Source: Hyphomicrobiales bacterium
GTDB lineage: Bacteria; Pseudomonadota; Alphaproteobacteria; Rhizobiales; Beijerinckiaceae
Direction: 5' to 3'
Length of the DNA: 58,392 nt
Assembly (NCBI GenBank): GCA_027484655.1
Contig: JAIXSM010000073.1
Span: 1 to 58,392 of the forward strand
The translations under genes were made by a program, and so were the position numbers. Below the pieces are notes generated by a model. That model saw only the letters and a list, made by a program, of their open reading frames with translations, searched no databases and was not told the origin of the DNA. Within the stretch, counting starts at the first letter, position 1, and every line of letters begins with the position of its first letter. Below, piece by piece: positions 1 through 58,392 of this stretch.

Positions 1-119
1 CCCGTCTCCGCAAGGATCTTCGTGATCGCCGCCGTCAGCGACGTCTTGCCGTGGTCAACGTGCCCGATCGTGCCGATGTTGCAGTGCGGCTTGTTGCGTT
101 CGAATTTTTCCTTCGCCAT
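1..119 (-). CDS. tuf: Elongation factor Tu, N-terminal fragment (gene runs off the window)
   Basis: The minus strand reads [20 protein letters not shown] and continues with [14 protein letters not shown], which is the EF-Tu N-terminus including the G1 phosphate-binding loop [10 protein letters not shown]-Tu is the cytoplasmic GTPase that delivers aminoacyl-tRNA to the ribosome. Only about the first 39 codons are present; the rest lies left of position 1. The start is the ATG read from 119 on the minus strand. The gene upstream on the same strand is the YaiI homologue, about 145 bp away, so tuf probably has its own promoter in 120-263, although no clear promoter was identified by eye. Confidence 0.97.
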
Positions 120-263
120 GGCCCTGTTCCGGTTTTGCGAGTTCACAAGCTCCCGCGCGGCTGCGGAAAAGCCGCGGTTCGATAGGCAATTTTGCGGCAA
201 ATCGCAAGAGCGCCCGCCCCCGGCGTCCCTGCTGCGCCAACCAGGCGGCGCCGCCATATCAGC

Positions 264-728
264 TCAAGCCATATGCCCGGCACGTTTCAGACGTGTGACA
301 GCCACCTCCAGCGCGGACAAAAACGCCGACCGGTCGCGCGGCGCGAACGGCTTGGGGCCACGCGTCTGCTCGCCGAAAGAGCGCAAATCCGTCATCAGGT
401 TGCGGGTGGCCAACGCCAAGCCGATGGAGGCCTCGTCGAAGGCGCGGCCGTTAGGCGCCAGCACGCTGGCGCCTGCCTTCACGCACCGGTCGGCCAGCGG
501 AATGTCGGCGGTGATAACCACATCGGACGATCCTGCTCGCTCGGCGATCCAATCATCCGCCACGTCGGGGCCGGCGGGCACGATGACCCGCTCGATCATG
601 GGATCACGCGGGGTGTTGATGAACGCGTTGGAGACGACGAACGTCTTCAGGCCGTGCCGTGCCGCGACCTTGTAAGCCTCGTCCTTCACCGGACAGGCGT
701 CAGCGTCGATGAAGATGCGGATGGGCAT
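264..728 (-). CDS. YaiI/YqxD family protein (DUF188, UPF0178)
   Basis: A 154-residue protein beginning [17 protein letters not shown], the signature N-terminus of the YaiI/YqxD family (DUF188), a PIN-like fold with conserved acidic residues (DADACP near residues 8-13 and [11 protein letters not shown] mid-protein). Size and C-terminus match the family. The biochemical role is not established; the PIN-like fold suggests a nuclease, but this is inference. The ATG at 728 was preferred over an upstream in-frame start because the family starts at this MPI-R/K motif. The C-terminal region contains the charged stretch [20 protein letters not shown] typical of the family. Confidence 0.93.
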
Positions 729-831
729 GGGTTTGAGCGGCTTTACCTTAGCTTTTAGGAGCGAAACTTCAAGCGTTGCGCGATTACCTCGACCCTGTCG
801 CCACGGGCGGATGTCCACGCTTATACACGCC

Positions 832-1125
832 TCATGCAGCCTGCAGGCGAGCAGCCTCGCTTGTAAGTCGCGCGCGGATCAGATCATTGATCTGCTTTGA
901 CGAGCGGACCACCTTAACTTGAGCCTTGATTTGCGGGAGCGAAACAACGCTCAGCAACTCGACGAAAGCCACATTAACAAACGACGTGGTCGCGACCTCA
1001 ATCCCCTCGAAAGACACGACGGCCGCATCCCCTCGGGTCAAGACGGGTGCAAGAACACGGAACAATGCATCGCCCTGCTCGCTCGTGTCGGCAGCGCCGG
1101 CAAGCGTCTTGACGTTAATCACCAT
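832..1125 (-). CDS. STAS-like domain protein (DUF4325 type)
   Basis: A 97-residue single-domain protein. The pattern of alternating hydrophobic strands, with [22 protein letters not shown] near residues 37-58, fits the STAS-like DUF4325 family: small anti-anti-sigma-like proteins normally encoded beside a GHKL-type ATP-binding protein. That is the case here, since its ATG (1125) overlaps the end of the upstream ATPase gene by 7 bp, so the two are very likely co-translated. It may be the partner switched by the ATPase, as in Bacillus SpoIIAA/SpoIIAB systems, but no sigma factor is nearby and the target is unknown. Base composition is less GC-rich than the surrounding chromosome. Confidence 0.75.
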
Positions 1126-2012
1126 TCGAGTTCCTCCTCCTCGCTAGGCAACGCTTCGATCGTATCAGTCCTCAAATGGATCTCGATTGTCGTTCCCGGA
1201 CAGAATCCCACCCCTTCAAACTCGAACGCTGCTATACCTGCTGCAGAGCGCTCAAAGCGTACGATAGCCTTTTGAGAATATATAGTCACAGTGCCTCCGT
1301 TTCCGAGCACTACAACTCGCAGCAGATAGTCAAGTCCAGCCCCTCGGTTGGTCGGCAAGCTTTGGGTCGTGAAACCTTCCTCAACCGCTTTCATGATCGC
1401 CTGCCCATCGGTGAGGTGAGGCAGCTTAGCGCGAACAGAACTCGGTATTCCTTGGCCGAAATCGGAAACGGCTATTTCAATCCGATCCATATTCGGAAAA
1501 TGCTGAACGAAGATACTCCCAATCTCAAGTTTAGTATGATCTTTGATGTTGTTGAACAATTCGGAAATACACGCTCTAAGCGTTCCCAACGACGCTCGCG
1601 TGATCTCAAGCCGAGCAGCGAGCCAAGGCACCAAATCTGTATCAAGCCAAGCATGGCTCTCCGGTTGAGCGATTTGGACCAATGGCCGCGTTGTCCTTCG
1701 CGGTGATGCAGCTTCGTTGAGCTTTCGACCCAAATGCTCCTCAAAGAACAGAGAGTCATCCAAGTACGAAACTGGGTCGCTAGTACGACTACATTCGACA
1801 AATGTGACTTTGCACTGGTTCGCGGCTAGCCAATGGATCAGGTTGCTTAGAAACACGACACCACATGGCCTGATAAACTCAAGTCCAGCGAAATCGATGG
1901 ATAGGTGATCAGGGATCCGCCCACCAGCGGCTGCTTCAACCTGTGGCGCAAGGTCCGACAGACGAGCCCCTTGGAACCGGCGCGGGAGCTTGATGACCGG
2001 AGCAGCGCACAT
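1119..2012 (-). CDS. STAS-GHKL ATPase fusion protein (anti-sigma-type regulator)
   Basis: A 297-residue protein. Residues about 36-72 look like a STAS domain (a hydrophobic strand, then FIRPCGVVFLSNLIHW). Residues about 140-290 carry the GHKL (HSP90/histidine kinase/MutL) ATPase motifs: N-box ELFNNIKDHT (151-160), G1 box DFGQG (184-188) and G2 box NRGAG (222-226). There is no H-box or receiver domain, so this is not a classical sensor kinase. With the overlapping downstream STAS-like gene it forms a compact two-protein signalling unit. The start at 2012 (MCAAPVIK) is the first reasonable ATG; an upstream in-frame extension lacks family character. It lies just outside the left repeat of the element but is compositionally atypical. 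Its function is unknown. Confidence 0.75.
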   Translation of the reverse strand: MCAAPVIKLPRRFQGARLSDLAPQVEAAAGGRIPDHLSIDFAGLEFIRPCGVVFLSNLIHWLAANQCKVTFVECSRTSDPVSYLDDSLFFEEHLGRKLNEAASPRRTTRPLVQIAQPESHAWLDTDLVPWLAARLEITRASLGTLRACISELFNNIKDHTKLEIGSIFVQHFPNMDRIEIAVSDFGQGIPSSVRAKLPHLTDGQAIMKAVEEGFTTQSLPTNRGAGLDYLLRVVVLGNGGTVTIYSQKAIVRFERSAAGIAAFEFEGVGFCPGTTIEIHLRTDTIEALPSEEEELEW

Positions 2013-2117
2013 GCAATATGTCCCAAGTAGACGGGGCGGCTGAACGAACAACGCCAAGTGAAAGAGAGAAAAAACGGACAATTTTTAGATTAGTTCAAAT
2101 ACTTAAACCGGTGCAAC

Positions 2118-2161
2118 TGGAGCGGGTGAAGGGAATCGAACCCTCGTATTCAGCTTGGAAG
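2118..2161 (-). repeat. Displaced tRNA-Gly 3' half (left attachment site)
   Basis: This matches 22142-22185 at 39 of 44 positions. Read on the minus strand it is a tRNA-Gly from the anticodon loop to the CCA end, and nothing upstream of it forms the missing D-arm and 5' acceptor strand. The five differences all fall in the T-stem and at the base of the acceptor stem (tRNA positions 49, 50, 64, 65 and 66). This copy pairs perfectly with the 5' acceptor strand retained in the intact gene, so it is probably the original host 3' end pushed aside on insertion. Confidence 0.9.
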
Positions 2162-2177
2162 TCGCCATACTCTGAGC

Positions 2178-2349
2178 TTTCATGGCGTTTCATGGAATTT
2201 CAAGTTCCCAAATTTTATCTATTATTTGCAAAGTCTTAGCTCTCATGATATTTCATAGAGCATCAGTTCGTTTCAGCCTTTTGGGACCATGGCGGGACCA
2301 TTCTCCGGGACCACAGCGGGACCACGGGCGTATCCAGCTTCCGGGACCA
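2178..2349. promoter_or_regulatory. Integrase arm-type sites and int promoter region
   Basis: Five direct copies of GGGACCA start at 2283, 2294, 2307, 2318 and 2343; the first four are spaced 11, 13 and 11 bp, close to one helical turn, and the fifth ends 4 bp before the integrase ATG. Two more copies occur at the far end of the element (22055, 22066). Such repeats near both attachment sites are what arm-type sites of a tyrosine integrase look like, and their position suggests integrase controls its own gene. The AT-richer segment before them carries TTTCATGG at 2178 and 2188 and TTTCATAG at 2251, possible sites for a second factor such as the AlpA-like protein. Protein binding is inferred. 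Confidence 0.6.
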
Positions 2350-2353
2350 TGCG

Positions 2354-3658
2354 ATGCCAAAGATCGTTTTGACCGCTGACATCGTCGAGCGAGCCCGCGC
2401 GACCTCCAGACTTGTTGAACTGGTCGACACGCACCCCAAGGCCAATGGTCTGACCCTGCGCATCACGACGTCAGGCGCAAAATCATGGAGCACGCGCTTC
2501 CGACTGGCCGAGACCGGCGAGCGGCGGCGCATACAACTCGGGCGTTATCCTGCAGTGTCGCTCTCCAGCGCCCGCGACAAGGCGCTGGAAGTGCACGGCA
2601 AGGCCGCCAAGGACATTGACCCCGCCAAGGAGCGCAAGGCCAAACGCGCAGCTGCGGACAAGGCCAAGCTCGAAACCCTGTCAGTACTGGCGGAGCGGTA
2701 TTTTGAGGCCGCTGCCAAGGGTCGCCATCGGCGCAATGGCAAGCCCAAGCGCGAGAGCGCGCTGAAGCTGGAGCGCTACTACTGGCTCAAACACATCGAA
2801 CCGGCCTTCGGCAAAAAGTCCGTGCATGACATCAAGCGCGGCGACATTCAGGCAGCCGTAGACAAGGCAAAGCCTTCTACAGGGCGACAGATGCGAGCGT
2901 TGTTGCAACGCCTCTTCACCTATGGGCGTTGGCTAGAAATTCTGGACCACGACCCGTCCCATTTCGTCGAAACAGATGCTTGGGAAAGCCGGGATCGAGT
3001 GCTTGTGGAATCGGAATTGCGGGCGATCTGGCAGGTGCTTGACGAGCCATCGAAGCGGATCGACGCCAAGATCAACGAGGGGCTTGCAGCAGCCATCAAG
3101 CTCTGCGCGCTCACCCTTCAGCGGCGTGGCGAGGTTGCGGGTATTACCCTGGCCGAAATCGACATCCCTTCCCGGCTTTGGATTCTGCCGGGCGCTCGCA
3201 CAAAGAACAAACGGACGCATGCTGTTCCGCTTTCTTCGGCGGCAATCAGCGTCATCCAGTCAGTCAAGGAGCGTCTGCCGACAGACGCAACCCACCTGTT
3301 CCCCTCAGCGCGAGGAGCCGCAAAGACCATTCAAGCAGCAACACTGACCCGCGCCTTTATCGAAGCAGCCAAGGCCGCCAAGCTCACCAACACCCGCTTG
3401 CATGATCTGCGGCGCACTGGTGCCACCACCCTCACGTCTGAGCGCCTCGGCATCGGGCGCTTCACGGTCTCGGCTGTTCTCAACCACGCCTCCGATACTG
3501 GGAATGCGGCGGCTGTCACCGCTGTTTACGACCGGAACGATCACCTACCCCAGAAGCGGGCCGCACTTGATGCATGGGCGATTGAACTGTTGCGCATCGC
3601 CGAAAATCGGCCAACCGAGACGGCGGAGATTGTGCCGATCAGAGGGCGGATGGGATGA
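2354..3658 (+). CDS. Tyrosine recombinase / P4-type integrase
   Basis: A 434-residue integrase with the DUF4102 arm-binding N-terminal domain (about 1-95), a core-binding SAM-like domain (about 100-200) and a C-terminal catalytic domain. The catalytic set is complete: RRGEV with Arg257/258, HDLRR with His350 and Arg353, LNH with His378, and the nucleophile Tyr392 in VYDRN. It should catalyse site-specific integration and excision at the 44-bp att repeats in tRNA-Gly. It sits about 190 bp inside the left repeat and is read into the element. GGGACCA repeats lie immediately upstream. Its stop codon overlaps the start of the next gene (ATGA). Confidence 0.96.
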   Translation: MPKIVLTADIVERARATSRLVELVDTHPKANGLTLRITTSGAKSWSTRFRLAETGERRRIQLGRYPAVSLSSARDKALEVHGKAAKDIDPAKERKAKRAAADKAKLETLSVLAERYFEAAAKGRHRRNGKPKRESALKLERYYWLKHIEPAFGKKSVHDIKRGDIQAAVDKAKPSTGRQMRALLQRLFTYGRWLEILDHDPSHFVETDAWESRDRVLVESELRAIWQVLDEPSKRIDAKINEGLAAAIKLCALTLQRRGEVAGITLAEIDIPSRLWILPGARTKNKRTHAVPLSSAAISVIQSVKERLPTDATHLFPSARGAAKTIQAATLTRAFIEAAKAAKLTNTRLHDLRRTGATTLTSERLGIGRFTVSAVLNHASDTGNAAAVTAVYDRNDHLPQKRAALDAWAIELLRIAENRPTETAEIVPIRGRMG

Positions 3659-4275
3659 AAGCTGGCCTTACTGCGATACAAGAGCAAGCCATTCGGAAGA
3701 CGATCGAAAAGCTGCTAACTCTGCCAGACAACGACGAATGCGTGATCGATCGCTGGCAGACGTGGTTTCGGGGCAAAAAATTGCCCAAATGGCCAAATCT
3801 TGGCCTGATACAAGTCAATCCGTTCTACCGAAAAGACATTTCATCCGAGCGGATGACCACAGTGTGCATTCTTGTAAGCGCGCTGTCTGGAGACGAAAGG
3901 CGTTTCAATGCCCTACGCGAGATCCGCGACGTACAGAATGAAATTGAGGACCGAAAGCCAAAAGAATTGCGCACAACAGAAGAGGAAAACTACCTCAAAC
4001 AGATCACACAGATTTTAAACAAACAGGGTCTTGGTCAGGGAATTATATGGCGTCAATCGATGATATTGACTGGTTCGCAGATATGGGCACAAGCAACCGG
4101 TCGGCTCCCGCCGCGAATTCGATGGCTAAATCCACATGGAAAAGATGAATACGATCGTGAGCCTAAATTTACATTTAGCCGACTAATGTTTGATGTCTGG
4201 TCGGATGTAATGAGGACTGATCAACGAGTTGCGAGGATATCCTTTTCCGACACAAAGCGGATAGCGTTGAAATAA
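3655..4275 (+). CDS. Hypothetical protein of the element
   Basis: A 206-residue protein translated from an ATG that overlaps the integrase stop (ATGA), suggesting translational coupling. It is charged and aromatic-rich (RWQTWFRGKKLPKW, NGxxWRQ-like stretch around GIIWRQSMILTG) and predicted soluble; no signal peptide or membrane segment is seen, and I recognise no family motif. Base composition is lower in GC than the integrase and the replication genes, consistent with a separately acquired passenger. Its place between integrase and regulator would suit a regulator, an anti-restriction factor or a small defence or toxin gene, but there is no sequence evidence for any of these. Confidence 0.7.
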   Translation: MKAGLTAIQEQAIRKTIEKLLTLPDNDECVIDRWQTWFRGKKLPKWPNLGLIQVNPFYRKDISSERMTTVCILVSALSGDERRFNALREIRDVQNEIEDRKPKELRTTEEENYLKQITQILNKQGLGQGIIWRQSMILTGSQIWAQATGRLPPRIRWLNPHGKDEYDREPKFTFSRLMFDVWSDVMRTDQRVARISFSDTKRIALK

Positions 4276-4361
4276 GAGGGGTTTGGCCATCTGAGCCCCT
4301 CGTCTACCAACTGAATTCCATTTTCTATCATGAAGCCTCCTGAAACCTTGGAGGCATCGAC

Positions 4362-4592
4362 ATGTCCAACGATCTGGCGGCCCGTATTGGCGGTTCCCGT
4401 CTTATTCCCTTCCCCGAACTCTCGGCGAAGCTCTGCAACCGCTCGCGCGTAAGCCTCTGGCGCGACGTCAAGGAGAAGGGCTTTCCCGCCCCGATCAAGA
4501 TCGGCGCGCGCCGTGTTGCGTGGGTTGAAAGCGAGGTGCTGAGCTGGCTTGCCAGCCAGAACAGCGCTCACACCACCCGTGAGGTGGCGTGA
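4362..4592 (+). CDS. AlpA-like helix-turn-helix regulator
   Basis: A 76-residue protein with the AlpA/excisionase-type winged helix layout: LIPFPELSAKLCNRSRVSLWRD resembles the usual R-x-x-E-V-x-x-x-T-G-x-S-x-S-T-x-Y motif, followed by the wing FPAPIKIGARRVAWVESEV with W at the usual position. AlpA proteins of P4-like elements activate integrase expression or act as recombination directionality factors. A strong ribosome-binding site (TTGGAGG) lies about 9 bp before the ATG. The stop overlaps the start of the next gene, so this and the following small gene probably begin the replication operon. Confidence 0.85.
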   Translation: MSNDLAARIGGSRLIPFPELSAKLCNRSRVSLWRDVKEKGFPAPIKIGARRVAWVESEVLSWLASQNSAHTTREVA

Positions 4593-4900
4593 TGAACATA
4601 CCGTTTGTTTACACCAGAATGGGAGCGCACCTTTTGGCGGCCTGCAACGCTCGGCTCGCAGGCCAGCGCGACGAACCTGCCGAAGCTGATCTCTTGCTCC
4701 TGATGGAGCACGTACTCAAGGCCGTTGAAGGCGAAGGCCCATTTGGCAAGCAGGCGATTACATCGCTTGAGCTTCGACCTTCGACAATGTCGGCGCTTTT
4801 GGTCCGCATGGACGGAGCCAAAGTCCGTGCTGACCTTTTGGCCGAACAAGATCATGTCACGATGATCCGCACCGGGTACCACGAAGACCCGTGGGGCTGA
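4592..4900 (+). CDS. Small hypothetical protein of the replication module
   Basis: A 102-residue soluble protein starting at an ATG that shares bases with the preceding stop (TGATG); a GTG three bases earlier is an alternative. Residues 10-50 are Ala/Leu/Glu-rich and probably helical (LAACNARLAGQRDEPAEADLL cannot be assigned to a family), and the remainder contains TMSALLVRMDGAKVRADLLA. No enzyme motif is recognised. Its place between the AlpA-like regulator and the primase suggests an accessory to element replication or copy control, which is inference from position alone. Confidence 0.6.
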   Translation: MNIPFVYTRMGAHLLAACNARLAGQRDEPAEADLLLLMEHVLKAVEGEGPFGKQAITSLELRPSTMSALLVRMDGAKVRADLLAEQDHVTMIRTGYHEDPWG

Positions 4901-5002
4901 TCCCCACGGGTCTCCATAAACATCCCCAACAATACCGATCCAAGTCTTCCGCGCCCGGCCAAGGAATGCGGAGACGTGACCCCAGCAAAAAGGACTATCA
5001 CG

Positions 5003-5899
5003 ATGTTTTATATACCGAATACTGGCTTCTATAACAAGCCTTTCAACGCGATGAACAACTTCACGACCGAAGTCTCGCGCTTTCGCCTCAATGCCGATCG
5101 CAACGGCTTTGGCGTCATGGAACTCCGGACAGGTGACAAAGCCTGCACAGTTCCGAACTGGCAGAAAGGGGCTGCGAAGCCCCGTGACCTGGAGCGCCCG
5201 CATCCTTACTTCCTCAACACCGGCATTCTCTGTGCAGGGCTCCGGATCGTCGATATCGATTGTGATGACCCGAACATTGTCAGCGCTATTGAAGATTTGA
5301 CGCGTCGTTTTCTTGGAGATGCGCCTTGCCGTTCGCGCGCCAATAGTGCTCGCAAGGCGTTCCTTTATCGTGCGTTCCGAGGTGAGCCGCGTAAGCGCTC
5401 AGTCACCAGCAACTCGCTGGTCAATCTGGATGGCAAGCCGAGCAAGGTCGAGGTGCTGGGCGCTGGCCAGTTTGTGCATGTGCACGGCATCCACCCGAGC
5501 GGCACGCCGTTGATCTGGCAAGAAGGCTCCCCGGCTGAGACCCCGCTGGGGGCCCTGTCGGATGTCGAAGAGGTCCATGTTCGTGCCTTCCTGAAGGCGG
5601 TGGCAGCGCTGATCGATGCCGAAGCCCCGCCGCGTGGACGTGGTGTCATGAATGGCAAGGGAAACACGATCGATCCTTTCGGCCTGAATGGCGGCATCGC
5701 ACCCGGTGGCCCGGTCTCGATCGCCCGGCTGGAGAACCTGCTCGATCAGATCGGGTCGCACCCTTCCCGCCCCTTCGCGGTTTACGATACTTGGGTGCAG
5801 GTCTGCTGCCTCCCGATCGCGGGCATGATCCGGCGCAGTCAGATCGACCGTGACGACGGTGTGGCGCTCATGAAGCGCATCAGCGAACGCCACGGGTGA
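5003..5899 (+). CDS. Bifunctional DNA primase/polymerase (Prim-Pol, AEP type)
   Basis: A 298-residue protein with archaeo-eukaryotic primase features. The metal-binding acidic pair is in IVDIDCDD (Asp84 and Asp86), a Ser/Arg stretch follows (SRANSARKAFLYR), and KVEVLGAGQFVHVHGIHPSG matches the late conserved motif that ends in H-P-S-G. Such proteins make primers and extend them during replication of plasmids, phages and satellites. The ATG at 5003 is preferred because AAGGA lies 9 bp upstream; a GTG at 4976 is possible. The stop overlaps the upstream part of the helicase gene (GTGA), so primase and helicase are coupled and together correspond to the single alpha protein of phage P4, here split in two. 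Confidence 0.88.
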   Translation: MFYIPNTGFYNKPFNAMNNFTTEVSRFRLNADRNGFGVMELRTGDKACTVPNWQKGAAKPRDLERPHPYFLNTGILCAGLRIVDIDCDDPNIVSAIEDLTRRFLGDAPCRSRANSARKAFLYRAFRGEPRKRSVTSNSLVNLDGKPSKVEVLGAGQFVHVHGIHPSGTPLIWQEGSPAETPLGALSDVEEVHVRAFLKAVAALIDAEAPPRGRGVMNGKGNTIDPFGLNGGIAPGGPVSIARLENLLDQIGSHPSRPFAVYDTWVQVCCLPIAGMIRRSQIDRDDGVALMKRISERHG

Positions 5900-5904
5900 G
5901 CGCC

Positions 5905-7923
5905 ATGAACGAAGAACCGAAGACATCCACGTTCGACGTCGCTGCGCTCGAAAAGATCGAAGCTGAGTTCGACGGCAGCAAAGAAGCCCGCGCAGGATTC
6001 AACTCGATCCGCCAGACGGCTCTCAGTCTTGGCGGCGTCGACCCGGGGGAAACCCCAGGTCGCGCTGCTGCGATGGAAGCCGAAATCTTCGGTGGCGGCA
6101 TGACCGCCGAGGGGCTGGATCGCAACGCCATGGAGGACTTTATGAAAATTGCTCCCGCTGAACCGGACGAGATCGCCCGGATCATGTTCACCACGCTCAC
6201 GGCTCGCCAAGGCGACCTCGTCACAGATCGGCACGGCGTTCCGCATATCTACGACCAAGGCGTGTTTCACCCCGTTCCCGATCTGCTGAAGCCGCCTGCC
6301 GGGGCCGTTCCAACAATCATGAGGTTCATGACCGAGCTCCGTGAGGTATCCAGGGCGCTTGCAGACTGGGAGGAGCACTTCATCTGTACGCGCGTTGCGC
6401 GTCTCTTGGCGCAGATTCAAGTCTCCAAGCTGGCAGACCATGAGGAGATTGTTCCGGGGCTGCCAGCTGGTCTCGCTCGCGCGGCCCTGAACAAGTTTCG
6501 CGCGGCTGCAGGGGCGAAGAACCCCAACGCAGCCATGGCGAAGCACCGTGCGGCGCGCAATGCCGCCATTGCCGACGATGAGATCAACAAGGCGTGGAAG
6601 CGCCTTGCCATGCTGCTACCGGTTGTCGAACTCGATACGGGCACCGTCGGCGGCGTTGGCGCTTCGGTCGTTGGCCCGGATGCCGTCCTCCGGACCGATG
6701 GGTCGATCGCCCTCCATGATCCGGCCTACCTTGCCACCCGTGCGGTCGAGTGGAATGTCCTTCTCCCCCATGAGGCGAACGATCCAGAGGTCCACGCCGC
6801 GATGGCCGCGCCATCTGGTTACCAGCCGCCCGACACCCTCGTGTTGGCCAAGTTGAGCTTGTTCCTCGCCTTCATGATGCATCTCGCTGGATGTGATCGG
6901 GCGACCGTCCAACACATCCTCGGTCTCATCGGGGCCAAGCTCGCGAAGCGCAACATCGGTCAGCGCGGGCTGCTTCTCTTCGGCGCGACGGGCACCGGCA
7001 AGAGCGTCCTGATTAAGGTTCTCCATGTCGTGTTCGGCGGTGGCGCGGAAGCCGTCGACGTGACCGTGATGACGGGCCAGAAGCATGATGCCGCGACAAT
7101 CGCCAAGCTGATCACCCGGCGACCTTCCGTTCTGTCATGCAGCGAGTTTCAGGCTGCGAAGGGCGGGAATGACTATGGCCTGCTCAAGAGCATAATCGCG
7201 GGCGATCCGGTTCCGGCTCGCCGGATCTACACTGACCAAGTCATTCATGGGAAGCTCGACGCCCTTGTTGTCCTTGCTTCCAACCGCTTGCCGAACATGG
7301 CGAACGACGCATCTGCCGCGATACTCCGGCGGCTCGATCCGCTCTACATTCCTGCCAACCTCACCGTATCCGGCAAGGCTGAGGATCGTGACCTTGCGGC
7401 CAAGCTCGCCAAGGAAGCGCCGATCATCGCACGGGTCCTTCTGACCTTCGGTGCCCACTTCGACCCCAGCGCCGACCTGCCGCTGAAGATGCAGGAGAGC
7501 CGCGACCTTGCCGACACGACCATCGCGCCGAAGATCAAGCAGTTCCTGGCCGACGCCTGCATTGTCGATCCGACCGGGTTCATTCCGACGAACACCCAGC
7601 CGGGCTGGTCACTGGGTCTGTCTGCCGCCTTCGAGCAGTGGCACCTGGCCGAGTATGGCGAATACGCGAATATCAGCCCCGAGGGGCTGAAAGCCGCCGT
7701 CATCGACGCGGGCAAGGGCAAGTTTCAAGTTGCTCGTGTTCGTCCGCCCGGCGCGGGTCGCAGCGTTCCTCAGGTTCGCGGAACCGCTGGCCTGTCCCTT
7801 AAGCCTAGCTTCAGCACGGCCCCAGCACGCCTGCCGATGGCATTCCCGACACCCGTTCAAGCGGCGGCACCAGCCACACCCACTCTGGTTGCGCCGCCAT
7901 CCAACAGCCCCGCCACCCCGTGA
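5905..7923 (+). CDS. D5/P4-type replicative helicase (SF3-like, DUF5906)
   Basis: About 672 residues. The N-terminal third has no clear domain; the central region holds a superfamily 3-type ATPase core with Walker A GATGTGKS (about residue 360), a Walker B-like VLSCSEFQ and a sensor/motif C stretch ALVVLASNRLP. This is the organisation of P4 alpha and poxvirus D5-like helicases that unwind the origin with the linked primase. The C-terminus is Pro/Ala-rich and probably disordered. The start at ATG 5905 has GGTGA 5 bp upstream; the GTG at 5896 is an alternative. A hairpin terminator and a GTGAGAC repeat cluster follow directly. Confidence 0.9.
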   Translation: MNEEPKTSTFDVAALEKIEAEFDGSKEARAGFNSIRQTALSLGGVDPGETPGRAAAMEAEIFGGGMTAEGLDRNAMEDFMKIAPAEPDEIARIMFTTLTARQGDLVTDRHGVPHIYDQGVFHPVPDLLKPPAGAVPTIMRFMTELREVSRALADWEEHFICTRVARLLAQIQVSKLADHEEIVPGLPAGLARAALNKFRAAAGAKNPNAAMAKHRAARNAAIADDEINKAWKRLAMLLPVVELDTGTVGGVGASVVGPDAVLRTDGSIALHDPAYLATRAVEWNVLLPHEANDPEVHAAMAAPSGYQPPDTLVLAKLSLFLAFMMHLAGCDRATVQHILGLIGAKLAKRNIGQRGLLLFGATGTGKSVLIKVLHVVFGGGAEAVDVTVMTGQKHDAATIAKLITRRPSVLSCSEFQAAKGGNDYGLLKSIIAGDPVPARRIYTDQVIHGKLDALVVLASNRLPNMANDASAAILRRLDPLYIPANLTVSGKAEDRDLAAKLAKEAPIIARVLLTFGAHFDPSADLPLKMQESRDLADTTIAPKIKQFLADACIVDPTGFIPTNTQPGWSLGLSAAFEQWHLAEYGEYANISPEGLKAAVIDAGKGKFQVARVRPPGAGRSVPQVRGTAGLSLKPSFSTAPARLPMAFPTPVQAAAPATPTLVAPPSNSPATP

Positions 7924-8209
7924 GACAGTGCGAGACGACCACCCCGTCTCGCACTTCTTCTTTTGAATTCAATGAGTAAGCTGCCTGTGAGACAGGTGAG
8001 ACGCCCGAAACGCGCCAAACTCCCCTTGTTACGCATCATGCATGTCGAGAGGCCCGGGGGCGGCTTTCAAGGATTTTCGCCACATCCCTTCCTCATCTCT
8101 TTCAATTTCTCACATGCGAGTTTCTGATTTTTGATGTCTCACGTCTCACAAACCAATTTATTTAATGAATTCAACTCTCTGCCGTGAGACAACCCGTTGC
8201 CTGTGAGAC
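7920..8209. repeat. GTGAGAC iteron cluster, candidate replication origin
   Basis: Seven exact copies of GTGAGAC lie within 290 bp: five direct (starting 7920, 7987, 7996, 8184, 8203) and two inverted back to back (8137 and 8144, read as GTCTCAC), plus near copies (GCGAGAC) in the terminator hairpin. They flank AT-rich stretches, notably around 8095-8180, in an otherwise GC-rich element. The cluster lies directly after the primase and helicase genes. P4-type alpha helicases bind short iterons at ori and crr, so this is a plausible origin of replication. No gene is seen between 7924 and 8318. The function is inferred from position and structure. Confidence 0.6.
7927..7963 (+). terminator. Rho-independent terminator after the helicase gene
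   Basis: An 11-bp perfect stem (AGTGCGAGACG with CGTCTCGCACT) closes a 7-base loop and is followed by the T-rich run TCTTCTTTT. It begins four bases after the helicase stop codon. Its stem reuses the element's G(T/C)GAGAC repeat. Confidence 0.8.
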
Positions 8210-8318
8210 GGCTCACCCCGCCCCATTGGCATTGCATCTCCCGCGCGATAAGCAGGCTTGACGGTTTCCGCTTCGATAGTGCGAAATGAACGAGCTACGG
8301 CGGGGATGACAGCCTTCA

Positions 8319-9770
8319 ATGTTTGAACAAGTCTTCAAGAACATCGACGATGCCCTCCGCAAGGAAGACGGATGCTCGACCGAGCTCGACTATATCGAGC
8401 AAACCTCTTGGGTATTGTTCCTGAAATATCTGGATGATCTGGAGAAGGAGCGCGAGGGCATGGCCGCGCTGGAGGGCCGCGCCTATGCCCCGATCATCGA
8501 TGCCGCGCATCGCTGGGGCGTTTGGGCCGCGCCGAAGAAGGCCGATGAGACGCTCGACCACACCCGCACGCGTACCGGGCCGGACCTGATCGACTACGTC
8601 AACGAAAAGCTCTTCCCCTATCTCAAGGCCTTCAAGGAGCGCGCCACCGGCTCCGACACCATCGAATACAAGATCGGCGAGATTTTCGGCGAGCTGCGCA
8701 ACCGCTTCCAGTCCGGCTATAACCTGCGGGACGTGGTGCAAGAGATCGACGAGCTGCGCTTCGGCTCCCAGGCCGAGAAGCATGAACTCTCGGATCTCTA
8801 CGAGTCGCGCATCAAGCGCATGGGCAATGCCGGGCGCAATGGCGGCGAGTACTACACGCCCCGCCCGCTCATCCGCGCCATGATCCACGTCGTCGATCCC
8901 AAGATCGGCGAGCGCATCTATGACGGCGCGGTCGGCTCGGCGGGCTTCCTGTGCGAGGCCTTCGCCCACCTGCGCCCGAAGGCCCGTACGACGGCGGACA
9001 TCGAAACCCTCCAGACGCGCACCCTCTACGGCAAGGAGAAGAAGCCGCTCGCCTATGTCATCGCGATCATGAACATGATCCTGCACGGCATCGATGCGCC
9101 GAACATCATCCATTCGAACACGTTGGCCGAGAACATCTCGGATATTCAGGCAAAGGACCAGTTTGATATCATCCTCGCAAACCCGCCTTTTGGTGGCAGC
9201 GAGCGCCCGGAGGTGCAGCAGAATTTCGATATCCGCACGGGCGAGACCGCCTTTCTCTTCCTCCAGCATTTCATGCGGATGCTGAAGCCCGGTGGGCGGG
9301 CGGCGATCGTCATCAAGAACACGTTCCTCTCGAACTCGGACAATGCCAGCGTCGCCTTGCGGCGCGAATTGCTGGCGAATTTCAACCTGTTTGCGGTGCT
9401 CGATATGCCGGGCGGCACGTTTCAGGGGGCGGGCGTCAAAACCGTGGTGCTGTTTTTCGAGAAGGGCGCACCGACGCGGTCGATCTGGTTTTACAAGCTC
9501 GATCCGGGCCGCAATATGGGCAAGACCAACCCGCTCAATGATGAGGATCTGGCGGAGTTTGTGCGGCTCCAGCCCGCGCGCGGCAACTCCGACAATTCCT
9601 GGAGCATCGATGCCGGTACCATAGACAAGACGAGCTATGACCTCTCGGTGAAGAACCCGAACAAGGGCGAAGAAGCGGCCATCCGCACCCCGCAGGAGAT
9701 CATGGACGAGATCGTCGCGCTGGATGCCGAGAGCGCCGACATCCTCGCCAGCATCCGGGGGCTGGTATGA
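8319..9770 (+). CDS. hsdM: Type I restriction-modification system, DNA methyltransferase subunit
   Basis: A 483-residue HsdM with an N-terminal helical HsdM_N domain (about 1-140) and an N6-adenine methyltransferase core. Key motifs are EYYTPR at 177-182, the S-adenosylmethionine-binding region VYDGAVGSAGFLCEAF-type (here IYDGAVGSAGFLCEA) and the catalytic NPPF at 288-291. Together with HsdS it methylates an adenine in each half of the recognition site and protects host DNA. It is the first gene of the hsdM-hsdS-hsdR operon; the stop overlaps the hsdS ATG. The motif I residues read GAVGSAGF rather than the commoner DPACGSGGF, in keeping with a subset of HsdM proteins, and are worth a glance when judging activity. 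Confidence 0.96.
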   Translation: MFEQVFKNIDDALRKEDGCSTELDYIEQTSWVLFLKYLDDLEKEREGMAALEGRAYAPIIDAAHRWGVWAAPKKADETLDHTRTRTGPDLIDYVNEKLFPYLKAFKERATGSDTIEYKIGEIFGELRNRFQSGYNLRDVVQEIDELRFGSQAEKHELSDLYESRIKRMGNAGRNGGEYYTPRPLIRAMIHVVDPKIGERIYDGAVGSAGFLCEAFAHLRPKARTTADIETLQTRTLYGKEKKPLAYVIAIMNMILHGIDAPNIIHSNTLAENISDIQAKDQFDIILANPPFGGSERPEVQQNFDIRTGETAFLFLQHFMRMLKPGGRAAIVIKNTFLSNSDNASVALRRELLANFNLFAVLDMPGGTFQGAGVKTVVLFFEKGAPTRSIWFYKLDPGRNMGKTNPLNDEDLAEFVRLQPARGNSDNSWSIDAGTIDKTSYDLSVKNPNKGEEAAIRTPQEIMDEIVALDAESADILASIRGLV

Positions 9771-10993
9771 AGGGGTGGGAGACCAAGAAACTTGGGGAGG
9801 TTTGCGATCTAATCGCGCGCGGCGTAGCGCCGAAGTACCTCGAAACCGGCGGGGCAAGAGTCGTCAACCAAAAGTGCGTGCGAGATCATGCCATTAACTT
9901 CGACTTGGCGCGCAGGCACGACCATACGGCCAAAGCCGTTCCCAAGGATCGTTACATTCGGGCTGGGGACGTCCTCGTAAACTCGACCGGCACGGGAACG
10001 CTGGGACGTGTCGCACAGGTTCGGCAAGAACCGGATGAGCCAACTACCGTCGACACTCACGTGACAATTGTTCGCCCGCAAGCCAAACGTTTTTTCCCGG
10101 ATTTCTTCGGTTACATACTGATCAAGATCGAGGACGAGATTGCCGCATCCGGCGAGGGTGCAAGTGGGCAGACGGAACTTGCGCGGTCCACTTTGACCGA
10201 GAAATTCCTAGTGTCGTTTCCTACGTCGCTCGATGAACAGCGGCGGATTGTGGCCATTCTGGATGAGGCCTTTGCCGGGCTGGCCGTCATGCGCCAGCAC
10301 GCCGAGGCCAACCTCAAGAACGCCCGCGCCATCTTCGACAGCCACCTCAACTCTATCTTCTCGCAACGTGTCGAGGGGTGGGTTACCGAGGGGCTAAATG
10401 AGCATGTTCGTTTTGTGGACTATCGAGGCAAGACGCCTCCGAAGCGTGATGCTGGAATCCGGCTGATAACAGCCAAAAATGTCAAAATGGGATTCATTCG
10501 CCGCGAGCCGGAAGAGTTTATCGATCCTGCTGCTTACGATGAATGGATGACTCGGGGCTTTCCCAAGAAAGGTGACGTGCTCTTTACGACAGAAGCACCG
10601 CTGGGGAACGTTGCGCAGCTCGACACTGACGAAAAGGTTGTTATTGGACAGCGCTTAATTACCATGCAGCCTGTACCTAATGTTCTAGACCGTAAGTTTT
10701 TGGCATTCATGCTTATGTCTGGGCCGCTGCAAGAAGCGATCCACGCCAAAGCTACAGGCGCAACGGTCTTGGGGATTAAGGCAAAGCTTTTGAAGTTCAT
10801 CCCCATTTCGTATCCACAGAAGCTGGCAGAGCAGCGGGCGATTGCCGACAAGATCGAAGAGATTTCGCTTGAGGTTGCCCGCCTCGAATCCCTCTACCGC
10901 CAGAAACTCGTGGCCATTGACGAACTCAAGCAATCCATCCTGCACCGGTGCTTTTTGGGCGCGTTGAGCGCCAAGGACGCGCTGGCCGCATGA
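9767..10993 (+). CDS. hsdS: Type I restriction-modification system, specificity subunit
   Basis: A 408-residue HsdS with two target-recognition domains. TRD1 is at about 1-165 and TRD2 at about 205-345; each is followed by a conserved helical spacer, the first containing LDEQRRIVAILDEAFAGL and the second LAEQRAIADKIEE with SLYRQKLVAIDELKQSIL. The spacer length sets the distance between the two half-sites, giving an asymmetric bipartite target. The ATG overlaps the hsdM stop (ATGA) and the stop overlaps the hsdR ATG, so the three subunits are translationally coupled. The target sequence cannot be read from the protein by eye. Confidence 0.95.
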   Translation: MKGWETKKLGEVCDLIARGVAPKYLETGGARVVNQKCVRDHAINFDLARRHDHTAKAVPKDRYIRAGDVLVNSTGTGTLGRVAQVRQEPDEPTTVDTHVTIVRPQAKRFFPDFFGYILIKIEDEIAASGEGASGQTELARSTLTEKFLVSFPTSLDEQRRIVAILDEAFAGLAVMRQHAEANLKNARAIFDSHLNSIFSQRVEGWVTEGLNEHVRFVDYRGKTPPKRDAGIRLITAKNVKMGFIRREPEEFIDPAAYDEWMTRGFPKKGDVLFTTEAPLGNVAQLDTDEKVVIGQRLITMQPVPNVLDRKFLAFMLMSGPLQEAIHAKATGATVLGIKAKLLKFIPISYPQKLAEQRAIADKIEEISLEVARLESLYRQKLVAIDELKQSILHRCFLGALSAKDALAA

Positions 10994-13326
10994 ATGAAGC
11001 CGAGACCCGCGCCGAGTTGATCGACCCCGCCCTGAAGGCGGCGGGCTGGGGCGTGGTCGAGGGCAGCCGCATCCGCCGCGAGGTCATCGCGCCGGGGCGG
11101 CTTGAAGGCGGCGGGCGACGCGGCAAGGCCGAGATCGCCGATTATGTGCTGATCTTCCGCAATACCAAACTGGCCGTGATCGAGGCCAAGAAGCGAGCCG
11201 CGCCCGTGACCGAAGGCCTTGGCCAAGCCAAGCTCTATGCGGGCAAGCTCCTCACCCGCTTCGCCTTCTCCTCTAATGGCGAGGGCGTCTATCAGGTCGA
11301 TATGCAGACCGGCGCGGAAGGGCCGGTCGATGCCTTCCCGTCACCCGAGGCGCTCTGGGCCGCTGCCTTCCCCGAGCCCAATGCGTGGCGTGATCGTTTC
11401 GCCGCCATCCCCTTCATTGAGAAGGGCGGCGGCTGGTCTGTCCGCTACTACCAGCACAACGCCGCAAACCGGGCACTGGAGGCCGTTGCAGCGGGCAAGC
11501 CGCGCATTCTGCTGACGCTCGCCACTGGCACCGGCAAGACCACCATCGCCTTCCAGATCGCGTGGAAGCTGTTTCAGGCGAAGTGGAACCTCTCGGGCGA
11601 ACCCACGCGCCGCCCGCGCATCCTGTTTCTCGCGCATCGGAACATTCTCGCCAATCAGGCCAAGAATGATTTCAGCTCCTTCGCGGCCTTCCCCGAGGAT
11701 GCCATGGTCCGCATCCGCCCCGACGAGATCGCCAAGAAAAGCCGCGTGCCGACTAACGGCAACCTGTTTTTCACGATCTTCCAGACCTTCATGAGCGGCA
11801 AGGACGCTGAGGGCAACGACGCGCCCAATTTCGGCGACTATCCGAAGGACTTCTTCGATTTCATCATCATCGACGAGTGCCATATCGGCGGCGCGAAGGA
11901 TGAAAGCACGTGGCGCGGCATTCTGGAATATTTCACGCCCGCCGTGCAGCTTGGCCTGACAGCCACGCCCAAACGCGAGATCAATGCCGACACGTATCGG
12001 TATTTCGGCGACCCCGTTTATATCTACTCGCTCAAGGAAGGCATTAACGACGGCTACCTAACGCCTTTCAAGGTGAGGCAGATAGCGACCACGCTCGACG
12101 ATTATATCTACACCCCGGATGACGAGGTTATCTCCGGCGAGGTCGAGGAAGGCAGGCGCTACCGCGAAGGCGAGTTCAACCGCATCATCGAAATCATGGA
12201 CCGGGAACGCTACCGGGTGCGCGTGTTCATGAACGAGATCGACCAGCGCGAAAAGACCATCGTCTTCTGTGCCTCGCAGGATCACGCCGCTGCCGTGCGC
12301 GACCTGATCAACCAGATGAAAACGAGCACCGACCCGCTCTATTGCGCCCGCGTGACCGCTAATGACGGCGCGATTGGCGATGGACACCTCAAGGCCTTCC
12401 AGAACAACGAGAAGACCATCCCGACCATCCTCACCACGTCGCAGAAGCTCTCGACCGGAGTGGATGCCCGCAACGTGCGCAACATCGTGCTGATGCGCCC
12501 GGTTAACTCGATGATCGAGTTCAAGCAGATCATCGGGCGCGGCACCCGCCTCTATGACGGCAAGGAGTACTTCACGATCTACGATTTCGTGAAGGCTTAC
12601 GAGCACTTCAACGACCCCGAATGGGATGGCGAGCCGCTGGAGCCGGAACAGCCGCGACCGCGCGGCGAGCGGGGCGAGACGACACCACCAGAAGCGCCAC
12701 CCGGCGGGGATGAGGGAGACGACACCCAACGCCCGGCGACGATCAAGATCAAGCTGGCCGATGGCAAGGAGCGCACCATCCAGCATATGTCCGCCACGAC
12801 ATTCTGGAGCCCGGACGGCAGGCCGATGTCCGCCGCGCAATTCGTCGAGAAGCTGTTCGGTGACCTGCCGACCTTCTTCAAGGATGAAGAGGAATTGCGC
12901 CACCTCTGGAGCCAGCCCGAAACCCGCAAGGCGCTGCTTCAGGGCCTCGCTGACAAGGGCTATGGCCGCGACCAACTCACCGAAATGCGCCGCGCCATCA
13001 ATGCCGAGAAGAGCGATATCTTCGACGTGCTGGCCTACGTCGCCTTCCTGGCCGCTCCGATCACCCGCGAGGAACGCGTCGAGACCCGCCGGGCTCAGGC
13101 ACTCCAGCCCTACAGCGCCGAGCTACAGGCCTTCCTCGATTTTGTCCTCGGGCAATATGTGGCTGAAGGCATCGATGAACTCTATCAGGAGAAGCTGGGC
13201 GCGCTGATCGGCCTGCGTTACGGCTCTGTGAATGACGCCGTCCGGGCGATCGGCAGCGTCGACAACATCCGCGACGCGTTCGTCGGGTTTCAGCGGCATT
13301 TGTTTGCAGGCGGGGCGGAGCAGTGA
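10990..13326 (+). CDS. hsdR: Type I restriction-modification system, restriction/translocase subunit
   Basis: A 778-residue HsdR (EcoEI-like). The N-terminal nuclease domain has the PD-(D/E)xK pattern EIADYVL followed by VIEAKK (Glu65, Lys67). The superfamily 2 motor has motif I ATGTGKT (178-184), DECH (295-298), LTATPKR and motif VI QIIGRGTRLYDG. A Pro/Glu-rich linker around residues 550-590 leads to the EcoEI_R_C-type C-terminal domain that docks on HsdM/HsdS. All catalytic residues look intact. The ATG at 10990 overlaps the hsdS stop. Only 20 bp separate its stop from mcrB, so mcrBC may be read through from this operon. Confidence 0.95.
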   Translation: MNEAETRAELIDPALKAAGWGVVEGSRIRREVIAPGRLEGGGRRGKAEIADYVLIFRNTKLAVIEAKKRAAPVTEGLGQAKLYAGKLLTRFAFSSNGEGVYQVDMQTGAEGPVDAFPSPEALWAAAFPEPNAWRDRFAAIPFIEKGGGWSVRYYQHNAANRALEAVAAGKPRILLTLATGTGKTTIAFQIAWKLFQAKWNLSGEPTRRPRILFLAHRNILANQAKNDFSSFAAFPEDAMVRIRPDEIAKKSRVPTNGNLFFTIFQTFMSGKDAEGNDAPNFGDYPKDFFDFIIIDECHIGGAKDESTWRGILEYFTPAVQLGLTATPKREINADTYRYFGDPVYIYSLKEGINDGYLTPFKVRQIATTLDDYIYTPDDEVISGEVEEGRRYREGEFNRIIEIMDRERYRVRVFMNEIDQREKTIVFCASQDHAAAVRDLINQMKTSTDPLYCARVTANDGAIGDGHLKAFQNNEKTIPTILTTSQKLSTGVDARNVRNIVLMRPVNSMIEFKQIIGRGTRLYDGKEYFTIYDFVKAYEHFNDPEWDGEPLEPEQPRPRGERGETTPPEAPPGGDEGDDTQRPATIKIKLADGKERTIQHMSATTFWSPDGRPMSAAQFVEKLFGDLPTFFKDEEELRHLWSQPETRKALLQGLADKGYGRDQLTEMRRAINAEKSDIFDVLAYVAFLAAPITREERVETRRAQALQPYSAELQAFLDFVLGQYVAEGIDELYQEKLGALIGLRYGSVNDAVRAIGSVDNIRDAFVGFQRHLFAGGAEQ

Positions 13327-13346
13327 CCGGATACGAGGAACGCTAA

Positions 13347-15110
13347 ATGGCCAGATACCATCCGGATCACGATGCTGCGCCGATACACAGTATAGCTGAA
13401 CAGTGGAAGACCGCGTGCCTGATTGCCGACGGCTCGTTGTTCAGCACCGACGCTGCCCTTTGGACCCTCGACAACCTCAAGCATTTAGAGCGGGCGTTTG
13501 TCGGAAACCCAATTGAAGGAAACACGGCCGGCTTCCTCGAAAAATTTAAACTCCAGCTACAGAACGAGAACCCTAAGACGGTTCAGCTCGCCTCAGAGAT
13601 CATGTTTGTCCATTTCTTGTTCACGACCAGTGTTGGCCCTCAAGCGAAAATCGAGATGGTCCGCACCGTTTGGGAATGGTCCGGCGCAGTATTGCCGAAC
13701 GACCATACGTTGTTCGCACCAGTTGGCCTTCGAGGCGTAGCCAATACCGGCACCGCCTACAACACGTTGCGCTGGAAGGAAGTCGCCTATCTGATTTCTC
13801 TGGCGGTAGCGTTCAAGAAGCTGCCTCCCGACAGTCGCATCCAGGCCCTTGCCAGTGCTGAGACGTTCTCCGACTGGGTCTACGGTCAGCCCATGGACGG
13901 CGATCGTATGTTTCGGCGGATGATCCTGTATCTGCTGTTCCCGGACTCGTATGAACGTGCTGCAACTTTGAAGGACAAACACGCAATCCTGTCCGCCTTG
14001 GAGCCAGTACCGATCGGCCAAATCCGTAAAGTCGCAGAACCAGTCCTTGATCAGCGCCTTCTCGCCTTGCGTGAACGGCTTGGCCGCGAGATGGGAACCA
14101 CTGAGATCGACTTTTACCGGTCCCCATTGATCGACCGCTGGAAGCTAAAAGAGAGCCCCGAAGACGACACCGAACCATCTGACGTGACCAAAGATGCCGG
14201 CGAAGCCGAAACCTCGGGGTCAAGGGCATCGCTTAGCCCTTTCACAATCGACGATATCGTCCGTGAGGGCTGCTTCATCGAACGAACGAAACTCAGCGAC
14301 ATTCTCTCTATGGCGCGAGAGAAGTGTAATCTCGTCCTTCAGGGCGCACCGGGTACCGGCAAGACCTGGCTTGCCCGGCGGTTGGCCTATGCCTTGATCG
14401 GCGAACGCGACGAAGCACGCGTCACCGTGCTCCAGTTCCACCCCTCGCTTTCCTATGAGGACTTTGTAAGGGGCTGGCGACCCTCCGCCGATGGCAGATT
14501 GCAACTGGTCGACGGCGCGTTCCTGAGAGCCGCTGAAGCCGCCAAGGCTAATCCCACGCGCGACTTCGTTGTCGTGATCGAGGAGATCAATCGCGGCAAC
14601 CCGGCACAGATATTTGGCGAACTGCTCACCTTGCTGGAGAACACCAAACGCAAGCCGTCAGAGGCCATTGCACTCGCCTATCCGCGCCATGGCGAAGGGC
14701 CGGTGCATCTGCCCCCGAACCTCTTCGTCATCGGGACGATGAATATCGCGGATCGTTCCTTGGCCTTGGTCGACCTCGCGCTGCGTCGGCGCTTTGCCTT
14801 TGTCACACTGGAGCCGCGCCTCGGACCAGAATGGCGGCAGCATTGCGCGAAACACGGGATGGAAGCCGACACGATCACCATGATCGAGGACCGCATGACG
14901 GAGCTTAACAAGGCCATCTCTGATGACCGGGCTCTTGGACCGGCATTTCGGATCGGGCACAGCGTGGTCACGCCGGAATCGCCAGTGGCGGACTCTGCTG
15001 CATGGTTTGAAGCACGGATCACCAGTGAGATCGCGCCGCTCCTTGAGGAATACTGGTATGACCGGCCTGAGCGCGCGGCTGATGCAACGACCTCATTGCG
15101 CAGACGTTAG
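13347..15110 (+). CDS. mcrB: McrB-type AAA+ GTPase of the McrBC restriction system
   Basis: A 587-residue protein. The C-terminal AAA+ motor has Walker A GAPGTGKT (333-340), Walker B VVVIEEINRG (Glu412-Glu413) and the McrB signature GTMNIADRSL with LALRRRF (463-483). McrB hexamers use GTP to drive the McrC nuclease on modified (typically 5-methylcytosine) DNA. The N-terminal 300 residues, which should read the DNA modification, do not resemble the E. coli McrB N-domain (DUF3578) by eye, so target choice is unknown. A charged linker near residues 270-295 separates the two halves. mcrC starts 2 bp downstream. Confidence 0.93.
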   Translation: MARYHPDHDAAPIHSIAEQWKTACLIADGSLFSTDAALWTLDNLKHLERAFVGNPIEGNTAGFLEKFKLQLQNENPKTVQLASEIMFVHFLFTTSVGPQAKIEMVRTVWEWSGAVLPNDHTLFAPVGLRGVANTGTAYNTLRWKEVAYLISLAVAFKKLPPDSRIQALASAETFSDWVYGQPMDGDRMFRRMILYLLFPDSYERAATLKDKHAILSALEPVPIGQIRKVAEPVLDQRLLALRERLGREMGTTEIDFYRSPLIDRWKLKESPEDDTEPSDVTKDAGEAETSGSRASLSPFTIDDIVREGCFIERTKLSDILSMAREKCNLVLQGAPGTGKTWLARRLAYALIGERDEARVTVLQFHPSLSYEDFVRGWRPSADGRLQLVDGAFLRAAEAAKANPTRDFVVVIEEINRGNPAQIFGELLTLLENTKRKPSEAIALAYPRHGEGPVHLPPNLFVIGTMNIADRSLALVDLALRRRFAFVTLEPRLGPEWRQHCAKHGMEADTITMIEDRMTELNKAISDDRALGPAFRIGHSVVTPESPVADSAAWFEARITSEIAPLLEEYWYDRPERAADATTSLRRR

Positions 15111-15112
15111 GC

Positions 15113-16264
15113 ATGACCTCCGAAGCCACGGAAGATGTCGACATCCAACCCGGGCTCGCAGCCCGCATCCCGCTGCGCAACAAGTTTGTCTTGCTGCTCT
15201 ACGCTTCTGACCTCGCACGGTATCAGGGCGAATTTTCTGGCCTGTTGGAGTGCTTGCCCGAGAAGGCTGAAGCCGATTTTCTGTCGTTGATCGGGCGCAT
15301 TCTTGAGTTTGCGGTCCAGCGTAGGCTGAAACGCAACCTGTCGAAGGGGTACATTGGCCGAAAGGCGGTGCTAACGCGTGTGAGAGGCCGGATCGATTTG
15401 ATGCCGACCTTGGTCAATCAGCTGATGGAACGCGGCCAGATCGCCTGCCGTTTCGAGGAGTTGACTGCCGACACACCGCGCAACCGTCTCGTTCGGCACG
15501 CTCTGACGATTGTCGCAGCACGCGTCAGCGATGATGGCTTGGCGCATACATGCCGGACATTGGCCCGTGATCTGGGTGACATGGGCGTGTCGAGCAATCT
15601 GCCGTCCAGAACTGAGCTTGCAACGGATGTCATAAGCCGGAACGACGCGCTGGATCACCTGATGGTCGCCACCGCCCGACTGGTCATCACACCCGAGCTT
15701 CCTTGGGCGGCCGACGGAGACAGAAAGACCGGAGATCTGACAGCGGACCTCGTCTTCTGGCGGATCTATGAAAAGGCTGTTGCGCGAATATGTGAGGTTG
15801 CATTCCCCAGCAGGGTCAAAACACAAGCACAGCTGCGCTGGCCATTTGACGCGATCATGCCGGAAACCCGATCTCTATGGCCGGTCATGCAACGGGATTT
15901 GCTGATCAAGCGTGACGACGGCAGCGTTCTCATCGTCGATACCAAGTTCGCAACGATGCTCACCGAGCGGGATGGTCGAGCCCAGTTCAAGACGGCGCAT
16001 CTCTACCAGATGTTCAGCTATCTCGTCGCGCACGAGCGGGCGAGCAGCCAGAACGCCGATGGCTTGCTGCTTTACCCTGCTGTAGGCGAACCTGAGATCG
16101 AGCACGTTGCAGAGGTGGCCGGACGCGTCATGCGGCTCGCCAGCGTCAATCTGGCTGCGCCCGCACTCGACATCGTCGCGCGCATTCAGGCCTTGGTCGC
16201 CCCGTCCCGTTCAACTGATCCTGCCCACGGCTCTGACGAGCGCTTGCTGAAGCGCGCGAGCTAG
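15113..16264 (+). CDS. mcrC: McrC nuclease subunit of the McrBC restriction system
   Basis: A 383-residue McrC. The N-terminal region (IPLRNKFVLLLYASDLARYQ) matches the domain that inserts into the McrB ring, and the C-terminal part carries the PD-(D/E)xK nuclease: a DLLIKRDDG strand followed by LIVDTK (Asp276, Lys278). McrC cleaves DNA when McrB translocates between two modified sites. The gene lies 2 bp after mcrB and is certainly in the same operon. The stop is followed by about 470 bp without a clear gene before the SIR2 gene. Confidence 0.93.
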   Translation: MTSEATEDVDIQPGLAARIPLRNKFVLLLYASDLARYQGEFSGLLECLPEKAEADFLSLIGRILEFAVQRRLKRNLSKGYIGRKAVLTRVRGRIDLMPTLVNQLMERGQIACRFEELTADTPRNRLVRHALTIVAARVSDDGLAHTCRTLARDLGDMGVSSNLPSRTELATDVISRNDALDHLMVATARLVITPELPWAADGDRKTGDLTADLVFWRIYEKAVARICEVAFPSRVKTQAQLRWPFDAIMPETRSLWPVMQRDLLIKRDDGSVLIVDTKFATMLTERDGRAQFKTAHLYQMFSYLVAHERASSQNADGLLLYPAVGEPEIEHVAEVAGRVMRLASVNLAAPALDIVARIQALVAPSRSTDPAHGSDERLLKRAS

Positions 16265-16732
16265 ACCCTTCGAATTGCACGCCATAGGGTGCCGGTCCGC
16301 CGTTCGACACAGTGATCGCTTTGCGCCCTCGTTTCGGTCGTTCGGCGGCCACACGACCGCTCTCAAATCCTGCCGTTATTTCTTCGCGCGGGGCACGTCC
16401 ACGACGCGTGAATGTATCGGAGCGTTCGAGAACATAGATGCTCTTCGCACTCGCAAGGGCGAGTTTGAGATGGATGCCGAGTTCTACAAATACTGGCAAA
16501 CCTAAGGCTTCAAGGTTGGTCGTGCCGTCGCGCAACAGCTGCGGAAGGCATTGGAGCAGGCGGCGAAGCTACCGAGATTAACTTGTAGGCATTGAGCCGA
16601 AGTTGGTCATGGTCTTGACGCGCTACCCTGTGCTGCTTTTGGCAGACCGGTAGACATTCAGTAGTGTGCCGGTATGGTCAGGCCTATGGGATAGGTGCGG
16701 CTGCTGCAGCGGGCAAGGGGATCGACAAGGAT
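16265..16732. other. Gap between mcrC and the SIR2 gene, no supported gene
   Basis: Short open frames occur on both strands (for example a 76-codon frame ending at 16505 with the readable tail KGEFEMDAEFYKYWQT, which after one stop continues as GFKVGRAVAQQLRKALEQAA). This looks like the remnant of a broken coding sequence but matches nothing I recognise. The promoter for the three-gene SIR2 set should lie in the last 150 bp; I see no convincing -35/-10 pair. Confidence 0.4.
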
Positions 16733-18481
16733 ATGACGGCCGAGGCGGCAACCAACGCAACCGTACCCGATATCCTGGAGCAGCTCGACGGAGACTTCGC
16801 TGCGATGGCTGCCGCCTTCGGCAATAGCGCCTTTGCCTTGTGGGTCGGCTCGGGAATATCGTTTGGCCGTGCGCCGGATCTCGGCATGATCGCGGCGCGC
16901 GCCATTGAATTTCTGCGCGTGAAGGCCAACAATCCTCCAACCCAAGCGCTCTTCGAGCCGGCGCTGCGCGCGGCGATCACAGCGAGCCGGACTGCTATAG
17001 CCGCCGCCGAACCGTACTTTGCGACGCCATTCGTCAATTGGCCCGACGAGGTCAGACAGCCTATCATTCGTGGCCTATGGAATCGCTATTCGGATCTCCT
17101 GAATGTCCGGATTCAGAATACAGAAGAGGATTACATACTCTGGGATGCCGTCGATGTCCGCGACGCCTTCAGCAATCCCCCACCACCGGGATGCGCCCAT
17201 TTCTGCATCGCGATCCTAGTTCTAGAGGGCGTTCTGCGCGAGATAGCTTCGGCGAATTGGGATGGATTCATCGAGGCGGCCGTCGAGCAACTGGCAGGCG
17301 GCCTCGCCGGCAACCTTCAGGTTGTCGTCGACCCCGCGCATTTACGCGACCAGCCCGGCAAGGGGCGCTTGATCAAATTTCATGGTTGCATTGTCCATGC
17401 AACGCAGGATGAGGCTGCCTATCGCAAGTTTCTCGTGGGCAGCACGACCCAGATCAATGCGTGGCCACACCATCAGTTCTACGCTGCTATTCGTAACGAG
17501 GTGGTGTCGCTGGCCACCAATCATCGTGCGCTTATGACAGGCCTATCACTACAGGATGGAAACCTGCAGGCGGCGTTCAATGTCGCGCGTCAGGCCAATC
17601 CATGGCCTTGGCCCTGTATGCCGCAGGCTCATGTCTTCTGCGAGGGCGAGATCGGGGATGGTCAGCGTCTGATGCTTCAGACCGTCTATTCTGGAAGCTA
17701 CAACAATGCGATTGAGGAGATCGAGAAGAGCGCGCTGCTAGTCGCTTGGGGCGAACAAGTCCTGCTTGCGCTAGTGTTTAAGGTCCTTGCCGACAAGTTC
17801 GCCGCATCAATTGACATTGCGCTCCACGGACGAGAACTCGCCAACGACCGCGCCGTCATTACAGCAGCGCTGAACCGGCTCCGCGATGCCGCTGCGGCCC
17901 ACGCGACCGGCGATCGGACCGTCTTTGTTGCTCGGGCCATCTCCTGCTGGTCGCGTCTCCTCAGTCTCTTTCGGACCGGCACGCTCCCCACGCGGCCGGC
18001 TGGTTATGAAATGCTCACCAGCGGGACGGTCGGCAGCGTCGGCCAGGACCAGAACGCAAGAGTCGCCTGCCTTGGGGAACTCGGCGTGGCGCTTGCACTG
18101 CTCCAACAAGGTGTTGACGAGGACCGCTGGACGCTGGCTCCGCCCGTCAATGACCAGCTGGCATCGGGAGCCGTTGCCGGCACCGGGCTTTGGGATGGCG
18201 CACCGTCCCGTCCGATTTTCTTCGCACGTTCCGCTGGCACGGCGATCGAACTTCAAAAGGCCGGCGCGTTCGCCAATGACAACTCGATCGTGATACATGT
18301 AGATGCGACATGGCATGAACTGCAGGAGGCAAGCGTTGGTGAAAGCCCTCGCAAGGTCAGCAGAAGCCCAGGTCGGAATGGCACCATTGGGACGCATCAT
18401 GTGAGCTTAGCGAGGATGCTTGCCAACGAGACGACCGCGGAGGGCCTCAGTGCCCGCTTCGTATCGGAGCTTGCGCTGTGA
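16733..18481 (+). CDS. SIR2-domain protein, predicted NADase effector of a Lamassu/ABC-3C-like system
   Basis: A 582-residue protein. The N-terminal half is a SIR2 fold: GSGIS at 39-43 (NAD-binding loop), ANWDGFIE with Asn175 (the position of the catalytic Asn in defence SIR2 domains), KFHG with His217 (general base) and GLSLQDGN at 270-277. All key positions are present, so NAD hydrolysis is plausible. Residues about 290-582 have no family I recognise. In Lamassu/ABC-3C systems the effector's C-terminal half docks on the SMC protein, so that role is possible here. There is no signal peptide or membrane segment. The start at ATG 16733 was chosen because an upstream extension is low-complexity. 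The stop overlaps the next start (GTGA). The SIR2 assignment is firm; the abortive-infection role is inference. Confidence 0.85.
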   Translation: MTAEAATNATVPDILEQLDGDFAAMAAAFGNSAFALWVGSGISFGRAPDLGMIAARAIEFLRVKANNPPTQALFEPALRAAITASRTAIAAAEPYFATPFVNWPDEVRQPIIRGLWNRYSDLLNVRIQNTEEDYILWDAVDVRDAFSNPPPPGCAHFCIAILVLEGVLREIASANWDGFIEAAVEQLAGGLAGNLQVVVDPAHLRDQPGKGRLIKFHGCIVHATQDEAAYRKFLVGSTTQINAWPHHQFYAAIRNEVVSLATNHRALMTGLSLQDGNLQAAFNVARQANPWPWPCMPQAHVFCEGEIGDGQRLMLQTVYSGSYNNAIEEIEKSALLVAWGEQVLLALVFKVLADKFAASIDIALHGRELANDRAVITAALNRLRDAAAAHATGDRTVFVARAISCWSRLLSLFRTGTLPTRPAGYEMLTSGTVGSVGQDQNARVACLGELGVALALLQQGVDEDRWTLAPPVNDQLASGAVAGTGLWDGAPSRPIFFARSAGTAIELQKAGAFANDNSIVIHVDATWHELQEASVGESPRKVSRSPGRNGTIGTHHVSLARMLANETTAEGLSARFVSELAL

Positions 18482-19101
18482 GCGCGCTTCTTGTTCGCGG
18501 TCTCGTTAAGCGCTTGCAGGCGGCGGGCTACAAAGCGCTTGAGACGCCGTTTCGCGTTGCATCAGTCGATTTTGACTTCACCGCCGCAATGCTCGGGGTT
18601 GGCGGCCGCGCGCTGGATTTGATATTGATAGTCGACACCGCAACCGGCGACTTTGGCGACCGCGATGCTGTACTTGTGCGCCAGCGGATCGAGTCGCTCA
18701 GCCGCGCGCTGGATGTGACGCAATCGCGCTATCTGCTGACTGTGATACTCGCGGGCGCGAGCCTTGCGACGTTGGTGGACGGGCTGTCGCCGATCTGCCG
18801 CGTGCTCAGCATTGAGAGCGCGGCGCTGCAACCTGACGGACAATCCGTGGACGCCGTCGCCCGGGAAGCGCTCGACGATCACATCCGTCTTTTGCTGCCG
18901 CTTGACCTGCTCAATGACGAAGCGGCCGTAGCGACAGCTCCGACTGACCCAATCGCTGAGCTTCTGGCCGCGTTGCCGTCTAAAGTCGATGACGCCCTAT
19001 GGACAAGCATCGCCGAGGCCTCGGCGCGGGGCGAAGCGGCAGTGACGCGGGCCTTGGGCAAGCGGCTTGGCGAAGCTCTCAAGGTCGAGGGTACCCCATG
19101 A
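18478..19101 (+). CDS. Small middle component of the SIR2/SMC system, unknown fold
   Basis: A 207-residue protein starting at a GTG that overlaps the SIR2 stop and ending in an ATGA overlap with the SMC gene, so the three proteins are almost certainly made in fixed ratio. The N-terminal half has an alpha/beta look (RVASVDFDFTAAML, then ALDLILIVDTATGD, then YLLTVILAG); the C-terminal third is helical and acidic to neutral. I recognise no catalytic motif. The size and place match the small middle gene of three-gene Lamassu/Ddm (LmuC/DdmB-like) and ABC three-component operons, proteins that bridge effector and ATPase. The assignment rests on context, not on visible homology. Confidence 0.75.
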   Translation: MSALLVRGLVKRLQAAGYKALETPFRVASVDFDFTAAMLGVGGRALDLILIVDTATGDFGDRDAVLVRQRIESLSRALDVTQSRYLLTVILAGASLATLVDGLSPICRVLSIESAALQPDGQSVDAVAREALDDHIRLLLPLDLLNDEAAVATAPTDPIAELLAALPSKVDDALWTSIAEASARGEAAVTRALGKRLGEALKVEGTP

Positions 19102-21530
19102 CCGAGGCAAGGTTGCAGTCGCTCGACATCACCAATTTCCGGAGCATTCGCGGCTCAGTGCACGCGCCGCTCGACGCCAAAGTGGTCCTCATCCATGGAG
19201 AGAATGGAGCGGGCAAGACGAGCTTGCTGTCGGCGATCGAACTCGCGCTAACCGGCCGCGTGATCGCGCTGGAGCGCGCTGATCCAGGCTATGCTCACCA
19301 GTTGCTTCAGCGCGGCGCGCCTACGGGCAGCGTCAAACTGAAGGCCACGGGGCTGCCTGACCGCAACAATTTCGAGACGCTGTTGACTCCGGGCGGTTTC
19401 ACGACACCGGCGATGCTCCCTGCCGATCTCACCAGCTTCTTCAGCGAGCGCTGCTATCTGCCGCAGGCGCTGTTAGGCCAGTTGCTACAGATCTATCAGG
19501 ATTCGGACTCAGCTCCGGATTCGCCACTCGCCCGTTTCGTGACTGAGTTATTGGGCCTCGATCGGCTCGATGCTATCGAGACTGGGCTTGAGGCGGTCGC
19601 CGACCTCCGCAATCTTCGCAAAACGACAGCAGTCTATCCGCAGGTGGAGAGTGAGAAGCAACGTCTTGATCGCCAGATCAGCGATCATCAACAGGCGCGA
19701 GCTGCGGCCCAACGTGCGCTAACCGCAGCGCTCGCGGAGATGAACGCCGCCTGGGTCGTGCTTGGCCAGAGCACGCAGCTCGCAGAGGAGGACATCGCGG
19801 GCCTTGTTGAGCGCCTTGGGCACTCGTTGGAAGAGACCGCCGCCGCGCCGCTGGTCGACCAGAAGCGAACGATCGCCTCGATGCGCCGTAGCGCGGCCGA
19901 AGGCGGTGGCACCGAGGCAGCCGACGAGGCCGGCCTTGCCGCAGCGCATAACGCCGCCACAGAGCGCCTTGCCCGCTGGTCTGACGAACATCGCGCTGCA
20001 CTGATGCGCGTGGCCGAACGAGCAGCGAAACTCCTTCCCAATCTGGTCGCGTCGCCAAGCGATGCGAAGGCTTGGCATGATGAGGTCGCTGGGCAACTGA
20101 CCGAGGCCCTGCGCCAAGCGCGCGCAAGGTCGGAACGTGCGAGCACAGATGCCGCGCGCAAGATCACGCTGGCGGCGGAACTCGAAGTAGAGCGTAAAAA
20201 TCTTGCGACGCTCGACGCAGAGATCGCGCGCATTTCGGAAAATGCCGGGTCGCTCGCCGAAATCTTATCGGAGGTCAGCGCGTTTCTGACCAACGATATC
20301 TGCCCAGTTTGCGACCGCAATTACGCCGACCTCGATAAGGGGTCGCTCGTTGACCATGTTCACACAAAAGTCGGCCAGCTGTCCGGCTCTGCCGAGCGCC
20401 TGCTCGCGCTTGGTAGAAACCGTTCGACCCAGCTGGAGCAGGTCGATCGGCTCGTGCGCGAAGACGCAATGCTCGTTGCGCGCGCGCTGAAGTCGGAAGA
20501 AGCCGCCGATCTGCAGCGCCGCACCAGTGAGCTCGAAGGCGTTGTTGCTGAGATCGCACGGCTTGCCGCGCCCATAGCGCTATGGACAGAGATGGCGGCA
20601 GCTGAAGCTAAGGCTCGGCGTGCGCTTAGCGAGCATCAGGTCCGCAACACCTCGCGCGCCTCCATCGGTGCAATGCTCCGCAACATGGCTTCCGCACTAG
20701 GACTTGAGGTTTTGGACCCGTTGCGGCCGGTCAACGACATCATGGTAGACCTCGACAAGCTCATCGATAAGCAGCTCGCAGACCTGAATGCGAAGGGCGC
20801 TGCCCGCCGGGCCATCGTTGATATGCGGAGTCAGGCGGAGATGCAGCTCACTCGCCGCAGGAATCTGGATTCCCTGATTGCCCAGGATCAGGCGCAGCAG
20901 CGTCTTCACGATGCCGCGCTGAAGCGCGCGGCCGCTATCCGTATCGATGGGCAGGTCATCAAGAGCACGGTTGAGGCGGTGCGTGCACGCATCATTGTCC
21001 GCGAATTCAATGATCGACTCAACCGGCTGTGGCGCGACTTGTTCATCCGGCTCGCGCCTACCGAACCTTTTGTTCCGGCATTTCAAATTCCGACCGAAGC
21101 CACCCAGAAGCTGAAACCGAAGCTGGTGACGCGTCACCGATTAGGCGGTTCGGGCGGTACGCCCGGTGCCATGCTGAGTGCCGGCAACCTCAACACCGCC
21201 GCGTTGACGCTGTTTATTGCGCTGCACCTCACGGTTACGCCGCAGCTACCCTGGCTGATTCTTGATGACCCGGTGCAGTCGATGGACGATGTCCACATCG
21301 CCCATTTCGCTGCGCTGTTGCGCACGTTGTCAAAGGAACATAACCGCCAGGTGATTGTTGCTGTCCACGATCGCCAGTTGTTCGAGTACTTGCGGCTCGA
21401 ACTTAGCCCTGCCTTCGAAGACGACAGCCTGCTCACGCTAGAGCTAACTCGTAACAGCACGCGCGACACCGATCTGCTGCCTAAATGGTTCCGCTATAAA
21501 AAGGAGGCTGTCTTGCGCTTTGCCGCCTGA
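19098..21530 (+). CDS. SMC/Rad50-like ATPase with zinc-hook motif (LmuB/ABC-3C-like)
   Basis: An 810-residue protein with split ABC ATPase halves. The N-lobe begins RLQSLDITNFRSIRG and has Walker A GENGAGKT (34-41). Long Ala/Arg/Glu-rich coiled coils (about 190-390 and 410-640) flank a CPVC zinc-hook-like motif (402-405). The C-lobe has the signature region MLSAGNLNTAALTL, Walker B LILDDP (720-725) and a His switch region VIVAVHD. The organisation is that of Rad50/SMC and of Lamassu LmuB proteins that sense DNA ends or unusual DNA. No nuclease domain is fused and no Mre11 gene is adjacent, which argues against a repair complex. Its ATG overlaps the middle gene's stop. The role as sensor of the SIR2 effector is inferred. 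Confidence 0.87.
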   Translation: MTEARLQSLDITNFRSIRGSVHAPLDAKVVLIHGENGAGKTSLLSAIELALTGRVIALERADPGYAHQLLQRGAPTGSVKLKATGLPDRNNFETLLTPGGFTTPAMLPADLTSFFSERCYLPQALLGQLLQIYQDSDSAPDSPLARFVTELLGLDRLDAIETGLEAVADLRNLRKTTAVYPQVESEKQRLDRQISDHQQARAAAQRALTAALAEMNAAWVVLGQSTQLAEEDIAGLVERLGHSLEETAAAPLVDQKRTIASMRRSAAEGGGTEAADEAGLAAAHNAATERLARWSDEHRAALMRVAERAAKLLPNLVASPSDAKAWHDEVAGQLTEALRQARARSERASTDAARKITLAAELEVERKNLATLDAEIARISENAGSLAEILSEVSAFLTNDICPVCDRNYADLDKGSLVDHVHTKVGQLSGSAERLLALGRNRSTQLEQVDRLVREDAMLVARALKSEEAADLQRRTSELEGVVAEIARLAAPIALWTEMAAAEAKARRALSEHQVRNTSRASIGAMLRNMASALGLEVLDPLRPVNDIMVDLDKLIDKQLADLNAKGAARRAIVDMRSQAEMQLTRRRNLDSLIAQDQAQQRLHDAALKRAAAIRIDGQVIKSTVEAVRARIIVREFNDRLNRLWRDLFIRLAPTEPFVPAFQIPTEATQKLKPKLVTRHRLGGSGGTPGAMLSAGNLNTAALTLFIALHLTVTPQLPWLILDDPVQSMDDVHIAHFAALLRTLSKEHNRQVIVAVHDRQLFEYLRLELSPAFEDDSLLTLELTRNSTRDTDLLPKWFRYKKEAVLRFAA

Positions 21531-22141
21531 AGGGCGACGTCAAAGCCAAAGCATCACGTTCTCCAAGCGCTCTCGATCTATGTCGAATGACCAGTAGTTC
21601 GGCGTCGCGGCATTCTCTTCGAAAATGGTCTTTCCTTCTGATTGCCCATGTTCATAACTAGGCTCTGCTCGGGTTGTGGTCCTGTTTGGGCCGAGTGGCG
21701 AACTAGTCGGGGGGCAGCTGGCCAAGGCTGATGTGAGGCCGGCGAGTGCTTTCTGCCCCATCAACTTGTACGGAGGTATTTTCTCCGTGTGTAAGCTAGT
21801 ACCTTCTTTTTTGCCCGGCGTAGGGTGCTGGGGGCCTTGGTCCGATGGGGGGCGGGGGTGTTTATGGTCGGGACGGGCACGGCATCGCTGAAACAGCAGC
21901 ACACGTGCAGACCGCAAATGGCGCTGGCGAAAAGCGGCGATACCCTTATGACGAACCCGCCTACCGTTCGGTCATCAGCCGTGCTGGAGCCATAAACACT
22001 GGCCAAGGCCTGCCCCTGCCATCGGTCTGATTCTGTGTTTGGCAAACAGGCAGCGGGACCACAGCGGGACCATGGGGAAATTCAAGACACGACCGTTCGC
22101 TGCAATCCAATCATAAGACACTGATTAAATTCAATAATTTA
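21531..22141. other. Right terminal region of the element, no supported gene
   Basis: About 610 bp between the SMC gene and the tRNA-Gly repeat. A 125-codon minus-strand frame (21540-21917) ends in a readable stretch (NYWSFDIDRERLENVMLW), but its remainder is low-complexity and it has no family match by eye, so I do not call it. The last 90 bp hold two GGGACCA repeats. Composition is less GC-rich than the neighbouring chromosome near 22090-22142. Confidence 0.4.
22055..22072. promoter_or_regulatory. Right-end integrase arm-type sites
   Basis: Two direct GGGACCA copies start at 22055 and 22066, spaced 11 bp, 70-87 bp inside the right attachment repeat. They repeat the motif and spacing found five times near the integrase start at the left end. 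Sharing between the two ends, and so far apart, supports integrase binding rather than local regulation. Binding is inferred. Confidence 0.6.
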
Positions 22142-22185
22142 TGGAGCGGGTACCGGGAATCGAACCCGGGTATTCAGCTTGGAAG
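22142..22185 (-). repeat. Right attachment site within tRNA-Gly
   Basis: This is the 44-bp partner of 2118-2161. The two copies are identical from the anticodon loop through the start of the variable region and through the T-loop; differences are confined to five stem positions. The crossover therefore most likely lies in the anticodon-side identical block (about 22169-22185). Confidence 0.9.
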
Positions 22186-22216
22186 GCTGCTGCTCTACCA
22201 TTGAGCTACACCCGCA
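22142..22216 (-). tRNA. tRNA-Gly (anticodon TCC), probably a host-element chimera
   Basis: The minus strand folds as a full tRNA: acceptor GCGGGTG with TACCCGC, D-stem GCTC/GAGC, anticodon loop CTTCCAA (anticodon TCC), T-stem CCGGG/CCCGG around TTCGATT, and an encoded CCA. Position 7-66 is a G-U wobble. The displaced 3' half at 2118-2161 would give G-C there. The gene is therefore likely made of the host's 5' half joined to a 3' half supplied by the element on insertion. It is the attachment site of the 20-kb element. Confidence 0.95.
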
Positions 22217-22754
22217 TCGGGGAGTGATATGCACTGACTCGGGGCCGGATTCAATGGGGCTGGGGACAAGCTTGAGACGGCCTCTCGCGCCCGTGATGTG
22301 AAGCCCACGCATGACCGCTGGCCCCCGGATCGCCTGCGGCGTCCGGGGAAGTGGAAGAGAGGCGCGTCCGGGGACGTGACGAAGTGGCGCCCCGCCGCCT
22401 CCACATTCCCGGGGCGGGCGCAGCCCGAACCCGGGATCCAGCTCTCTGACACAGGCGCATGTTTCACCGTCATCCGCGCCCCCTCCCCGTCCCCGTCCCC
22501 GTCCCCGAGCTTGACCCGGGGATTGACCCGGGGATTGATCCGGGATCCAGACTCGCAGCTCCTCGTCTGGATGCCGACCTTCGTCGGCATGACGCTGTGG
22601 AGACATGTGCGCTCTCTGGACCGCGGGCGTCCTCGCCCGCTAGATAGCGCCAGTGCGCGCTGGCCCCCGGATCGCCTGCAGCGTCCGGGGATGTGGGGAG
22701 AGTGCGCGCGAGGACGCGCGTGGTCCAGTTTGGCGCGCATCCGACGGCACCCCC
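22217..22754. repeat. REP-like palindromic repeats and short tandem repeats
   Basis: No gene is supported. Two copies of a 26-bp palindrome lie at 22323-22348 and 22665-22690; each starts CCCCGGATCGCC and ends GGGG. Copies also occur at 58123-58146 and 58232-58257. A second motif, GGACCGCGGGCGTCCTCGC, occurs at 22618 and, in variants, at 53422, 58015 and (inverted) 58277. Four CCCCGT units (about 22485-22507) are followed by about three 12-bp TTGACCCGGGGA units (22511-22546). These look like chromosomal intergenic repeats, not part of the element. Confidence 0.75.
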
Positions 22755-24137
22755 TCACGCCCGCGTGAGGCGATCAAACCGGCGCACAAGCAGCCAAGCG
22801 TACACGATGAGCGACACGGTGAGCCCCATCCACACGCCGGTGGTGGACAGGCCCAGCGGAAAGGCGAAAATCCACGCCGCAGAAAATCCCACCAGCCAGA
22901 AGCTGATTGCAGCGTACAGCAGCGGCGCACGGGTGTCGTTGAGGCCGCGAAGGGCGCCGGAGGCCACCGTCTGCAGCCCGTCGAACACGAAGAAGGTGCT
23001 GGCCACCAGCAGCAGCGTGGCGGCCAGGGTCGCGGCCTCCGGTGCAGAGCCCGGCCCCAGAAACGCAAGCGGAATCAGGTCGCGGGTGAGAACGATCAGA
23101 ATCGTCATCGCGACCATGAACGCCAGCCCGAGCCATATGGCGATGAAGCCCGCGCGCCGCGCCGCCGCCATGTCCCCGCGCCCCAGCGCCTGACCGACGC
23201 GAACTGTCGCAGCCATGGAGACGCCGAACGGCGCCATGAAGATGATGGAGGCGATCTGCAGCGCGATCTGATGCGCAGCAAGTTCTGTGACGCCGATCAC
23301 GCCGACGATGAAAGAGGAGGCGCTGAAGAGCCCGTATTCCAGAAAGAACGTCACGGAGATCGGCGCCCCGAGCTTCAACATGCTCCCCATCACCGACCAA
23401 TCCCATGTCCACACGCCCGCCAGCGGCTGATAGCGCCGGAACGGTGGTTGCGTGGCCGCGACCCACAACGCGGCGGCGCACATGCCGATGTTGACGATGG
23501 TTGTCGCGAGCCCAGCGCCAAGAACGTCGAGCGCCGGCAAGCCGAACGCGCCGTAGATCAGCGCGTAGGCGAGCACCCCGTTCACAGGCACGGCGGCGAG
23601 CATGATGCGCAACGCCGGCTCAGGGCGGTTCACCGCGCCCATAAAACCGCGAATGGCGATGAAAGCCCATCCGGGCGCAAGGCTCCATGCGAGGCCCTGG
23701 AGATAGCGCGCCGCTTGCCGCGCCGCTCCCTCCTCCTGCCCGAGGAGAAGCAGCATCTCGTAGCCCCAGAACTGGCTCATAGTCAGCGGCAAGCTGGCGA
23801 GCGCGCTGATCCAAAGGCCCGCGCGCAAGGCCGCGCGCACGCCGCGGGGATCGCGAGCGCCAAAAGCTTGCGCCGCCATGGGCGCAACCGCGGACACAAG
23901 CCCCGCGCCAACAACGAACGCCCCGAAAAGAATGGCGTGCGCAAGCGACGCCGCCGCCATGACGTCCGCGCCAAGGCGGCCAAGCAAGGCGAGATCGGTG
24001 GTCATCATGGCGATCTGCCCAAGTTGGGTCAGCGCCATGGGCCACGCGAGGCGCGCGGTGTCGATGATTTCGAGGCGCAGCGAATGGGGCGCGGGCAGCG
24101 GCGCGGGGGCGACGGCGCGCATGGGAGCATCGATCAT
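22755..24137 (-). CDS. MATE family efflux transporter (NorM-like)
   Basis: A 460-residue membrane protein with about 12 hydrophobic segments arranged as two MATE halves. Motifs include TARLAWPMALTQLGQIAM at the start of helix 1, followed by MTTDLALLGRLG, and in the second half KLGAPISVTFFLEYGLFS and AAHQIALQIASIIFMAPFG. NorM-type MATE proteins expel cationic drugs and dyes in exchange for sodium ions or protons across the inner membrane; the substrate here is unknown. The gene is transcribed alone towards the repeat region and divergently from manC. Confidence 0.95.
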   Translation of the reverse strand: MIDAPMRAVAPAPLPAPHSLRLEIIDTARLAWPMALTQLGQIAMMTTDLALLGRLGADVMAAASLAHAILFGAFVVGAGLVSAVAPMAAQAFGARDPRGVRAALRAGLWISALASLPLTMSQFWGYEMLLLLGQEEGAARQAARYLQGLAWSLAPGWAFIAIRGFMGAVNRPEPALRIMLAAVPVNGVLAYALIYGAFGLPALDVLGAGLATTIVNIGMCAAALWVAATQPPFRRYQPLAGVWTWDWSVMGSMLKLGAPISVTFFLEYGLFSASSFIVGVIGVTELAAHQIALQIASIIFMAPFGVSMAATVRVGQALGRGDMAAARRAGFIAIWLGLAFMVAMTILIVLTRDLIPLAFLGPGSAPEAATLAATLLLVASTFFVFDGLQTVASGALRGLNDTRAPLLYAAISFWLVGFSAAWIFAFPLGLSTTGVWMGLTVSLIVYAWLLVRRFDRLTRA

Positions 24138-24302
24138 CCGCGCGTTCTAGCCCAAACAGGCGCCGTTGGCGTGACAATCGTTCCGCGCGGCTGCGTCAAA
24201 CTCGCATCGCCGCAGTCAAGCGGCGCCTCCGACCGGTTCGCGCGCTTGTGCGCAGCCCAGCTGCGCTTTAGTGAGGATGGGCGTGATCGAGAGGAGCATC
24301 CC

Positions 24303-25712
24303 ATGGCCACTATTCTGCCAGTCATCATGTGCGGAGGCTCCGGCACGCGGATGTGGCCGCTTTCGCGCGAAACGCATCCCAAGCAGTTCATCCCGCTTCT
24401 CGGGGAGCGATCAAGCTTTGAGGAGACGCTGGCGATGCTGGCCAGCGCCGATGTTTTCGACCCGCCCGTGGTCATCACGAACCGCGACTACCGTTTCCTC
24501 GTGGGCGAGCAGATGCAGGCGGTCGGCTCCGGCGGGCAGATCGTGCTGGAGCCGGTGCGCCGCGATTCTGGTCCGGCGGTGGCCGTGGCGGCCGAATTCG
24601 CGTTCCGTCGCGCGCCAGACACCATCGTAGCCATGCTCGCGTCCGACCACGCCATCATGGACCGCGAGGGTTTCGTCGCTCTTTGCCGTGACGCGGCTGC
24701 GACCGCCGCGGAAGGGCACATCGTGACGCTGGGGGTCAAGCCCGACCATCCCGCGACGGGCTATGGCTACATACGCCCCGGCGCGCCACGGGGCGCCCAC
24801 GCGTTCGCGGTGGAAGAGTTTGCGGAGAAGCCCGACGCCGCGCGGGCGCAAGAATACATCGATAAGGGATACCTCTGGAATTCCGGGAACTTCTTCTTTC
24901 GCGCCGACGTGATGCGCGCAGAGATCGAAGCCTTCGATCCGCAGATGGCTGCGGCCGCGAGAGCCGCGGTCGAGAACGCCAAGCAGGATCTCGATTTCCT
25001 GCTTCTGGACGAGGAGGCCTTCACGGCCGCGCCGAAAATCTCCATCGACTACGCGGTGATGGAGCGCACGACGCGGGCCGTCGTGGCGCCTGCCGACGTG
25101 GGCTGGTCGGACATCGGCTCGTGGTCCGCGGTGCGGCCCCTGTCCAATCCCGACGCCAACGGCAACGTGCTGCGCGGCGCGGCCATGGCCCTCGACGCCC
25201 GCAACGTTTATGTGCGGTCCGATGAGGGATTAACGGCTGTTGTCGGACTGAACGACGTCATCGTGGTGAACACGGGGGACGCCACCCTCGTCATCGCCGC
25301 GGACGCGGCGGCGCAGGTGAAAACGCTTGTGGACACGCTGGCGAAGGCCGGACGCCGGGAGGTCCGCGAGCACCGGCGCGTGGCGCGGCCGTGGGGCTAC
25401 TACCAGTCAGTGGATCAGGGCGAGCGCTACCAGGTCAAGCGGATCGCCGTGAAGCCGGGCGCGGCGCTGTCGCTGCAAAAACACTTTCACCGGGCCGAGC
25501 ATTGGATCGTGGTGCGCGGCACAGCGGAGGTGCAGCGCAATCAAGAGACGATGCTCGTGCATGAAAACGAGTCGATCTACCTGCCCATCGGCAGCGTCCA
25601 CCGCTTGCGAAACCCCGGCAAAATCGATCTGGAGCTGATCGAGGTGCAGACCGGCAGCTATCTCGGCGAGGATGACATCGTCCGCATCGAGGACAGCTAC
25701 AACCGCACGTAG
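24303..25712 (+). CDS. manC: Bifunctional mannose-1-phosphate guanylyltransferase / mannose-6-phosphate isomerase
   Basis: A 469-residue type II enzyme. The N-terminal nucleotidyltransferase has the pyrophosphorylase signature CGGSGTRMWPLSRETHPKQF (9-28), EKPD-type substrate motif EEFAEKPD and SIDYAVMER. The C-terminal cupin (about 345-469) begins RPWGYYQSVDQGERYQVKR and has metal-binding HFHRAEHW, typical of the isomerase half. It makes GDP-mannose for exopolysaccharide, LPS or capsule. The length matches XanB/AlgA/ManC. The gene stands alone; a 105-bp palindromic repeat lies downstream, between it and the convergent methyltransferase gene. Confidence 0.96.
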   Translation: MATILPVIMCGGSGTRMWPLSRETHPKQFIPLLGERSSFEETLAMLASADVFDPPVVITNRDYRFLVGEQMQAVGSGGQIVLEPVRRDSGPAVAVAAEFAFRRAPDTIVAMLASDHAIMDREGFVALCRDAAATAAEGHIVTLGVKPDHPATGYGYIRPGAPRGAHAFAVEEFAEKPDAARAQEYIDKGYLWNSGNFFFRADVMRAEIEAFDPQMAAAARAAVENAKQDLDFLLLDEEAFTAAPKISIDYAVMERTTRAVVAPADVGWSDIGSWSAVRPLSNPDANGNVLRGAAMALDARNVYVRSDEGLTAVVGLNDVIVVNTGDATLVIAADAAAQVKTLVDTLAKAGRREVREHRRVARPWGYYQSVDQGERYQVKRIAVKPGAALSLQKHFHRAEHWIVVRGTAEVQRNQETMLVHENESIYLPIGSVHRLRNPGKIDLELIEVQTGSYLGEDDIVRIEDSYNRT

Positions 25713-25780
25713 TCAGGCAGATTACGTGCGCGGGACACGCGTGCGCCCCGCCCCCGCAGCGTCTCAGCGGCGGAAGCGCG

Positions 25781-25884
25781 TAGAGCGGAAACCGACCTGA
25801 TTGCATCAGGCCGTCCGCTCCAGCTTCTTGTTTTTGCGCATTTTCTCACGTCCAAGCAGCATCTGCTTGGACGGAAAATGCTCC
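25781..25884. repeat. 105-bp dispersed palindromic repeat, copy 1
   Basis: It matches 44717-44821 in inverted orientation at roughly 90 percent. It contains a hairpin with stem GTCCAAGCAG / CTGCTTGGAC and a second imperfect hairpin around CCTGATTGCATCAGG. It lies between the convergent 3' ends of manC and the methyltransferase gene, so it may act as a two-way terminator. Confidence 0.8.
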
Positions 25885-25915
25885 AGCCCCTGGGCTGGAG
25901 GGTGTGATTCTTCGA

Positions 25916-26494
25916 TCAGCGCTTGGGCACGGTCCAGAGCATGACCGAGCGGCCATCAACGCTCACCTTCTGCTCGGGCGTCCAGTCGCCCATGTCGAAG
26001 GCGTGGGAGACGACGCGGGCGCCGGGCTTCATGGTGCTCAGGATCTTGGGCCGCAGCTTCAAGTTGACGGAGGGAAGCAAATACATCGTCAGCACGTCGC
26101 ACTGGGACAGGTCCGTCTCAAACAAGTCCTGCTGACGGAACTCGACAAGAGCCGTGACATTCGCCTCGCGGGCGCGATCATTGGCTTCCTTGATCCGCTG
26201 CGGGTTGATGTCGACGCCAAGCGCCCGCACGCCGAAACGCTGGGCCGCGGTGACCGGGATGCGACCGTCGCCGGAGCCCAGATCGATGAGGAAGTCACCC
26301 TTGTTGATGCTGGCGAGTTCCAGCATCTTGTCGACAACCTGTTGCGGGGTCGGCACGAACGGAACGTCGAGACGCGGCGGGGCGTCGACTTGCTGGGCGA
26401 CGGCAGAGCGGATAATGGCGGGCGCGGCGACCAGCGCGGCGGCGGCCGCGAAAACGCTGCGGCGGGTCAATGCAATATCCTGAACCTTCTTCAT
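25916..26494 (-). CDS. Exported class I SAM-dependent methyltransferase
   Basis: A 192-residue protein. The N-terminus MKKVQDIALTRRSVFAAAAA is a twin-arginine signal (TRRSVF) followed by a hydrophobic stretch and a likely cleavage after AVAQ. The body has a Rossmann methyltransferase core: LIDLGSGDGRIPV (motif I), ALGVDINP (motif II acidic residue) and CDVLTMYLLP (motif IV region). Export by Tat would put a folded, cofactor-dependent enzyme in the periplasm, which is unusual. The substrate is unknown. The start at 26494 keeps a compact Tat signal; ATG 26512 is an alternative. It is convergent with manC. Confidence 0.8.
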   Translation of the reverse strand: MKKVQDIALTRRSVFAAAAALVAAPAIIRSAVAQQVDAPPRLDVPFVPTPQQVVDKMLELASINKGDFLIDLGSGDGRIPVTAAQRFGVRALGVDINPQRIKEANDRAREANVTALVEFRQQDLFETDLSQCDVLTMYLLPSVNLKLRPKILSTMKPGARVVSHAFDMGDWTPEQKVSVDGRSVMLWTVPKR

Positions 26495-26635
26495 CCTGTC
26501 CAACTCCGTCATCCGCGCGCCGACGCCGGCGCATGGCTGAAGGTAGTGTCGAATGATAAATGGTCCAGACGCAAGAGGCGCCACGGCGCCAGACTGACAA
26601 GCCAGCCGCCCTGGTTCAGACCTGATGAAGGTGAA

Positions 26636-26713
26636 TGGTCGGAGTGGCGGGATTCGAACCCACGACCCCTAGTCCCCCAGACTAGTGCGCTAACCGGGCT
26701 GCGCTACACTCCG
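26636..26713 (-). tRNA. tRNA-Pro (anticodon GGG)
   Basis: The minus strand folds as a 78-nt tRNA including encoded CCA: acceptor CGGAGTG/CACTCCG, anticodon stem CTAGT/ACTAG with loop CTGGGGG (anticodon GGG), T-loop TTCGAAT. It lies between the methyltransferase gene and the MerR gene, both on the same strand. Confidence 0.95.
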
Positions 26714-26767
26714 ACTGCGCGCGTTATAGAGAAGGTCCATACGCCGCGCAACCGAAAGCGCGCTTCA

Positions 26768-27460
26768 TCACGCACTTGCAGCCGACAAAATACGCCGGCA
26801 CTCAGACAACTCGAACAAGACCGCGTCCAGGCGACGTCTGTCTGCGGAGGTGAGCGTGGAGAAAGGCTGCGACGGATACCCCGGCCTGCTCAACGCCGGC
26901 GCAGCCGGAGCGTCAAGAGGACGTTCCTGCCCCACCGACGCGTAGCCACTCGGAGCGAGTCCGCCCGCCCTATCCCCGGCAGCCCGGGACTGGGTCAGGT
27001 CGGAACCGGAAGACAGGGAGCCGCCCTCCGCCCCCACTGCCGCTTGCGGGGTCCGGGAATGCAGAGGCGGATCGTCATGAAAGGTCGGCTCGTGAGGCGG
27101 CAATGCGACCGGTTGCACCGGTGATGGGACGAACTCTCCACGGGCGAGAAGCGGCAGCTCAACCTGAGGCGCCGCGTTTATAGCGCCCGCCCCCGAAGCC
27201 ATAGAGACCACCGCGCGTACGCCCTTTTCCTTGAGCAGGCGATGCACCCCTCGGATGGTGTAGCCGTCGCTGTAGAGGAGCTGCCGGATCGCCCGAAGCA
27301 GCTCGACGTCTTCACGACGGTAGTATCGGCGTCCCCCGCCCCGCTTCAACGGGCGGATATGCGCGAAGCGCGTCTCCCAGAAGCGCAGCACATGCTGAGG
27401 AAGCTGAAGGTCTTCAGCGACCTCACTGATCGTGCGGAACGCGTCTTCGTTCTTGTCCAT
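26768..27460 (-). CDS. MerR family transcriptional regulator (ihfA-linked)
   Basis: A 230-residue protein. Residues about 5-80 form a MerR-type winged helix: [20 protein letters not shown], then [20 protein letters not shown] and the second helix-turn-helix [11 protein letters not shown]. The middle (about 100-190) is Pro/Ala/Gly-rich and probably disordered; the C-terminus ([20 protein letters not shown]) is a short coiled coil. No metal-binding cysteines are seen, so it is not a metal sensor. It follows ihfA in the conserved alphaproteobacterial plsX-fabH-ihfA-merR order. The start at 27460 has GAGG 4 bp upstream; longer starts at 27490 and 27508 exist and overlap ihfA. Confidence 0.88.
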
Positions 27461-27504
27461 GGCCTCGCCATCGTCAGGCGCCGGCTCCATGAAGAAGAAC
27501 CGAC

Positions 27505-27840
27505 TCAATCCTCGGCGTCCGCCGTATCCCCGTTGATCCGCGCCTTCAGGATGTTCGATGGTTTGAACACCATCACGCGACGGGGAGAGATCGGCACCTC
27601 GACGCCAGTTTTGGGATTACGCCCGATTCGCTGACCTTTGTCTCGCACCACGAAAGATCCGAAGGAAGAAAGCTTTACGGTCTCTCCGGCGGCGAGCGTG
27701 TCGCTCATCTCCTGAAGCACAACCTCGACCAGTTCAGCCGATTCAGCGCGCGACAGCCCCACGCGCCGATAGACGGCGTCGGTCAAGTCAGCACGAGTGA
27801 TGGTTTGGTTTTGCCGCTCCGCAGAAATGCCGTCTTTCAT
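27505..27840 (-). CDS. ihfA: Integration host factor subunit alpha
   Basis: A 111-residue HU/IHF-family protein. Features are [19 protein letters not shown] at the N-terminus, [20 protein letters not shown] and the DNA-minor-groove arm tip [11 protein letters not shown] with the intercalating proline, followed by RVMVFKPSN. IhfA pairs with IhfB to bend DNA sharply and shapes promoters and recombination complexes. The identity as the alpha subunit is backed by its position downstream of plsX-fabH and upstream of a MerR gene. IHF often assists tyrosine integrases, so it could serve the nearby element, which is an inference. Confidence 0.95.
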
Positions 27841-27967
27841 GATGGCCCGCCGATGTTCGTGACTGGAATGGTTATTGGAAACGGAACAAAAATTGATAGC
27901 GGTATAATGGCCAAGGCCTCGCTCAAGTCAAGCGTATCGGAAGGTCGAAAGCCGATGTGAACAGTCT

Positions 27968-28957
27968 TTACCAGCGGATGAGCACAGAACCCCAGGTAAA
28001 ACCACCTCCCATCGCTTCCAGCATCACGAGGTCGCCCTGCTTGATGCGCCCATCCTCGCACGCGGTCGCGAGCGCCAGCGGGATCGACGCCGCCGACGTG
28101 TTGCCATGCATGTGCACGGTCTTGACGATCTTCGATTTCGCAATGCCAAGCTTCTCGGCGGAGGCGTCGATGATGCGCTCGTTGGCCTGGTGGGGCACGA
28201 ACCAATCGAGGTCTTCCGCGGTCGTTCCGGTTGCGGCGAAGGCGTCGGTCATGACGTCCGTGACCATGCCGACCGCATGGCGGAACACTTCCTTGCCGGA
28301 CATGCGCAGCTTGCCAACAGTCCCTGTGGTGGAGGGTCCACCGTCCACGAACAGTTTTTCGCGATGGCGTCCGTCCGAGCGCAGGTGAGTGGTCAGCACG
28401 CCCCGGTCGCTGATCGCGCCCTGCCCTTGCGCACGGGCGAGCACCACTGCGCCGGCGCCGTCGCCGAACAGCACGCAGGTTGTGCGGTCCTCCCAGTCAA
28501 GGATGCGCGAAAACGTCTCGGCGCCGATGACAAGCGCGCGCTCGTGCGAACCCGACGCGAGGAATTTGTCCGCCACGGTCATCGCATAGACGAAGCCCGA
28601 GCACACCGCCTGCAGGTCGAAGGCCGCGCCGCGGGTGACGCCAAGCGCCGCCTGCACCTGGGTCGCGCTGGAGGGGAACGTGAAGTCCGGCGTCGAGGTC
28701 GCCAACACGATCAGGTCGATGTCCGCAGCGGTGCGGCCGGCGGCGGCGAGCGCCTTCTCTGCGGCTTTGGTCGCCAAAACGGATGTGGTTTCGCCCGGGC
28801 CAGCGAGGCGACGCTCGCGGATGCCGGTGCGCTGCACGATCCAGTCGTCGGAGGTGTCGACCATCTTTTCGAGGTCGGCGTTGGTCACGCGGCGTTCCGG
28901 GAGGGCCGCGCCCACGCCTTCCACCACAGAGCGCCAGATCTTGCGGGATTCGTTCAC
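27968..28957 (-). CDS. fabH: Beta-ketoacyl-ACP synthase III
   Basis: A 329-residue thiolase-fold condensing enzyme that starts type II fatty acid synthesis by joining acetyl-CoA to malonyl-ACP. The catalytic triad is visible: Cys119 in AVCSGF, His256 in PHQANERI and Asn286 in HGNTSAAS. The length is standard. It is 16 bp downstream of plsX and upstream of ihfA on the same strand, the common cluster in alphaproteobacteria. Confidence 0.97.
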
Positions 28958-28973
28958 GTGCCGCCTCGTTCCA

Positions 28974-30050
28974 TCAGGTCGGACCGGAGGCGGCGTTCGC
29001 CTGCTCCGCCTCGACAGCTTGCGCGCGCAGTTCGTGGGCGTCCGCGATCATCGCGCCGATCTTCGCCAGCAACTGCTGACGGGCCATCTCATGTCCGATT
29101 TCAATCGCCCCTGCAAATCCAAGCGCGTCTGTGCCGCCATGGCTCTTGATGACCACGCCCTCGAGCCCGAGGAAAACCGCCCCATTGAAGCGCCTGGGAT
29201 CAACGCGCTCCTTGAGCGACTGGAAAGCCTTGCGGGCGAAGAGGTAGCCGATGCGCGACATCAGGCTAGACCCCATCGCCTCCTTGAGAACGCTGCTGAT
29301 GAGCTTTGCGGTCCCTTCCGCAGTCTTGAGCGCGATGTTTCCGGTGAAGCCTTCGGAGACAATCACGTCCACAGTGCCAGCGCCGATGTCGTCGCCCTCG
29401 ACGAAGCCGCGATAATCCATGTGGGGAAAATTCGCCTCGCGCAGGAGACGGCCCGCGGCCTTCACCTCCTCGATGCCCTTGATCTCCTCCACGCCGACGT
29501 TGAGCAGCCCCACGGACGGACGCTCCACATTGAGCAGGATGCTGGCCATGGCGGCGCCCATGATCGCCAGATCGACCAGATGCTGCGCGTCGGCGCCGAT
29601 GGAGGCGCCGAGATCCAGCACCACGGACTCGCCGCGCAACGTGGGCCACCGCGCGGCGAGCGCCGGGCGGTCAACGTCAGCCATGGTCCGCAGGCAGAAC
29701 TTCGCCATCGCCATCAGTGCGCCGGTGTTGCCGGCGGAGACCGCGGCGTCCGCATCCCCGCGCTTCACGGCTTCGAGCGCCATCCACATGGAGGATGTGC
29801 GTCTGCCCTTGCGGAGCGCCTGGCTCGGCTTGTCGTCCATGCGGATCGAAACAGGCGTGTGGACGAGCGACGCTCGTTCCGCGAGGGCCGGATAGGCTTC
29901 GAGGTGTGGGCGAACGACGCTCTCGTCGCCAAACATCAGGAACCGGAGGTCAGGCCGCTTCTGCAGCGCCATCGCGGCGCCGGGAACAATGACGCTCGGA
30001 CCATGATCGCCGCCCATGGCGTCGAGTGCGATCCGAACTTCGGTGGACAT
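28974..30050 (-). CDS. plsX: Phosphate acyltransferase PlsX
   Basis: A 358-residue PlsX with the N-terminal signature [11 protein letters not shown] and internal family motifs ([42 protein letters not shown]). It converts acyl-ACP to acyl-phosphate, the donor for PlsY in phospholipid synthesis, as a peripheral membrane enzyme. It is transcribed with fabH (16-bp gap) and follows the DUF177 gene after about 120 bp. The rpmF gene often found between DUF177 and plsX in other bacteria is absent here. Confidence 0.97.
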
Positions 30051-30169
30051 ACTGTTTCACGGCTCCTGACAACCCGCCGCCAGCACAGACAGTGCCTATT
30101 GGCGAGGCGGCGGACAATAGCCTTTTGCGCGCCGAAGGCAAATGTCTGAACCGGGGAAATCCGGAATGG

Positions 30170-30787
30170 TCAGCTATCCTTCCGCAAGGCGGCGAGACCG
30201 GCGAAGGGAGACTCGTCCTCGTCGCCTGCATCTTCCTGCAAGGGCGTGAACTCGGCGCCGGGCTTGCGGGGATAGGGATCGAGCCCCAGCGCCATGAACT
30301 CGGCAGCGAGCGCCCCCAGGTCGATGCGTCCGTCAACGATGGGTTCTGGCGGGTCGTCCTCCTCATGGGCCGGGAACGCCGGCGGGGGCGGCGCCTTGCG
30401 TTTGTCCTCCACGGCAGCCGCGCGGCGGCGGGACATGCGCTCACCAGCGCGCGGCGCGCCGGGCGGGCCCGCGGGGGCCATGGCGAAGCGCACATCCACG
30501 GCCTCAACCACCTTCACCTCGAAAGGCTCCAGCGTCACCACGCACTCCTGCGTGACCCGGGCGCGGACTTCGCCGCGCACACGCAGGTCGCGACCGGAAC
30601 GCTCGACCTTGAACTCAGCCGAAAGTTCGGCGATTCCCGGCAGGCCGTCCGCCCGGGCCAGCGCCTCAAGCTCCTCGGGCTCCGCGCGAACGACGTAGGG
30701 CTCGTCCGGCCGGCGCAGCAGTTCTTCAACCGTCACTGGCCTGGAGAACGGCGGCGCGGACGGACCCTGCGGGGAAGGCTTGGTCAT
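30170..30787 (-). CDS. DUF177 (YceD-like) protein
   Basis: A 205-residue protein with the DUF177 pattern: an N-terminal PV/E-E-L region, then RGEVRARVTQECVVTLEPFE, which holds the conserved C-V-T-L-E/D-P motif, and the C-terminal IDLGALAAEFMALGLDPYPRKPG. Homologues affect 23S rRNA accumulation in plants and E. coli (YceD), and the family sits beside plsX/rpmF in many bacteria. The middle is rich in charged residues and proline. The start at ATG 30787 gives the family-like N-terminus; longer frames are not family-like. The gene lies 13 bp downstream of the chaperone gene. Confidence 0.9.
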   Translation of the reverse strand: MTKPSPQGPSAPPFSRPVTVEELLRRPDEPYVVRAEPEELEALARADGLPGIAELSAEFKVERSGRDLRVRGEVRARVTQECVVTLEPFEVKVVEAVDVRFAMAPAGPPGAPRAGERMSRRRAAAVEDKRKAPPPPAFPAHEEDDPPEPIVDGRIDLGALAAEFMALGLDPYPRKPGAEFTPLQEDAGDEDESPFAGLAALRKDS

Positions 30788-30800
30788 GGGTGCGAACTCC

Positions 30801-31340
30801 TCAAACCGATTCCGCCTCGACGCGGGGCACGCCGTCACGCAGCAGCGTGGGAACGTCCATACCGTCGAAAGCGGCGTCGAGACTGCGAGCGTAACGCGCA
30901 AGCCGCAGGATTTGCGGCTCGCCGGCGCGAGTCTCGTCCCCGTACACATTGCGAGCCAGCCCAAGGGTCAGCATTGCGTCGTCGGGCTGGTCCAGACCCT
31001 CCCGATAGGCGACGCCACGGCCCAGCCAGCCTTGGGCCATCTTCTTGATCTTCTTTGGAACAGTCAGATCCCCAACGCCGATTTCGCGCAGCGCCACATC
31101 GAAATGGGTAAAAAACGAATCCGTGAGATCCTGCGCGAGATCGCGTCCGGGATCCGGCATCGCCTCGATCCGCCGCACCACGAGCGCGCCAACGAGCGCG
31201 AGCACCTCGAACCGGCCCTCGACCGTGTCCGCGACGCCGTACTCCGCGAAGAAAGCGGGCTGACGCGCCAGCGCCATGACCTCGCCATGCAGCCGATCAA
31301 TCACGTCCCGGTTCGGTGAGCGGCGGAAGAGCCTGAACAC
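30801..31340 (-). CDS. Ubiquinol-cytochrome c chaperone (Cbp3-like)
   Basis: A 179-residue protein of the ubiquinol-cyt c chaperone family (CBP3 type). Features are VIDRLHGEVMALARQPAFF, then VADTVEGRFEVLALVGALVV and DSFFTHFDVALREIGVGDLT, followed by VPKKIKKMAQGWLGR, the family's best-conserved stretch. Homologues help assemble cytochrome b of the bc1 complex at the inner membrane. The GTG at 31340 is preferred over an upstream ATG because AGAGG lies 6 bp before it and the family starts near this point. It is first in the operon chaperone-DUF177-plsX-fabH-ihfA-merR. Confidence 0.92.
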   Translation of the reverse strand: MFRLFRRSPNRDVIDRLHGEVMALARQPAFFAEYGVADTVEGRFEVLALVGALVVRRIEAMPDPGRDLAQDLTDSFFTHFDVALREIGVGDLTVPKKIKKMAQGWLGRGVAYREGLDQPDDAMLTLGLARNVYGDETRAGEPQILRLARYARSLDAAFDGMDVPTLLRDGVPRVEAESV

Positions 31341-31560
31341 GTTGATCCTCTTTCTCTTCAGAAGCGCGATGGGCAACGGCCCGCACACGCGTGACGCCTT
31401 GCCTGTCTGATCGGGCCGAAGCCATAGCGCCATAAATCTCAAGGGCGCAATATGGGACAGGCGCCCCCCGCCGGCCAGACGCTTCCATCAATGCGCGGCA
31501 TCACGACGGAGCGGCGCTTGCGCGCGCCGCCGGCCTCGGGCACAACGCTGCTGCCCACGG

Positions 31561-31645
31561 GCGGACGTGGCGAAACTGGTAGACGCAAGGGACTTAAAAT
31601 CCCTCGGGGCTTCCCGTGCGGGTTCGATCCCCGCCGTCCGCACCA
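31561..31645 (+). tRNA. tRNA-Leu (anticodon TAA)
   Basis: An 85-nt class II tRNA with acceptor GCGGACG/CGTCCGC, anticodon loop ACTTAAAAT (TAA), a long variable arm (CTCGGGGCTTCCCGTG) and encoded CCA. The downstream 290 bp up to the DEAD-box gene show no gene. Confidence 0.95.
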
Positions 31646-31935
31646 ACTGGCCCCGCATAGCGAGCGGCGCTGGCGTGAGCGGCGCTGACGCGACCGGCTC
31701 CTGCGCGGCTCACAGCCATTGACTTCGGCGCCCCCAGCGCGTACTGCAACTCTCGCTGCAGGGCAGCAATTGCGTTCCGGTCGCGTAAACCGCCAGGCCC
31801 GTTGGCCTACCGCGGGTCACCGTTGAGCGCAGGTTCTCTTTCTCCACGACAGCCCGTTTTACGCGGGGCCCGTCCCCAAACGAACTGCCGCGAGCGTCTT
31901 TTCGCGCGGGCGGCGCACATGAAAGATTCGACCAC

Positions 31936-33294
31936 GTGACAACTTTCTCCGATCTCGGCCTCGCCGAGTCGCTGCTGCGGGCGCTTCGTCTGCAGAACTA
32001 CACGATCCCGACCCCGATCCAGGCCCAGTCGATCCCGATCCTGATGGAAGGCGCCGACCTGCTCGGCATCGCGCAGACCGGCACCGGCAAGACTGCGGCG
32101 TTCGCGCTCCCTATCCTGCACCGCCTGCAAGCGAACCGCGTCTTTGCGGCTCCCCGTTGCGCCCAGGTGCTGGTGCTGGCCCCCACCCGTGAACTGGCGG
32201 CCCAGATCGCCGAGAGCTTCCGCAACTACGGCAAGTACATGGGCGCGAGCGTCGCGTGCATCGTCGGCGGCGTCTCGTTCGGCCCGCAGATCAAGGCCAT
32301 GGCCCGCGGCGTCGATGTGCTCGTCGCCACGCCGGGCCGGCTGCTCGATCATATGCAGAGCGGCCATGTGAAGCTCGACCAGACGACGTACGTTGTGCTG
32401 GACGAGGCTGACCACATGCTCGACCTGGGCTTCGTGCTGCCCGTGCGCAAGATCATGTCGAAGGCGCCCAAGACTAGGCAGACGCTTCTGTTTTCGGCGA
32501 CCATGCCGAAGGAGATCGCCTCGCTCGCCGAGGAGTTCCTGAACAAGCCACAGCGCGTCTCGGTGACGCCGGTTGCGACCACGGCCGAGCGCGTCGAGCA
32601 GAGGGTGATCCTGTGCGACGCCGGGGCCAAGGGAGCGATTCTGGCCGAAATGCTGGCCAGCCCGGACTTCGCCCGCACCATCGTCTTCACGCGGACCAAG
32701 CGCGGCGCTGATCGTGTGTCCAAATCCCTCGACGCCGCAGGTATTTCGTCTGTCGCCATCCACGGCAACAAGAGCCAGGGTCAGCGGCAGAACGCGCTCG
32801 ACGCCTTCAAGAACGGGCGCGCCCGCGTGCTCGTCGCCACCGACATTGCCGCCCGCGGCATCGATGTGTCGGGCGTGAGCCATGTGGTGAACTTCGAGTT
32901 GCCGGACGTGCCGGAGAGCTACGTGCACCGCATTGGCCGCACGGCGCGCGCAGGCAAGGAAGGCGAGGCGATCTCGCTGGTGGAGAACGCAGAGCGTCCG
33001 CTGCTCCGCGCCATCGAGCGGCTCACCCGCCAGGAAATCCCGGCGCAGGACAAGCGCAGCGACGCCGAGCGTGATCGCGTCGGCCCGCCTCCGGGCGCGC
33101 GCCAGAACCGTCGCGGCGGACGCCCGCAGTCTCACGGCGGCCACGCAAGCCAGGGCGGGAAACCAGCCCATGGCGCGGGCGCAGGGGCCGGCGCACGCAA
33201 GCCCGGCGGCGGCGCGCAGCCCGCGCGGGATGGCCAGGCGCAGAAGCGACGCTTCCGTAGCTCGTCTCCCCGGCATGCCGGCGCCGGGGCCTGA
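31936..33294 (+). CDS. DEAD-box RNA helicase (RhlE-like)
   Basis: A 452-residue ATP-dependent RNA helicase. In order: Q-motif FSDLGLAESLLRAL then PTPIQAQSIP, motif I AQTGTGKT, motif Ib TPGR, motif II DEAD, motif III SAT, and in domain 2 IVFTRTKRG, ARGIDV and motif VI HRIGRTARAG. The tail after about residue 375 is Gly/Pro/Arg-rich, as in RhlE proteins involved in ribosome biogenesis and RNA turnover. The start is a GTG at 31936. It is transcribed alone from a promoter somewhere downstream of the tRNA-Leu gene. Confidence 0.93.
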   Translation: MTTFSDLGLAESLLRALRLQNYTIPTPIQAQSIPILMEGADLLGIAQTGTGKTAAFALPILHRLQANRVFAAPRCAQVLVLAPTRELAAQIAESFRNYGKYMGASVACIVGGVSFGPQIKAMARGVDVLVATPGRLLDHMQSGHVKLDQTTYVVLDEADHMLDLGFVLPVRKIMSKAPKTRQTLLFSATMPKEIASLAEEFLNKPQRVSVTPVATTAERVEQRVILCDAGAKGAILAEMLASPDFARTIVFTRTKRGADRVSKSLDAAGISSVAIHGNKSQGQRQNALDAFKNGRARVLVATDIAARGIDVSGVSHVVNFELPDVPESYVHRIGRTARAGKEGEAISLVENAERPLLRAIERLTRQEIPAQDKRSDAERDRVGPPPGARQNRRGGRPQSHGGHASQGGKPAHGAGAGAGARKPGGGAQPARDGQAQKRRFRSSSPRHAGAGA

Positions 33295-33414
33295 CAACAG
33301 CCCCGCTCGAATCATGACGCGCCGGGGGGAGGCGAAAGCCCCCTCCCGGTTTGCTCTGCCTGTCACCCTTCCCCACATTGTGGCGGGAGGAGTCATGCGT
33401 GGTATGTTTGTCCC

Positions 33415-33930
33415 ATGCCGACGCTCATTCTCATGCGCCACGCAAAAGCGGCGCGCCGCCCCGGCCTCGACGACCACGCGCGACCGCTGACCGAACGGGG
33501 TCGCGAAGACGCCGCGCTTGTCGCCCACGCCCTGCGCGACGCGCATCTTGCGCCCGACCTGATTCTGGCCTCGGATTCGCAACGCACGCGGGAGACGCTG
33601 GCGGTTGTGTCCCCGATGTTCCGCCCCAGACCGCAAGAGCGCCTCGATCACGGCCTTTATCTCGCCTCGGACCGGGATATCCTGCGCATCATCCAGTTGG
33701 CGGCGCCCTGCGAGCGGCTCATGATTATCGGCCACAACCCCGGTCTCGCGGAACTCGCCGTGGGGCTGACAGGGCGCGGAAACCCGGAGCTGGTCGAGCG
33801 TCTTCTGGAATCCTTCCCGACATCGGCCGCGGCGGTCTTCTCGTTCGAGGCCCCCTTGAGCCAAGCGCGGGATCTCGACGGACGGCTGGACCACGTCCTA
33901 ACCGCCAAGGCGCTGCGGCCGCCCCTCTGA
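33415..33930 (+). CDS. Histidine phosphatase family protein (SixA-like)
   Basis: A 171-residue protein starting MPTLILMRHAKA, the RHG-type catalytic loop with the phosphate-accepting histidine; further motifs are RPLTERGRED, ASDSQRTRETL and IIGHNPGL with the second catalytic histidine. This is the SixA branch of the histidine phosphatase superfamily; SixA in E. coli dephosphorylates phosphohistidine proteins. The actual substrate here is unknown. It is followed on the same strand by the YcjX gene. Confidence 0.92.
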   Translation: MPTLILMRHAKAARRPGLDDHARPLTERGREDAALVAHALRDAHLAPDLILASDSQRTRETLAVVSPMFRPRPQERLDHGLYLASDRDILRIIQLAAPCERLMIIGHNPGLAELAVGLTGRGNPELVERLLESFPTSAAAVFSFEAPLSQARDLDGRLDHVLTAKALRPPL

Positions 33931-34060
33931 CGGGCGTGGAGCCTCAGCCCGCGCCGCATCCTGCGGCTTGGTGCGCGGCGGGCCAGACCATATCTTCCCG
34001 GCAAGGGTCCGCCGCGAGCGCGTGGGCGCTCCCGCGAAGCAGTCCGGAAGGATCCCCCTG

Positions 34061-35560
34061 TTGAGCTTCATCACGAACCTTTTCGCGGAAACGGGCGGCG
34101 TCGCGCGCAGCTTGGTGGACTACGTAAGCAGGGGATCGCTGCGCCTTGGCGTAACCGGCCTTTCGCGCTCGGGAAAAACGGTGTTCATCACCGCACTGGC
34201 GCATCACCTCACGCGCCTCGCCAGCCAGTCGGCCGCCGAGCCGCGGAAATCTTTCCCGGTGTTTCGCGTCCATGCGGATGGCCGCCTGCTGCGGGCGAAA
34301 CTCAAGCCTCAGCCCGATGACCAGATTCCCAGATTCACCCTTGAGGAGCACGTGGCGGCGCTCACCGGAGGCGGAGATGGGCCCGCGGCGCGGCGCTGGC
34401 CGGACTCCACGCGGCGCATCTCAGAGTTGCGCATCACCATTGAGTTCGAGCGCCGGGAAGGCTGGCGCAAGGGTCCGGCGGAGCTGACCCTCGACATCGT
34501 CGATTATCCGGGCGAATGGCTGCTCGATCTGCCTTTGCTTGGCAAAGACTTCACTCAATGGTCGCGGGAGACCATCGAGGCGGCGGACACGCCCGCCCGC
34601 GCCATGATCGCTGCGCAGTGGCGGGGTTTCGTTGCGAGCATCGACCCGGATGCGCCGGAAGACGAGGATACGGCGCGCAACGTCGCCGCCCTGTTTACGC
34701 AATATCTGCGGGCCTGCCGCCAGGATCGTTACGCGCTCTCGACCCTGCCGCCCGGGCGGTTCCTGATGCCTGGAGACATGGAGGGCTCGCCCGCGCTCAC
34801 CTTCTCGCCGCTGACGATCAGCGAGGGCGCGCGGTTGAAGCGCGGCACCATGGCCGCGATGATGGCGCGGCGGTATGAGTCTTACCGCACCCATGTGGTG
34901 CGGCCATTCTTTCGCGATCACTTCTCACGGCTCGACCGGCAAATCGTCCTGATCGACGCGCTCAGCGCGCTCAACTCCGGCCCCGCTGCGGTGCGTGACC
35001 TCGAAACCGCCATGACGGACGTGATGACGGCGTTCCGCGCCGGACGCTCCACGCTGCTGTCGCAGCTTTTCCGCCCGCGCATCGACCGCATTCTTTTCGC
35101 CGCCACCAAGGCGGATCATCTGCACCATTCCAGCCATGACCGGCTTGAGGCCATCCTGCGGATGCTGGTGGAGCGAGCGATCTCCCGCGCGCAGGGCGGC
35201 GGCGCGCTGGTGGACGCGATCGCGATCGCAGCCGTCAGAGCGACGCGCGAGGCGTCCGTGAAACACGGAAGCGAGACGCTGGACTCCATCATCGGGGTGC
35301 CTCGCGCGGGGGAGACGATCACCGGAGAGACCTTCGACGGAGAGACAGAAGCGGCAGTTTTCCCCGGCGAACTGCCGGCGCAGCCGCGCGTCGTCTTTCA
35401 GGGCGACGGGATCGCCATTCCCGACGAGGAGGCGCAGTGGAGGTTCGCCCGCTTCAGGCCGCCCGTGCTGCGGCCCGGGGCGGACGGAGGACCGGGCGCC
35501 CTCCCCCACATCCGGCTCGACCGCGCCATGGAATTTTTGTTGGGAGACCGGCTGCTGTGA
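34061..35560 (+). CDS. YcjX-like GTPase-fold protein
   Basis: A 499-residue protein with the P-loop GLSRSGKT at 33-40, the YcjX family signature region VDYPGEWLLDLPLLGKDF and DALSALNSGP, and KADHLHHSS as the probable nucleotide-specificity strand. YcjX proteins are stress-linked P-loop NTPases encoded with YcjF; their activity is poorly defined. The start chosen is the TTG at 34061, which has GGAAGG 9 bp upstream and gives the family N-terminus; a longer GTG start at 33968 is less likely. The stop overlaps the start of the YcjF-like gene. Confidence 0.9.
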   Translation: MSFITNLFAETGGVARSLVDYVSRGSLRLGVTGLSRSGKTVFITALAHHLTRLASQSAAEPRKSFPVFRVHADGRLLRAKLKPQPDDQIPRFTLEEHVAALTGGGDGPAARRWPDSTRRISELRITIEFERREGWRKGPAELTLDIVDYPGEWLLDLPLLGKDFTQWSRETIEAADTPARAMIAAQWRGFVASIDPDAPEDEDTARNVAALFTQYLRACRQDRYALSTLPPGRFLMPGDMEGSPALTFSPLTISEGARLKRGTMAAMMARRYESYRTHVVRPFFRDHFSRLDRQIVLIDALSALNSGPAAVRDLETAMTDVMTAFRAGRSTLLSQLFRPRIDRILFAATKADHLHHSSHDRLEAILRMLVERAISRAQGGGALVDAIAIAAVRATREASVKHGSETLDSIIGVPRAGETITGETFDGETEAAVFPGELPAQPRVVFQGDGIAIPDEEAQWRFARFRPPVLRPGADGGPGALPHIRLDRAMEFLLGDRLL

Positions 35561-36609
35561 CCAACGAACGTTTACGCCCGCGCGCGTTCAAACTGGAGAG
35601 CGGCCACAGCCCCGGGGAGGATGATTCCCGCCAGGCCGCCCCGATCATTGAAGAGCAGCCCGACCACTACGAACGCGAGGCGCTGGCGCGCGCGCAGGGC
35701 GAACCCAGCGCCGAGGAGGCCGTGCAGATCGCCCAGCGGCGCGGCGTCGCAGCGCGCGCCTTGCTGAGTTGGGGCGGCCTGTTCTGGTCCGCCCTGTCGA
35801 GCCTGCTGTTGCTCGCCTTCTGCGTTTGGGTGGTCTCGTTCCTCGAAGGATTGTACGCGCGCGCGCCCGCGCTCGGATACGTGGGGCTGGCGCTGGCCGG
35901 GCTCGCGGCGCTGGCGCTGATCGCGCTGTTTGTACGCGAAGCCCGCGGCGTGCTTCGCCAGCGCGGGATCGCCGCCTTGCACATGGAACTGGCGGAGGCC
36001 CGCGCCCGGGACGACCGCGACGCCGCGCGCCTGCTCACAGCGCGCCTGATCGACCTGTACGCGGGGCGCGCCGACACGGCCCGCGCCCGCGCCCACCTCG
36101 ATGATCTCACACGCGAGATTGTCGACGGGCGCGACCTCATCGACATCGCAGAGCGCGAGTTGATGAATCCGCTCGACGCGCGTGTCGCCAAAGAAATCGC
36201 CGACGCCGCGAAGCGCGTTTCCGTCGTCACCGCCATCAGCCCGCGCGCCATCGTCGATGTTCTGTTTGTAGCCGCGCAATCGGTGCGACTGGTGCGGCGC
36301 ATCGCGGAGATCTATGGCAGCCGGCCCGGTTCGCTCGGTTTCCTGCGCATCCTGCGGTCCGTCACGGCGCATCTCGCCATAACCGGCGGCATGGCGGTGG
36401 GAGACAGCATTCTCCAGCAGTGGTTGGGCCACGGACTGGCGGCGCGGCTGTCTGCGCGCCTTGGCGAAGGCGTGCTCAACGGGCTGCTCACCGCCCGCGT
36501 TGGGCTCTCCGCCATGGCGGTGTGCCGGCCAATGCCCTTCGGCGCCCAGAAAGCGCCCGGCCTGGCGGAGGTGGCGCCGTTTGTGTTTGGGGGGAACAAG
36601 GAGCCCTGA
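35557..36609 (+). CDS. YcjF-like membrane protein (TIGR01620 family)
   Basis: A 350-residue protein starting MTNERLRPRAFKL at a GTG that overlaps the YcjX stop (GTGA). Two hydrophobic segments at about 70-95 and 105-130 anchor it in the inner membrane; the C-terminal half (from AKRVSVVTAISPRAIVDVLF) is the conserved DUF697-type domain, including GGMAVGDSILQQWLGHGLAARLS. It is always encoded with YcjX. Function is unknown; co-occurrence suggests a membrane partner of the P-loop protein. Confidence 0.92.
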   Translation: MTNERLRPRAFKLESGHSPGEDDSRQAAPIIEEQPDHYEREALARAQGEPSAEEAVQIAQRRGVAARALLSWGGLFWSALSSLLLLAFCVWVVSFLEGLYARAPALGYVGLALAGLAALALIALFVREARGVLRQRGIAALHMELAEARARDDRDAARLLTARLIDLYAGRADTARARAHLDDLTREIVDGRDLIDIAERELMNPLDARVAKEIADAAKRVSVVTAISPRAIVDVLFVAAQSVRLVRRIAEIYGSRPGSLGFLRILRSVTAHLAITGGMAVGDSILQQWLGHGLAARLSARLGEGVLNGLLTARVGLSAMAVCRPMPFGAQKAPGLAEVAPFVFGGNKEP

Positions 36610-36680
36610 GCATGCTTGCCAAGAGGCGCTCCGGGTAGCATCCTCGTCAGCATTCATTAATTGCTGATGCTTGGAAATTC

Positions 36681-37088
36681 ATGGGTCTGCTGTTTCACCC
36701 TCGCGCTGGGCAAATTTTCGTTTGCGATTTCCGAGGCTTCCAAGAGCCTGAAATGACGAAGCTTCGTCCCGTTATCGTGGTTTCACCCAAGCTTCCGTAT
36801 CGCTCGAACATTGTGGCGATAGTGCCAATCAGCTTGACGCCGCCGCATCGCCAGATGCCGTACCATTTTCAATTATCCAAGAACTATCATCCTGAAGAAC
36901 CGAAAGATTTACCGTGCTGGGCAAAAGCTGACATGGTTATGAACCTGAGCATCGAACGCCTTCGCGCCTTCAAGACCGGGCGCCGCACCTACACCTACCC
37001 CACGCTTTCTGCGGAGGATCTGCTCGGTGTTCGCAAAGCCCTCCTGTGCGGCCTTGGTCTGGACCGTCTTGTCAAGGACGTCGAGTGA
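36681..37088 (+). CDS. PemK/MazF family toxin without an adjacent antitoxin gene
   Basis: A 135-residue protein with the PemK/MazF core: HPRAGQIFVCDFRG, the catalytic-strand region KLRPVIVVSP, and NIVAIVPIS. It also has a longer middle (HFQLSKNYHPEEPKDLPCWA) than typical MazF and the C-terminal KADMVMNLSIERLRAF. MazF proteins are sequence-specific mRNA interferases. No antitoxin frame lies in the 70 bp upstream or between it and the next gene; instead a string of hairpins and a terminator follow (see 37098-37213). Neutralisation by an RNA or by an unlinked antitoxin is possible. The GC content is below that of neighbours. Confidence 0.88.
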   Translation: MGLLFHPRAGQIFVCDFRGFQEPEMTKLRPVIVVSPKLPYRSNIVAIVPISLTPPHRQMPYHFQLSKNYHPEEPKDLPCWAKADMVMNLSIERLRAFKTGRRTYTYPTLSAEDLLGVRKALLCGLGLDRLVKDVE

Positions 37089-37097
37089 GCTATATTC

Positions 37098-37175
37098 ATC
37101 CTACCCGGTCGTCGGGCATTAAGACCCAGCTTGCTGGGCAGGCTCCCAATGAGCGATGACAAGCTCGGGCAAGCC
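37098..37175 (+). ncRNA. Structured RNA candidate after the PemK-like toxin gene
   Basis: Three short hairpins follow one another directly after the toxin stop: CCCG-loop-CGGG (37104-37116), CCCAGC-TT-GCTGGG (37125-37138) and GCTC-loop-GAGC (37142-37154). I recall conserved structured RNAs reported next to PemK genes in proteobacteria (a pemK RNA motif), and this would fit, but I cannot confirm the match. It could be a 3' UTR element, a processed antitoxin RNA or part of a terminator complex. Confidence 0.5.
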
Positions 37176-37193
37176 TAGATATTGTCAGTCCCG

Positions 37194-37222
37194 GACCCCG
37201 CCTCGGCGGGGTCTTGTGCTTT
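37194..37222. terminator. Rho-independent terminator between pemK and msrQ
   Basis: A perfect 8-bp stem GACCCCGC/GCGGGGTC with a CTCG tetraloop is followed by TTGTGCTTT. It lies between the convergent toxin and msrQ genes and may serve both. Confidence 0.75.
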
Positions 37223-38084
37223 AAGGAGCCAAGGCCCTTCGAAGGCTCCCACGCGCAGCCATGAGAACCGCCAACGCCAGCCCAACCGCCAGCACCCACC
37301 ACGCCGGGCGCACCTGATAGGTGAAATCAAAGTGCGCATCGATGAGCCGGCTGGCGTTCACGCCGGTGGCGAAGGCGTAGTAGCCGATCTCGATGGCCGC
37401 CGTGCCCAACCCCGCCGCCACCGCAAGAGCCAGCAGATCGAGCCAGCCGAACTGCGGCCTCACGCGCCGCAGCAGCCGGAAACCGGCGAACAGCGCGCAT
37501 AGGCCAGCGAGCAACGCGGCGTGCGTGGCGTCGAGGCGGATCAGCATGAAATAATGCGCGAGGCTGGCGAGAGCGGCCGGATAAACCCACCAGTGCAGTC
37601 TCTGCCAACCGGCGGCGCCAAGACGGCGAATGCTTGCCTCGTTGGACGTTGCGCCCAGCACAGCCATAAGGAATAGACCGACATAGCCGACGATCAGGTA
37701 CAAGCGCAGGACGGATTCAGAGAGGATGGCGCCCCAGCGAAAGTTCTCGTGGGCGAACCAGAAGCCCAGGTGCGCGAGGGTATAACAGAGCGCCGTCAAG
37801 CCGAGCATCCGGCGCACGATGTAGACCCGGTTCCAGCGGGTCGCGTGGCGCAGGGGGCTGACAGCCAGCGTCGCGGCGAGAAAGCGCAACGCCCAGTCGC
37901 CTGTTTCGCGCAGGATCGCCGTCACCGGCTTGGGCGAGTGCTGCCCCGCGCCCCAGCGCCACGCCAGCCAGACCGCCGGAGCGCAGCACGCGACAAAAAC
38001 AATCAGCTTGAGCGCAGAGATCCGGCCGGCGCGATCTGTGAACGGCAGCCAGGTCATGGCGGGGAAATGGGCGCGGGGGGTCAT
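37221..38084 (-). CDS. msrQ: Haem-binding membrane subunit of methionine sulfoxide reductase
   Basis: A 287-residue membrane protein with about six helices and the ferric-reductase-like transmembrane domain. Haem-ligand candidates are in SPLRHATRWN, TLAHLGFWFAHENF, RLHWWVYPAALASLAHYF. MsrQ passes electrons from the quinone pool to the periplasmic MsrP, which repairs oxidised methionines. No msrP gene is in the window. The N-terminus MTWLPFTDRAGR (from a second Met at residue 10) may be the true start. The segment after residue 200 adds two more hydrophobic stretches beyond the usual ~200-residue MsrQ length. Confidence 0.87.
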   Translation of the reverse strand: MTPRAHFPAMTWLPFTDRAGRISALKLIVFVACCAPAVWLAWRWGAGQHSPKPVTAILRETGDWALRFLAATLAVSPLRHATRWNRVYIVRRMLGLTALCYTLAHLGFWFAHENFRWGAILSESVLRLYLIVGYVGLFLMAVLGATSNEASIRRLGAAGWQRLHWWVYPAALASLAHYFMLIRLDATHAALLAGLCALFAGFRLLRRVRPQFGWLDLLALAVAAGLGTAAIEIGYYAFATGVNASRLIDAHFDFTYQVRPAWWVLAVGLALAVLMAARGSLRRALAP

Positions 38085-38143
38085 GAACGCGTTATAGCGC
38101 GCGCCCAGCCCGCGTCCCGCTCACGGATGCGCGAGCAACGCCG

Positions 38144-39247
<1,104 letters not shown>

Positions 39248-39299
39248 TCAACATGAAACGAATGGAAAGCGACAATTTTTCCATTCGATCCATGTATAA

Positions 39300-39620
39300 T
39301 TACCCCTGCGCCTCGGGCGTGGTCACCACAATCCCCTCAATCGCCTGCGAGACCTTGATCTGGCACGAAAGGCGGGAGTTGGTGCGCACGTCAAAGGCAA
39401 AGTCGAGCATATCTTCTTCCATGGGCTCAGCCTTTGGCAACTTGTCCAAAAAGGCTTCGTCCACGTAAACGTGACAGGTGGCGCAGGAGCACGCGCCGCC
39501 GCATTCGGCGTCGATGCCCGGGATGTCGTTGCGGATGGCGGCTTCCATGACGGTCGAACCTTCATCGGCCTCGACCGTGCGGGCTTGCCCACCGGCGTCT
39601 ACAAACGTGATCTTGACCAT
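39300..39620 (-). CDS. 2Fe-2S ferredoxin, adrenodoxin type
   Basis: A 106-residue ferredoxin starting [20 protein letters not shown]. The cluster ligands are in [10 protein letters not shown] (C-x5-C-x2-C) with the fourth Cys in [10 protein letters not shown], and [11 protein letters not shown] is the acidic partner-binding region of vertebrate/bacterial-type ferredoxins. It carries single electrons, probably to cytochrome P450s, oxygenases or Fe-S assembly, and may be reduced by the adjacent ferredoxin reductase. Confidence 0.96.
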
Positions 39621-39736
39621 TTTGCCTTCGCGCTCCGCGTTTGGCACAACGAAAAAAGCGCCGGGCGGCGCCGGCGCGTCTCACTAGCCTTTTCGGCGGT
39701 CGTTGGCGAGGGGCGGGCGCGCAGGCGCGCCTGGCT

Positions 39737-40153
39737 TCAGGCCTCGCTCAAAAGGTCGCCAATCGTCATGCGGGCGCGCCCGACCGCAACGCTCAGGTTA
39801 TCGCGCAAGACCACGAGTTCCCGGTCGCTCGCGCTGGAGAACAACGCTTCCTCGTATGCTGCGGCGCACGATGCGACGACATGCGCGCCGACGGCGGTTG
39901 CCGAGCCCCGGAGCGTATGCGCAAGATCGCGACGCCAACGCCGGTCCCCAGCCCCAATCTCGCTTCCGAGACGCGCCATGATGTGGTCGGCCTGGGTGCG
40001 GAACAATTGCAGCAGTTCACGCTCGACCTGACGATCGCCGAGCGACTGCTTCGACAGATGAACAAGGTCAATCGGCCGCGAAGCTGTGGAAAACCCGGCC
40101 TCCCCGTGCGACTGCCCACAATCGGACAAACGAGGCAATGCAATTCCATTCAT
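39737..40153 (-). CDS. Hpt (histidine phosphotransfer) domain protein
   Basis: A 138-residue protein. The Hpt signature is AHTLRGSATAVGA, whose histidine is the phosphorylation site; helices before and after (ERELLQLFRTQADHIMARLG, SDRELVVLRDNLSVAVGRAR) complete a four-helix bundle. It would relay phosphate between a hybrid kinase and a response regulator, but no kinase or regulator is nearby. The ATG at 40153 has GGGAG 8 bp upstream. It is divergent from the large coiled-coil gene, with 257 bp between. Confidence 0.85.
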   Translation of the reverse strand: MNGIALPRLSDCGQSHGEAGFSTASRPIDLVHLSKQSLGDRQVERELLQLFRTQADHIMARLGSEIGAGDRRWRRDLAHTLRGSATAVGAHVVASCAAAYEEALFSSASDRELVVLRDNLSVAVGRARMTIGDLLSEA

Positions 40154-40410
40154 GAAAAAAACTCCCGCAGCGTCACCAAACATGATGGGACGAGCGTCCC
40201 GTTTCCGCCACTGCCCCTGCACGTTGGTTCAGATTGGTGGACGGGCCGTTAACGACGTTTGCGAAATAGCCCGCGGCGCGGTTTCTTTGAGGACCGTCCA
40301 AGGGTAGATTGATGAATGGTTAATGGTTGCGTCCGCGTATCCTCGAGGCCCATCGTGGGGGTGCGCAGCGTCGGTCGGCCTACCAGTAAAGCGTGAGCGT
40401 GAGGCGGAAA

Positions 40411-43400
40411 ATGGCTAATCCATCTAAGGTTCAAGACCCGGCCGCGGCCGCGTTGAGCGCGATCGAGCAGGCCTTGAGCCTTACAGACGCCCCTGCTCGA
40501 AAGGACGATGGGAAGGCCGCCGACGCCGACGCGCGCCTGCCAAGCGTCGCCGGCGACGAGTTGCCGGCCCCCCAACCACCCGTGCCTCCCGCCCCGCCCC
40601 GCTCCCGCGCGCAGCGCACGGCCGACCAATCCGCGCCGGCGGCCGTCGAGGCAGCAACCACCCGCGCCGCGGCCAACGATGATCGCCCTTCCGTTGGGCA
40701 AATCCTGCAGGCCCTGCAGGAACGCCCCAGCAACATGCCGCTGGTGATCGCCGCCGCCGCGAGCAGCGCCTGGCTGCTTCTCGCCGTCGTCGTGGGTTAC
40801 GGCGCGTTGTCCGAAACGCCGCCCCCTTCCCTGCCGCAGATGGCGTTCTTCGCGCTGGGCGCCTTGGGGCCCGTGGCGTTCTTCTTCACGACCGCCAGCC
40901 TTGCGCGGCGGGCGCAGGAGATGCGGCTGACCGCCCGCTCCATGCAGCAGGTCGCCATTCGTCTCGCCGAGCCCGAGTCCGCCGCGTCCGAAAAGGTGGT
41001 CACGCTTTCGCAGACCATCCGCCGCGAGGTGGCCTCGCTCGGCGACGGCATCGAGCGGGCGCTGGCCCGCGCCAGCGAACTCGAAACAGTGCTGCGTTCC
41101 GAAGTAGGCGCATTGGAGCGTTCGTACAGCGACAACGAGCGCCGCGTGCGCGCGCTGATCGACGAACTCGCCTCCGAGCGCGAGGCCATCGTCGGCAACG
41201 CCGAGCGCCTGCGCGTGTCCATAACCGGCGCGCAGGAGAAGCTCTCGACCGATCTGAGCACTGTGGGTGAGCGTGTGACGAACAGGCTCACGGAGATGGG
41301 CGATAACGTCACCACGACGCTCAGCGATAAGTTCCTGGAGATCAACGGACTGCTGGGTCGCAGTGGCGAAGCGCTGGTGGATCGTATCGACGCCCGCGGC
41401 GGCGAGGTGATCGACCGGCTGGCAGAGACGGGCTCGCGGCTCGCACAGGAGATCGGCAGGGTGTCGGAGCAGACCGCCACCAGCATCTCCAGCGTTGGCG
41501 ATGTCGTCGTGACGAACCTGCAGGCGCAGGGCGCGCTGGTTTCCGGCAGCCTCACATCGGCCGCCGAAGAAGTCCAGCTCCGGCTGCGGGCCGCCAGCGA
41601 AACCGTGACTCATGAGATCACGCAGAACAGCGTCGATGTGGCCGCGCGCATCGAGGGCGCGGGCGCGCGCATCACGAGCGCGATCAGCACGAGCGGCGAG
41701 GATCTCGCCCGCCGCGTTGACGATGCTGCAGATCGCATCACAACGAGCGTCCGGGAGAACGCGGAGAAGATCACCCAGAGCGTCAGCCTGCACAGCGGCG
41801 CCATGGAGAACGTTCTGGAGGCCGCCAGCCGCAACATCGACCACACGCTTTCCGAGCGTACGCGCGCCGTCGCCGCCTCCTTCCAGGAAAGCACCCAGGA
41901 TCTCACCTCCCGCCTCGACGATTACGCGACGGAGGTCTACGACCGCGTCACGAGTGTGGCCGGCGAGGCGATCTCCGCCATCGGCACCCATGGCGAGCGC
42001 GTGGCCGATGTGCTCTCTTCGCGGATCACCGCGGTGGAGACGGCGTTCACGACCCAGACCAGCGCCGTCAGCGACCGGATCACCGAGCGCGCCATCGAGG
42101 CCGCCACGCTGCTCGAAAGGCAGATCGCCGATTTCGACGCAGCCGCCGCGACGCGCACGCGCAATCTCTCCGAGTCGTTCGAGCGCTACATCCAGGAGTT
42201 CGCAGCGACCGCGGGCCTGCGCGCGCAGACGCTCTCCGAGGCGCTGGACGCCAGCGCGCTCAACTTCGCCGAGGTCGCCGACCGCGCCGCGGCGGGGCTC
42301 AACGAGAGCGTTCGAGAGCGGCTTGAGCTGTTCGAAGAGACGGCGACCACGCGCGCCTCGGCCCTTGAGTCGACGCTCACCGGCCTCATCGATCGCATCG
42401 ACACGAGCCTCACCTCGCGCACGCAATCCATGACGCAGGCCCTCGCCCAGCAGGCCATCGAATCCTCGAAGGTGCTCAACACGAGCGCCGCCGAGGTTCG
42501 CAACGTGCTGGATCCGAGCCTCGTCGAGGCGACCATCACCTCGAAGATCACCGACCTCAACACCGCTCTGGCCGAGCGCACGCGCGACGTGCTGGAGAGC
42601 CTGCGCGCCGGGGCCAAGGAGCTGGAGAAGGCTCTCGACGCCGACGCGGTCAACGCCACGATCGGCGACCGCATCTCGCAGGTGGAGACAGCTCTGTCCG
42701 AGCACACCCGGGCCATTGCCGACCGCCTCTCGGAGAATGTGCGCGCCGTGCGGGACGCGGTGGACTCAAGCGGACTCGAACAGTCGCTCACCGCACGCAT
42801 CAGCGAGATCGAGCAGACGCTGGCCGCCGGCAGCCAGGCGATCATCGAGACGGTCGCCCGCTCCGCGGCGGAACTCGACGCCGCCATCGACCCGAAGAAG
42901 CTGGAAATCGTCATGGGCGCCCGCATCGGCGAACTGAACGAAGCCGTGGCCCAGCGCAACGCGGAACTGCTCGACACGCTCCTCCAGGGCGCGAAGGCGG
43001 TGGAGACAGCGCTCGATCCGACCGAGCTCGGGGCGGTTCTCTCATCGCGCATCACGGAGATCGACGAAGCTCTGGAACTGCGCTCGAACGCCCTTCAGGA
43101 GACCGTGGAGCAGATCGCTCGCACCAGCGAAGTCCTGCGCACCACGCTCGAGACGGACGCCGCCGCTTCCGCCCGCTCGCTGCTCGCGGTGCGCGAAGAG
43201 CTGCGGACCGACGTGGAGACGACAATCGCCAAGATCATGGACGCCACCAGCTGGCTGCAGGATCTGGTCGGCGACGCCGGCAAGCATCTGGGCGGATTCG
43301 AGGAGGCTCTGAGCAACCGCATCGGAGACTTCCGCCACTCCCTGGAGACGATCTCCCTTCAGGTCGCCACCCTTGGCGAGAATGCGGAGGCCGCCGTCGA

Positions 43401-44613
43401 AACCGCGGGCTCCCTCTCCACGCGCCTCGAGGGCCAAAGCCGCGAGCTGGCGGAAGCCGCCACCGTTCTGGCGCAGACGCAGTTGCAACTCGACGCCGGC
43501 TTCGCCACGCGCCAGGAGTCCCTTGATCGCGTGCTCTCGGAAGTGTCCGGCCGCACGCAGGCGTTCGACAACGCCATGCGCGGCTTCACCACTGTGATCG
43601 AGGACGCGTTCCGCAACGCAGAGATGCGCTCGCGCGAGATCGGGATGTTCCTGGCCTCCGAGGCCCGTCAGGTCGGAGATATCATCGAGGAGCAGTACGA
43701 GGCGGTCCGCAACGCGTCCGACGCGGAGCGGGAGCGCACCATCGCTGCGATGCGGGCGGCCTACAGCGAAGCGGTGGTCGAGATGAACAGCTCGTTCTCC
43801 GAAGCGACGCAGAAGTTCCGGGAGTCCGCGCAGCAGATGCGTTACGTGACCACCGAGATCCATCGCGAGCTGAACGCGACGCGCGAGGAGCTGCGCCGGG
43901 GCGCCCTGGAGCTGCCGAAGGAGACAACCGAGCACACCTCGGCCATGCGCAAGGTGATCTCCGACCAGATCCGCGCGCTCAACGAGCTGACCGACATCGT
44001 CGCCCGCTCGGGCAAGCCGTTCGATCTGCCGGATCTGTCGCCTCCGCCGCAGCTCCAGCCGCCGCGCGCAGCTTCGCGCCCGGCCCGCTCGCCCGCGGCG
44101 ATGCCGCCCCCGCCTCCGCCACCGCCGCAGCCCCCGGCGCCTGCAATGGCTCCGCCGCCGCCCGCTCCCCGCGCGCCTGCGCGCCTGGCCGAGCCGGAAG
44201 AGCGCGGCGCTGGCTGGCTCTCCGATCTTCTCGCCCGCGCCTCCCGCGAGGAGGCCGAGGGGGAGGTTGGCGATATGCTCGACGACCTGCTGCGCAACAT
44301 CGCCCGGTTCCTCGACCAGGACAGCGCCGTGAGCCTGTGGGACCGCTACTATCGCGGCGACGCCAATGTGTTCACGCGCAACATCTACACGCCCGCCGGC
44401 CAGAAAGCGTTCGACGAGGTGCGCCGGCGGTATCGCGGCGAGCCCGAGTTCCGGGCGGCGGTGACCGGGTTCGTCCAGAACTTCGAGGCGCGGCTCCAGA
44501 AGATGGGGCGCGACGACCGGGACGGGACCGTGGTGCGGGGCCAGCTCGTGTCCGACGCGGGCAAGGCTTACACCATGCTTTCCCACGCGGCCGAGCGCTT
44601 CGACGGCCTGTAA
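40411..44613 (+). CDS. Large membrane-anchored coiled-coil protein, growth-pole (GPR/RgsE/TipN)-like
   Basis: About 1400 residues. The N-terminal ~100 residues are Ala/Pro-rich and cytoplasmic; two hydrophobic segments follow (about 115-135, PLVIAAAASSAWLLLAVVVG, and 145-165). Residues about 175-1220 are a long array of apolipoprotein-like amphipathic repeats (recurring pattern of I/L-x-x-x-x-x-x-R/E, phrases such as ALDxxxxxATIxSRIxEI-type). A Pro-rich linker (about 1225-1260) precedes a compact C-terminal domain (about 1270-1400). This matches the polar-growth proteins GPR (Agrobacterium) and RgsE (Sinorhizobium). The ATG at 40411 has GAGG 6 bp upstream. The family call is by architecture. 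Confidence 0.78.
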   Translation: MANPSKVQDPAAAALSAIEQALSLTDAPARKDDGKAADADARLPSVAGDELPAPQPPVPPAPPRSRAQRTADQSAPAAVEAATTRAAANDDRPSVGQILQALQERPSNMPLVIAAAASSAWLLLAVVVGYGALSETPPPSLPQMAFFALGALGPVAFFFTTASLARRAQEMRLTARSMQQVAIRLAEPESAASEKVVTLSQTIRREVASLGDGIERALARASELETVLRSEVGALERSYSDNERRVRALIDELASEREAIVGNAERLRVSITGAQEKLSTDLSTVGERVTNRLTEMGDNVTTTLSDKFLEINGLLGRSGEALVDRIDARGGEVIDRLAETGSRLAQEIGRVSEQTATSISSVGDVVVTNLQAQGALVSGSLTSAAEEVQLRLRAASETVTHEITQNSVDVAARIEGAGARITSAISTSGEDLARRVDDAADRITTSVRENAEKITQSVSLHSGAMENVLEAASRNIDHTLSERTRAVAASFQESTQDLTSRLDDYATEVYDRVTSVAGEAISAIGTHGERVADVLSSRITAVETAFTTQTSAVSDRITERAIEAATLLERQIADFDAAAATRTRNLSESFERYIQEFAATAGLRAQTLSEALDASALNFAEVADRAAAGLNESVRERLELFEETATTRASALESTLTGLIDRIDTSLTSRTQSMTQALAQQAIESSKVLNTSAAEVRNVLDPSLVEATITSKITDLNTALAERTRDVLESLRAGAKELEKALDADAVNATIGDRISQVETALSEHTRAIADRLSENVRAVRDAVDSSGLEQSLTARISEIEQTLAAGSQAIIETVARSAAELDAAIDPKKLEIVMGARIGELNEAVAQRNAELLDTLLQGAKAVETALDPTELGAVLSSRITEIDEALELRSNALQETVEQIARTSEVLRTTLETDAAASARSLLAVREELRTDVETTIAKIMDATSWLQDLVGDAGKHLGGFEEALSNRIGDFRHSLETISLQVATLGENAEAAVETAGSLSTRLEGQSRELAEAATVLAQTQLQLDAGFATRQESLDRVLSEVSGRTQAFDNAMRGFTTVIEDAFRNAEMRSREIGMFLASEARQVGDIIEEQYEAVRNASDAERERTIAAMRAAYSEAVVEMNSSFSEATQKFRESAQQMRYVTTEIHRELNATREELRRGALELPKETTEHTSAMRKVISDQIRALNELTDIVARSGKPFDLPDLSPPPQLQPPRAASRPARSPAAMPPPPPPPPQPPAPAMAPPPPAPRAPARLAEPEERGAGWLSDLLARASREEAEGEVGDMLDDLLRNIARFLDQDSAVSLWDRYYRGDANVFTRNIYTPAGQKAFDEVRRRYRGEPEFRAAVTGFVQNFEARLQKMGRDDRDGTVVRGQLVSDAGKAYTMLSHAAERFDGL

Positions 44614-44638
44614 GCCCGGGATTGAACCACGAACGAAC

Positions 44639-44672
44639 AGGGCGGCGCGGAAAGCGTCGCCCTTTTCTTTTG
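44639..44672 (+). terminator. Rho-independent terminator after the coiled-coil gene
   Basis: A 9-bp stem (AGGGCGGCG with CGTCGCCCT, one G-T pair) with a 7-base loop is followed by TTTTCTTTT. It lies 26 bp after the stop codon. Confidence 0.8.
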
Positions 44673-44716
44673 CGGCGCTGGAGAGTTGCGAAGGCGGGAG
44701 TTTGGCGCGGAAGGCT

Positions 44717-44821
44717 TAGAGCATTTTCCGTCCAAGCAGATGCCGGTTGGACGTAAGAAAATGCGTAAAAACAATAATCTAGAGCGGACGACCTGATGCA
44801 ATCAGGTCGGCTTCCGCTCTA
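44717..44821. repeat. 105-bp dispersed palindromic repeat, copy 2
   Basis: It is the inverted match of 25781-25884. Like copy 1 it lies between convergent genes, here the coiled-coil gene and the auxiliary lipoprotein gene, and overlaps the last 3 bases of the latter. The CCTGATGCAATCAGG hairpin is nearly symmetrical. Confidence 0.8.
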
Positions 44822-45436
44822 GCGCGCCTGCGCGGCCCAAGTGACGAGGCTGCGCAGGACAGACGACAAGGCGACATCCAGCGCGGCGGATGCAGCGGCC
44901 CCATCGCGCCCGGTGGCGGGCGCCCTGCCCTCGAACACCCGCGCAGGACCAATGCGACCGGAACGCTCGCCGACGAGCTTCACCGAAAGCTCCACCACCG
45001 CCTCGCCCGCCCCGGCGTCAATCTCGAAGCGGCGAATCTCCGACACGAGGCTGTAATCAGCGACGATGTGGTCGCCGGGGCGGCCAACAGCTCGCAGAAG
45101 CTTCGCGTTTTCAAACACCTGGATCATCCGCGACTGGAGCAACTCCGGCAGGCGGTCGCTCCACTGCGACCCGGGAAGGACTGTGATCCCCTGCGTCGGG
45201 GAGCGAACAACGATGCGATCAGCATCAAACGGCGCCACAGCCGACGGTTCAGGAATAATGATCTGTAGCGAGATCGGGCGAACGGGGGTCGCCTGCGGCG
45301 CGCTGAGATCGTAGGTCAGCAAAGGCGACGGCCCACAAGCCGACAGCGAGAGCGCCGCCGCAACCAGCCCGCCGCCAAGCACGAAGCGGCGCACGAGCGT
45401 GTGCGGCGAACCTTTCACGAGCGCGCATGCGGACAA
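44819..45436 (-). CDS. ABC-type transport auxiliary lipoprotein (PqiC/LptE-like, Mla operon)
   Basis: A 205-residue lipoprotein. The lipobox LSAC (Cys34) follows a hydrophobic stretch, so it should be lipidated and, with no Asp at +2, go to the outer membrane. The rest fits the PF03886-type auxiliary family (ISLQIIIPEPSAVAPFDADR, then LPGSQWSDRLPELLQSRMIQVF). It is the last gene of the mlaE-mlaF-mlaD operon and may carry lipids across the periplasm to or from the outer membrane. The TTG start at 45436 is preferred because GGGAG lies 7 bp upstream; GTG 45394 is possible. Confidence 0.88.
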   Translation of the reverse strand: MSACALVKGSPHTLVRRFVLGGGLVAAALSLSACGPSPLLTYDLSAPQATPVRPISLQIIIPEPSAVAPFDADRIVVRSPTQGITVLPGSQWSDRLPELLQSRMIQVFENAKLLRAVGRPGDHIVADYSLVSEIRRFEIDAGAGEAVVELSVKLVGERSGRIGPARVFEGRAPATGRDGAAASAALDVALSSVLRSLVTWAAQAR

Positions 45437-45529
45437 TGTGGTGCTCCCGTCAGGCGCGCGGCGCCGGATTCTCCAACGTATATGTTAGGGGCAAGCTATG
45501 CGGCCCGGCAAGCCACACGCCTGCATAAG

Positions 45530-46465
45530 CTATCTGCCGGAGTATTCCGGCGTCGCAGGCTTGCGCCCGAACAACAGTTGCTGGGGGTTACGCTCAAGCG
45601 AACGCAGCGTCCGGTTGATCTCCTCAAGCGTACGCCGGCCATCAGCTGCGAGCGCCTCGTACTGGCGCAAGCCCGCGCCAGTGAACCGAGACAAGCCGGC
45701 TGACATCTCCTTGGTGCGCGCATCGAGATTATCCGCGAGTTTGCGGAACGACCTCGCAGCGTCGGTCACCTCGGACACCACGCCCGGTATGTCGCCGGAG
45801 CCAAAAACGCCGTCGAGGGACGCCATGAGCTTGTCGAGACGATCGGCGGACGCCGTGAGTTGCTTGCCGAGGGTATCGGCGCTGGCGATGATCGACTTCA
45901 CTTTCTCAGGCTCAAGCGCCGACGAAAACTCCTCGAAGTTTCTGACCGTGCGCTGGATGGAGTCTGCGTTGGCGGCAATCAGCGCGTTGATGCTGTCGAG
46001 GGCCGTCTCCGTGCGGCCCGCGAGCCGTTGCAGGGTTTCGAGGATGTTCTGGTAGTCAGAGCGCACCGCCTCGATCACAGGGAGACCACGTTCGCTGCGC
46101 AGCGGCGGCGATGCGCTGGCGCCGCCGCTCAGGGCGATGGAGGCGACGCCGGTGAGGCCCTGATACTCAAGACGCGCCCGCGTGTCCTGCTTCACCGGCG
46201 CGGTGTCGCTGACCTCAATGGTGGCGAAGACGACGGAGGGGTTGTTGGGAGCAAGCTCGATGGACTTCACCTCCCCCACGCGCACGCCGTTGAACGTGAC
46301 GTTAGACCCTCGGGAGAGGCCGGACACCGAAGAGGTGAACATTACGCGGATCTCTTGCGACCCTTCTTGCGACGCTCTGGAGAACCAGAACACGAACATG
46401 AACGCCGCGCCCAGCACCGCGAGGGTGAAGGCGCCAATCAGAGCGTAGTTTGCCCGGGTTTCCAT
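45530..46465 (-). CDS. mlaD: MlaD family substrate-binding protein of lipid ABC transporter
   Basis: A 311-residue protein with one N-terminal membrane anchor (NYALIGAFTLAVLGAAFMFV) and an MCE domain (about 38-118, EIRVMFTSSVSGLSRGSNVT; GVRVGEVKSIEL). A long helical C-terminal part, with repeated leucine-rich helices, follows; similar extended MlaD proteins form a periplasmic tunnel. The complex moves phospholipids between inner and outer membranes to keep outer-membrane asymmetry. It lies between mlaF and the lipoprotein gene. Confidence 0.93.
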   Translation of the reverse strand: METRANYALIGAFTLAVLGAAFMFVFWFSRASQEGSQEIRVMFTSSVSGLSRGSNVTFNGVRVGEVKSIELAPNNPSVVFATIEVSDTAPVKQDTRARLEYQGLTGVASIALSGGASASPPLRSERGLPVIEAVRSDYQNILETLQRLAGRTETALDSINALIAANADSIQRTVRNFEEFSSALEPEKVKSIIASADTLGKQLTASADRLDKLMASLDGVFGSGDIPGVVSEVTDAARSFRKLADNLDARTKEMSAGLSRFTGAGLRQYEALAADGRRTLEEINRTLRSLERNPQQLLFGRKPATPEYSGR

Positions 46466-46558
46466 CTAGCATCCTCAGGGCGGCGGCCGAGTCGCCCAAC
46501 TTGAGACATTAAACGCAGAATCACGCGCAAACCATGGCCTGCCGCCACGCAGACGGAC

Positions 46559-47380
46559 TCAGGTCAGGCGCGCAGGGGGCATCATCTGACTCGCCCGCGC
46601 CCCGTGAAAATAGGACCGAACCCACGGATGGTCGATGGCCAGCATGTCGGCGACGGTTCCCGTCGCAATCACTTTTCCCTCTGCAAGCGCAGCGATGCGA
46701 TCGCAAATGGAATACAGGCTGCCGAGATCATGGGTCACCATGAACACCGTGAGGCCCAGGGTTTTCTGCAAGGTCGCAATGAGCTCATCGAAGTCCGCGG
46801 CGCCGATGGGATCAAGCCCGGACGTCGGCTCATCAAGGAACAGGATCTCGGGATCGAGCGCGAGCGCACGGGCGAGCGCCACTCGTTTTATCATGCCGCC
46901 CGACAATTCGCTTGGATGCTTGTCGGCCGCGTCCGGCCGAAGCCCCACGAGGTCCAGCTTGAGCATGGCCAGTTCGTCCATCAGCCCCTGCGAGAGGGAG
47001 AGGTACTCACGCATGGGCACCTGGATGTTTTGACGAACGGTCAGCCCGGAGAAAAGCGCCCCATGCTGGAACAGGACGCCCCAGCGCCGCTCCATGGCTC
47101 GCCGCTCTCGCTGCGCGAGGACGGCGAGATCCAGCCCGAACGCCTCGATGGTTCCGGAGCGCTTTGGCACGAGACCGAGGATCGCCCGCGTGAGCACAGA
47201 CTTGCCCGTGCCCGATCCGCCAACAAAGCCCATCACCTCGCCCCGGCGCACGTCGAGGCTCAGGCCATTGAGGATGATCTTCGAACCAAAACCCACCACC
47301 ACGTCGCGCACGCGGATCGCTGGCGTCGGGTCGCCGTTGGCGATGAGCGTGTCGGGGTTGGTTGGCGCCACGTCGGCCAT
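46559..47380 (-). CDS. mlaF: Lipid ABC transporter ATP-binding protein MlaF
   Basis: A 273-residue ABC ATPase with Walker A GGSGTGKS, a Q-loop LFQHGALFS, ABC signature LSGGM, Walker B ILFLDEPTSGLDP and the His switch VTHD. The LFQHGALFSGLTV stretch is typical of MlaF/Ttg2A proteins. It powers MlaE/MlaD lipid transport from the cytoplasmic face. The ATG at 47380 lies one base after the mlaE stop; a TTG at 47392 overlapping mlaE is an alternative. Confidence 0.95.
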   Translation of the reverse strand: MADVAPTNPDTLIANGDPTPAIRVRDVVVGFGSKIILNGLSLDVRRGEVMGFVGGSGTGKSVLTRAILGLVPKRSGTIEAFGLDLAVLAQRERRAMERRWGVLFQHGALFSGLTVRQNIQVPMREYLSLSQGLMDELAMLKLDLVGLRPDAADKHPSELSGGMIKRVALARALALDPEILFLDEPTSGLDPIGAADFDELIATLQKTLGLTVFMVTHDLGSLYSICDRIAALAEGKVIATGTVADMLAIDHPWVRSYFHGARASQMMPPARLT

Positions 47381-47381
47381 G

Positions 47382-48515
47382 TCAGTAATCAATCGCTGCG
47401 AAGAACATGGCGAACAGGCCGTCGATCAGGATGACCATGAAGATGGCCTTCACCACCGAAGCCGTCACCTGACGACCAAGGGATTCCGCCGAGCCTTCAG
47501 TCTTGAGGCCTTCAATCGCGGCGATCATGCCAATGACGAGCGCCATGAAAGGCGCCTTGATGAGCCCCACGAGAAAGGTGTTGAGGGAGATGGCGGACTG
47601 CAGGCGCGCCATGAAGATCTCGGGCGAAAGACCGCCGTATCCCCACGTCACGAGAAGGCCGCCGAAGATCGCCGCCATGTCCGCGAGGAACGTGAGCAGC
47701 GGCAGGCTGATGACCAGCGCGATGATGCGCGGAAGGATCAGCACCTCGACGGGATCGAGCCCCATGACCCGCAGCGCGTCAATCTCCTCGCGCATCTTCA
47801 TCGAGCCAACCTCCGCCGTGATCGCCGACCCTGACCGGCCGGCGACCATGATGGACGTGAGGAGCACCGCCAGCTCCCGCAGCACGAGGATCCCGATGAG
47901 ATCGACCACGAAGGTCGCTGCGCCGAACCGGCTGAGCTGAAAGACGCCTTGCTGGGCGACAATGCAGCCTACAAGGAAGTTGATGAGCACAATGATCGGC
48001 GCCGCGCGGAAGCCGAACTGCTCGACGTGAAAGACAACAGAGGTCGGCCGCAACCGCGCCGGGTTACGGGCGCAGCGCGCCAGCGCGGTCATCACCTCGC
48101 CGAGAAACGCCACACCGCGCACGAAATCCCGAAGGACGGCGACAGCCCCCGCCCCCACGCCCGCCAGCAACCCGATGACGCCGCCCCTCCGGGCAGGCTT
48201 CTCCCGCTCGAACGGGCGCCAGCCGGCCTGCTCCAGCAACGTCTGGTGGCGCGGGTTCGCCCAGCGGACGTCAACCGCCACGCCGCGCCCGGCCAGACGG
48301 GCCCGCGCGCGGTCAATGACCCACGCGCCAGCGGTGTCGAGGGCAGTCACGTCGGAAAGATCAATGATCGCCGAGCCAAACCGCTCGCCAGCGCGCTCGA
48401 TCTCGGCGGCGGCGTCCTCCAGAGCGCGATCGCCGCCAATCGTCCACGGCCCGCTCAGGCGCACCAAAAGAGCATCGCCGGCGCGGTCGCTGGTGACCTC
48501 TGGTTCAGCCTTCAT
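47382..48515 (-). CDS. mlaE: Lipid ABC transporter permease MlaE with N-terminal STAS domain
   Basis: A 377-residue protein. Residues about 1-95 form a STAS-like domain (AIIDLSDVTALDTAGAWVID), a common fusion in alphaproteobacterial MlaE proteins. The rest is the MlaE permease with five to six helices and the hallmark region EVGSMKMREEIDALRVMGLDP. It is the inner-membrane part of the phospholipid transporter. The start at 48515 (MKAEPEVTSD) has AGG 6 bp upstream. It is the first gene of the operon mlaE-mlaF-mlaD-lipoprotein, all on the minus strand. Confidence 0.95.
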   Translation of the reverse strand: MKAEPEVTSDRAGDALLVRLSGPWTIGGDRALEDAAAEIERAGERFGSAIIDLSDVTALDTAGAWVIDRARARLAGRGVAVDVRWANPRHQTLLEQAGWRPFEREKPARRGGVIGLLAGVGAGAVAVLRDFVRGVAFLGEVMTALARCARNPARLRPTSVVFHVEQFGFRAAPIIVLINFLVGCIVAQQGVFQLSRFGAATFVVDLIGILVLRELAVLLTSIMVAGRSGSAITAEVGSMKMREEIDALRVMGLDPVEVLILPRIIALVISLPLLTFLADMAAIFGGLLVTWGYGGLSPEIFMARLQSAISLNTFLVGLIKAPFMALVIGMIAAIEGLKTEGSAESLGRQVTASVVKAIFMVILIDGLFAMFFAAIDY

Positions 48516-48710
48516 CGGGAGCCTGTGCACGGCGCATCGGAGGAACAGTTTGGTGATACGGCGCCGCGGCGCCGGCGTCTAGGCCGGCCGCATCTGGGGA
48601 AAATACAAAGGAGATCGCCGGCGAAGCCCCCCGATGAACAGCGTCAGGACCGCACGACGCAGCGCGCGGCCCCAAGAGGTTGCGACTTGATGCTTGCGAG
48701 TTGATGCCTG

Positions 48711-49742
48711 CTACTTGATGGCGGCGGCCTTGCGCAGCATCTCGACCACCTCGGCAGGCGTGGCGTAGATGCGTTCGATCAGCGCCTGCACCTCCTCACC
48801 CGAGTTCGGCTCGGCGTCCAGTTTCTGCTTCTCGGCGTCCGCGCGCAGTTCCGGATCGGCCACCGCGCTGGCGAACGCCTTGCGCAGGGCCGCGACGCGA
48901 TCCGCCGGCACCCCGGGCGGCAGGATAAAGGGGCGGCTGATCTGCCCTTGCGAATAAAAGACCTCGAGCGCGCGACGCTGCTGCGGCGTCTTCGCAAAAT
49001 CGATGGAGAGCGGGGCGCCAAGCTTCTGAAGCTCCGCCGTCGCTTTCGCGTCCTCCTGAACCAGAACCTTCAGGTCGCTTTTGGGGTCGAACACTTCCGG
49101 GTACTGGGTCTTCGCTGACGACCACGCCAGGCCGCACACCCCTTGAACCTCGTTCTGGCGCACTGCGAGGCTGACCTCGCGCGACCCCTTGTAGCCGGGA
49201 ATGAGACGGATCTTCGTGCCAAGCAGATGGCGCGAAATCAGCGGGTAATCCACGAGCGAACTGCCGGGGCCAGTGCCGCCAACCACCAGCTCCTTCTCGA
49301 AAGCCTGTCCGAACTCCTGCACGGGCGCGTCCTTGCGCACCACGCACACGAGGGTCTCGGCGTTTGCATTGATGATATAGTTGAACTTCGTGGGATCGTA
49401 GGTCTTGAGATCGGCGCCGGTCAAAAGCGGATCGAGCAGCGCGCCGGGAAGGACAATGGCGGTTTGCGTGCCGTCCTTGGGCGCCACCGAATACAGATGG
49501 CGCGCAGCGGTGAGGCTGCCGGCGCCGGGCATGTTTTGCACGATCACCGTGGGCGCGCCGGGAATATGGCGCCCTACATGCCGCGCCAGCAGGCGACCGT
49601 ACACGTCAAGCCCGCCGCCAGCAGACGATCCGGCGACGATTGTGAAGGTCTTGCCCTTGTAGAACTCAGCCACGCCCTGCGCCGCCGCAGGGGCGGCCGT
49701 GAGCGCAATAGCGGTAGCCAAAAGAATACGCGCGCCCTTCAT
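48711..49742 (-). CDS. Bug family tripartite tricarboxylate transporter substrate-binding protein (1)
   Basis: A 343-residue protein with a cleavable signal (MKGARILLATAIALTAAPAAAQ) and the Bug/TctC fold: YKGKTFTIVAGSSAGGGLDVYG near the N-terminus, then GAPTVIVQNMPGAGSLTAAR. These periplasmic receptors bind carboxylated organic acids for TctAB transporters or act as sensors. No tctA/tctB is nearby. It is tandem with a second Bug gene. A GGAGG ribosome-binding site precedes the ATG at 49742. Confidence 0.93.
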   Translation of the reverse strand: MKGARILLATAIALTAAPAAAQGVAEFYKGKTFTIVAGSSAGGGLDVYGRLLARHVGRHIPGAPTVIVQNMPGAGSLTAARHLYSVAPKDGTQTAIVLPGALLDPLLTGADLKTYDPTKFNYIINANAETLVCVVRKDAPVQEFGQAFEKELVVGGTGPGSSLVDYPLISRHLLGTKIRLIPGYKGSREVSLAVRQNEVQGVCGLAWSSAKTQYPEVFDPKSDLKVLVQEDAKATAELQKLGAPLSIDFAKTPQQRRALEVFYSQGQISRPFILPPGVPADRVAALRKAFASAVADPELRADAEKQKLDAEPNSGEEVQALIERIYATPAEVVEMLRKAAAIK

Positions 49743-49861
49743 GTCTCCCTCCATGCACCGCGGCGCATTTATCTCCACGCCGTCGACCGCCCCATCTGTA
49801 GCGGGCCGCAGGCGTGGAGGGAAGAGAACCGCCGCGCTTCAGGCGCGGACGGGACCGCCGC

Positions 49862-50878
49862 TTACGGCTTCAACGCCTCGAGAAAACGGTTGCGCACCTC
49901 GGGAGACGCTTCGCCGATCATGGCGATCACCCTGTTCACCGTCTCCCCCGGCAGAAGATCGACTTCGATCTTCGACTTCTCGACCTCCTCGGTGAACGCC
50001 TTGTCCGTATCCAGCGCCATGAACGCCTTGCGCAGTTCGGCGACGCGCTCAGCCGGCGTGCCCGGAGGCGCAACGACGGGACGCGCCACAGTCTTCTGCG
50101 TGAAGTAGAGTTCCAGCGCCTTGCGGTCCGTCTCGTTCTTCACGAAGTCAAGCGCGTTGGGCACATCCTGCAGTTCGCGATCACGCTCCAGAGCGCCCTG
50201 CATGAGGATGCGCACCTGCTTGTTGGCGATCCACTGCGGGCGCTGCACCTTCAGGCTTGACCACGACCAGTCGCCGATGCCCTGCACTTCCCCGCGCTCC
50301 ATGGCGAGGCCAATTTCCGTGGTGCCGCGATAGCCCAAGACGATCTTGAATTTTGTGCCGAGCAGCGCGTTGTAGATGCGCGGGGACAGCTCTGGATCAA
50401 TGCCCTGGGACGCGCCGACGATCAGCTCCTTCTCGAACAGATCCTTCGTGGTCTGGTGCTGTGAGTTCGAGAGAACCAGCACCAAACCCGTCTCACTGTT
50501 GAGACTCGCGAGCCAGTTGAGCTTCGTGACGTCGAACTGGATGCTGCCGGGACTGATGAGATGCGCAAGCAGCATCCCGCGCTGGAGCAGCGCAATCGCC
50601 GTACCGTCCTTCGGGGCCACATTGTAGATATGGTTGGCGGCCGCCACGGAGTTGCCGGCGGGCATGTTCTGGACGACAATCGTAGGGTTGCCCGGCAAAT
50701 GACGGGCGACATGGCGCGCTGTTAGGCGGGCCAGATTGTCGTAGCCGCCGCCCGGGGCGGAACCGACCACGTAAGTCATCTGCTTGCCGGCCCAGAACTG
50801 GGCGTGAGCAGGGCCTGCGAGCGCTGCCTCAGCCGTCGCCATGAGCCCGGCGAGCGCAATCTGTGCGCGTCTTTTCAT
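49862..50878 (-). CDS. Bug family tripartite tricarboxylate transporter substrate-binding protein (2)
   Basis: A 338-residue protein with a signal peptide (MKRRAQIALAGLMATAEAAL, cleavage after AHAQ) and the same fold and motifs as its neighbour (MTYVVGSAPGGGYDNLARLT, NPTIVVQNMPAGNS). The two are tandem paralogues that have diverged well, which suggests different ligands. The acids bound are unknown; the nearby aromatic-acid genes make an aromatic carboxylate a reasonable guess only. It is divergent from the glycogen synthase gene. Confidence 0.93.
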   Translation of the reverse strand: MKRRAQIALAGLMATAEAALAGPAHAQFWAGKQMTYVVGSAPGGGYDNLARLTARHVARHLPGNPTIVVQNMPAGNSVAAANHIYNVAPKDGTAIALLQRGMLLAHLISPGSIQFDVTKLNWLASLNSETGLVLVLSNSQHQTTKDLFEKELIVGASQGIDPELSPRIYNALLGTKFKIVLGYRGTTEIGLAMERGEVQGIGDWSWSSLKVQRPQWIANKQVRILMQGALERDRELQDVPNALDFVKNETDRKALELYFTQKTVARPVVAPPGTPAERVAELRKAFMALDTDKAFTEEVEKSKIEVDLLPGETVNRVIAMIGEASPEVRNRFLEALKP

Positions 50879-51113
50879 AAGAGCGTTCCTCCTCCTGAGT
50901 GACCCGCAGCATCAACGGCGCAGGTCGCTTGTCAAGAACAGGGACGCCAGCGAACGGCGTTCGCATGAAACTGCGCAAAAGGCCTGCGCATTGAGTCGCG
51001 CGCACCCGCTCAGCGCACTGAATCTGCGGGCCTGCTGGAACCAACAAGGGGGGCGTCCGTTGGCGTGCCGAAGGCTCCCGCTTGCGCGCGCCCAGAATCC
51101 AGCGAGACCCCAG

Positions 51114-52625
51114 ATGACCGGACGGACCGAGGCCTACAGTCCCGGCGCTCACAGCGACGGGCTTTGTCCCGCATGCGAACAGGCGGTGGTCGGGCGGCCC
51201 TCATCGCTGCGGCGCCGGGTTCTCTTCATCACGTCGGAAATGACGGATTATGTGAAGGTCGGCGGGCTGGGGGAAGTTTCCGCCGCCCTGCCGCGCGCCC
51301 TGGCCGACGCGTTCGACGTGCGCGTGCTGATCCCCGGATACCGCGAGGTTCTCCAGAGCCACAGGGAGTTGAGCGTAATCGCCGACGTTCCAGCGCTTGC
51401 TGGCCTCCCCGCCTGCCGGCTCGGCCGCACGCGCACCAGCGACGGGCTCTTCGTCTACGTGCTGTTGAGCCCGGAGTTGTACGAACGAGACGGCACGCCC
51501 TACGGCGACCGCAGCGGCGACTGGCTCGACAATCACATCCGGTTCGGGCGCCTGAGCGCGGCGGCCGCGCAGATCGCCATCGGCGCCATCGACCCGTTCT
51601 GGGCGGCGGATCTCGTGCACGCGAACGATTGGCCTTCAGCGCTGACGCCCGCTTACCTGCGCTGGTCCGGCGCGCGCACGCCCAGCGTGCTGACGATCCA
51701 TAATCTCGCCTATCAGGGACTGTTTGCGCGCGAGGCGCTGGCCCAGCTCGGCGTGCCCGAGAACGCCTTTCGGGTGGATGGTGTCGAGTTCTACGACCAG
51801 CTTTCGTTCCTGAAGGGCGGCATTTTTTATGCTGACCACGTCACCACGGTGAGCGACACCTACGCCCGGGAAATCACCCATCCCGAACACGGCTGCGGTC
51901 TGGACGGGCTGCTGCGCCAGCGCGCTGCGGAGGGTCGCCTGTGCGGCATCGTGAACGGCATCGACTCGTGGGATCCGGCGACCGATCCCTCGCTCGCGAC
52001 CGGCTTTGAGGCCGGGGACTGGACCGGCAAGCAGGTCAACAAGGACGCCATCCGCGACGCCTTCGGGCTGGGGCGGACAAAGGGCCCGCTGTTCTCCATC
52101 GTGTCCCGGCTCGTGCAGCAAAAGGGCATCGACTTTGTGCTGGAGGCCGCCGACGACATCGCCGACCAGGGCGGTCAGATCGTGGTGGTTGGCGCAGGCG
52201 AACCCGACATCGAGGACGCTGTGCGCGCGCAATTCGCGCAGCGCCCCAAATCCCTCGCCGCCTTCATCGGTTACGACGAGAGTCTTGCGCGCCGCCTCTA
52301 CGCGGGCAGCGACTTCCTGCTCATGCCCTCGCGTTTCGAGCCGTGCGGCCTGAGCCAGATGTTCGCCCAGCGCGCCGGCGCTTTACCCATCGTACATCAA
52401 ACCGGAGGCCTCGCCGACACCGTACGCGACGGGCGCACGGGCTTCCAGTTCCGCTCTCTCACGGTCGAGGGACTGATGGGCGCAGTGACGCGCGCGTTCC
52501 GCGTCTTCAACACGAGAAGCGCGCTGTCGAAGATGCGGCTCAACGCCATGCGGCAGGACTTCTCCTGGAGCGAGTCCGCAGCAGCCTACGGGTCGCTCTA
52601 CATGCGCGGCATCGGCAACCGTTGA
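51114..52625 (+). CDS. glgA: Glycogen synthase (ADP-glucose type), GT5 family
   Basis: A 503-residue glycosyltransferase with GT-B fold. The N-terminal nucleotide-sugar loop is KVGGLGEVSAALP (KTGGL-like), followed by HANDWPSALTPAY, the acceptor region LTIHNLAYQGLF, and in the C-terminal domain NGID, SRLVQQKGID, and MPSRFEPCGLSQM with the E-x7-E region. It elongates alpha-1,4-glucan from ADP-glucose. Start at ATG 51114; about 33 residues precede the core and include an isolated CPAC. No other glg genes are in the window, so it is an orphan copy or a second paralogue. Confidence 0.93.
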   Translation: MTGRTEAYSPGAHSDGLCPACEQAVVGRPSSLRRRVLFITSEMTDYVKVGGLGEVSAALPRALADAFDVRVLIPGYREVLQSHRELSVIADVPALAGLPACRLGRTRTSDGLFVYVLLSPELYERDGTPYGDRSGDWLDNHIRFGRLSAAAAQIAIGAIDPFWAADLVHANDWPSALTPAYLRWSGARTPSVLTIHNLAYQGLFAREALAQLGVPENAFRVDGVEFYDQLSFLKGGIFYADHVTTVSDTYAREITHPEHGCGLDGLLRQRAAEGRLCGIVNGIDSWDPATDPSLATGFEAGDWTGKQVNKDAIRDAFGLGRTKGPLFSIVSRLVQQKGIDFVLEAADDIADQGGQIVVVGAGEPDIEDAVRAQFAQRPKSLAAFIGYDESLARRLYAGSDFLLMPSRFEPCGLSQMFAQRAGALPIVHQTGGLADTVRDGRTGFQFRSLTVEGLMGAVTRAFRVFNTRSALSKMRLNAMRQDFSWSESAAAYGSLYMRGIGNR

Positions 52626-52679
52626 TCACGCCCGCCATCGCGTGCGAAAACATCGCCTCAATTATCGTTGGGGGGAAAC

Positions 52680-53405
52680 ATGCCGATCGTTCTGGTGCAT
52701 GGCGCATGGGCCGGCGCGTGGTCATGGCGTGATGCGGCGCGCCTGCTGCGCAAGCAGGGTTTTGACGTGTACGCGCCGACCATGACCGGCATCGCCGAGC
52801 GCAGTCACGTGCCGCCGCATCAGGTGACGCTCTCCACGCACATCGCCGACATCGCTGGTCTGATGCGCTACGAGGAACTAGAGAATGTGCTGCTCGTCGG
52901 CCACTCCTACGGCGGCATGGTGATCACCGGGGCGGCCGATCGCGAGCCAGCGCGCGTCGCCGGCATGGTGTATCTCGACGCGTTTCTGCCCACCAGCGGC
53001 CAATCGCTGTGGGATCTGGCAGGGCCAGAGCGGGTGGAGCTGCAGAAAAAAGCCGCTGCCGCGCATGACGGCGGACATTCCATGCCCCGCCCCGCGGTTC
53101 CGCCCCTGGCGCCGGAGTTCGCAGCCTCATGGGGGCCGCTGTTCACCGCGCAGCCCATCGGCACGATGTCGCAGCCGTGGGTCTCCGTGCGCGATGAGGA
53201 CGCGCGCACATGGCCGCGCCGGCACTACATCCTCTGCACCGCCTACAAGCCTTCGCCGTTCCACGGCTTCGCCGCGCAGGTGAAGGGAACGGAAGGGTGG
53301 GACACCTCCGAGTTCGACGCGCCCCACGACGTAGTGCGCACCGATCCGGCGCTCACCGCAGACCGGCTAGCGCACATCGCCCGCGGGTGGGGGATTAGGG
53401 AGTAG
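52680..53405 (+). CDS. Alpha/beta hydrolase
   Basis: A 241-residue alpha/beta hydrolase of the MenH/EstC-like (hydroxynitrile lyase/salicylate esterase-like) group: VLVHGAWAGAWSW at the oxyanion end and the nucleophile elbow GHSYGG (Ser about residue 81). The acid and histidine of the triad are probably late in the protein (the stretch EFDAPHDVVRTDP holds a His). A GGGGGG run 4 bp before the ATG may help translation. It sits next to gentisate-pathway genes but on the opposite strand from the dioxygenase; its substrate is unknown. Confidence 0.88.
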   Translation: MPIVLVHGAWAGAWSWRDAARLLRKQGFDVYAPTMTGIAERSHVPPHQVTLSTHIADIAGLMRYEELENVLLVGHSYGGMVITGAADREPARVAGMVYLDAFLPTSGQSLWDLAGPERVELQKKAAAAHDGGHSMPRPAVPPLAPEFAASWGPLFTAQPIGTMSQPWVSVRDEDARTWPRRHYILCTAYKPSPFHGFAAQVKGTEGWDTSEFDAPHDVVRTDPALTADRLAHIARGWGIRE

Positions 53406-53467
53406 CCGAAGGCGCCAACCTGGACCGCGCGCGTCCTCGCGCGCAGGTTATTTACATTGCTGCTGGA

Positions 53468-53508
53468 AAGCCCCCTCCCGGCTGGCTCCGCCAGCCGGGA
53501 GGGGGCTT
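53468..53508. terminator. Bidirectional terminator between hydrolase and gentisate dioxygenase genes
   Basis: A near-perfect 18-bp stem (AAGCCCCCTCCCGGCTGG with its complement) closes a short loop. It lies between the convergent hydrolase and dioxygenase genes. No long T-run follows; the strength comes from the stem. A looser copy of the CCCCCTCCCGG arm occurs near 33325. A GGACCGCGCGCGTCCTCGC repeat is found just upstream at 53422. Confidence 0.7.
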
Positions 53509-53520
53509 GCCCTCTAGAGC

Positions 53521-54567
53521 CTACCGCCGCTCTTCGCGATAGATCGCAAGCTTTTCCTGCGCGCTGCGATCGGAGAACGTGAAGATCACCGCATCCTTCG
53601 ACGCGCGGGCCTTGCGCCACACCCAGCTCGGCAGCGCGATGACATCGCCCTCGCCCGCCGTGAACGACTTGTCGCCGGCCTCGATCTGCACTTCACCTTC
53701 GATGACAATCCACGTCTGCCCGTCGGTGGCGCGCATCTCGGTCGTCTCGAAGCCCTGCGGGATGTGCGTGAGCCACGCTGCGATCAACGGCATGGGCCAG
53801 CCGCCGTCGAGCGGATTCACGTAGCGCAGCGCATGGGCGATGTGCGGATCCGGCTTGTCTACGCCGGCGATGGCCATCAGCGCCTCGCGGCTCGCCTTGT
53901 ATTTATAGTTGAAAATCGGCGTGGTGGCGCCGAACGGCGAAGGCGTATGGAAGGGCCGCATGTTCGTGCCCCAGCGCGCCTGGGAATCGCCGAGCTTGCG
54001 GCTTTCAATCTGCGTCTTGTCGTTCGAGTGCCCGCTGAACGCGGTCTCAAAGAAGTTGATGATGTGCAGGTCGAGCCCGTCGATCCAGATCACGGGCTTG
54101 TCGTTCTCCTGCCCGTGGTCGTGCCACGCCCAGTTCGGCGTGATGACGAAATCGCCGCGCTCCATGTTGGTGCGTTCGCCCGCAACTGCGGTGTAGCCCA
54201 TGTTGCCTTCCAGCACGAGGCGCAGCGCCGAGGCCGTGTGGCGATGGGCTGCCGCGATCTCACCCGGCAGGATGAGTTGCATGCCGGAATACATGGTCGA
54301 TGTGATGCGCGAGCCGCCCGGCATGCCGGGGTTTTCAAACACGAGCACGCGACGCTCGGCTTCTTCAGCCGTGAGCAGATCGCCGGCTTCCATCAGCAGC
54401 GCGCGGCATTCATCGAAGCGCCACACGTGCGGCACAAACTTGCTCTTGGGCTCCGGCGGCACGAGGCCCTTGAGCGCCTCCCACAGGGGCGAAAGATGCT
54501 TGGGCGCGATCTTGTCGTAAAACTTCTGGCGGTCCTTGGCCGGCGCGACGGCTTCTGTTGCGGTCAT
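53521..54567 (-). CDS. Gentisate 1,2-dioxygenase
   Basis: A 348-residue bicupin ring-cleaving enzyme. The iron-binding cupin has PGEIAAAHRHTASALRLVLE (two His) and a third ligand region NWAWHDHGQ; the second cupin (about 255-335) ends GDVIALPSWVWRKA. It opens gentisate between carboxylate and hydroxyl carbons to maleylpyruvate. The length and the N-terminal FYDKIAPKHLSPLWE are typical. The downstream isomerase and hydrolase genes are not in the window. It shares strand with the aldolase-like gene, 74 bp upstream. Confidence 0.94.
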   Translation of the reverse strand: MTATEAVAPAKDRQKFYDKIAPKHLSPLWEALKGLVPPEPKSKFVPHVWRFDECRALLMEAGDLLTAEEAERRVLVFENPGMPGGSRITSTMYSGMQLILPGEIAAAHRHTASALRLVLEGNMGYTAVAGERTNMERGDFVITPNWAWHDHGQENDKPVIWIDGLDLHIINFFETAFSGHSNDKTQIESRKLGDSQARWGTNMRPFHTPSPFGATTPIFNYKYKASREALMAIAGVDKPDPHIAHALRYVNPLDGGWPMPLIAAWLTHIPQGFETTEMRATDGQTWIVIEGEVQIEAGDKSFTAGEGDVIALPSWVWRKARASKDAVIFTFSDRSAQEKLAIYREERR

Positions 54568-54641
54568 GGCAGGCTTCTCCTCATGCGTTGCGCGATTAGT
54601 CTACGTGCATCCCCGCGCCGCTTTCATGGCGCAGATCAAAC

Positions 54642-55433
54642 TCAAACCTTGCCCTCGGCGCGCAGGCGCCAGAGATCCCAAGCACGCGTCGACTGCCCGT
54701 CGATGGTGCGCGTGGCGGTCACCGTCTCGCCCTCGCTGAGCGCCGTGACGGGGCCGATGCGCAACGCCTCTGACAGAACGCGCGCGTTCTGCTCGGTGTA
54801 AACCGCGCGGAAAACCGCTTGTTTCAGGCTGTTTCCAACCGCAGTGGAGCCATGCCCGCGCATGAGAACGACCGTGCTTTCGCCGAGGCATTGGGCCAGC
54901 GCGGCGCCGAGCTTGGGCGAGGAAATCAACAGATCGTTGTCCTCGCCCACCACGTCGCGGATTTCGAACACCGGCGCGCATGTGCCGATGAACGAACCCA
55001 TGTGGGTGACGGCGCGGAACGGATAGCTCTTCACGAGCCCGAACGGGATCACTGCCATGGAGTGGCTGTGAATGACGCTCATCACATCAGGCCGCGCGCG
55101 ATAGATCTCGGAATGGATGAAGCGCTCGAGATAAACAGCGCGACCACGCGCATTCACCGGCTCGCCGTCGATGCCGAACTCGACGATGTCGTCGGCGGTC
55201 ACAAGGCCGGGCGCCATGTTGCGCGCGCACAGGAAGCGATTGGGATCCTTGTCGTGGCGCACGCTCACATGGCCGAACGCATCCAGGACGCCTTCGCGAA
55301 ACAGGATGCGATTGGCGATGACAAGATCTTCGATCAACTTCGGGTCCGCCGCCGGCCCCGGTGCGCCGGCATCGGGCGCGGGCGCGGCGACGCCGCCCGG
55401 ATCGTCGTTGAAACCATGCCCCGGCGTGCACAT
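54642..55433 (-). CDS. Class II aldolase/adducin family protein
   Basis: A 263-residue protein with the zinc-dependent aldolase/adducin fold. Key features are DAFGHVSVRHDKDPNRFL, the metal-binding HSHS (residues about 119-122) and VVLMRGHGSTAVG with the third His. The family includes fuculose-phosphate and other aldolases, and decarboxylases acting on aromatic acids. Next to a gentisate dioxygenase it could be a decarboxylase or hydratase in an aromatic pathway; the reaction is not established. It is divergent from the IclR gene, with about 160 bp between for regulation. Confidence 0.9.
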   Translation of the reverse strand: MCTPGHGFNDDPGGVAAPAPDAGAPGPAADPKLIEDLVIANRILFREGVLDAFGHVSVRHDKDPNRFLCARNMAPGLVTADDIVEFGIDGEPVNARGRAVYLERFIHSEIYRARPDVMSVIHSHSMAVIPFGLVKSYPFRAVTHMGSFIGTCAPVFEIRDVVGEDNDLLISSPKLGAALAQCLGESTVVLMRGHGSTAVGNSLKQAVFRAVYTEQNARVLSEALRIGPVTALSEGETVTATRTIDGQSTRAWDLWRLRAEGKV

Positions 55434-55592
55434 TGGCCTGCGCCCTCCCTCTTGTCTCAGACATTCAAATAGCGCGGCGCCGCGCAAATAGTCAATATTC
55501 TCATTTTTTGAGAATTGGTTTGACAGGCGGTCAGGCTGGAATTAGAGCAGCCCCAATGGCGGGGTGCGCCCCGCGGCTCGAGGGAGGCGTCG

Positions 55593-56372
55593 ATGGCCGG
55601 GTTCGCCCGCTTTCTCGCCGTGTTGCGGCTGTTCGACGACACGGCGAACGCCTGGACCGTTCCGGCGATGTCGGACGCGTTGGGCGTGCCGGCGAGCACG
55701 GTGTACCGCACCGTGCGCGACCTCGTCGCGGGCGGCTTTCTCGAAGCAGCACACGAGAGCGTGTATCGCCTCGGCCCCGCTTTCATCGAATACGACCGCC
55801 TGCTGCGCCTCACCGATCCGCTTGTGTCTGCCGGGCGCGGCGCCTTGCATGACGTTGTGGCGCAGGCGCGCACGCCCTGCGTCGCGTTGCTGTCGCGCCT
55901 CTACAACGATCAGGTGATGTGCGTGGCGGATGAAGCCGCACGCGACACCGCGTTTCGCCCCAGCTATGAGCGGGGGCGGCCCATGCCGCTCACGCAAGGC
56001 GCGACGTCGAAAGTCATTCTCGCCCATGTGCCGACGCGCCAACTCAACAGGCTCCTCGGCGCTCCCAAAGAGCGCGACAACCGCGACGGCGCGCTGCGGC
56101 GCGAACTCGCGGACATTCGCAAGCGCGGTTTCTGCGCCACCGCCAGCGAGATCGATGCAGGGCTTGCCGGCATCGCCGCGCCGGTGATCGTGCGCGAAGC
56201 TGGCGTCATCGCCAGCCTGAGCCTCGTCGCCGACGATACGCAGCTCGATGAAGCCCAGCGGCGCAGGCTCATTCTGCTCGTCGTGTCCGCAGCCAGCCTC
56301 GTCGCCGAGGCGCTGCGCCACGCGCTGCAACCGCCCATCCTCAACGACACACGCCAGAGACTGGTGAAATGA
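55593..56372 (+). CDS. IclR family transcriptional regulator
   Basis: A 259-residue regulator with an N-terminal winged helix (AWTVPAMSDALGVPASTVYR, then TVRDLVAGGFLE) and the C-terminal IclR effector-binding GAF-like domain (SRLYNDQVMCVAD; LTQGATSKVILAHV; GLAGIAAPVI). IclR proteins control aromatic catabolism in response to intermediates. It is divergent from the aldolase and dioxygenase genes and overlaps the monooxygenase start (ATGATGA), so it probably regulates this cluster. GGAGG lies 5 bp before the ATG. Confidence 0.94.
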   Translation: MAGFARFLAVLRLFDDTANAWTVPAMSDALGVPASTVYRTVRDLVAGGFLEAAHESVYRLGPAFIEYDRLLRLTDPLVSAGRGALHDVVAQARTPCVALLSRLYNDQVMCVADEAARDTAFRPSYERGRPMPLTQGATSKVILAHVPTRQLNRLLGAPKERDNRDGALRRELADIRKRGFCATASEIDAGLAGIAAPVIVREAGVIASLSLVADDTQLDEAQRRRLILLVVSAASLVAEALRHALQPPILNDTRQRLVK

Positions 56373-58009
56373 TGCAGACTTTCGATTGCGACGTCGCCAT
56401 CGTCGGGGCCGGGCCCACGGGCCTCACGCTCGCCAACTATCTCGGTCAGGCGGGCGTCAGCGTCATCCTGATCGAGCGCAACGCCACCACGGTGCAGGCG
56501 CCGCGCGCGGTCTCGATCGATGATGAATCGCTGCGCACCATGCAGTCCGTGGGGCTGGTTGAACGCGTGCTTGATAACGTCGCGCTTGATTACGGCTACC
56601 AATACGTCAGCAGCGCGAATGTGGTGTTCGCGCACATCGAGCCCACCGCGCGCGAATACGGCTGGCCGCGCCGCAACGCCTTCACCCAGCCGGAGCTTGA
56701 AGCCGCGTTGCGCGAAGGCCTCGCGCGCTTTCCCAACGTGCGCCAGGTATTCGAGAGTATTTGCGAGGGCGTGAAGGAAGACGACGACGGCGTCACGATC
56801 ACCGTGAAGGGCGACGGCGGCGCGCCGCAGACGATCCGCGCGCGCTATCTCGCCGCAACCGACGGCGCCCGCTCGCCCATCCGCAAGATGATTGGCGCGC
56901 AGCTTAGCGGCTCAACCTATCGCGAACGCTGGCTGATCGTGGACCTCAAGGACACGAAAGAGCGCTTCCGTCTCACGCGCGTGCTGTGCAATCCCAAGCG
57001 CCCGACGATCTGCCTGCCAGGCCCTGACGGGCGGCGGCGCTACGAGTTCATGGTGCATAATCATGAAAGCGACGACGAGATTTCAACGCCCGAAAAGGTG
57101 CGTGAACTGCTCGCCATGTTCGGGCCGGATGCGGATTCTCCCATCGTGCGCCGGCAGGTTTACACCTTCCATGCGCGCATGGCCGACAAGTGGAACACGC
57201 GGCGGATTTTCCTGGGCGGCGACGCAGCGCATCTCACGCCGCCCTTCGCCGGCCAGGGCATGAACAGCGGCATTCGCGACGCGCACAATCTGGCTTGGAA
57301 ACTCGCCGCTGTGGTGAAGGGCGAACTGGGCCCGCGCCTTTTGGAGAGCTACCACCCGGAGCGGTCGCCCCACGCGTGGTCGCTGATCGAGATGGCGGTG
57401 AACATCGGCAAGGTGATGATGCCGACGTCCGCCATTCAGGCGTTCGCCGTGCAAGCCGCGTTCCGGCTGATGCGGTTCATCCCGCCGCTGCACGCGTATT
57501 TCGCGCAGATGAAGTACAAGCCGAAGCCGTTCTACAACGCAGGCTTCGTGCTGCCCGACGATGGCGGGCTCAACGTCGTGGGCCGCATGCAGCCCCAGCC
57601 GCTTGTGGAGTTTCTCGACCGCTCACGGGTCAAGCTGGATGAACTGGCGGGCAACGGCTTCGCGCTCATCGCGTTCGGCGAGAATGCGCAGGCCACACTC
57701 GGCGCCTGCGCGCATCACGATTTTGGCCTGCCAAACCTGCGGCGCATCGCGGTTCTGCCCCACGACACGAACATCGACCGTACAGCGGATGCATCGCTGA
57801 CAGCGGTGCGCGCTGTGGAGGATTTCTTTGAGGTGCGACTGCCCAAGGGCCGCGAGGTGCTGATTGTCGTGCGGCCCGACCGTTACGCGGCTGCAGCCTG
57901 CGACGTGACGGACGCGTCGCAGATCGCAGCGTTCGCCGAGCGCGTGCGCGAGCTGGCGGCGTCAACGGGCTCGCCTGAAGCGGTGTCGAAGGTGGGCGCC
58001 GCAGCGTAG
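56369..58009 (+). CDS. FAD-dependent aromatic hydroxylase (MhpA-like)
   Basis: A 546-residue class A flavoprotein monooxygenase: FAD fingerprint VAIVGAGPTGLTLANYLG, the DG motif ATDGARSPIRKMIGA, and the GD motif FLGGDAAHLTPPFAGQGMNSG. The fold, length and C-terminal thioredoxin-like domain (about 400-546) match 3-(3-hydroxyphenyl)propionate hydroxylase (MhpA) and related phenol hydroxylases. It would add a hydroxyl group using NAD(P)H and oxygen; with a gentisate dioxygenase nearby, conversion of a hydroxybenzoate-type substrate to a gentisate-like product is a reasonable inference. It starts at 56369 within the IclR stop overlap. Confidence 0.9.
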   Translation: MMQTFDCDVAIVGAGPTGLTLANYLGQAGVSVILIERNATTVQAPRAVSIDDESLRTMQSVGLVERVLDNVALDYGYQYVSSANVVFAHIEPTAREYGWPRRNAFTQPELEAALREGLARFPNVRQVFESICEGVKEDDDGVTITVKGDGGAPQTIRARYLAATDGARSPIRKMIGAQLSGSTYRERWLIVDLKDTKERFRLTRVLCNPKRPTICLPGPDGRRRYEFMVHNHESDDEISTPEKVRELLAMFGPDADSPIVRRQVYTFHARMADKWNTRRIFLGGDAAHLTPPFAGQGMNSGIRDAHNLAWKLAAVVKGELGPRLLESYHPERSPHAWSLIEMAVNIGKVMMPTSAIQAFAVQAAFRLMRFIPPLHAYFAQMKYKPKPFYNAGFVLPDDGGLNVVGRMQPQPLVEFLDRSRVKLDELAGNGFALIAFGENAQATLGACAHHDFGLPNLRRIAVLPHDTNIDRTADASLTAVRAVEDFFEVRLPKGREVLIVVRPDRYAAAACDVTDASQIAAFAERVRELAASTGSPEAVSKVGAAA

Positions 58010-58392
58010 AGGATGGACCGCGCGCGTCCTCGCGCGCAACTCGTTTTCAGTCGCTAATTAGAACACCCTCACCCGGTTTGCTTCGCAAACCACGTTCGAG
58101 CGTAATTTATACTCAACCACATCCCCGGACGCGAAGCGATCCGGGGTCCAGCGGTGATTGCATTGACTCTGGATCCCGGGTTCGCACTTCGCGCGCCCCA
58201 GGAAAGTGGAGCTGTGGACCGCGCGCCACCTCCCCGGACGCCGAAGGCGATCCGGGGCCCCGCGCGCTCGTTTGCTGCGGGCGAGGACGCCCGCGGTCCG
58301 CATTTTCGCAGCGTCATGCCGACGAAGGCAAGAAGCGCCCCTTGCATCCACGACAGGCCAACGCTTCGGCCCTGCGGCCTACCGTGGATCCC
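58010..58392. repeat. REP-like palindromic repeats at the right edge
   Basis: No gene is supported in this 380 bp. It holds palindromes at 58123-58146 and 58232-58257 with the CCCCGGA ... TCCGGGG layout found at 22323 and 22665, and GGACCGCGCGCGTCCTCGC repeats at 58015 and, inverted, at 58277. Two short, non-family minus-strand frames cross the region and are not called. Confidence 0.7.

Follow-up and report, generated by a model that had tools for sequence, protein, structure and literature searches.

The window, the whole stretch of DNA that was analysed, comprises 58,392 nucleotides and contains a 20-kb island inserted in the tRNA-Gly (TCC) gene at 22142..22215 (reverse strand). Within this gene, positions 22142-22185 constitute attR, where the island ends on the right; attL (2118..2161) is a 44-bp partial copy of tRNA-Gly that is identical to attR at 39 of 44 positions. 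The uninterrupted insertion site is present in two relatives. Directly inside attL lies a gene for a tyrosine integrase featuring Arm-DNA-bind_3 (2354..3658; all protein-coding genes named here are on the forward strand), and it is followed by those for a Prim-Pol domain protein (4976..5899), probably the replication gene of the island, and for a DUF5906-like protein (5896..7923), a weak assignment (25.6 bits vs. a cut-off of 27.6) that suggests a primase/helicase role. A type I restriction-modification (RM) system is located next, with its methyltransferase HsdM (8319..9770), specificity subunit HsdS (9767..10993), and restriction subunit HsdR (10948..13326). Thereafter come a McrB-like AAA_5 ATPase (13347..15110), so named from the McrC-like gene downstream (15113..16264, PF10117), and, as the last cargo, an operon encoding a SIR2-family protein, a small middle protein, and an SMC/Rad50-like ATPase. 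No Wadjet genes were found among the island genes scanned. The first-pass annotation had read the operon as a defence system, and its position in a mobile island with type I RM and McrBC supports that reading.

All three reading frames of the operon are open (16664/16733-18481, 18478-19101, and 18999/19098-21530). The SIR2 protein could start at a GTG at 16664 (605 aa) or at the ATG at 16733 (582 aa; 16733..18481); the latter was favoured because 83 of 113 homologues have lengths of 578-590 aa (12 are longer, and 18 are shorter). The middle gene (18478..19101, 207 aa) overlaps the SIR2 stop codon by 4 bp (GTGA, 18478-18481), and the SMC gene (19098..21530, 810 aa) overlaps the middle stop codon likewise (ATGA, 19098-19101); both overlaps had been noted before and were confirmed in the coordinates. 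Of 20 homologous loci, 19 contain the complete trio, and the 20th is truncated by a contig edge. Relatives of the operon include ones in Sphingobium and Bradyrhizobium. With Pfam matches of the first protein to SIR2_2 (E = 2.6e-6, above the cut-off) and of the third to SMC_N (E = 2.3e-15), this recurrence establishes that the three-gene unit is not a product of chance. The divergences of the three proteins were correlated (r = 0.97-0.99) over 22 loci; this set leaves out L005, L007, and L015 as well as two odd loci on plasmids (L026 and L027), and within it L017 and L022 are identical over the compared parts of SIR2 and SMC. Within the sensitivity of the search, the system was not found in the viral contigs or phage records that were searched.

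The residues that had been proposed as NADase positions of the SIR2 protein are intact: none of 42 aligned sequences departs from GSGIS at 39-43, N175, H217, or the GLSxQD motif at 270-275, whose variable position 273 is L in 19, I in 21, M in 1, and V in 1. Structural matches of the predicted model included ThsA of Thoeris, KomBC, SPARSA, and DSR2, with which the protein shares the SIR2 fold and the NADase-type Asn and His positions. The SIR2 NADase defence effectors are distinguished by a SIR2 fold and by a catalytic Asn and a catalytic His; here the predicted fold and the residues are both present. We infer from them that the protein is a NADase-type effector that would destroy NAD+. The partner proteins of the ThsA, KomBC, SPARSA, and DSR2 effectors differ from those encoded here. 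In Nezha, SIR2 is paired with HerA, which is a hexameric helicase-type ATPase and not an SMC protein, and there is no middle protein. At the level of sequence, searches of the PDB at E <= 1 matched no SIR2 chain, and those performed with the SIR2 profile, the middle-protein profile, and the homologue P0219 returned nothing meaningful. Among 23 SIR2 members, PADLOC models gave weak matches to ThsA (9/23), SIR2-Argonaute (18/23), and the candidate system PDC-S65 (19/23).

The C-terminal half of the SIR2 protein (residues 300-582) is long and conserved and was found only in proteins of its own family. A search with this half, which reaches only proteins of 0.55-1.75 times the query length, identified 113 proteins among 7997 candidates scored. 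Effector swapping was considered and rejected: the N-terminal SIR2 half is also present in 112 of the 113, and the exception (P0219) is an N-truncated SIR2 protein that reads on into a middle protein and in which no other domain was seen. DSR2 senses a tail tube protein, and its presence among the structural matches, together with the length, conservation, and family specificity of residues 300-582, is compatible with a scheme in which this half senses a phage protein while the SMC and middle proteins merely restrain SIR2. Such a scheme is unlikely, given that the in-step divergence and the constancy of the trio fit an obligate complex whose sensor is an ATPase, and that the SMC protein retains the residues of its Walker A, hook, signature, and H-loop in 23 of 23 sequences.

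For the middle protein, which the first-pass annotation had correctly sized at 207 residues but left without a fold, the model now predicts a PD-(D/E)XK nuclease-like fold over residues 1-141. No described family was matched by sequence in the copies of Pfam, NCBIfam, and PADLOC used, so that the membership in an unrelated family that had been named as a counter-indication was not encountered. An active PD-(D/E)XK site has the form D...(D/E)xK with a conserved lysine. As judged by the columns of a 53-row alignment rather than by residue-by-residue superposition of the model, this lysine is not conserved in the middle protein; the best column (residue 26) has lysine in 21 of 53 rows and either lysine or arginine in 51. 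Because the model is PD-(D/E)XK-like and the conserved lysine is lacking, the middle protein is probably a non-cutting reader of DNA. Wadjet and Mre11-Rad50 (SbcCD) likewise pair an SMC or Rad50 ATPase with a partner of nuclease fold. The predicted fold of the partner here, PD-(D/E)XK-like without the conserved lysine, is not the phosphoesterase of Mre11, and the SMC protein does not group with SbcC in the tree described below. That the middle protein is a nuclease which, as in Wadjet or Mre11-Rad50, attacks DNA directly with the SMC protein, SIR2 being an accessory, is quite improbable. By eye, the middle protein had seemed to resemble ABC-3C_MC1 (PF20289, the LmuC of L081), but this was dropped as evidence, since hhalign gave the pair a probability of 0.8% over 28 columns, vs. 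0.6% for the best of 30 column-shuffled controls.

The 810-residue SMC/Rad50-like ATPase with a CPVC hook was found as it had been described, with Walker A (GENGAGKT, 34-41), the hook (402-405), an LSAGN signature, and Walker B (ILDDP, 721-725). It also resembles Rad50-type models of NCBIfam (E about 1e-13), which would suit a housekeeping DNA-repair or sirtuin operon with no role in defence. That explanation is most improbable in view of the mobile island and its defence genes, of the SIR2_2 match above the cut-off beside only a trace match to a deacetylase model, and of the absence of a middle-protein match from 60 other near genomes (some incomplete).

The best PADLOC match of the SMC protein was LmuB (E = 5.3e-32, 109.8 bits). 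The same model found 42 places, of which 17 score 184-450 bits and 25 score 91-142 bits; the lower group includes two members of the present family, and the SMC protein of L073, a locus with a strong LmuA match, reaches only 128.5 bits. In a tree of 44 rows, which featured SbcC from L109 and L113, SMC from L110, a corrected RecN_L095, and no archaeal Rad50, the SMC proteins of the SIR2 operons form a separate clade (100/100). Closest to this clade are the LmuB proteins of L051-L053 and L085 (91/86), and the three RecN, two SbcC, and one SMC rows lie outside; the core LmuB clades are elsewhere. Omitted as long or doubtful were L083, L084, three SMC rows, RloC_L103, LmuB_L066, and LmuB_L050. The grouping with RecN or SbcC that would have spoken against the earlier reading was not seen, and there is moderate support for a position of the SMC protein closer to some LmuB than to either RecN or SbcC. 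A preliminary tree, whose outgroups were faulty (RecN_L095 in the wrong frame and SbcC_L088 a fragment), placed the family, the L051-L053/L085 set, and L084 in an open 16-row fork (90/83). L045, L056, and L060 were omitted from both trees, and L061 offered no usable ORF.

The operon has the gene order of type II Lamassu, DdmABC, and ABC-3C, i.e. an effector, a small middle protein, and an SMC-like ATPase. LmuA is composed of a variable N-terminal enzyme and a shared C-terminal domain; in the examined members of the present family, by contrast, the effector is constant and not swapped. PADLOC LmuA models matched none of 23 SIR2 members, and neither LmuC models of PADLOC nor the middle-component models of ABC-3C in Pfam matched any of 44 middle proteins, in each case at E <= 1, a threshold at which the HMMER filters discard most matches above about 0.1. 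The PADLOC models do detect LmuA and LmuC in control loci (LmuC in L079, L081, and L085). By hhalign, the middle protein had no match to the LmuC or ABC-3C_MC sets. Walker B of the SMC protein ends in Asp (LDDP) in 23 of 23 family members, compared to Gln in L040-L049 (DQP, 10/10); L051-L053 have IDDP (3/3). According to PMC10586767, the catalytic Glu of Walker B is replaced in Lamassu SMC proteins, generally by Gln, and some Lamassu lack LmuC. The same review names SIR2 among the LmuA effector domains, and SIR2 as a Lamassu/ABC-3C effector has thus already been published; among the literature listings examined, and outside the 2025 Lamassu structure papers, this general statement was the only one on a SIR2-SMC system found in print. 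No solved Lamassu chain appeared among the fold and sequence matches listed, an absence that excludes nothing.

Because its effector and middle protein match no LmuA or LmuC model, the operon was not classed as Lamassu, and membership is not supported by these comparisons. The first-pass annotation's Lamassu/ABC-3C-like system thus stands as to the defence context, the NADase-type effector, the gene order, and the proximity of the SMC protein to some LmuB, but not as to membership by sequence; of its new subtype, what survives is that current libraries recognise the operon only in part. The operon resembles Lamassu yet looks like a separate family. That it is a true type II subtype, with a diverged LmuC-class middle protein and a diverged LmuA, nonetheless has a substantial, if less than even, chance of being correct. 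The gene order, the hooked SMC, the non-glutamate Walker B, the tree grouping, and the place of SIR2 among LmuA domains are all in its favour, and the LmuC sets built for comparison are themselves mostly undetectable to one another by hhalign; the unmatched LmuA, LmuC, and ABC-3C_MC models and the distance of the core LmuB clades tell against it.

The reading that we consider probable is that of a three-gene, anti-phage abortive-infection system, carried as cargo of the tRNA-Gly island, that works in a Lamassu-like manner with a NADase effector. A hooked SMC/Rad50-like dimer and its small nuclease-fold partner would recognise abnormal DNA that arises in infection; this recognition would free or assemble the SIR2 protein, and its NADase-type site, to judge by fold and residues, would then destroy NAD+ and halt the infected cell. 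The operon possibly acts against plasmids as well. A more doubtful proposal is that it represents a separate lineage of SMC defence and not a Lamassu subtype, in which a Rad50-like sensor and a dead restriction-fold partner gate the NADase. The partner would read DNA ends or structures, and an ancestral nuclease-ATPase pair would have been converted to an alarm for DNA, with NAD depletion as the means of killing.

As an abortive-infection system of the kind that we favour, one compact operon would join two large themes of defence: the sensing of DNA by SMC-type proteins and the depletion of NAD by SIR2. In the copies of Pfam, NCBIfam, and PADLOC used, the middle protein is unmatched, and a generic SIR2 domain is all that is recognised of the SIR2 protein, so that detection tools would probably overlook the operon as a system of its own. 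The passages of PMC10586767 consulted do not account for the role of the middle components of SMC defence systems, and the predicted inactive nuclease fold provides a concrete, testable idea for it. The middle protein has about 300 relatives, from which a workable representative is easily chosen.

The three genes lie on the plus strand, with 4 bases shared at each junction: an open reading frame for the SIR2 protein (16733-18481; SIR2_2 in Pfam), the middle-protein gene (18478-19101; no Pfam match above the cut-off) and the gene for the SMC-like ATPase (19098-21530; SMC_N, AAA_23 and AAA_13 in Pfam). The operon SIR2 was the only SIR2_2 match in the whole genome. The NADase positions listed in the first-pass annotation (GSGIS 39-43, N175, H217 and G270-D275) were correct and, except for position 273, invariant in 42 of 42 rows.

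The trio is a real unit. A scan with the middle protein, one genome being kept per species, gave 20 loci. All three genes were adjacent and in the same order in 19 of these; in the twentieth (L007), the contig end was reached before any SIR2 gene would appear. Two loci identical over the cassette (L014 and L015) were counted once. Pairwise distances of the three proteins were correlated (r 0.97-0.99 over 22 loci, reached by none of 2000 permutations; 0.96-0.98 after the three most distant loci were dropped), with the 22 loci not all independent, as L017 equals L022 in the compared parts. Record titles place most of the hosts in the Alphaproteobacteria; Pseudomonas, Pseudomaricurvus and Paraburkholderia are also represented. 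Fifteen plasmid records were matched, and the trio was present in four of the six examined. The other two of the six, copies on rhizobial plasmids (L026 and L027), had gene models of odd length, a split SMC and a long middle gene, and are apparently broken and decaying. In one homologue (P0219), the C-terminal half of an N-truncated SIR2 continues in frame into a middle protein; this is either a fusion or a frameshift product.

The middle protein was found in 1 of 61 near genomes, namely the source genome itself (43 of the 61 were ≥90% complete and ≤5% contaminated). Of 398 genomes from the phylum, 3 have the SMC family (E≤1e-40), the source genome among them, and the other two likewise carry the SIR2 and middle genes. 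No match was obtained in the viral contigs and phage records searched.

The SMC protein was compared with LmuB, the SMC of Lamassu. LmuB models accounted for four of its best five PADLOC matches (E 5.3e-32 to 1.5e-20), the remaining one being mad3. The best LmuB model, with which the SMC scores 109.8 bits, found 42 places in the 398 genomes, 17 at 184-450 bits and 25 at 91-142; the source genome fell short of E 1e-25 in this search. Two of the 25 low-scoring places were members of the operon's SMC family, and one low-scoring SMC (L073) adjoins a strong LmuA. The Walker B motif is ILDDP, and all 23 family rows have Asp; among comparison LmuB proteins it was DQP in 10 of 10 (L040-L049) and IDDP in L051-L053. 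In a corrected, arbitrarily rooted tree of 44 SMC head regions, the 11 rows of the operon family formed one clade (100/100), which joined the LmuB of L051-L053 and L085 with a support of 91/86. For the L081 (L052) and L085 systems, PADLOC reports both LmuA and LmuC. Under the arbitrary root, SMC, SbcC and RecN joined next (97/95), and small LmuB clades, including core LmuB, lay on the opposite side of that branch. Thus, with moderate support, the SMC falls nearer to one part of Lamassu than to RecN or SbcC. The PADLOC LmuB matches (L040-L069) fell into several separate SMC clades that differ at Walker B (Q, S, D or another residue). PADLOC's LmuB therefore seems not to be a single lineage, and Lamassu in its current models may likewise comprise more than one. 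Two other hooked SMC-like proteins, L084 (818 aa) and L083 (819 aa), were weakly related to the operon's family; a PDC-S31 candidate defence protein lies near L084.

The operon had been proposed to be Lamassu/ABC-3C-like. Its inferred mode of working retains that likeness, but it was not filed as Lamassu, because its proteins matched no LmuA, LmuC or ABC-3C_MC model, the PADLOC models did work on control loci, and hhalign found no tie between its middle protein and the LmuC sets. The failed LmuC match is softened by the four LmuC sets being mostly without detectable relation to one another in hhalign. A SIR2 effector for Lamassu/ABC-3C is already in print in general terms (PMC10586767), so the operon is taken as a variant of a known system type; that it is a lineage separate from Lamassu seems rather unlikely.

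The most likely mechanism is modelled on Lamassu. There, DNA sensing is presumed to fall to the SMC (PMC10586767), and LmuA is reported to be set free on activation and to assemble thereafter (PMC12409362, a 2025 review, in its addendum). By this analogy, aberrant DNA arising as a phage or plasmid replicates would be bound by the SMC and middle protein, SIR2 would then be released or assembled, NAD+ would drop, and the cell would stop. Alongside the observed parts, conservation, predicted folds and setting, we infer the DNA trigger, SIR2 release, NAD loss and defence.

Neighbours of the operon's relatives were sampled as 119 proteins from the 18 loci having any, and 92 were scanned (Pfam, PADLOC). 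The first 25 families of 93 (Pfam) and 159 (PADLOC) included HamA (2), HamB (2) and Mrr_cat (2), with one match each to a cytosine methylase, EcoRII-C, type ISP, type IIG and a cyclase; ordinary metabolic and transport genes were likewise present. HamA also adjoins the plasmid copy L025. These raw defence-gene counts are suggestive rather than statistical.

The operon is the last cargo of a 20-kb island bounded by a 44-bp tRNA-Gly repeat (2118-2161 and 22142-22185; 39/44 identical). From the integrase, just inside the left end, the order is Prim-Pol, DUF5906-like, the type I RM genes HsdM/HsdS/HsdR, McrB/McrC-like and the operon. In two genomes of the same genus (G020 and G022), a gene matching 276-727, tRNA-Gly and a MatE gene follow in direct succession, so that in both the integration site is uninterrupted. 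The contig of a third genome (G006) stops within the tRNA. Identity to the tRNA region of G020/G022 was 98% over 50 bases for the left repeat region and 83% over 120 bases for the right, the pattern to be expected of an island that supplied a tRNA end of its own. Two reading frames (835-2084) separate the left flank gene from attL, one STAS-like by eye and the other (1119-2081) a weak HATPase_c match (25.7 bits vs. a cut-off of 26.4); both were absent from G020 and G022. All seven copies of GGGACCA in the window, a count not above chance (5.98 expected in 58 kb), are on the plus strand just inside the island ends (five in 2283-2349, two in 22055-22072), a placement that suggests putative integrase arm-binding sites. 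To the right of tRNA-Gly, the intergenic sequence at ca. 22470-22740 is a dispersed repeat family, matching many places on the genome's other contigs over ca. 30-155 bases.
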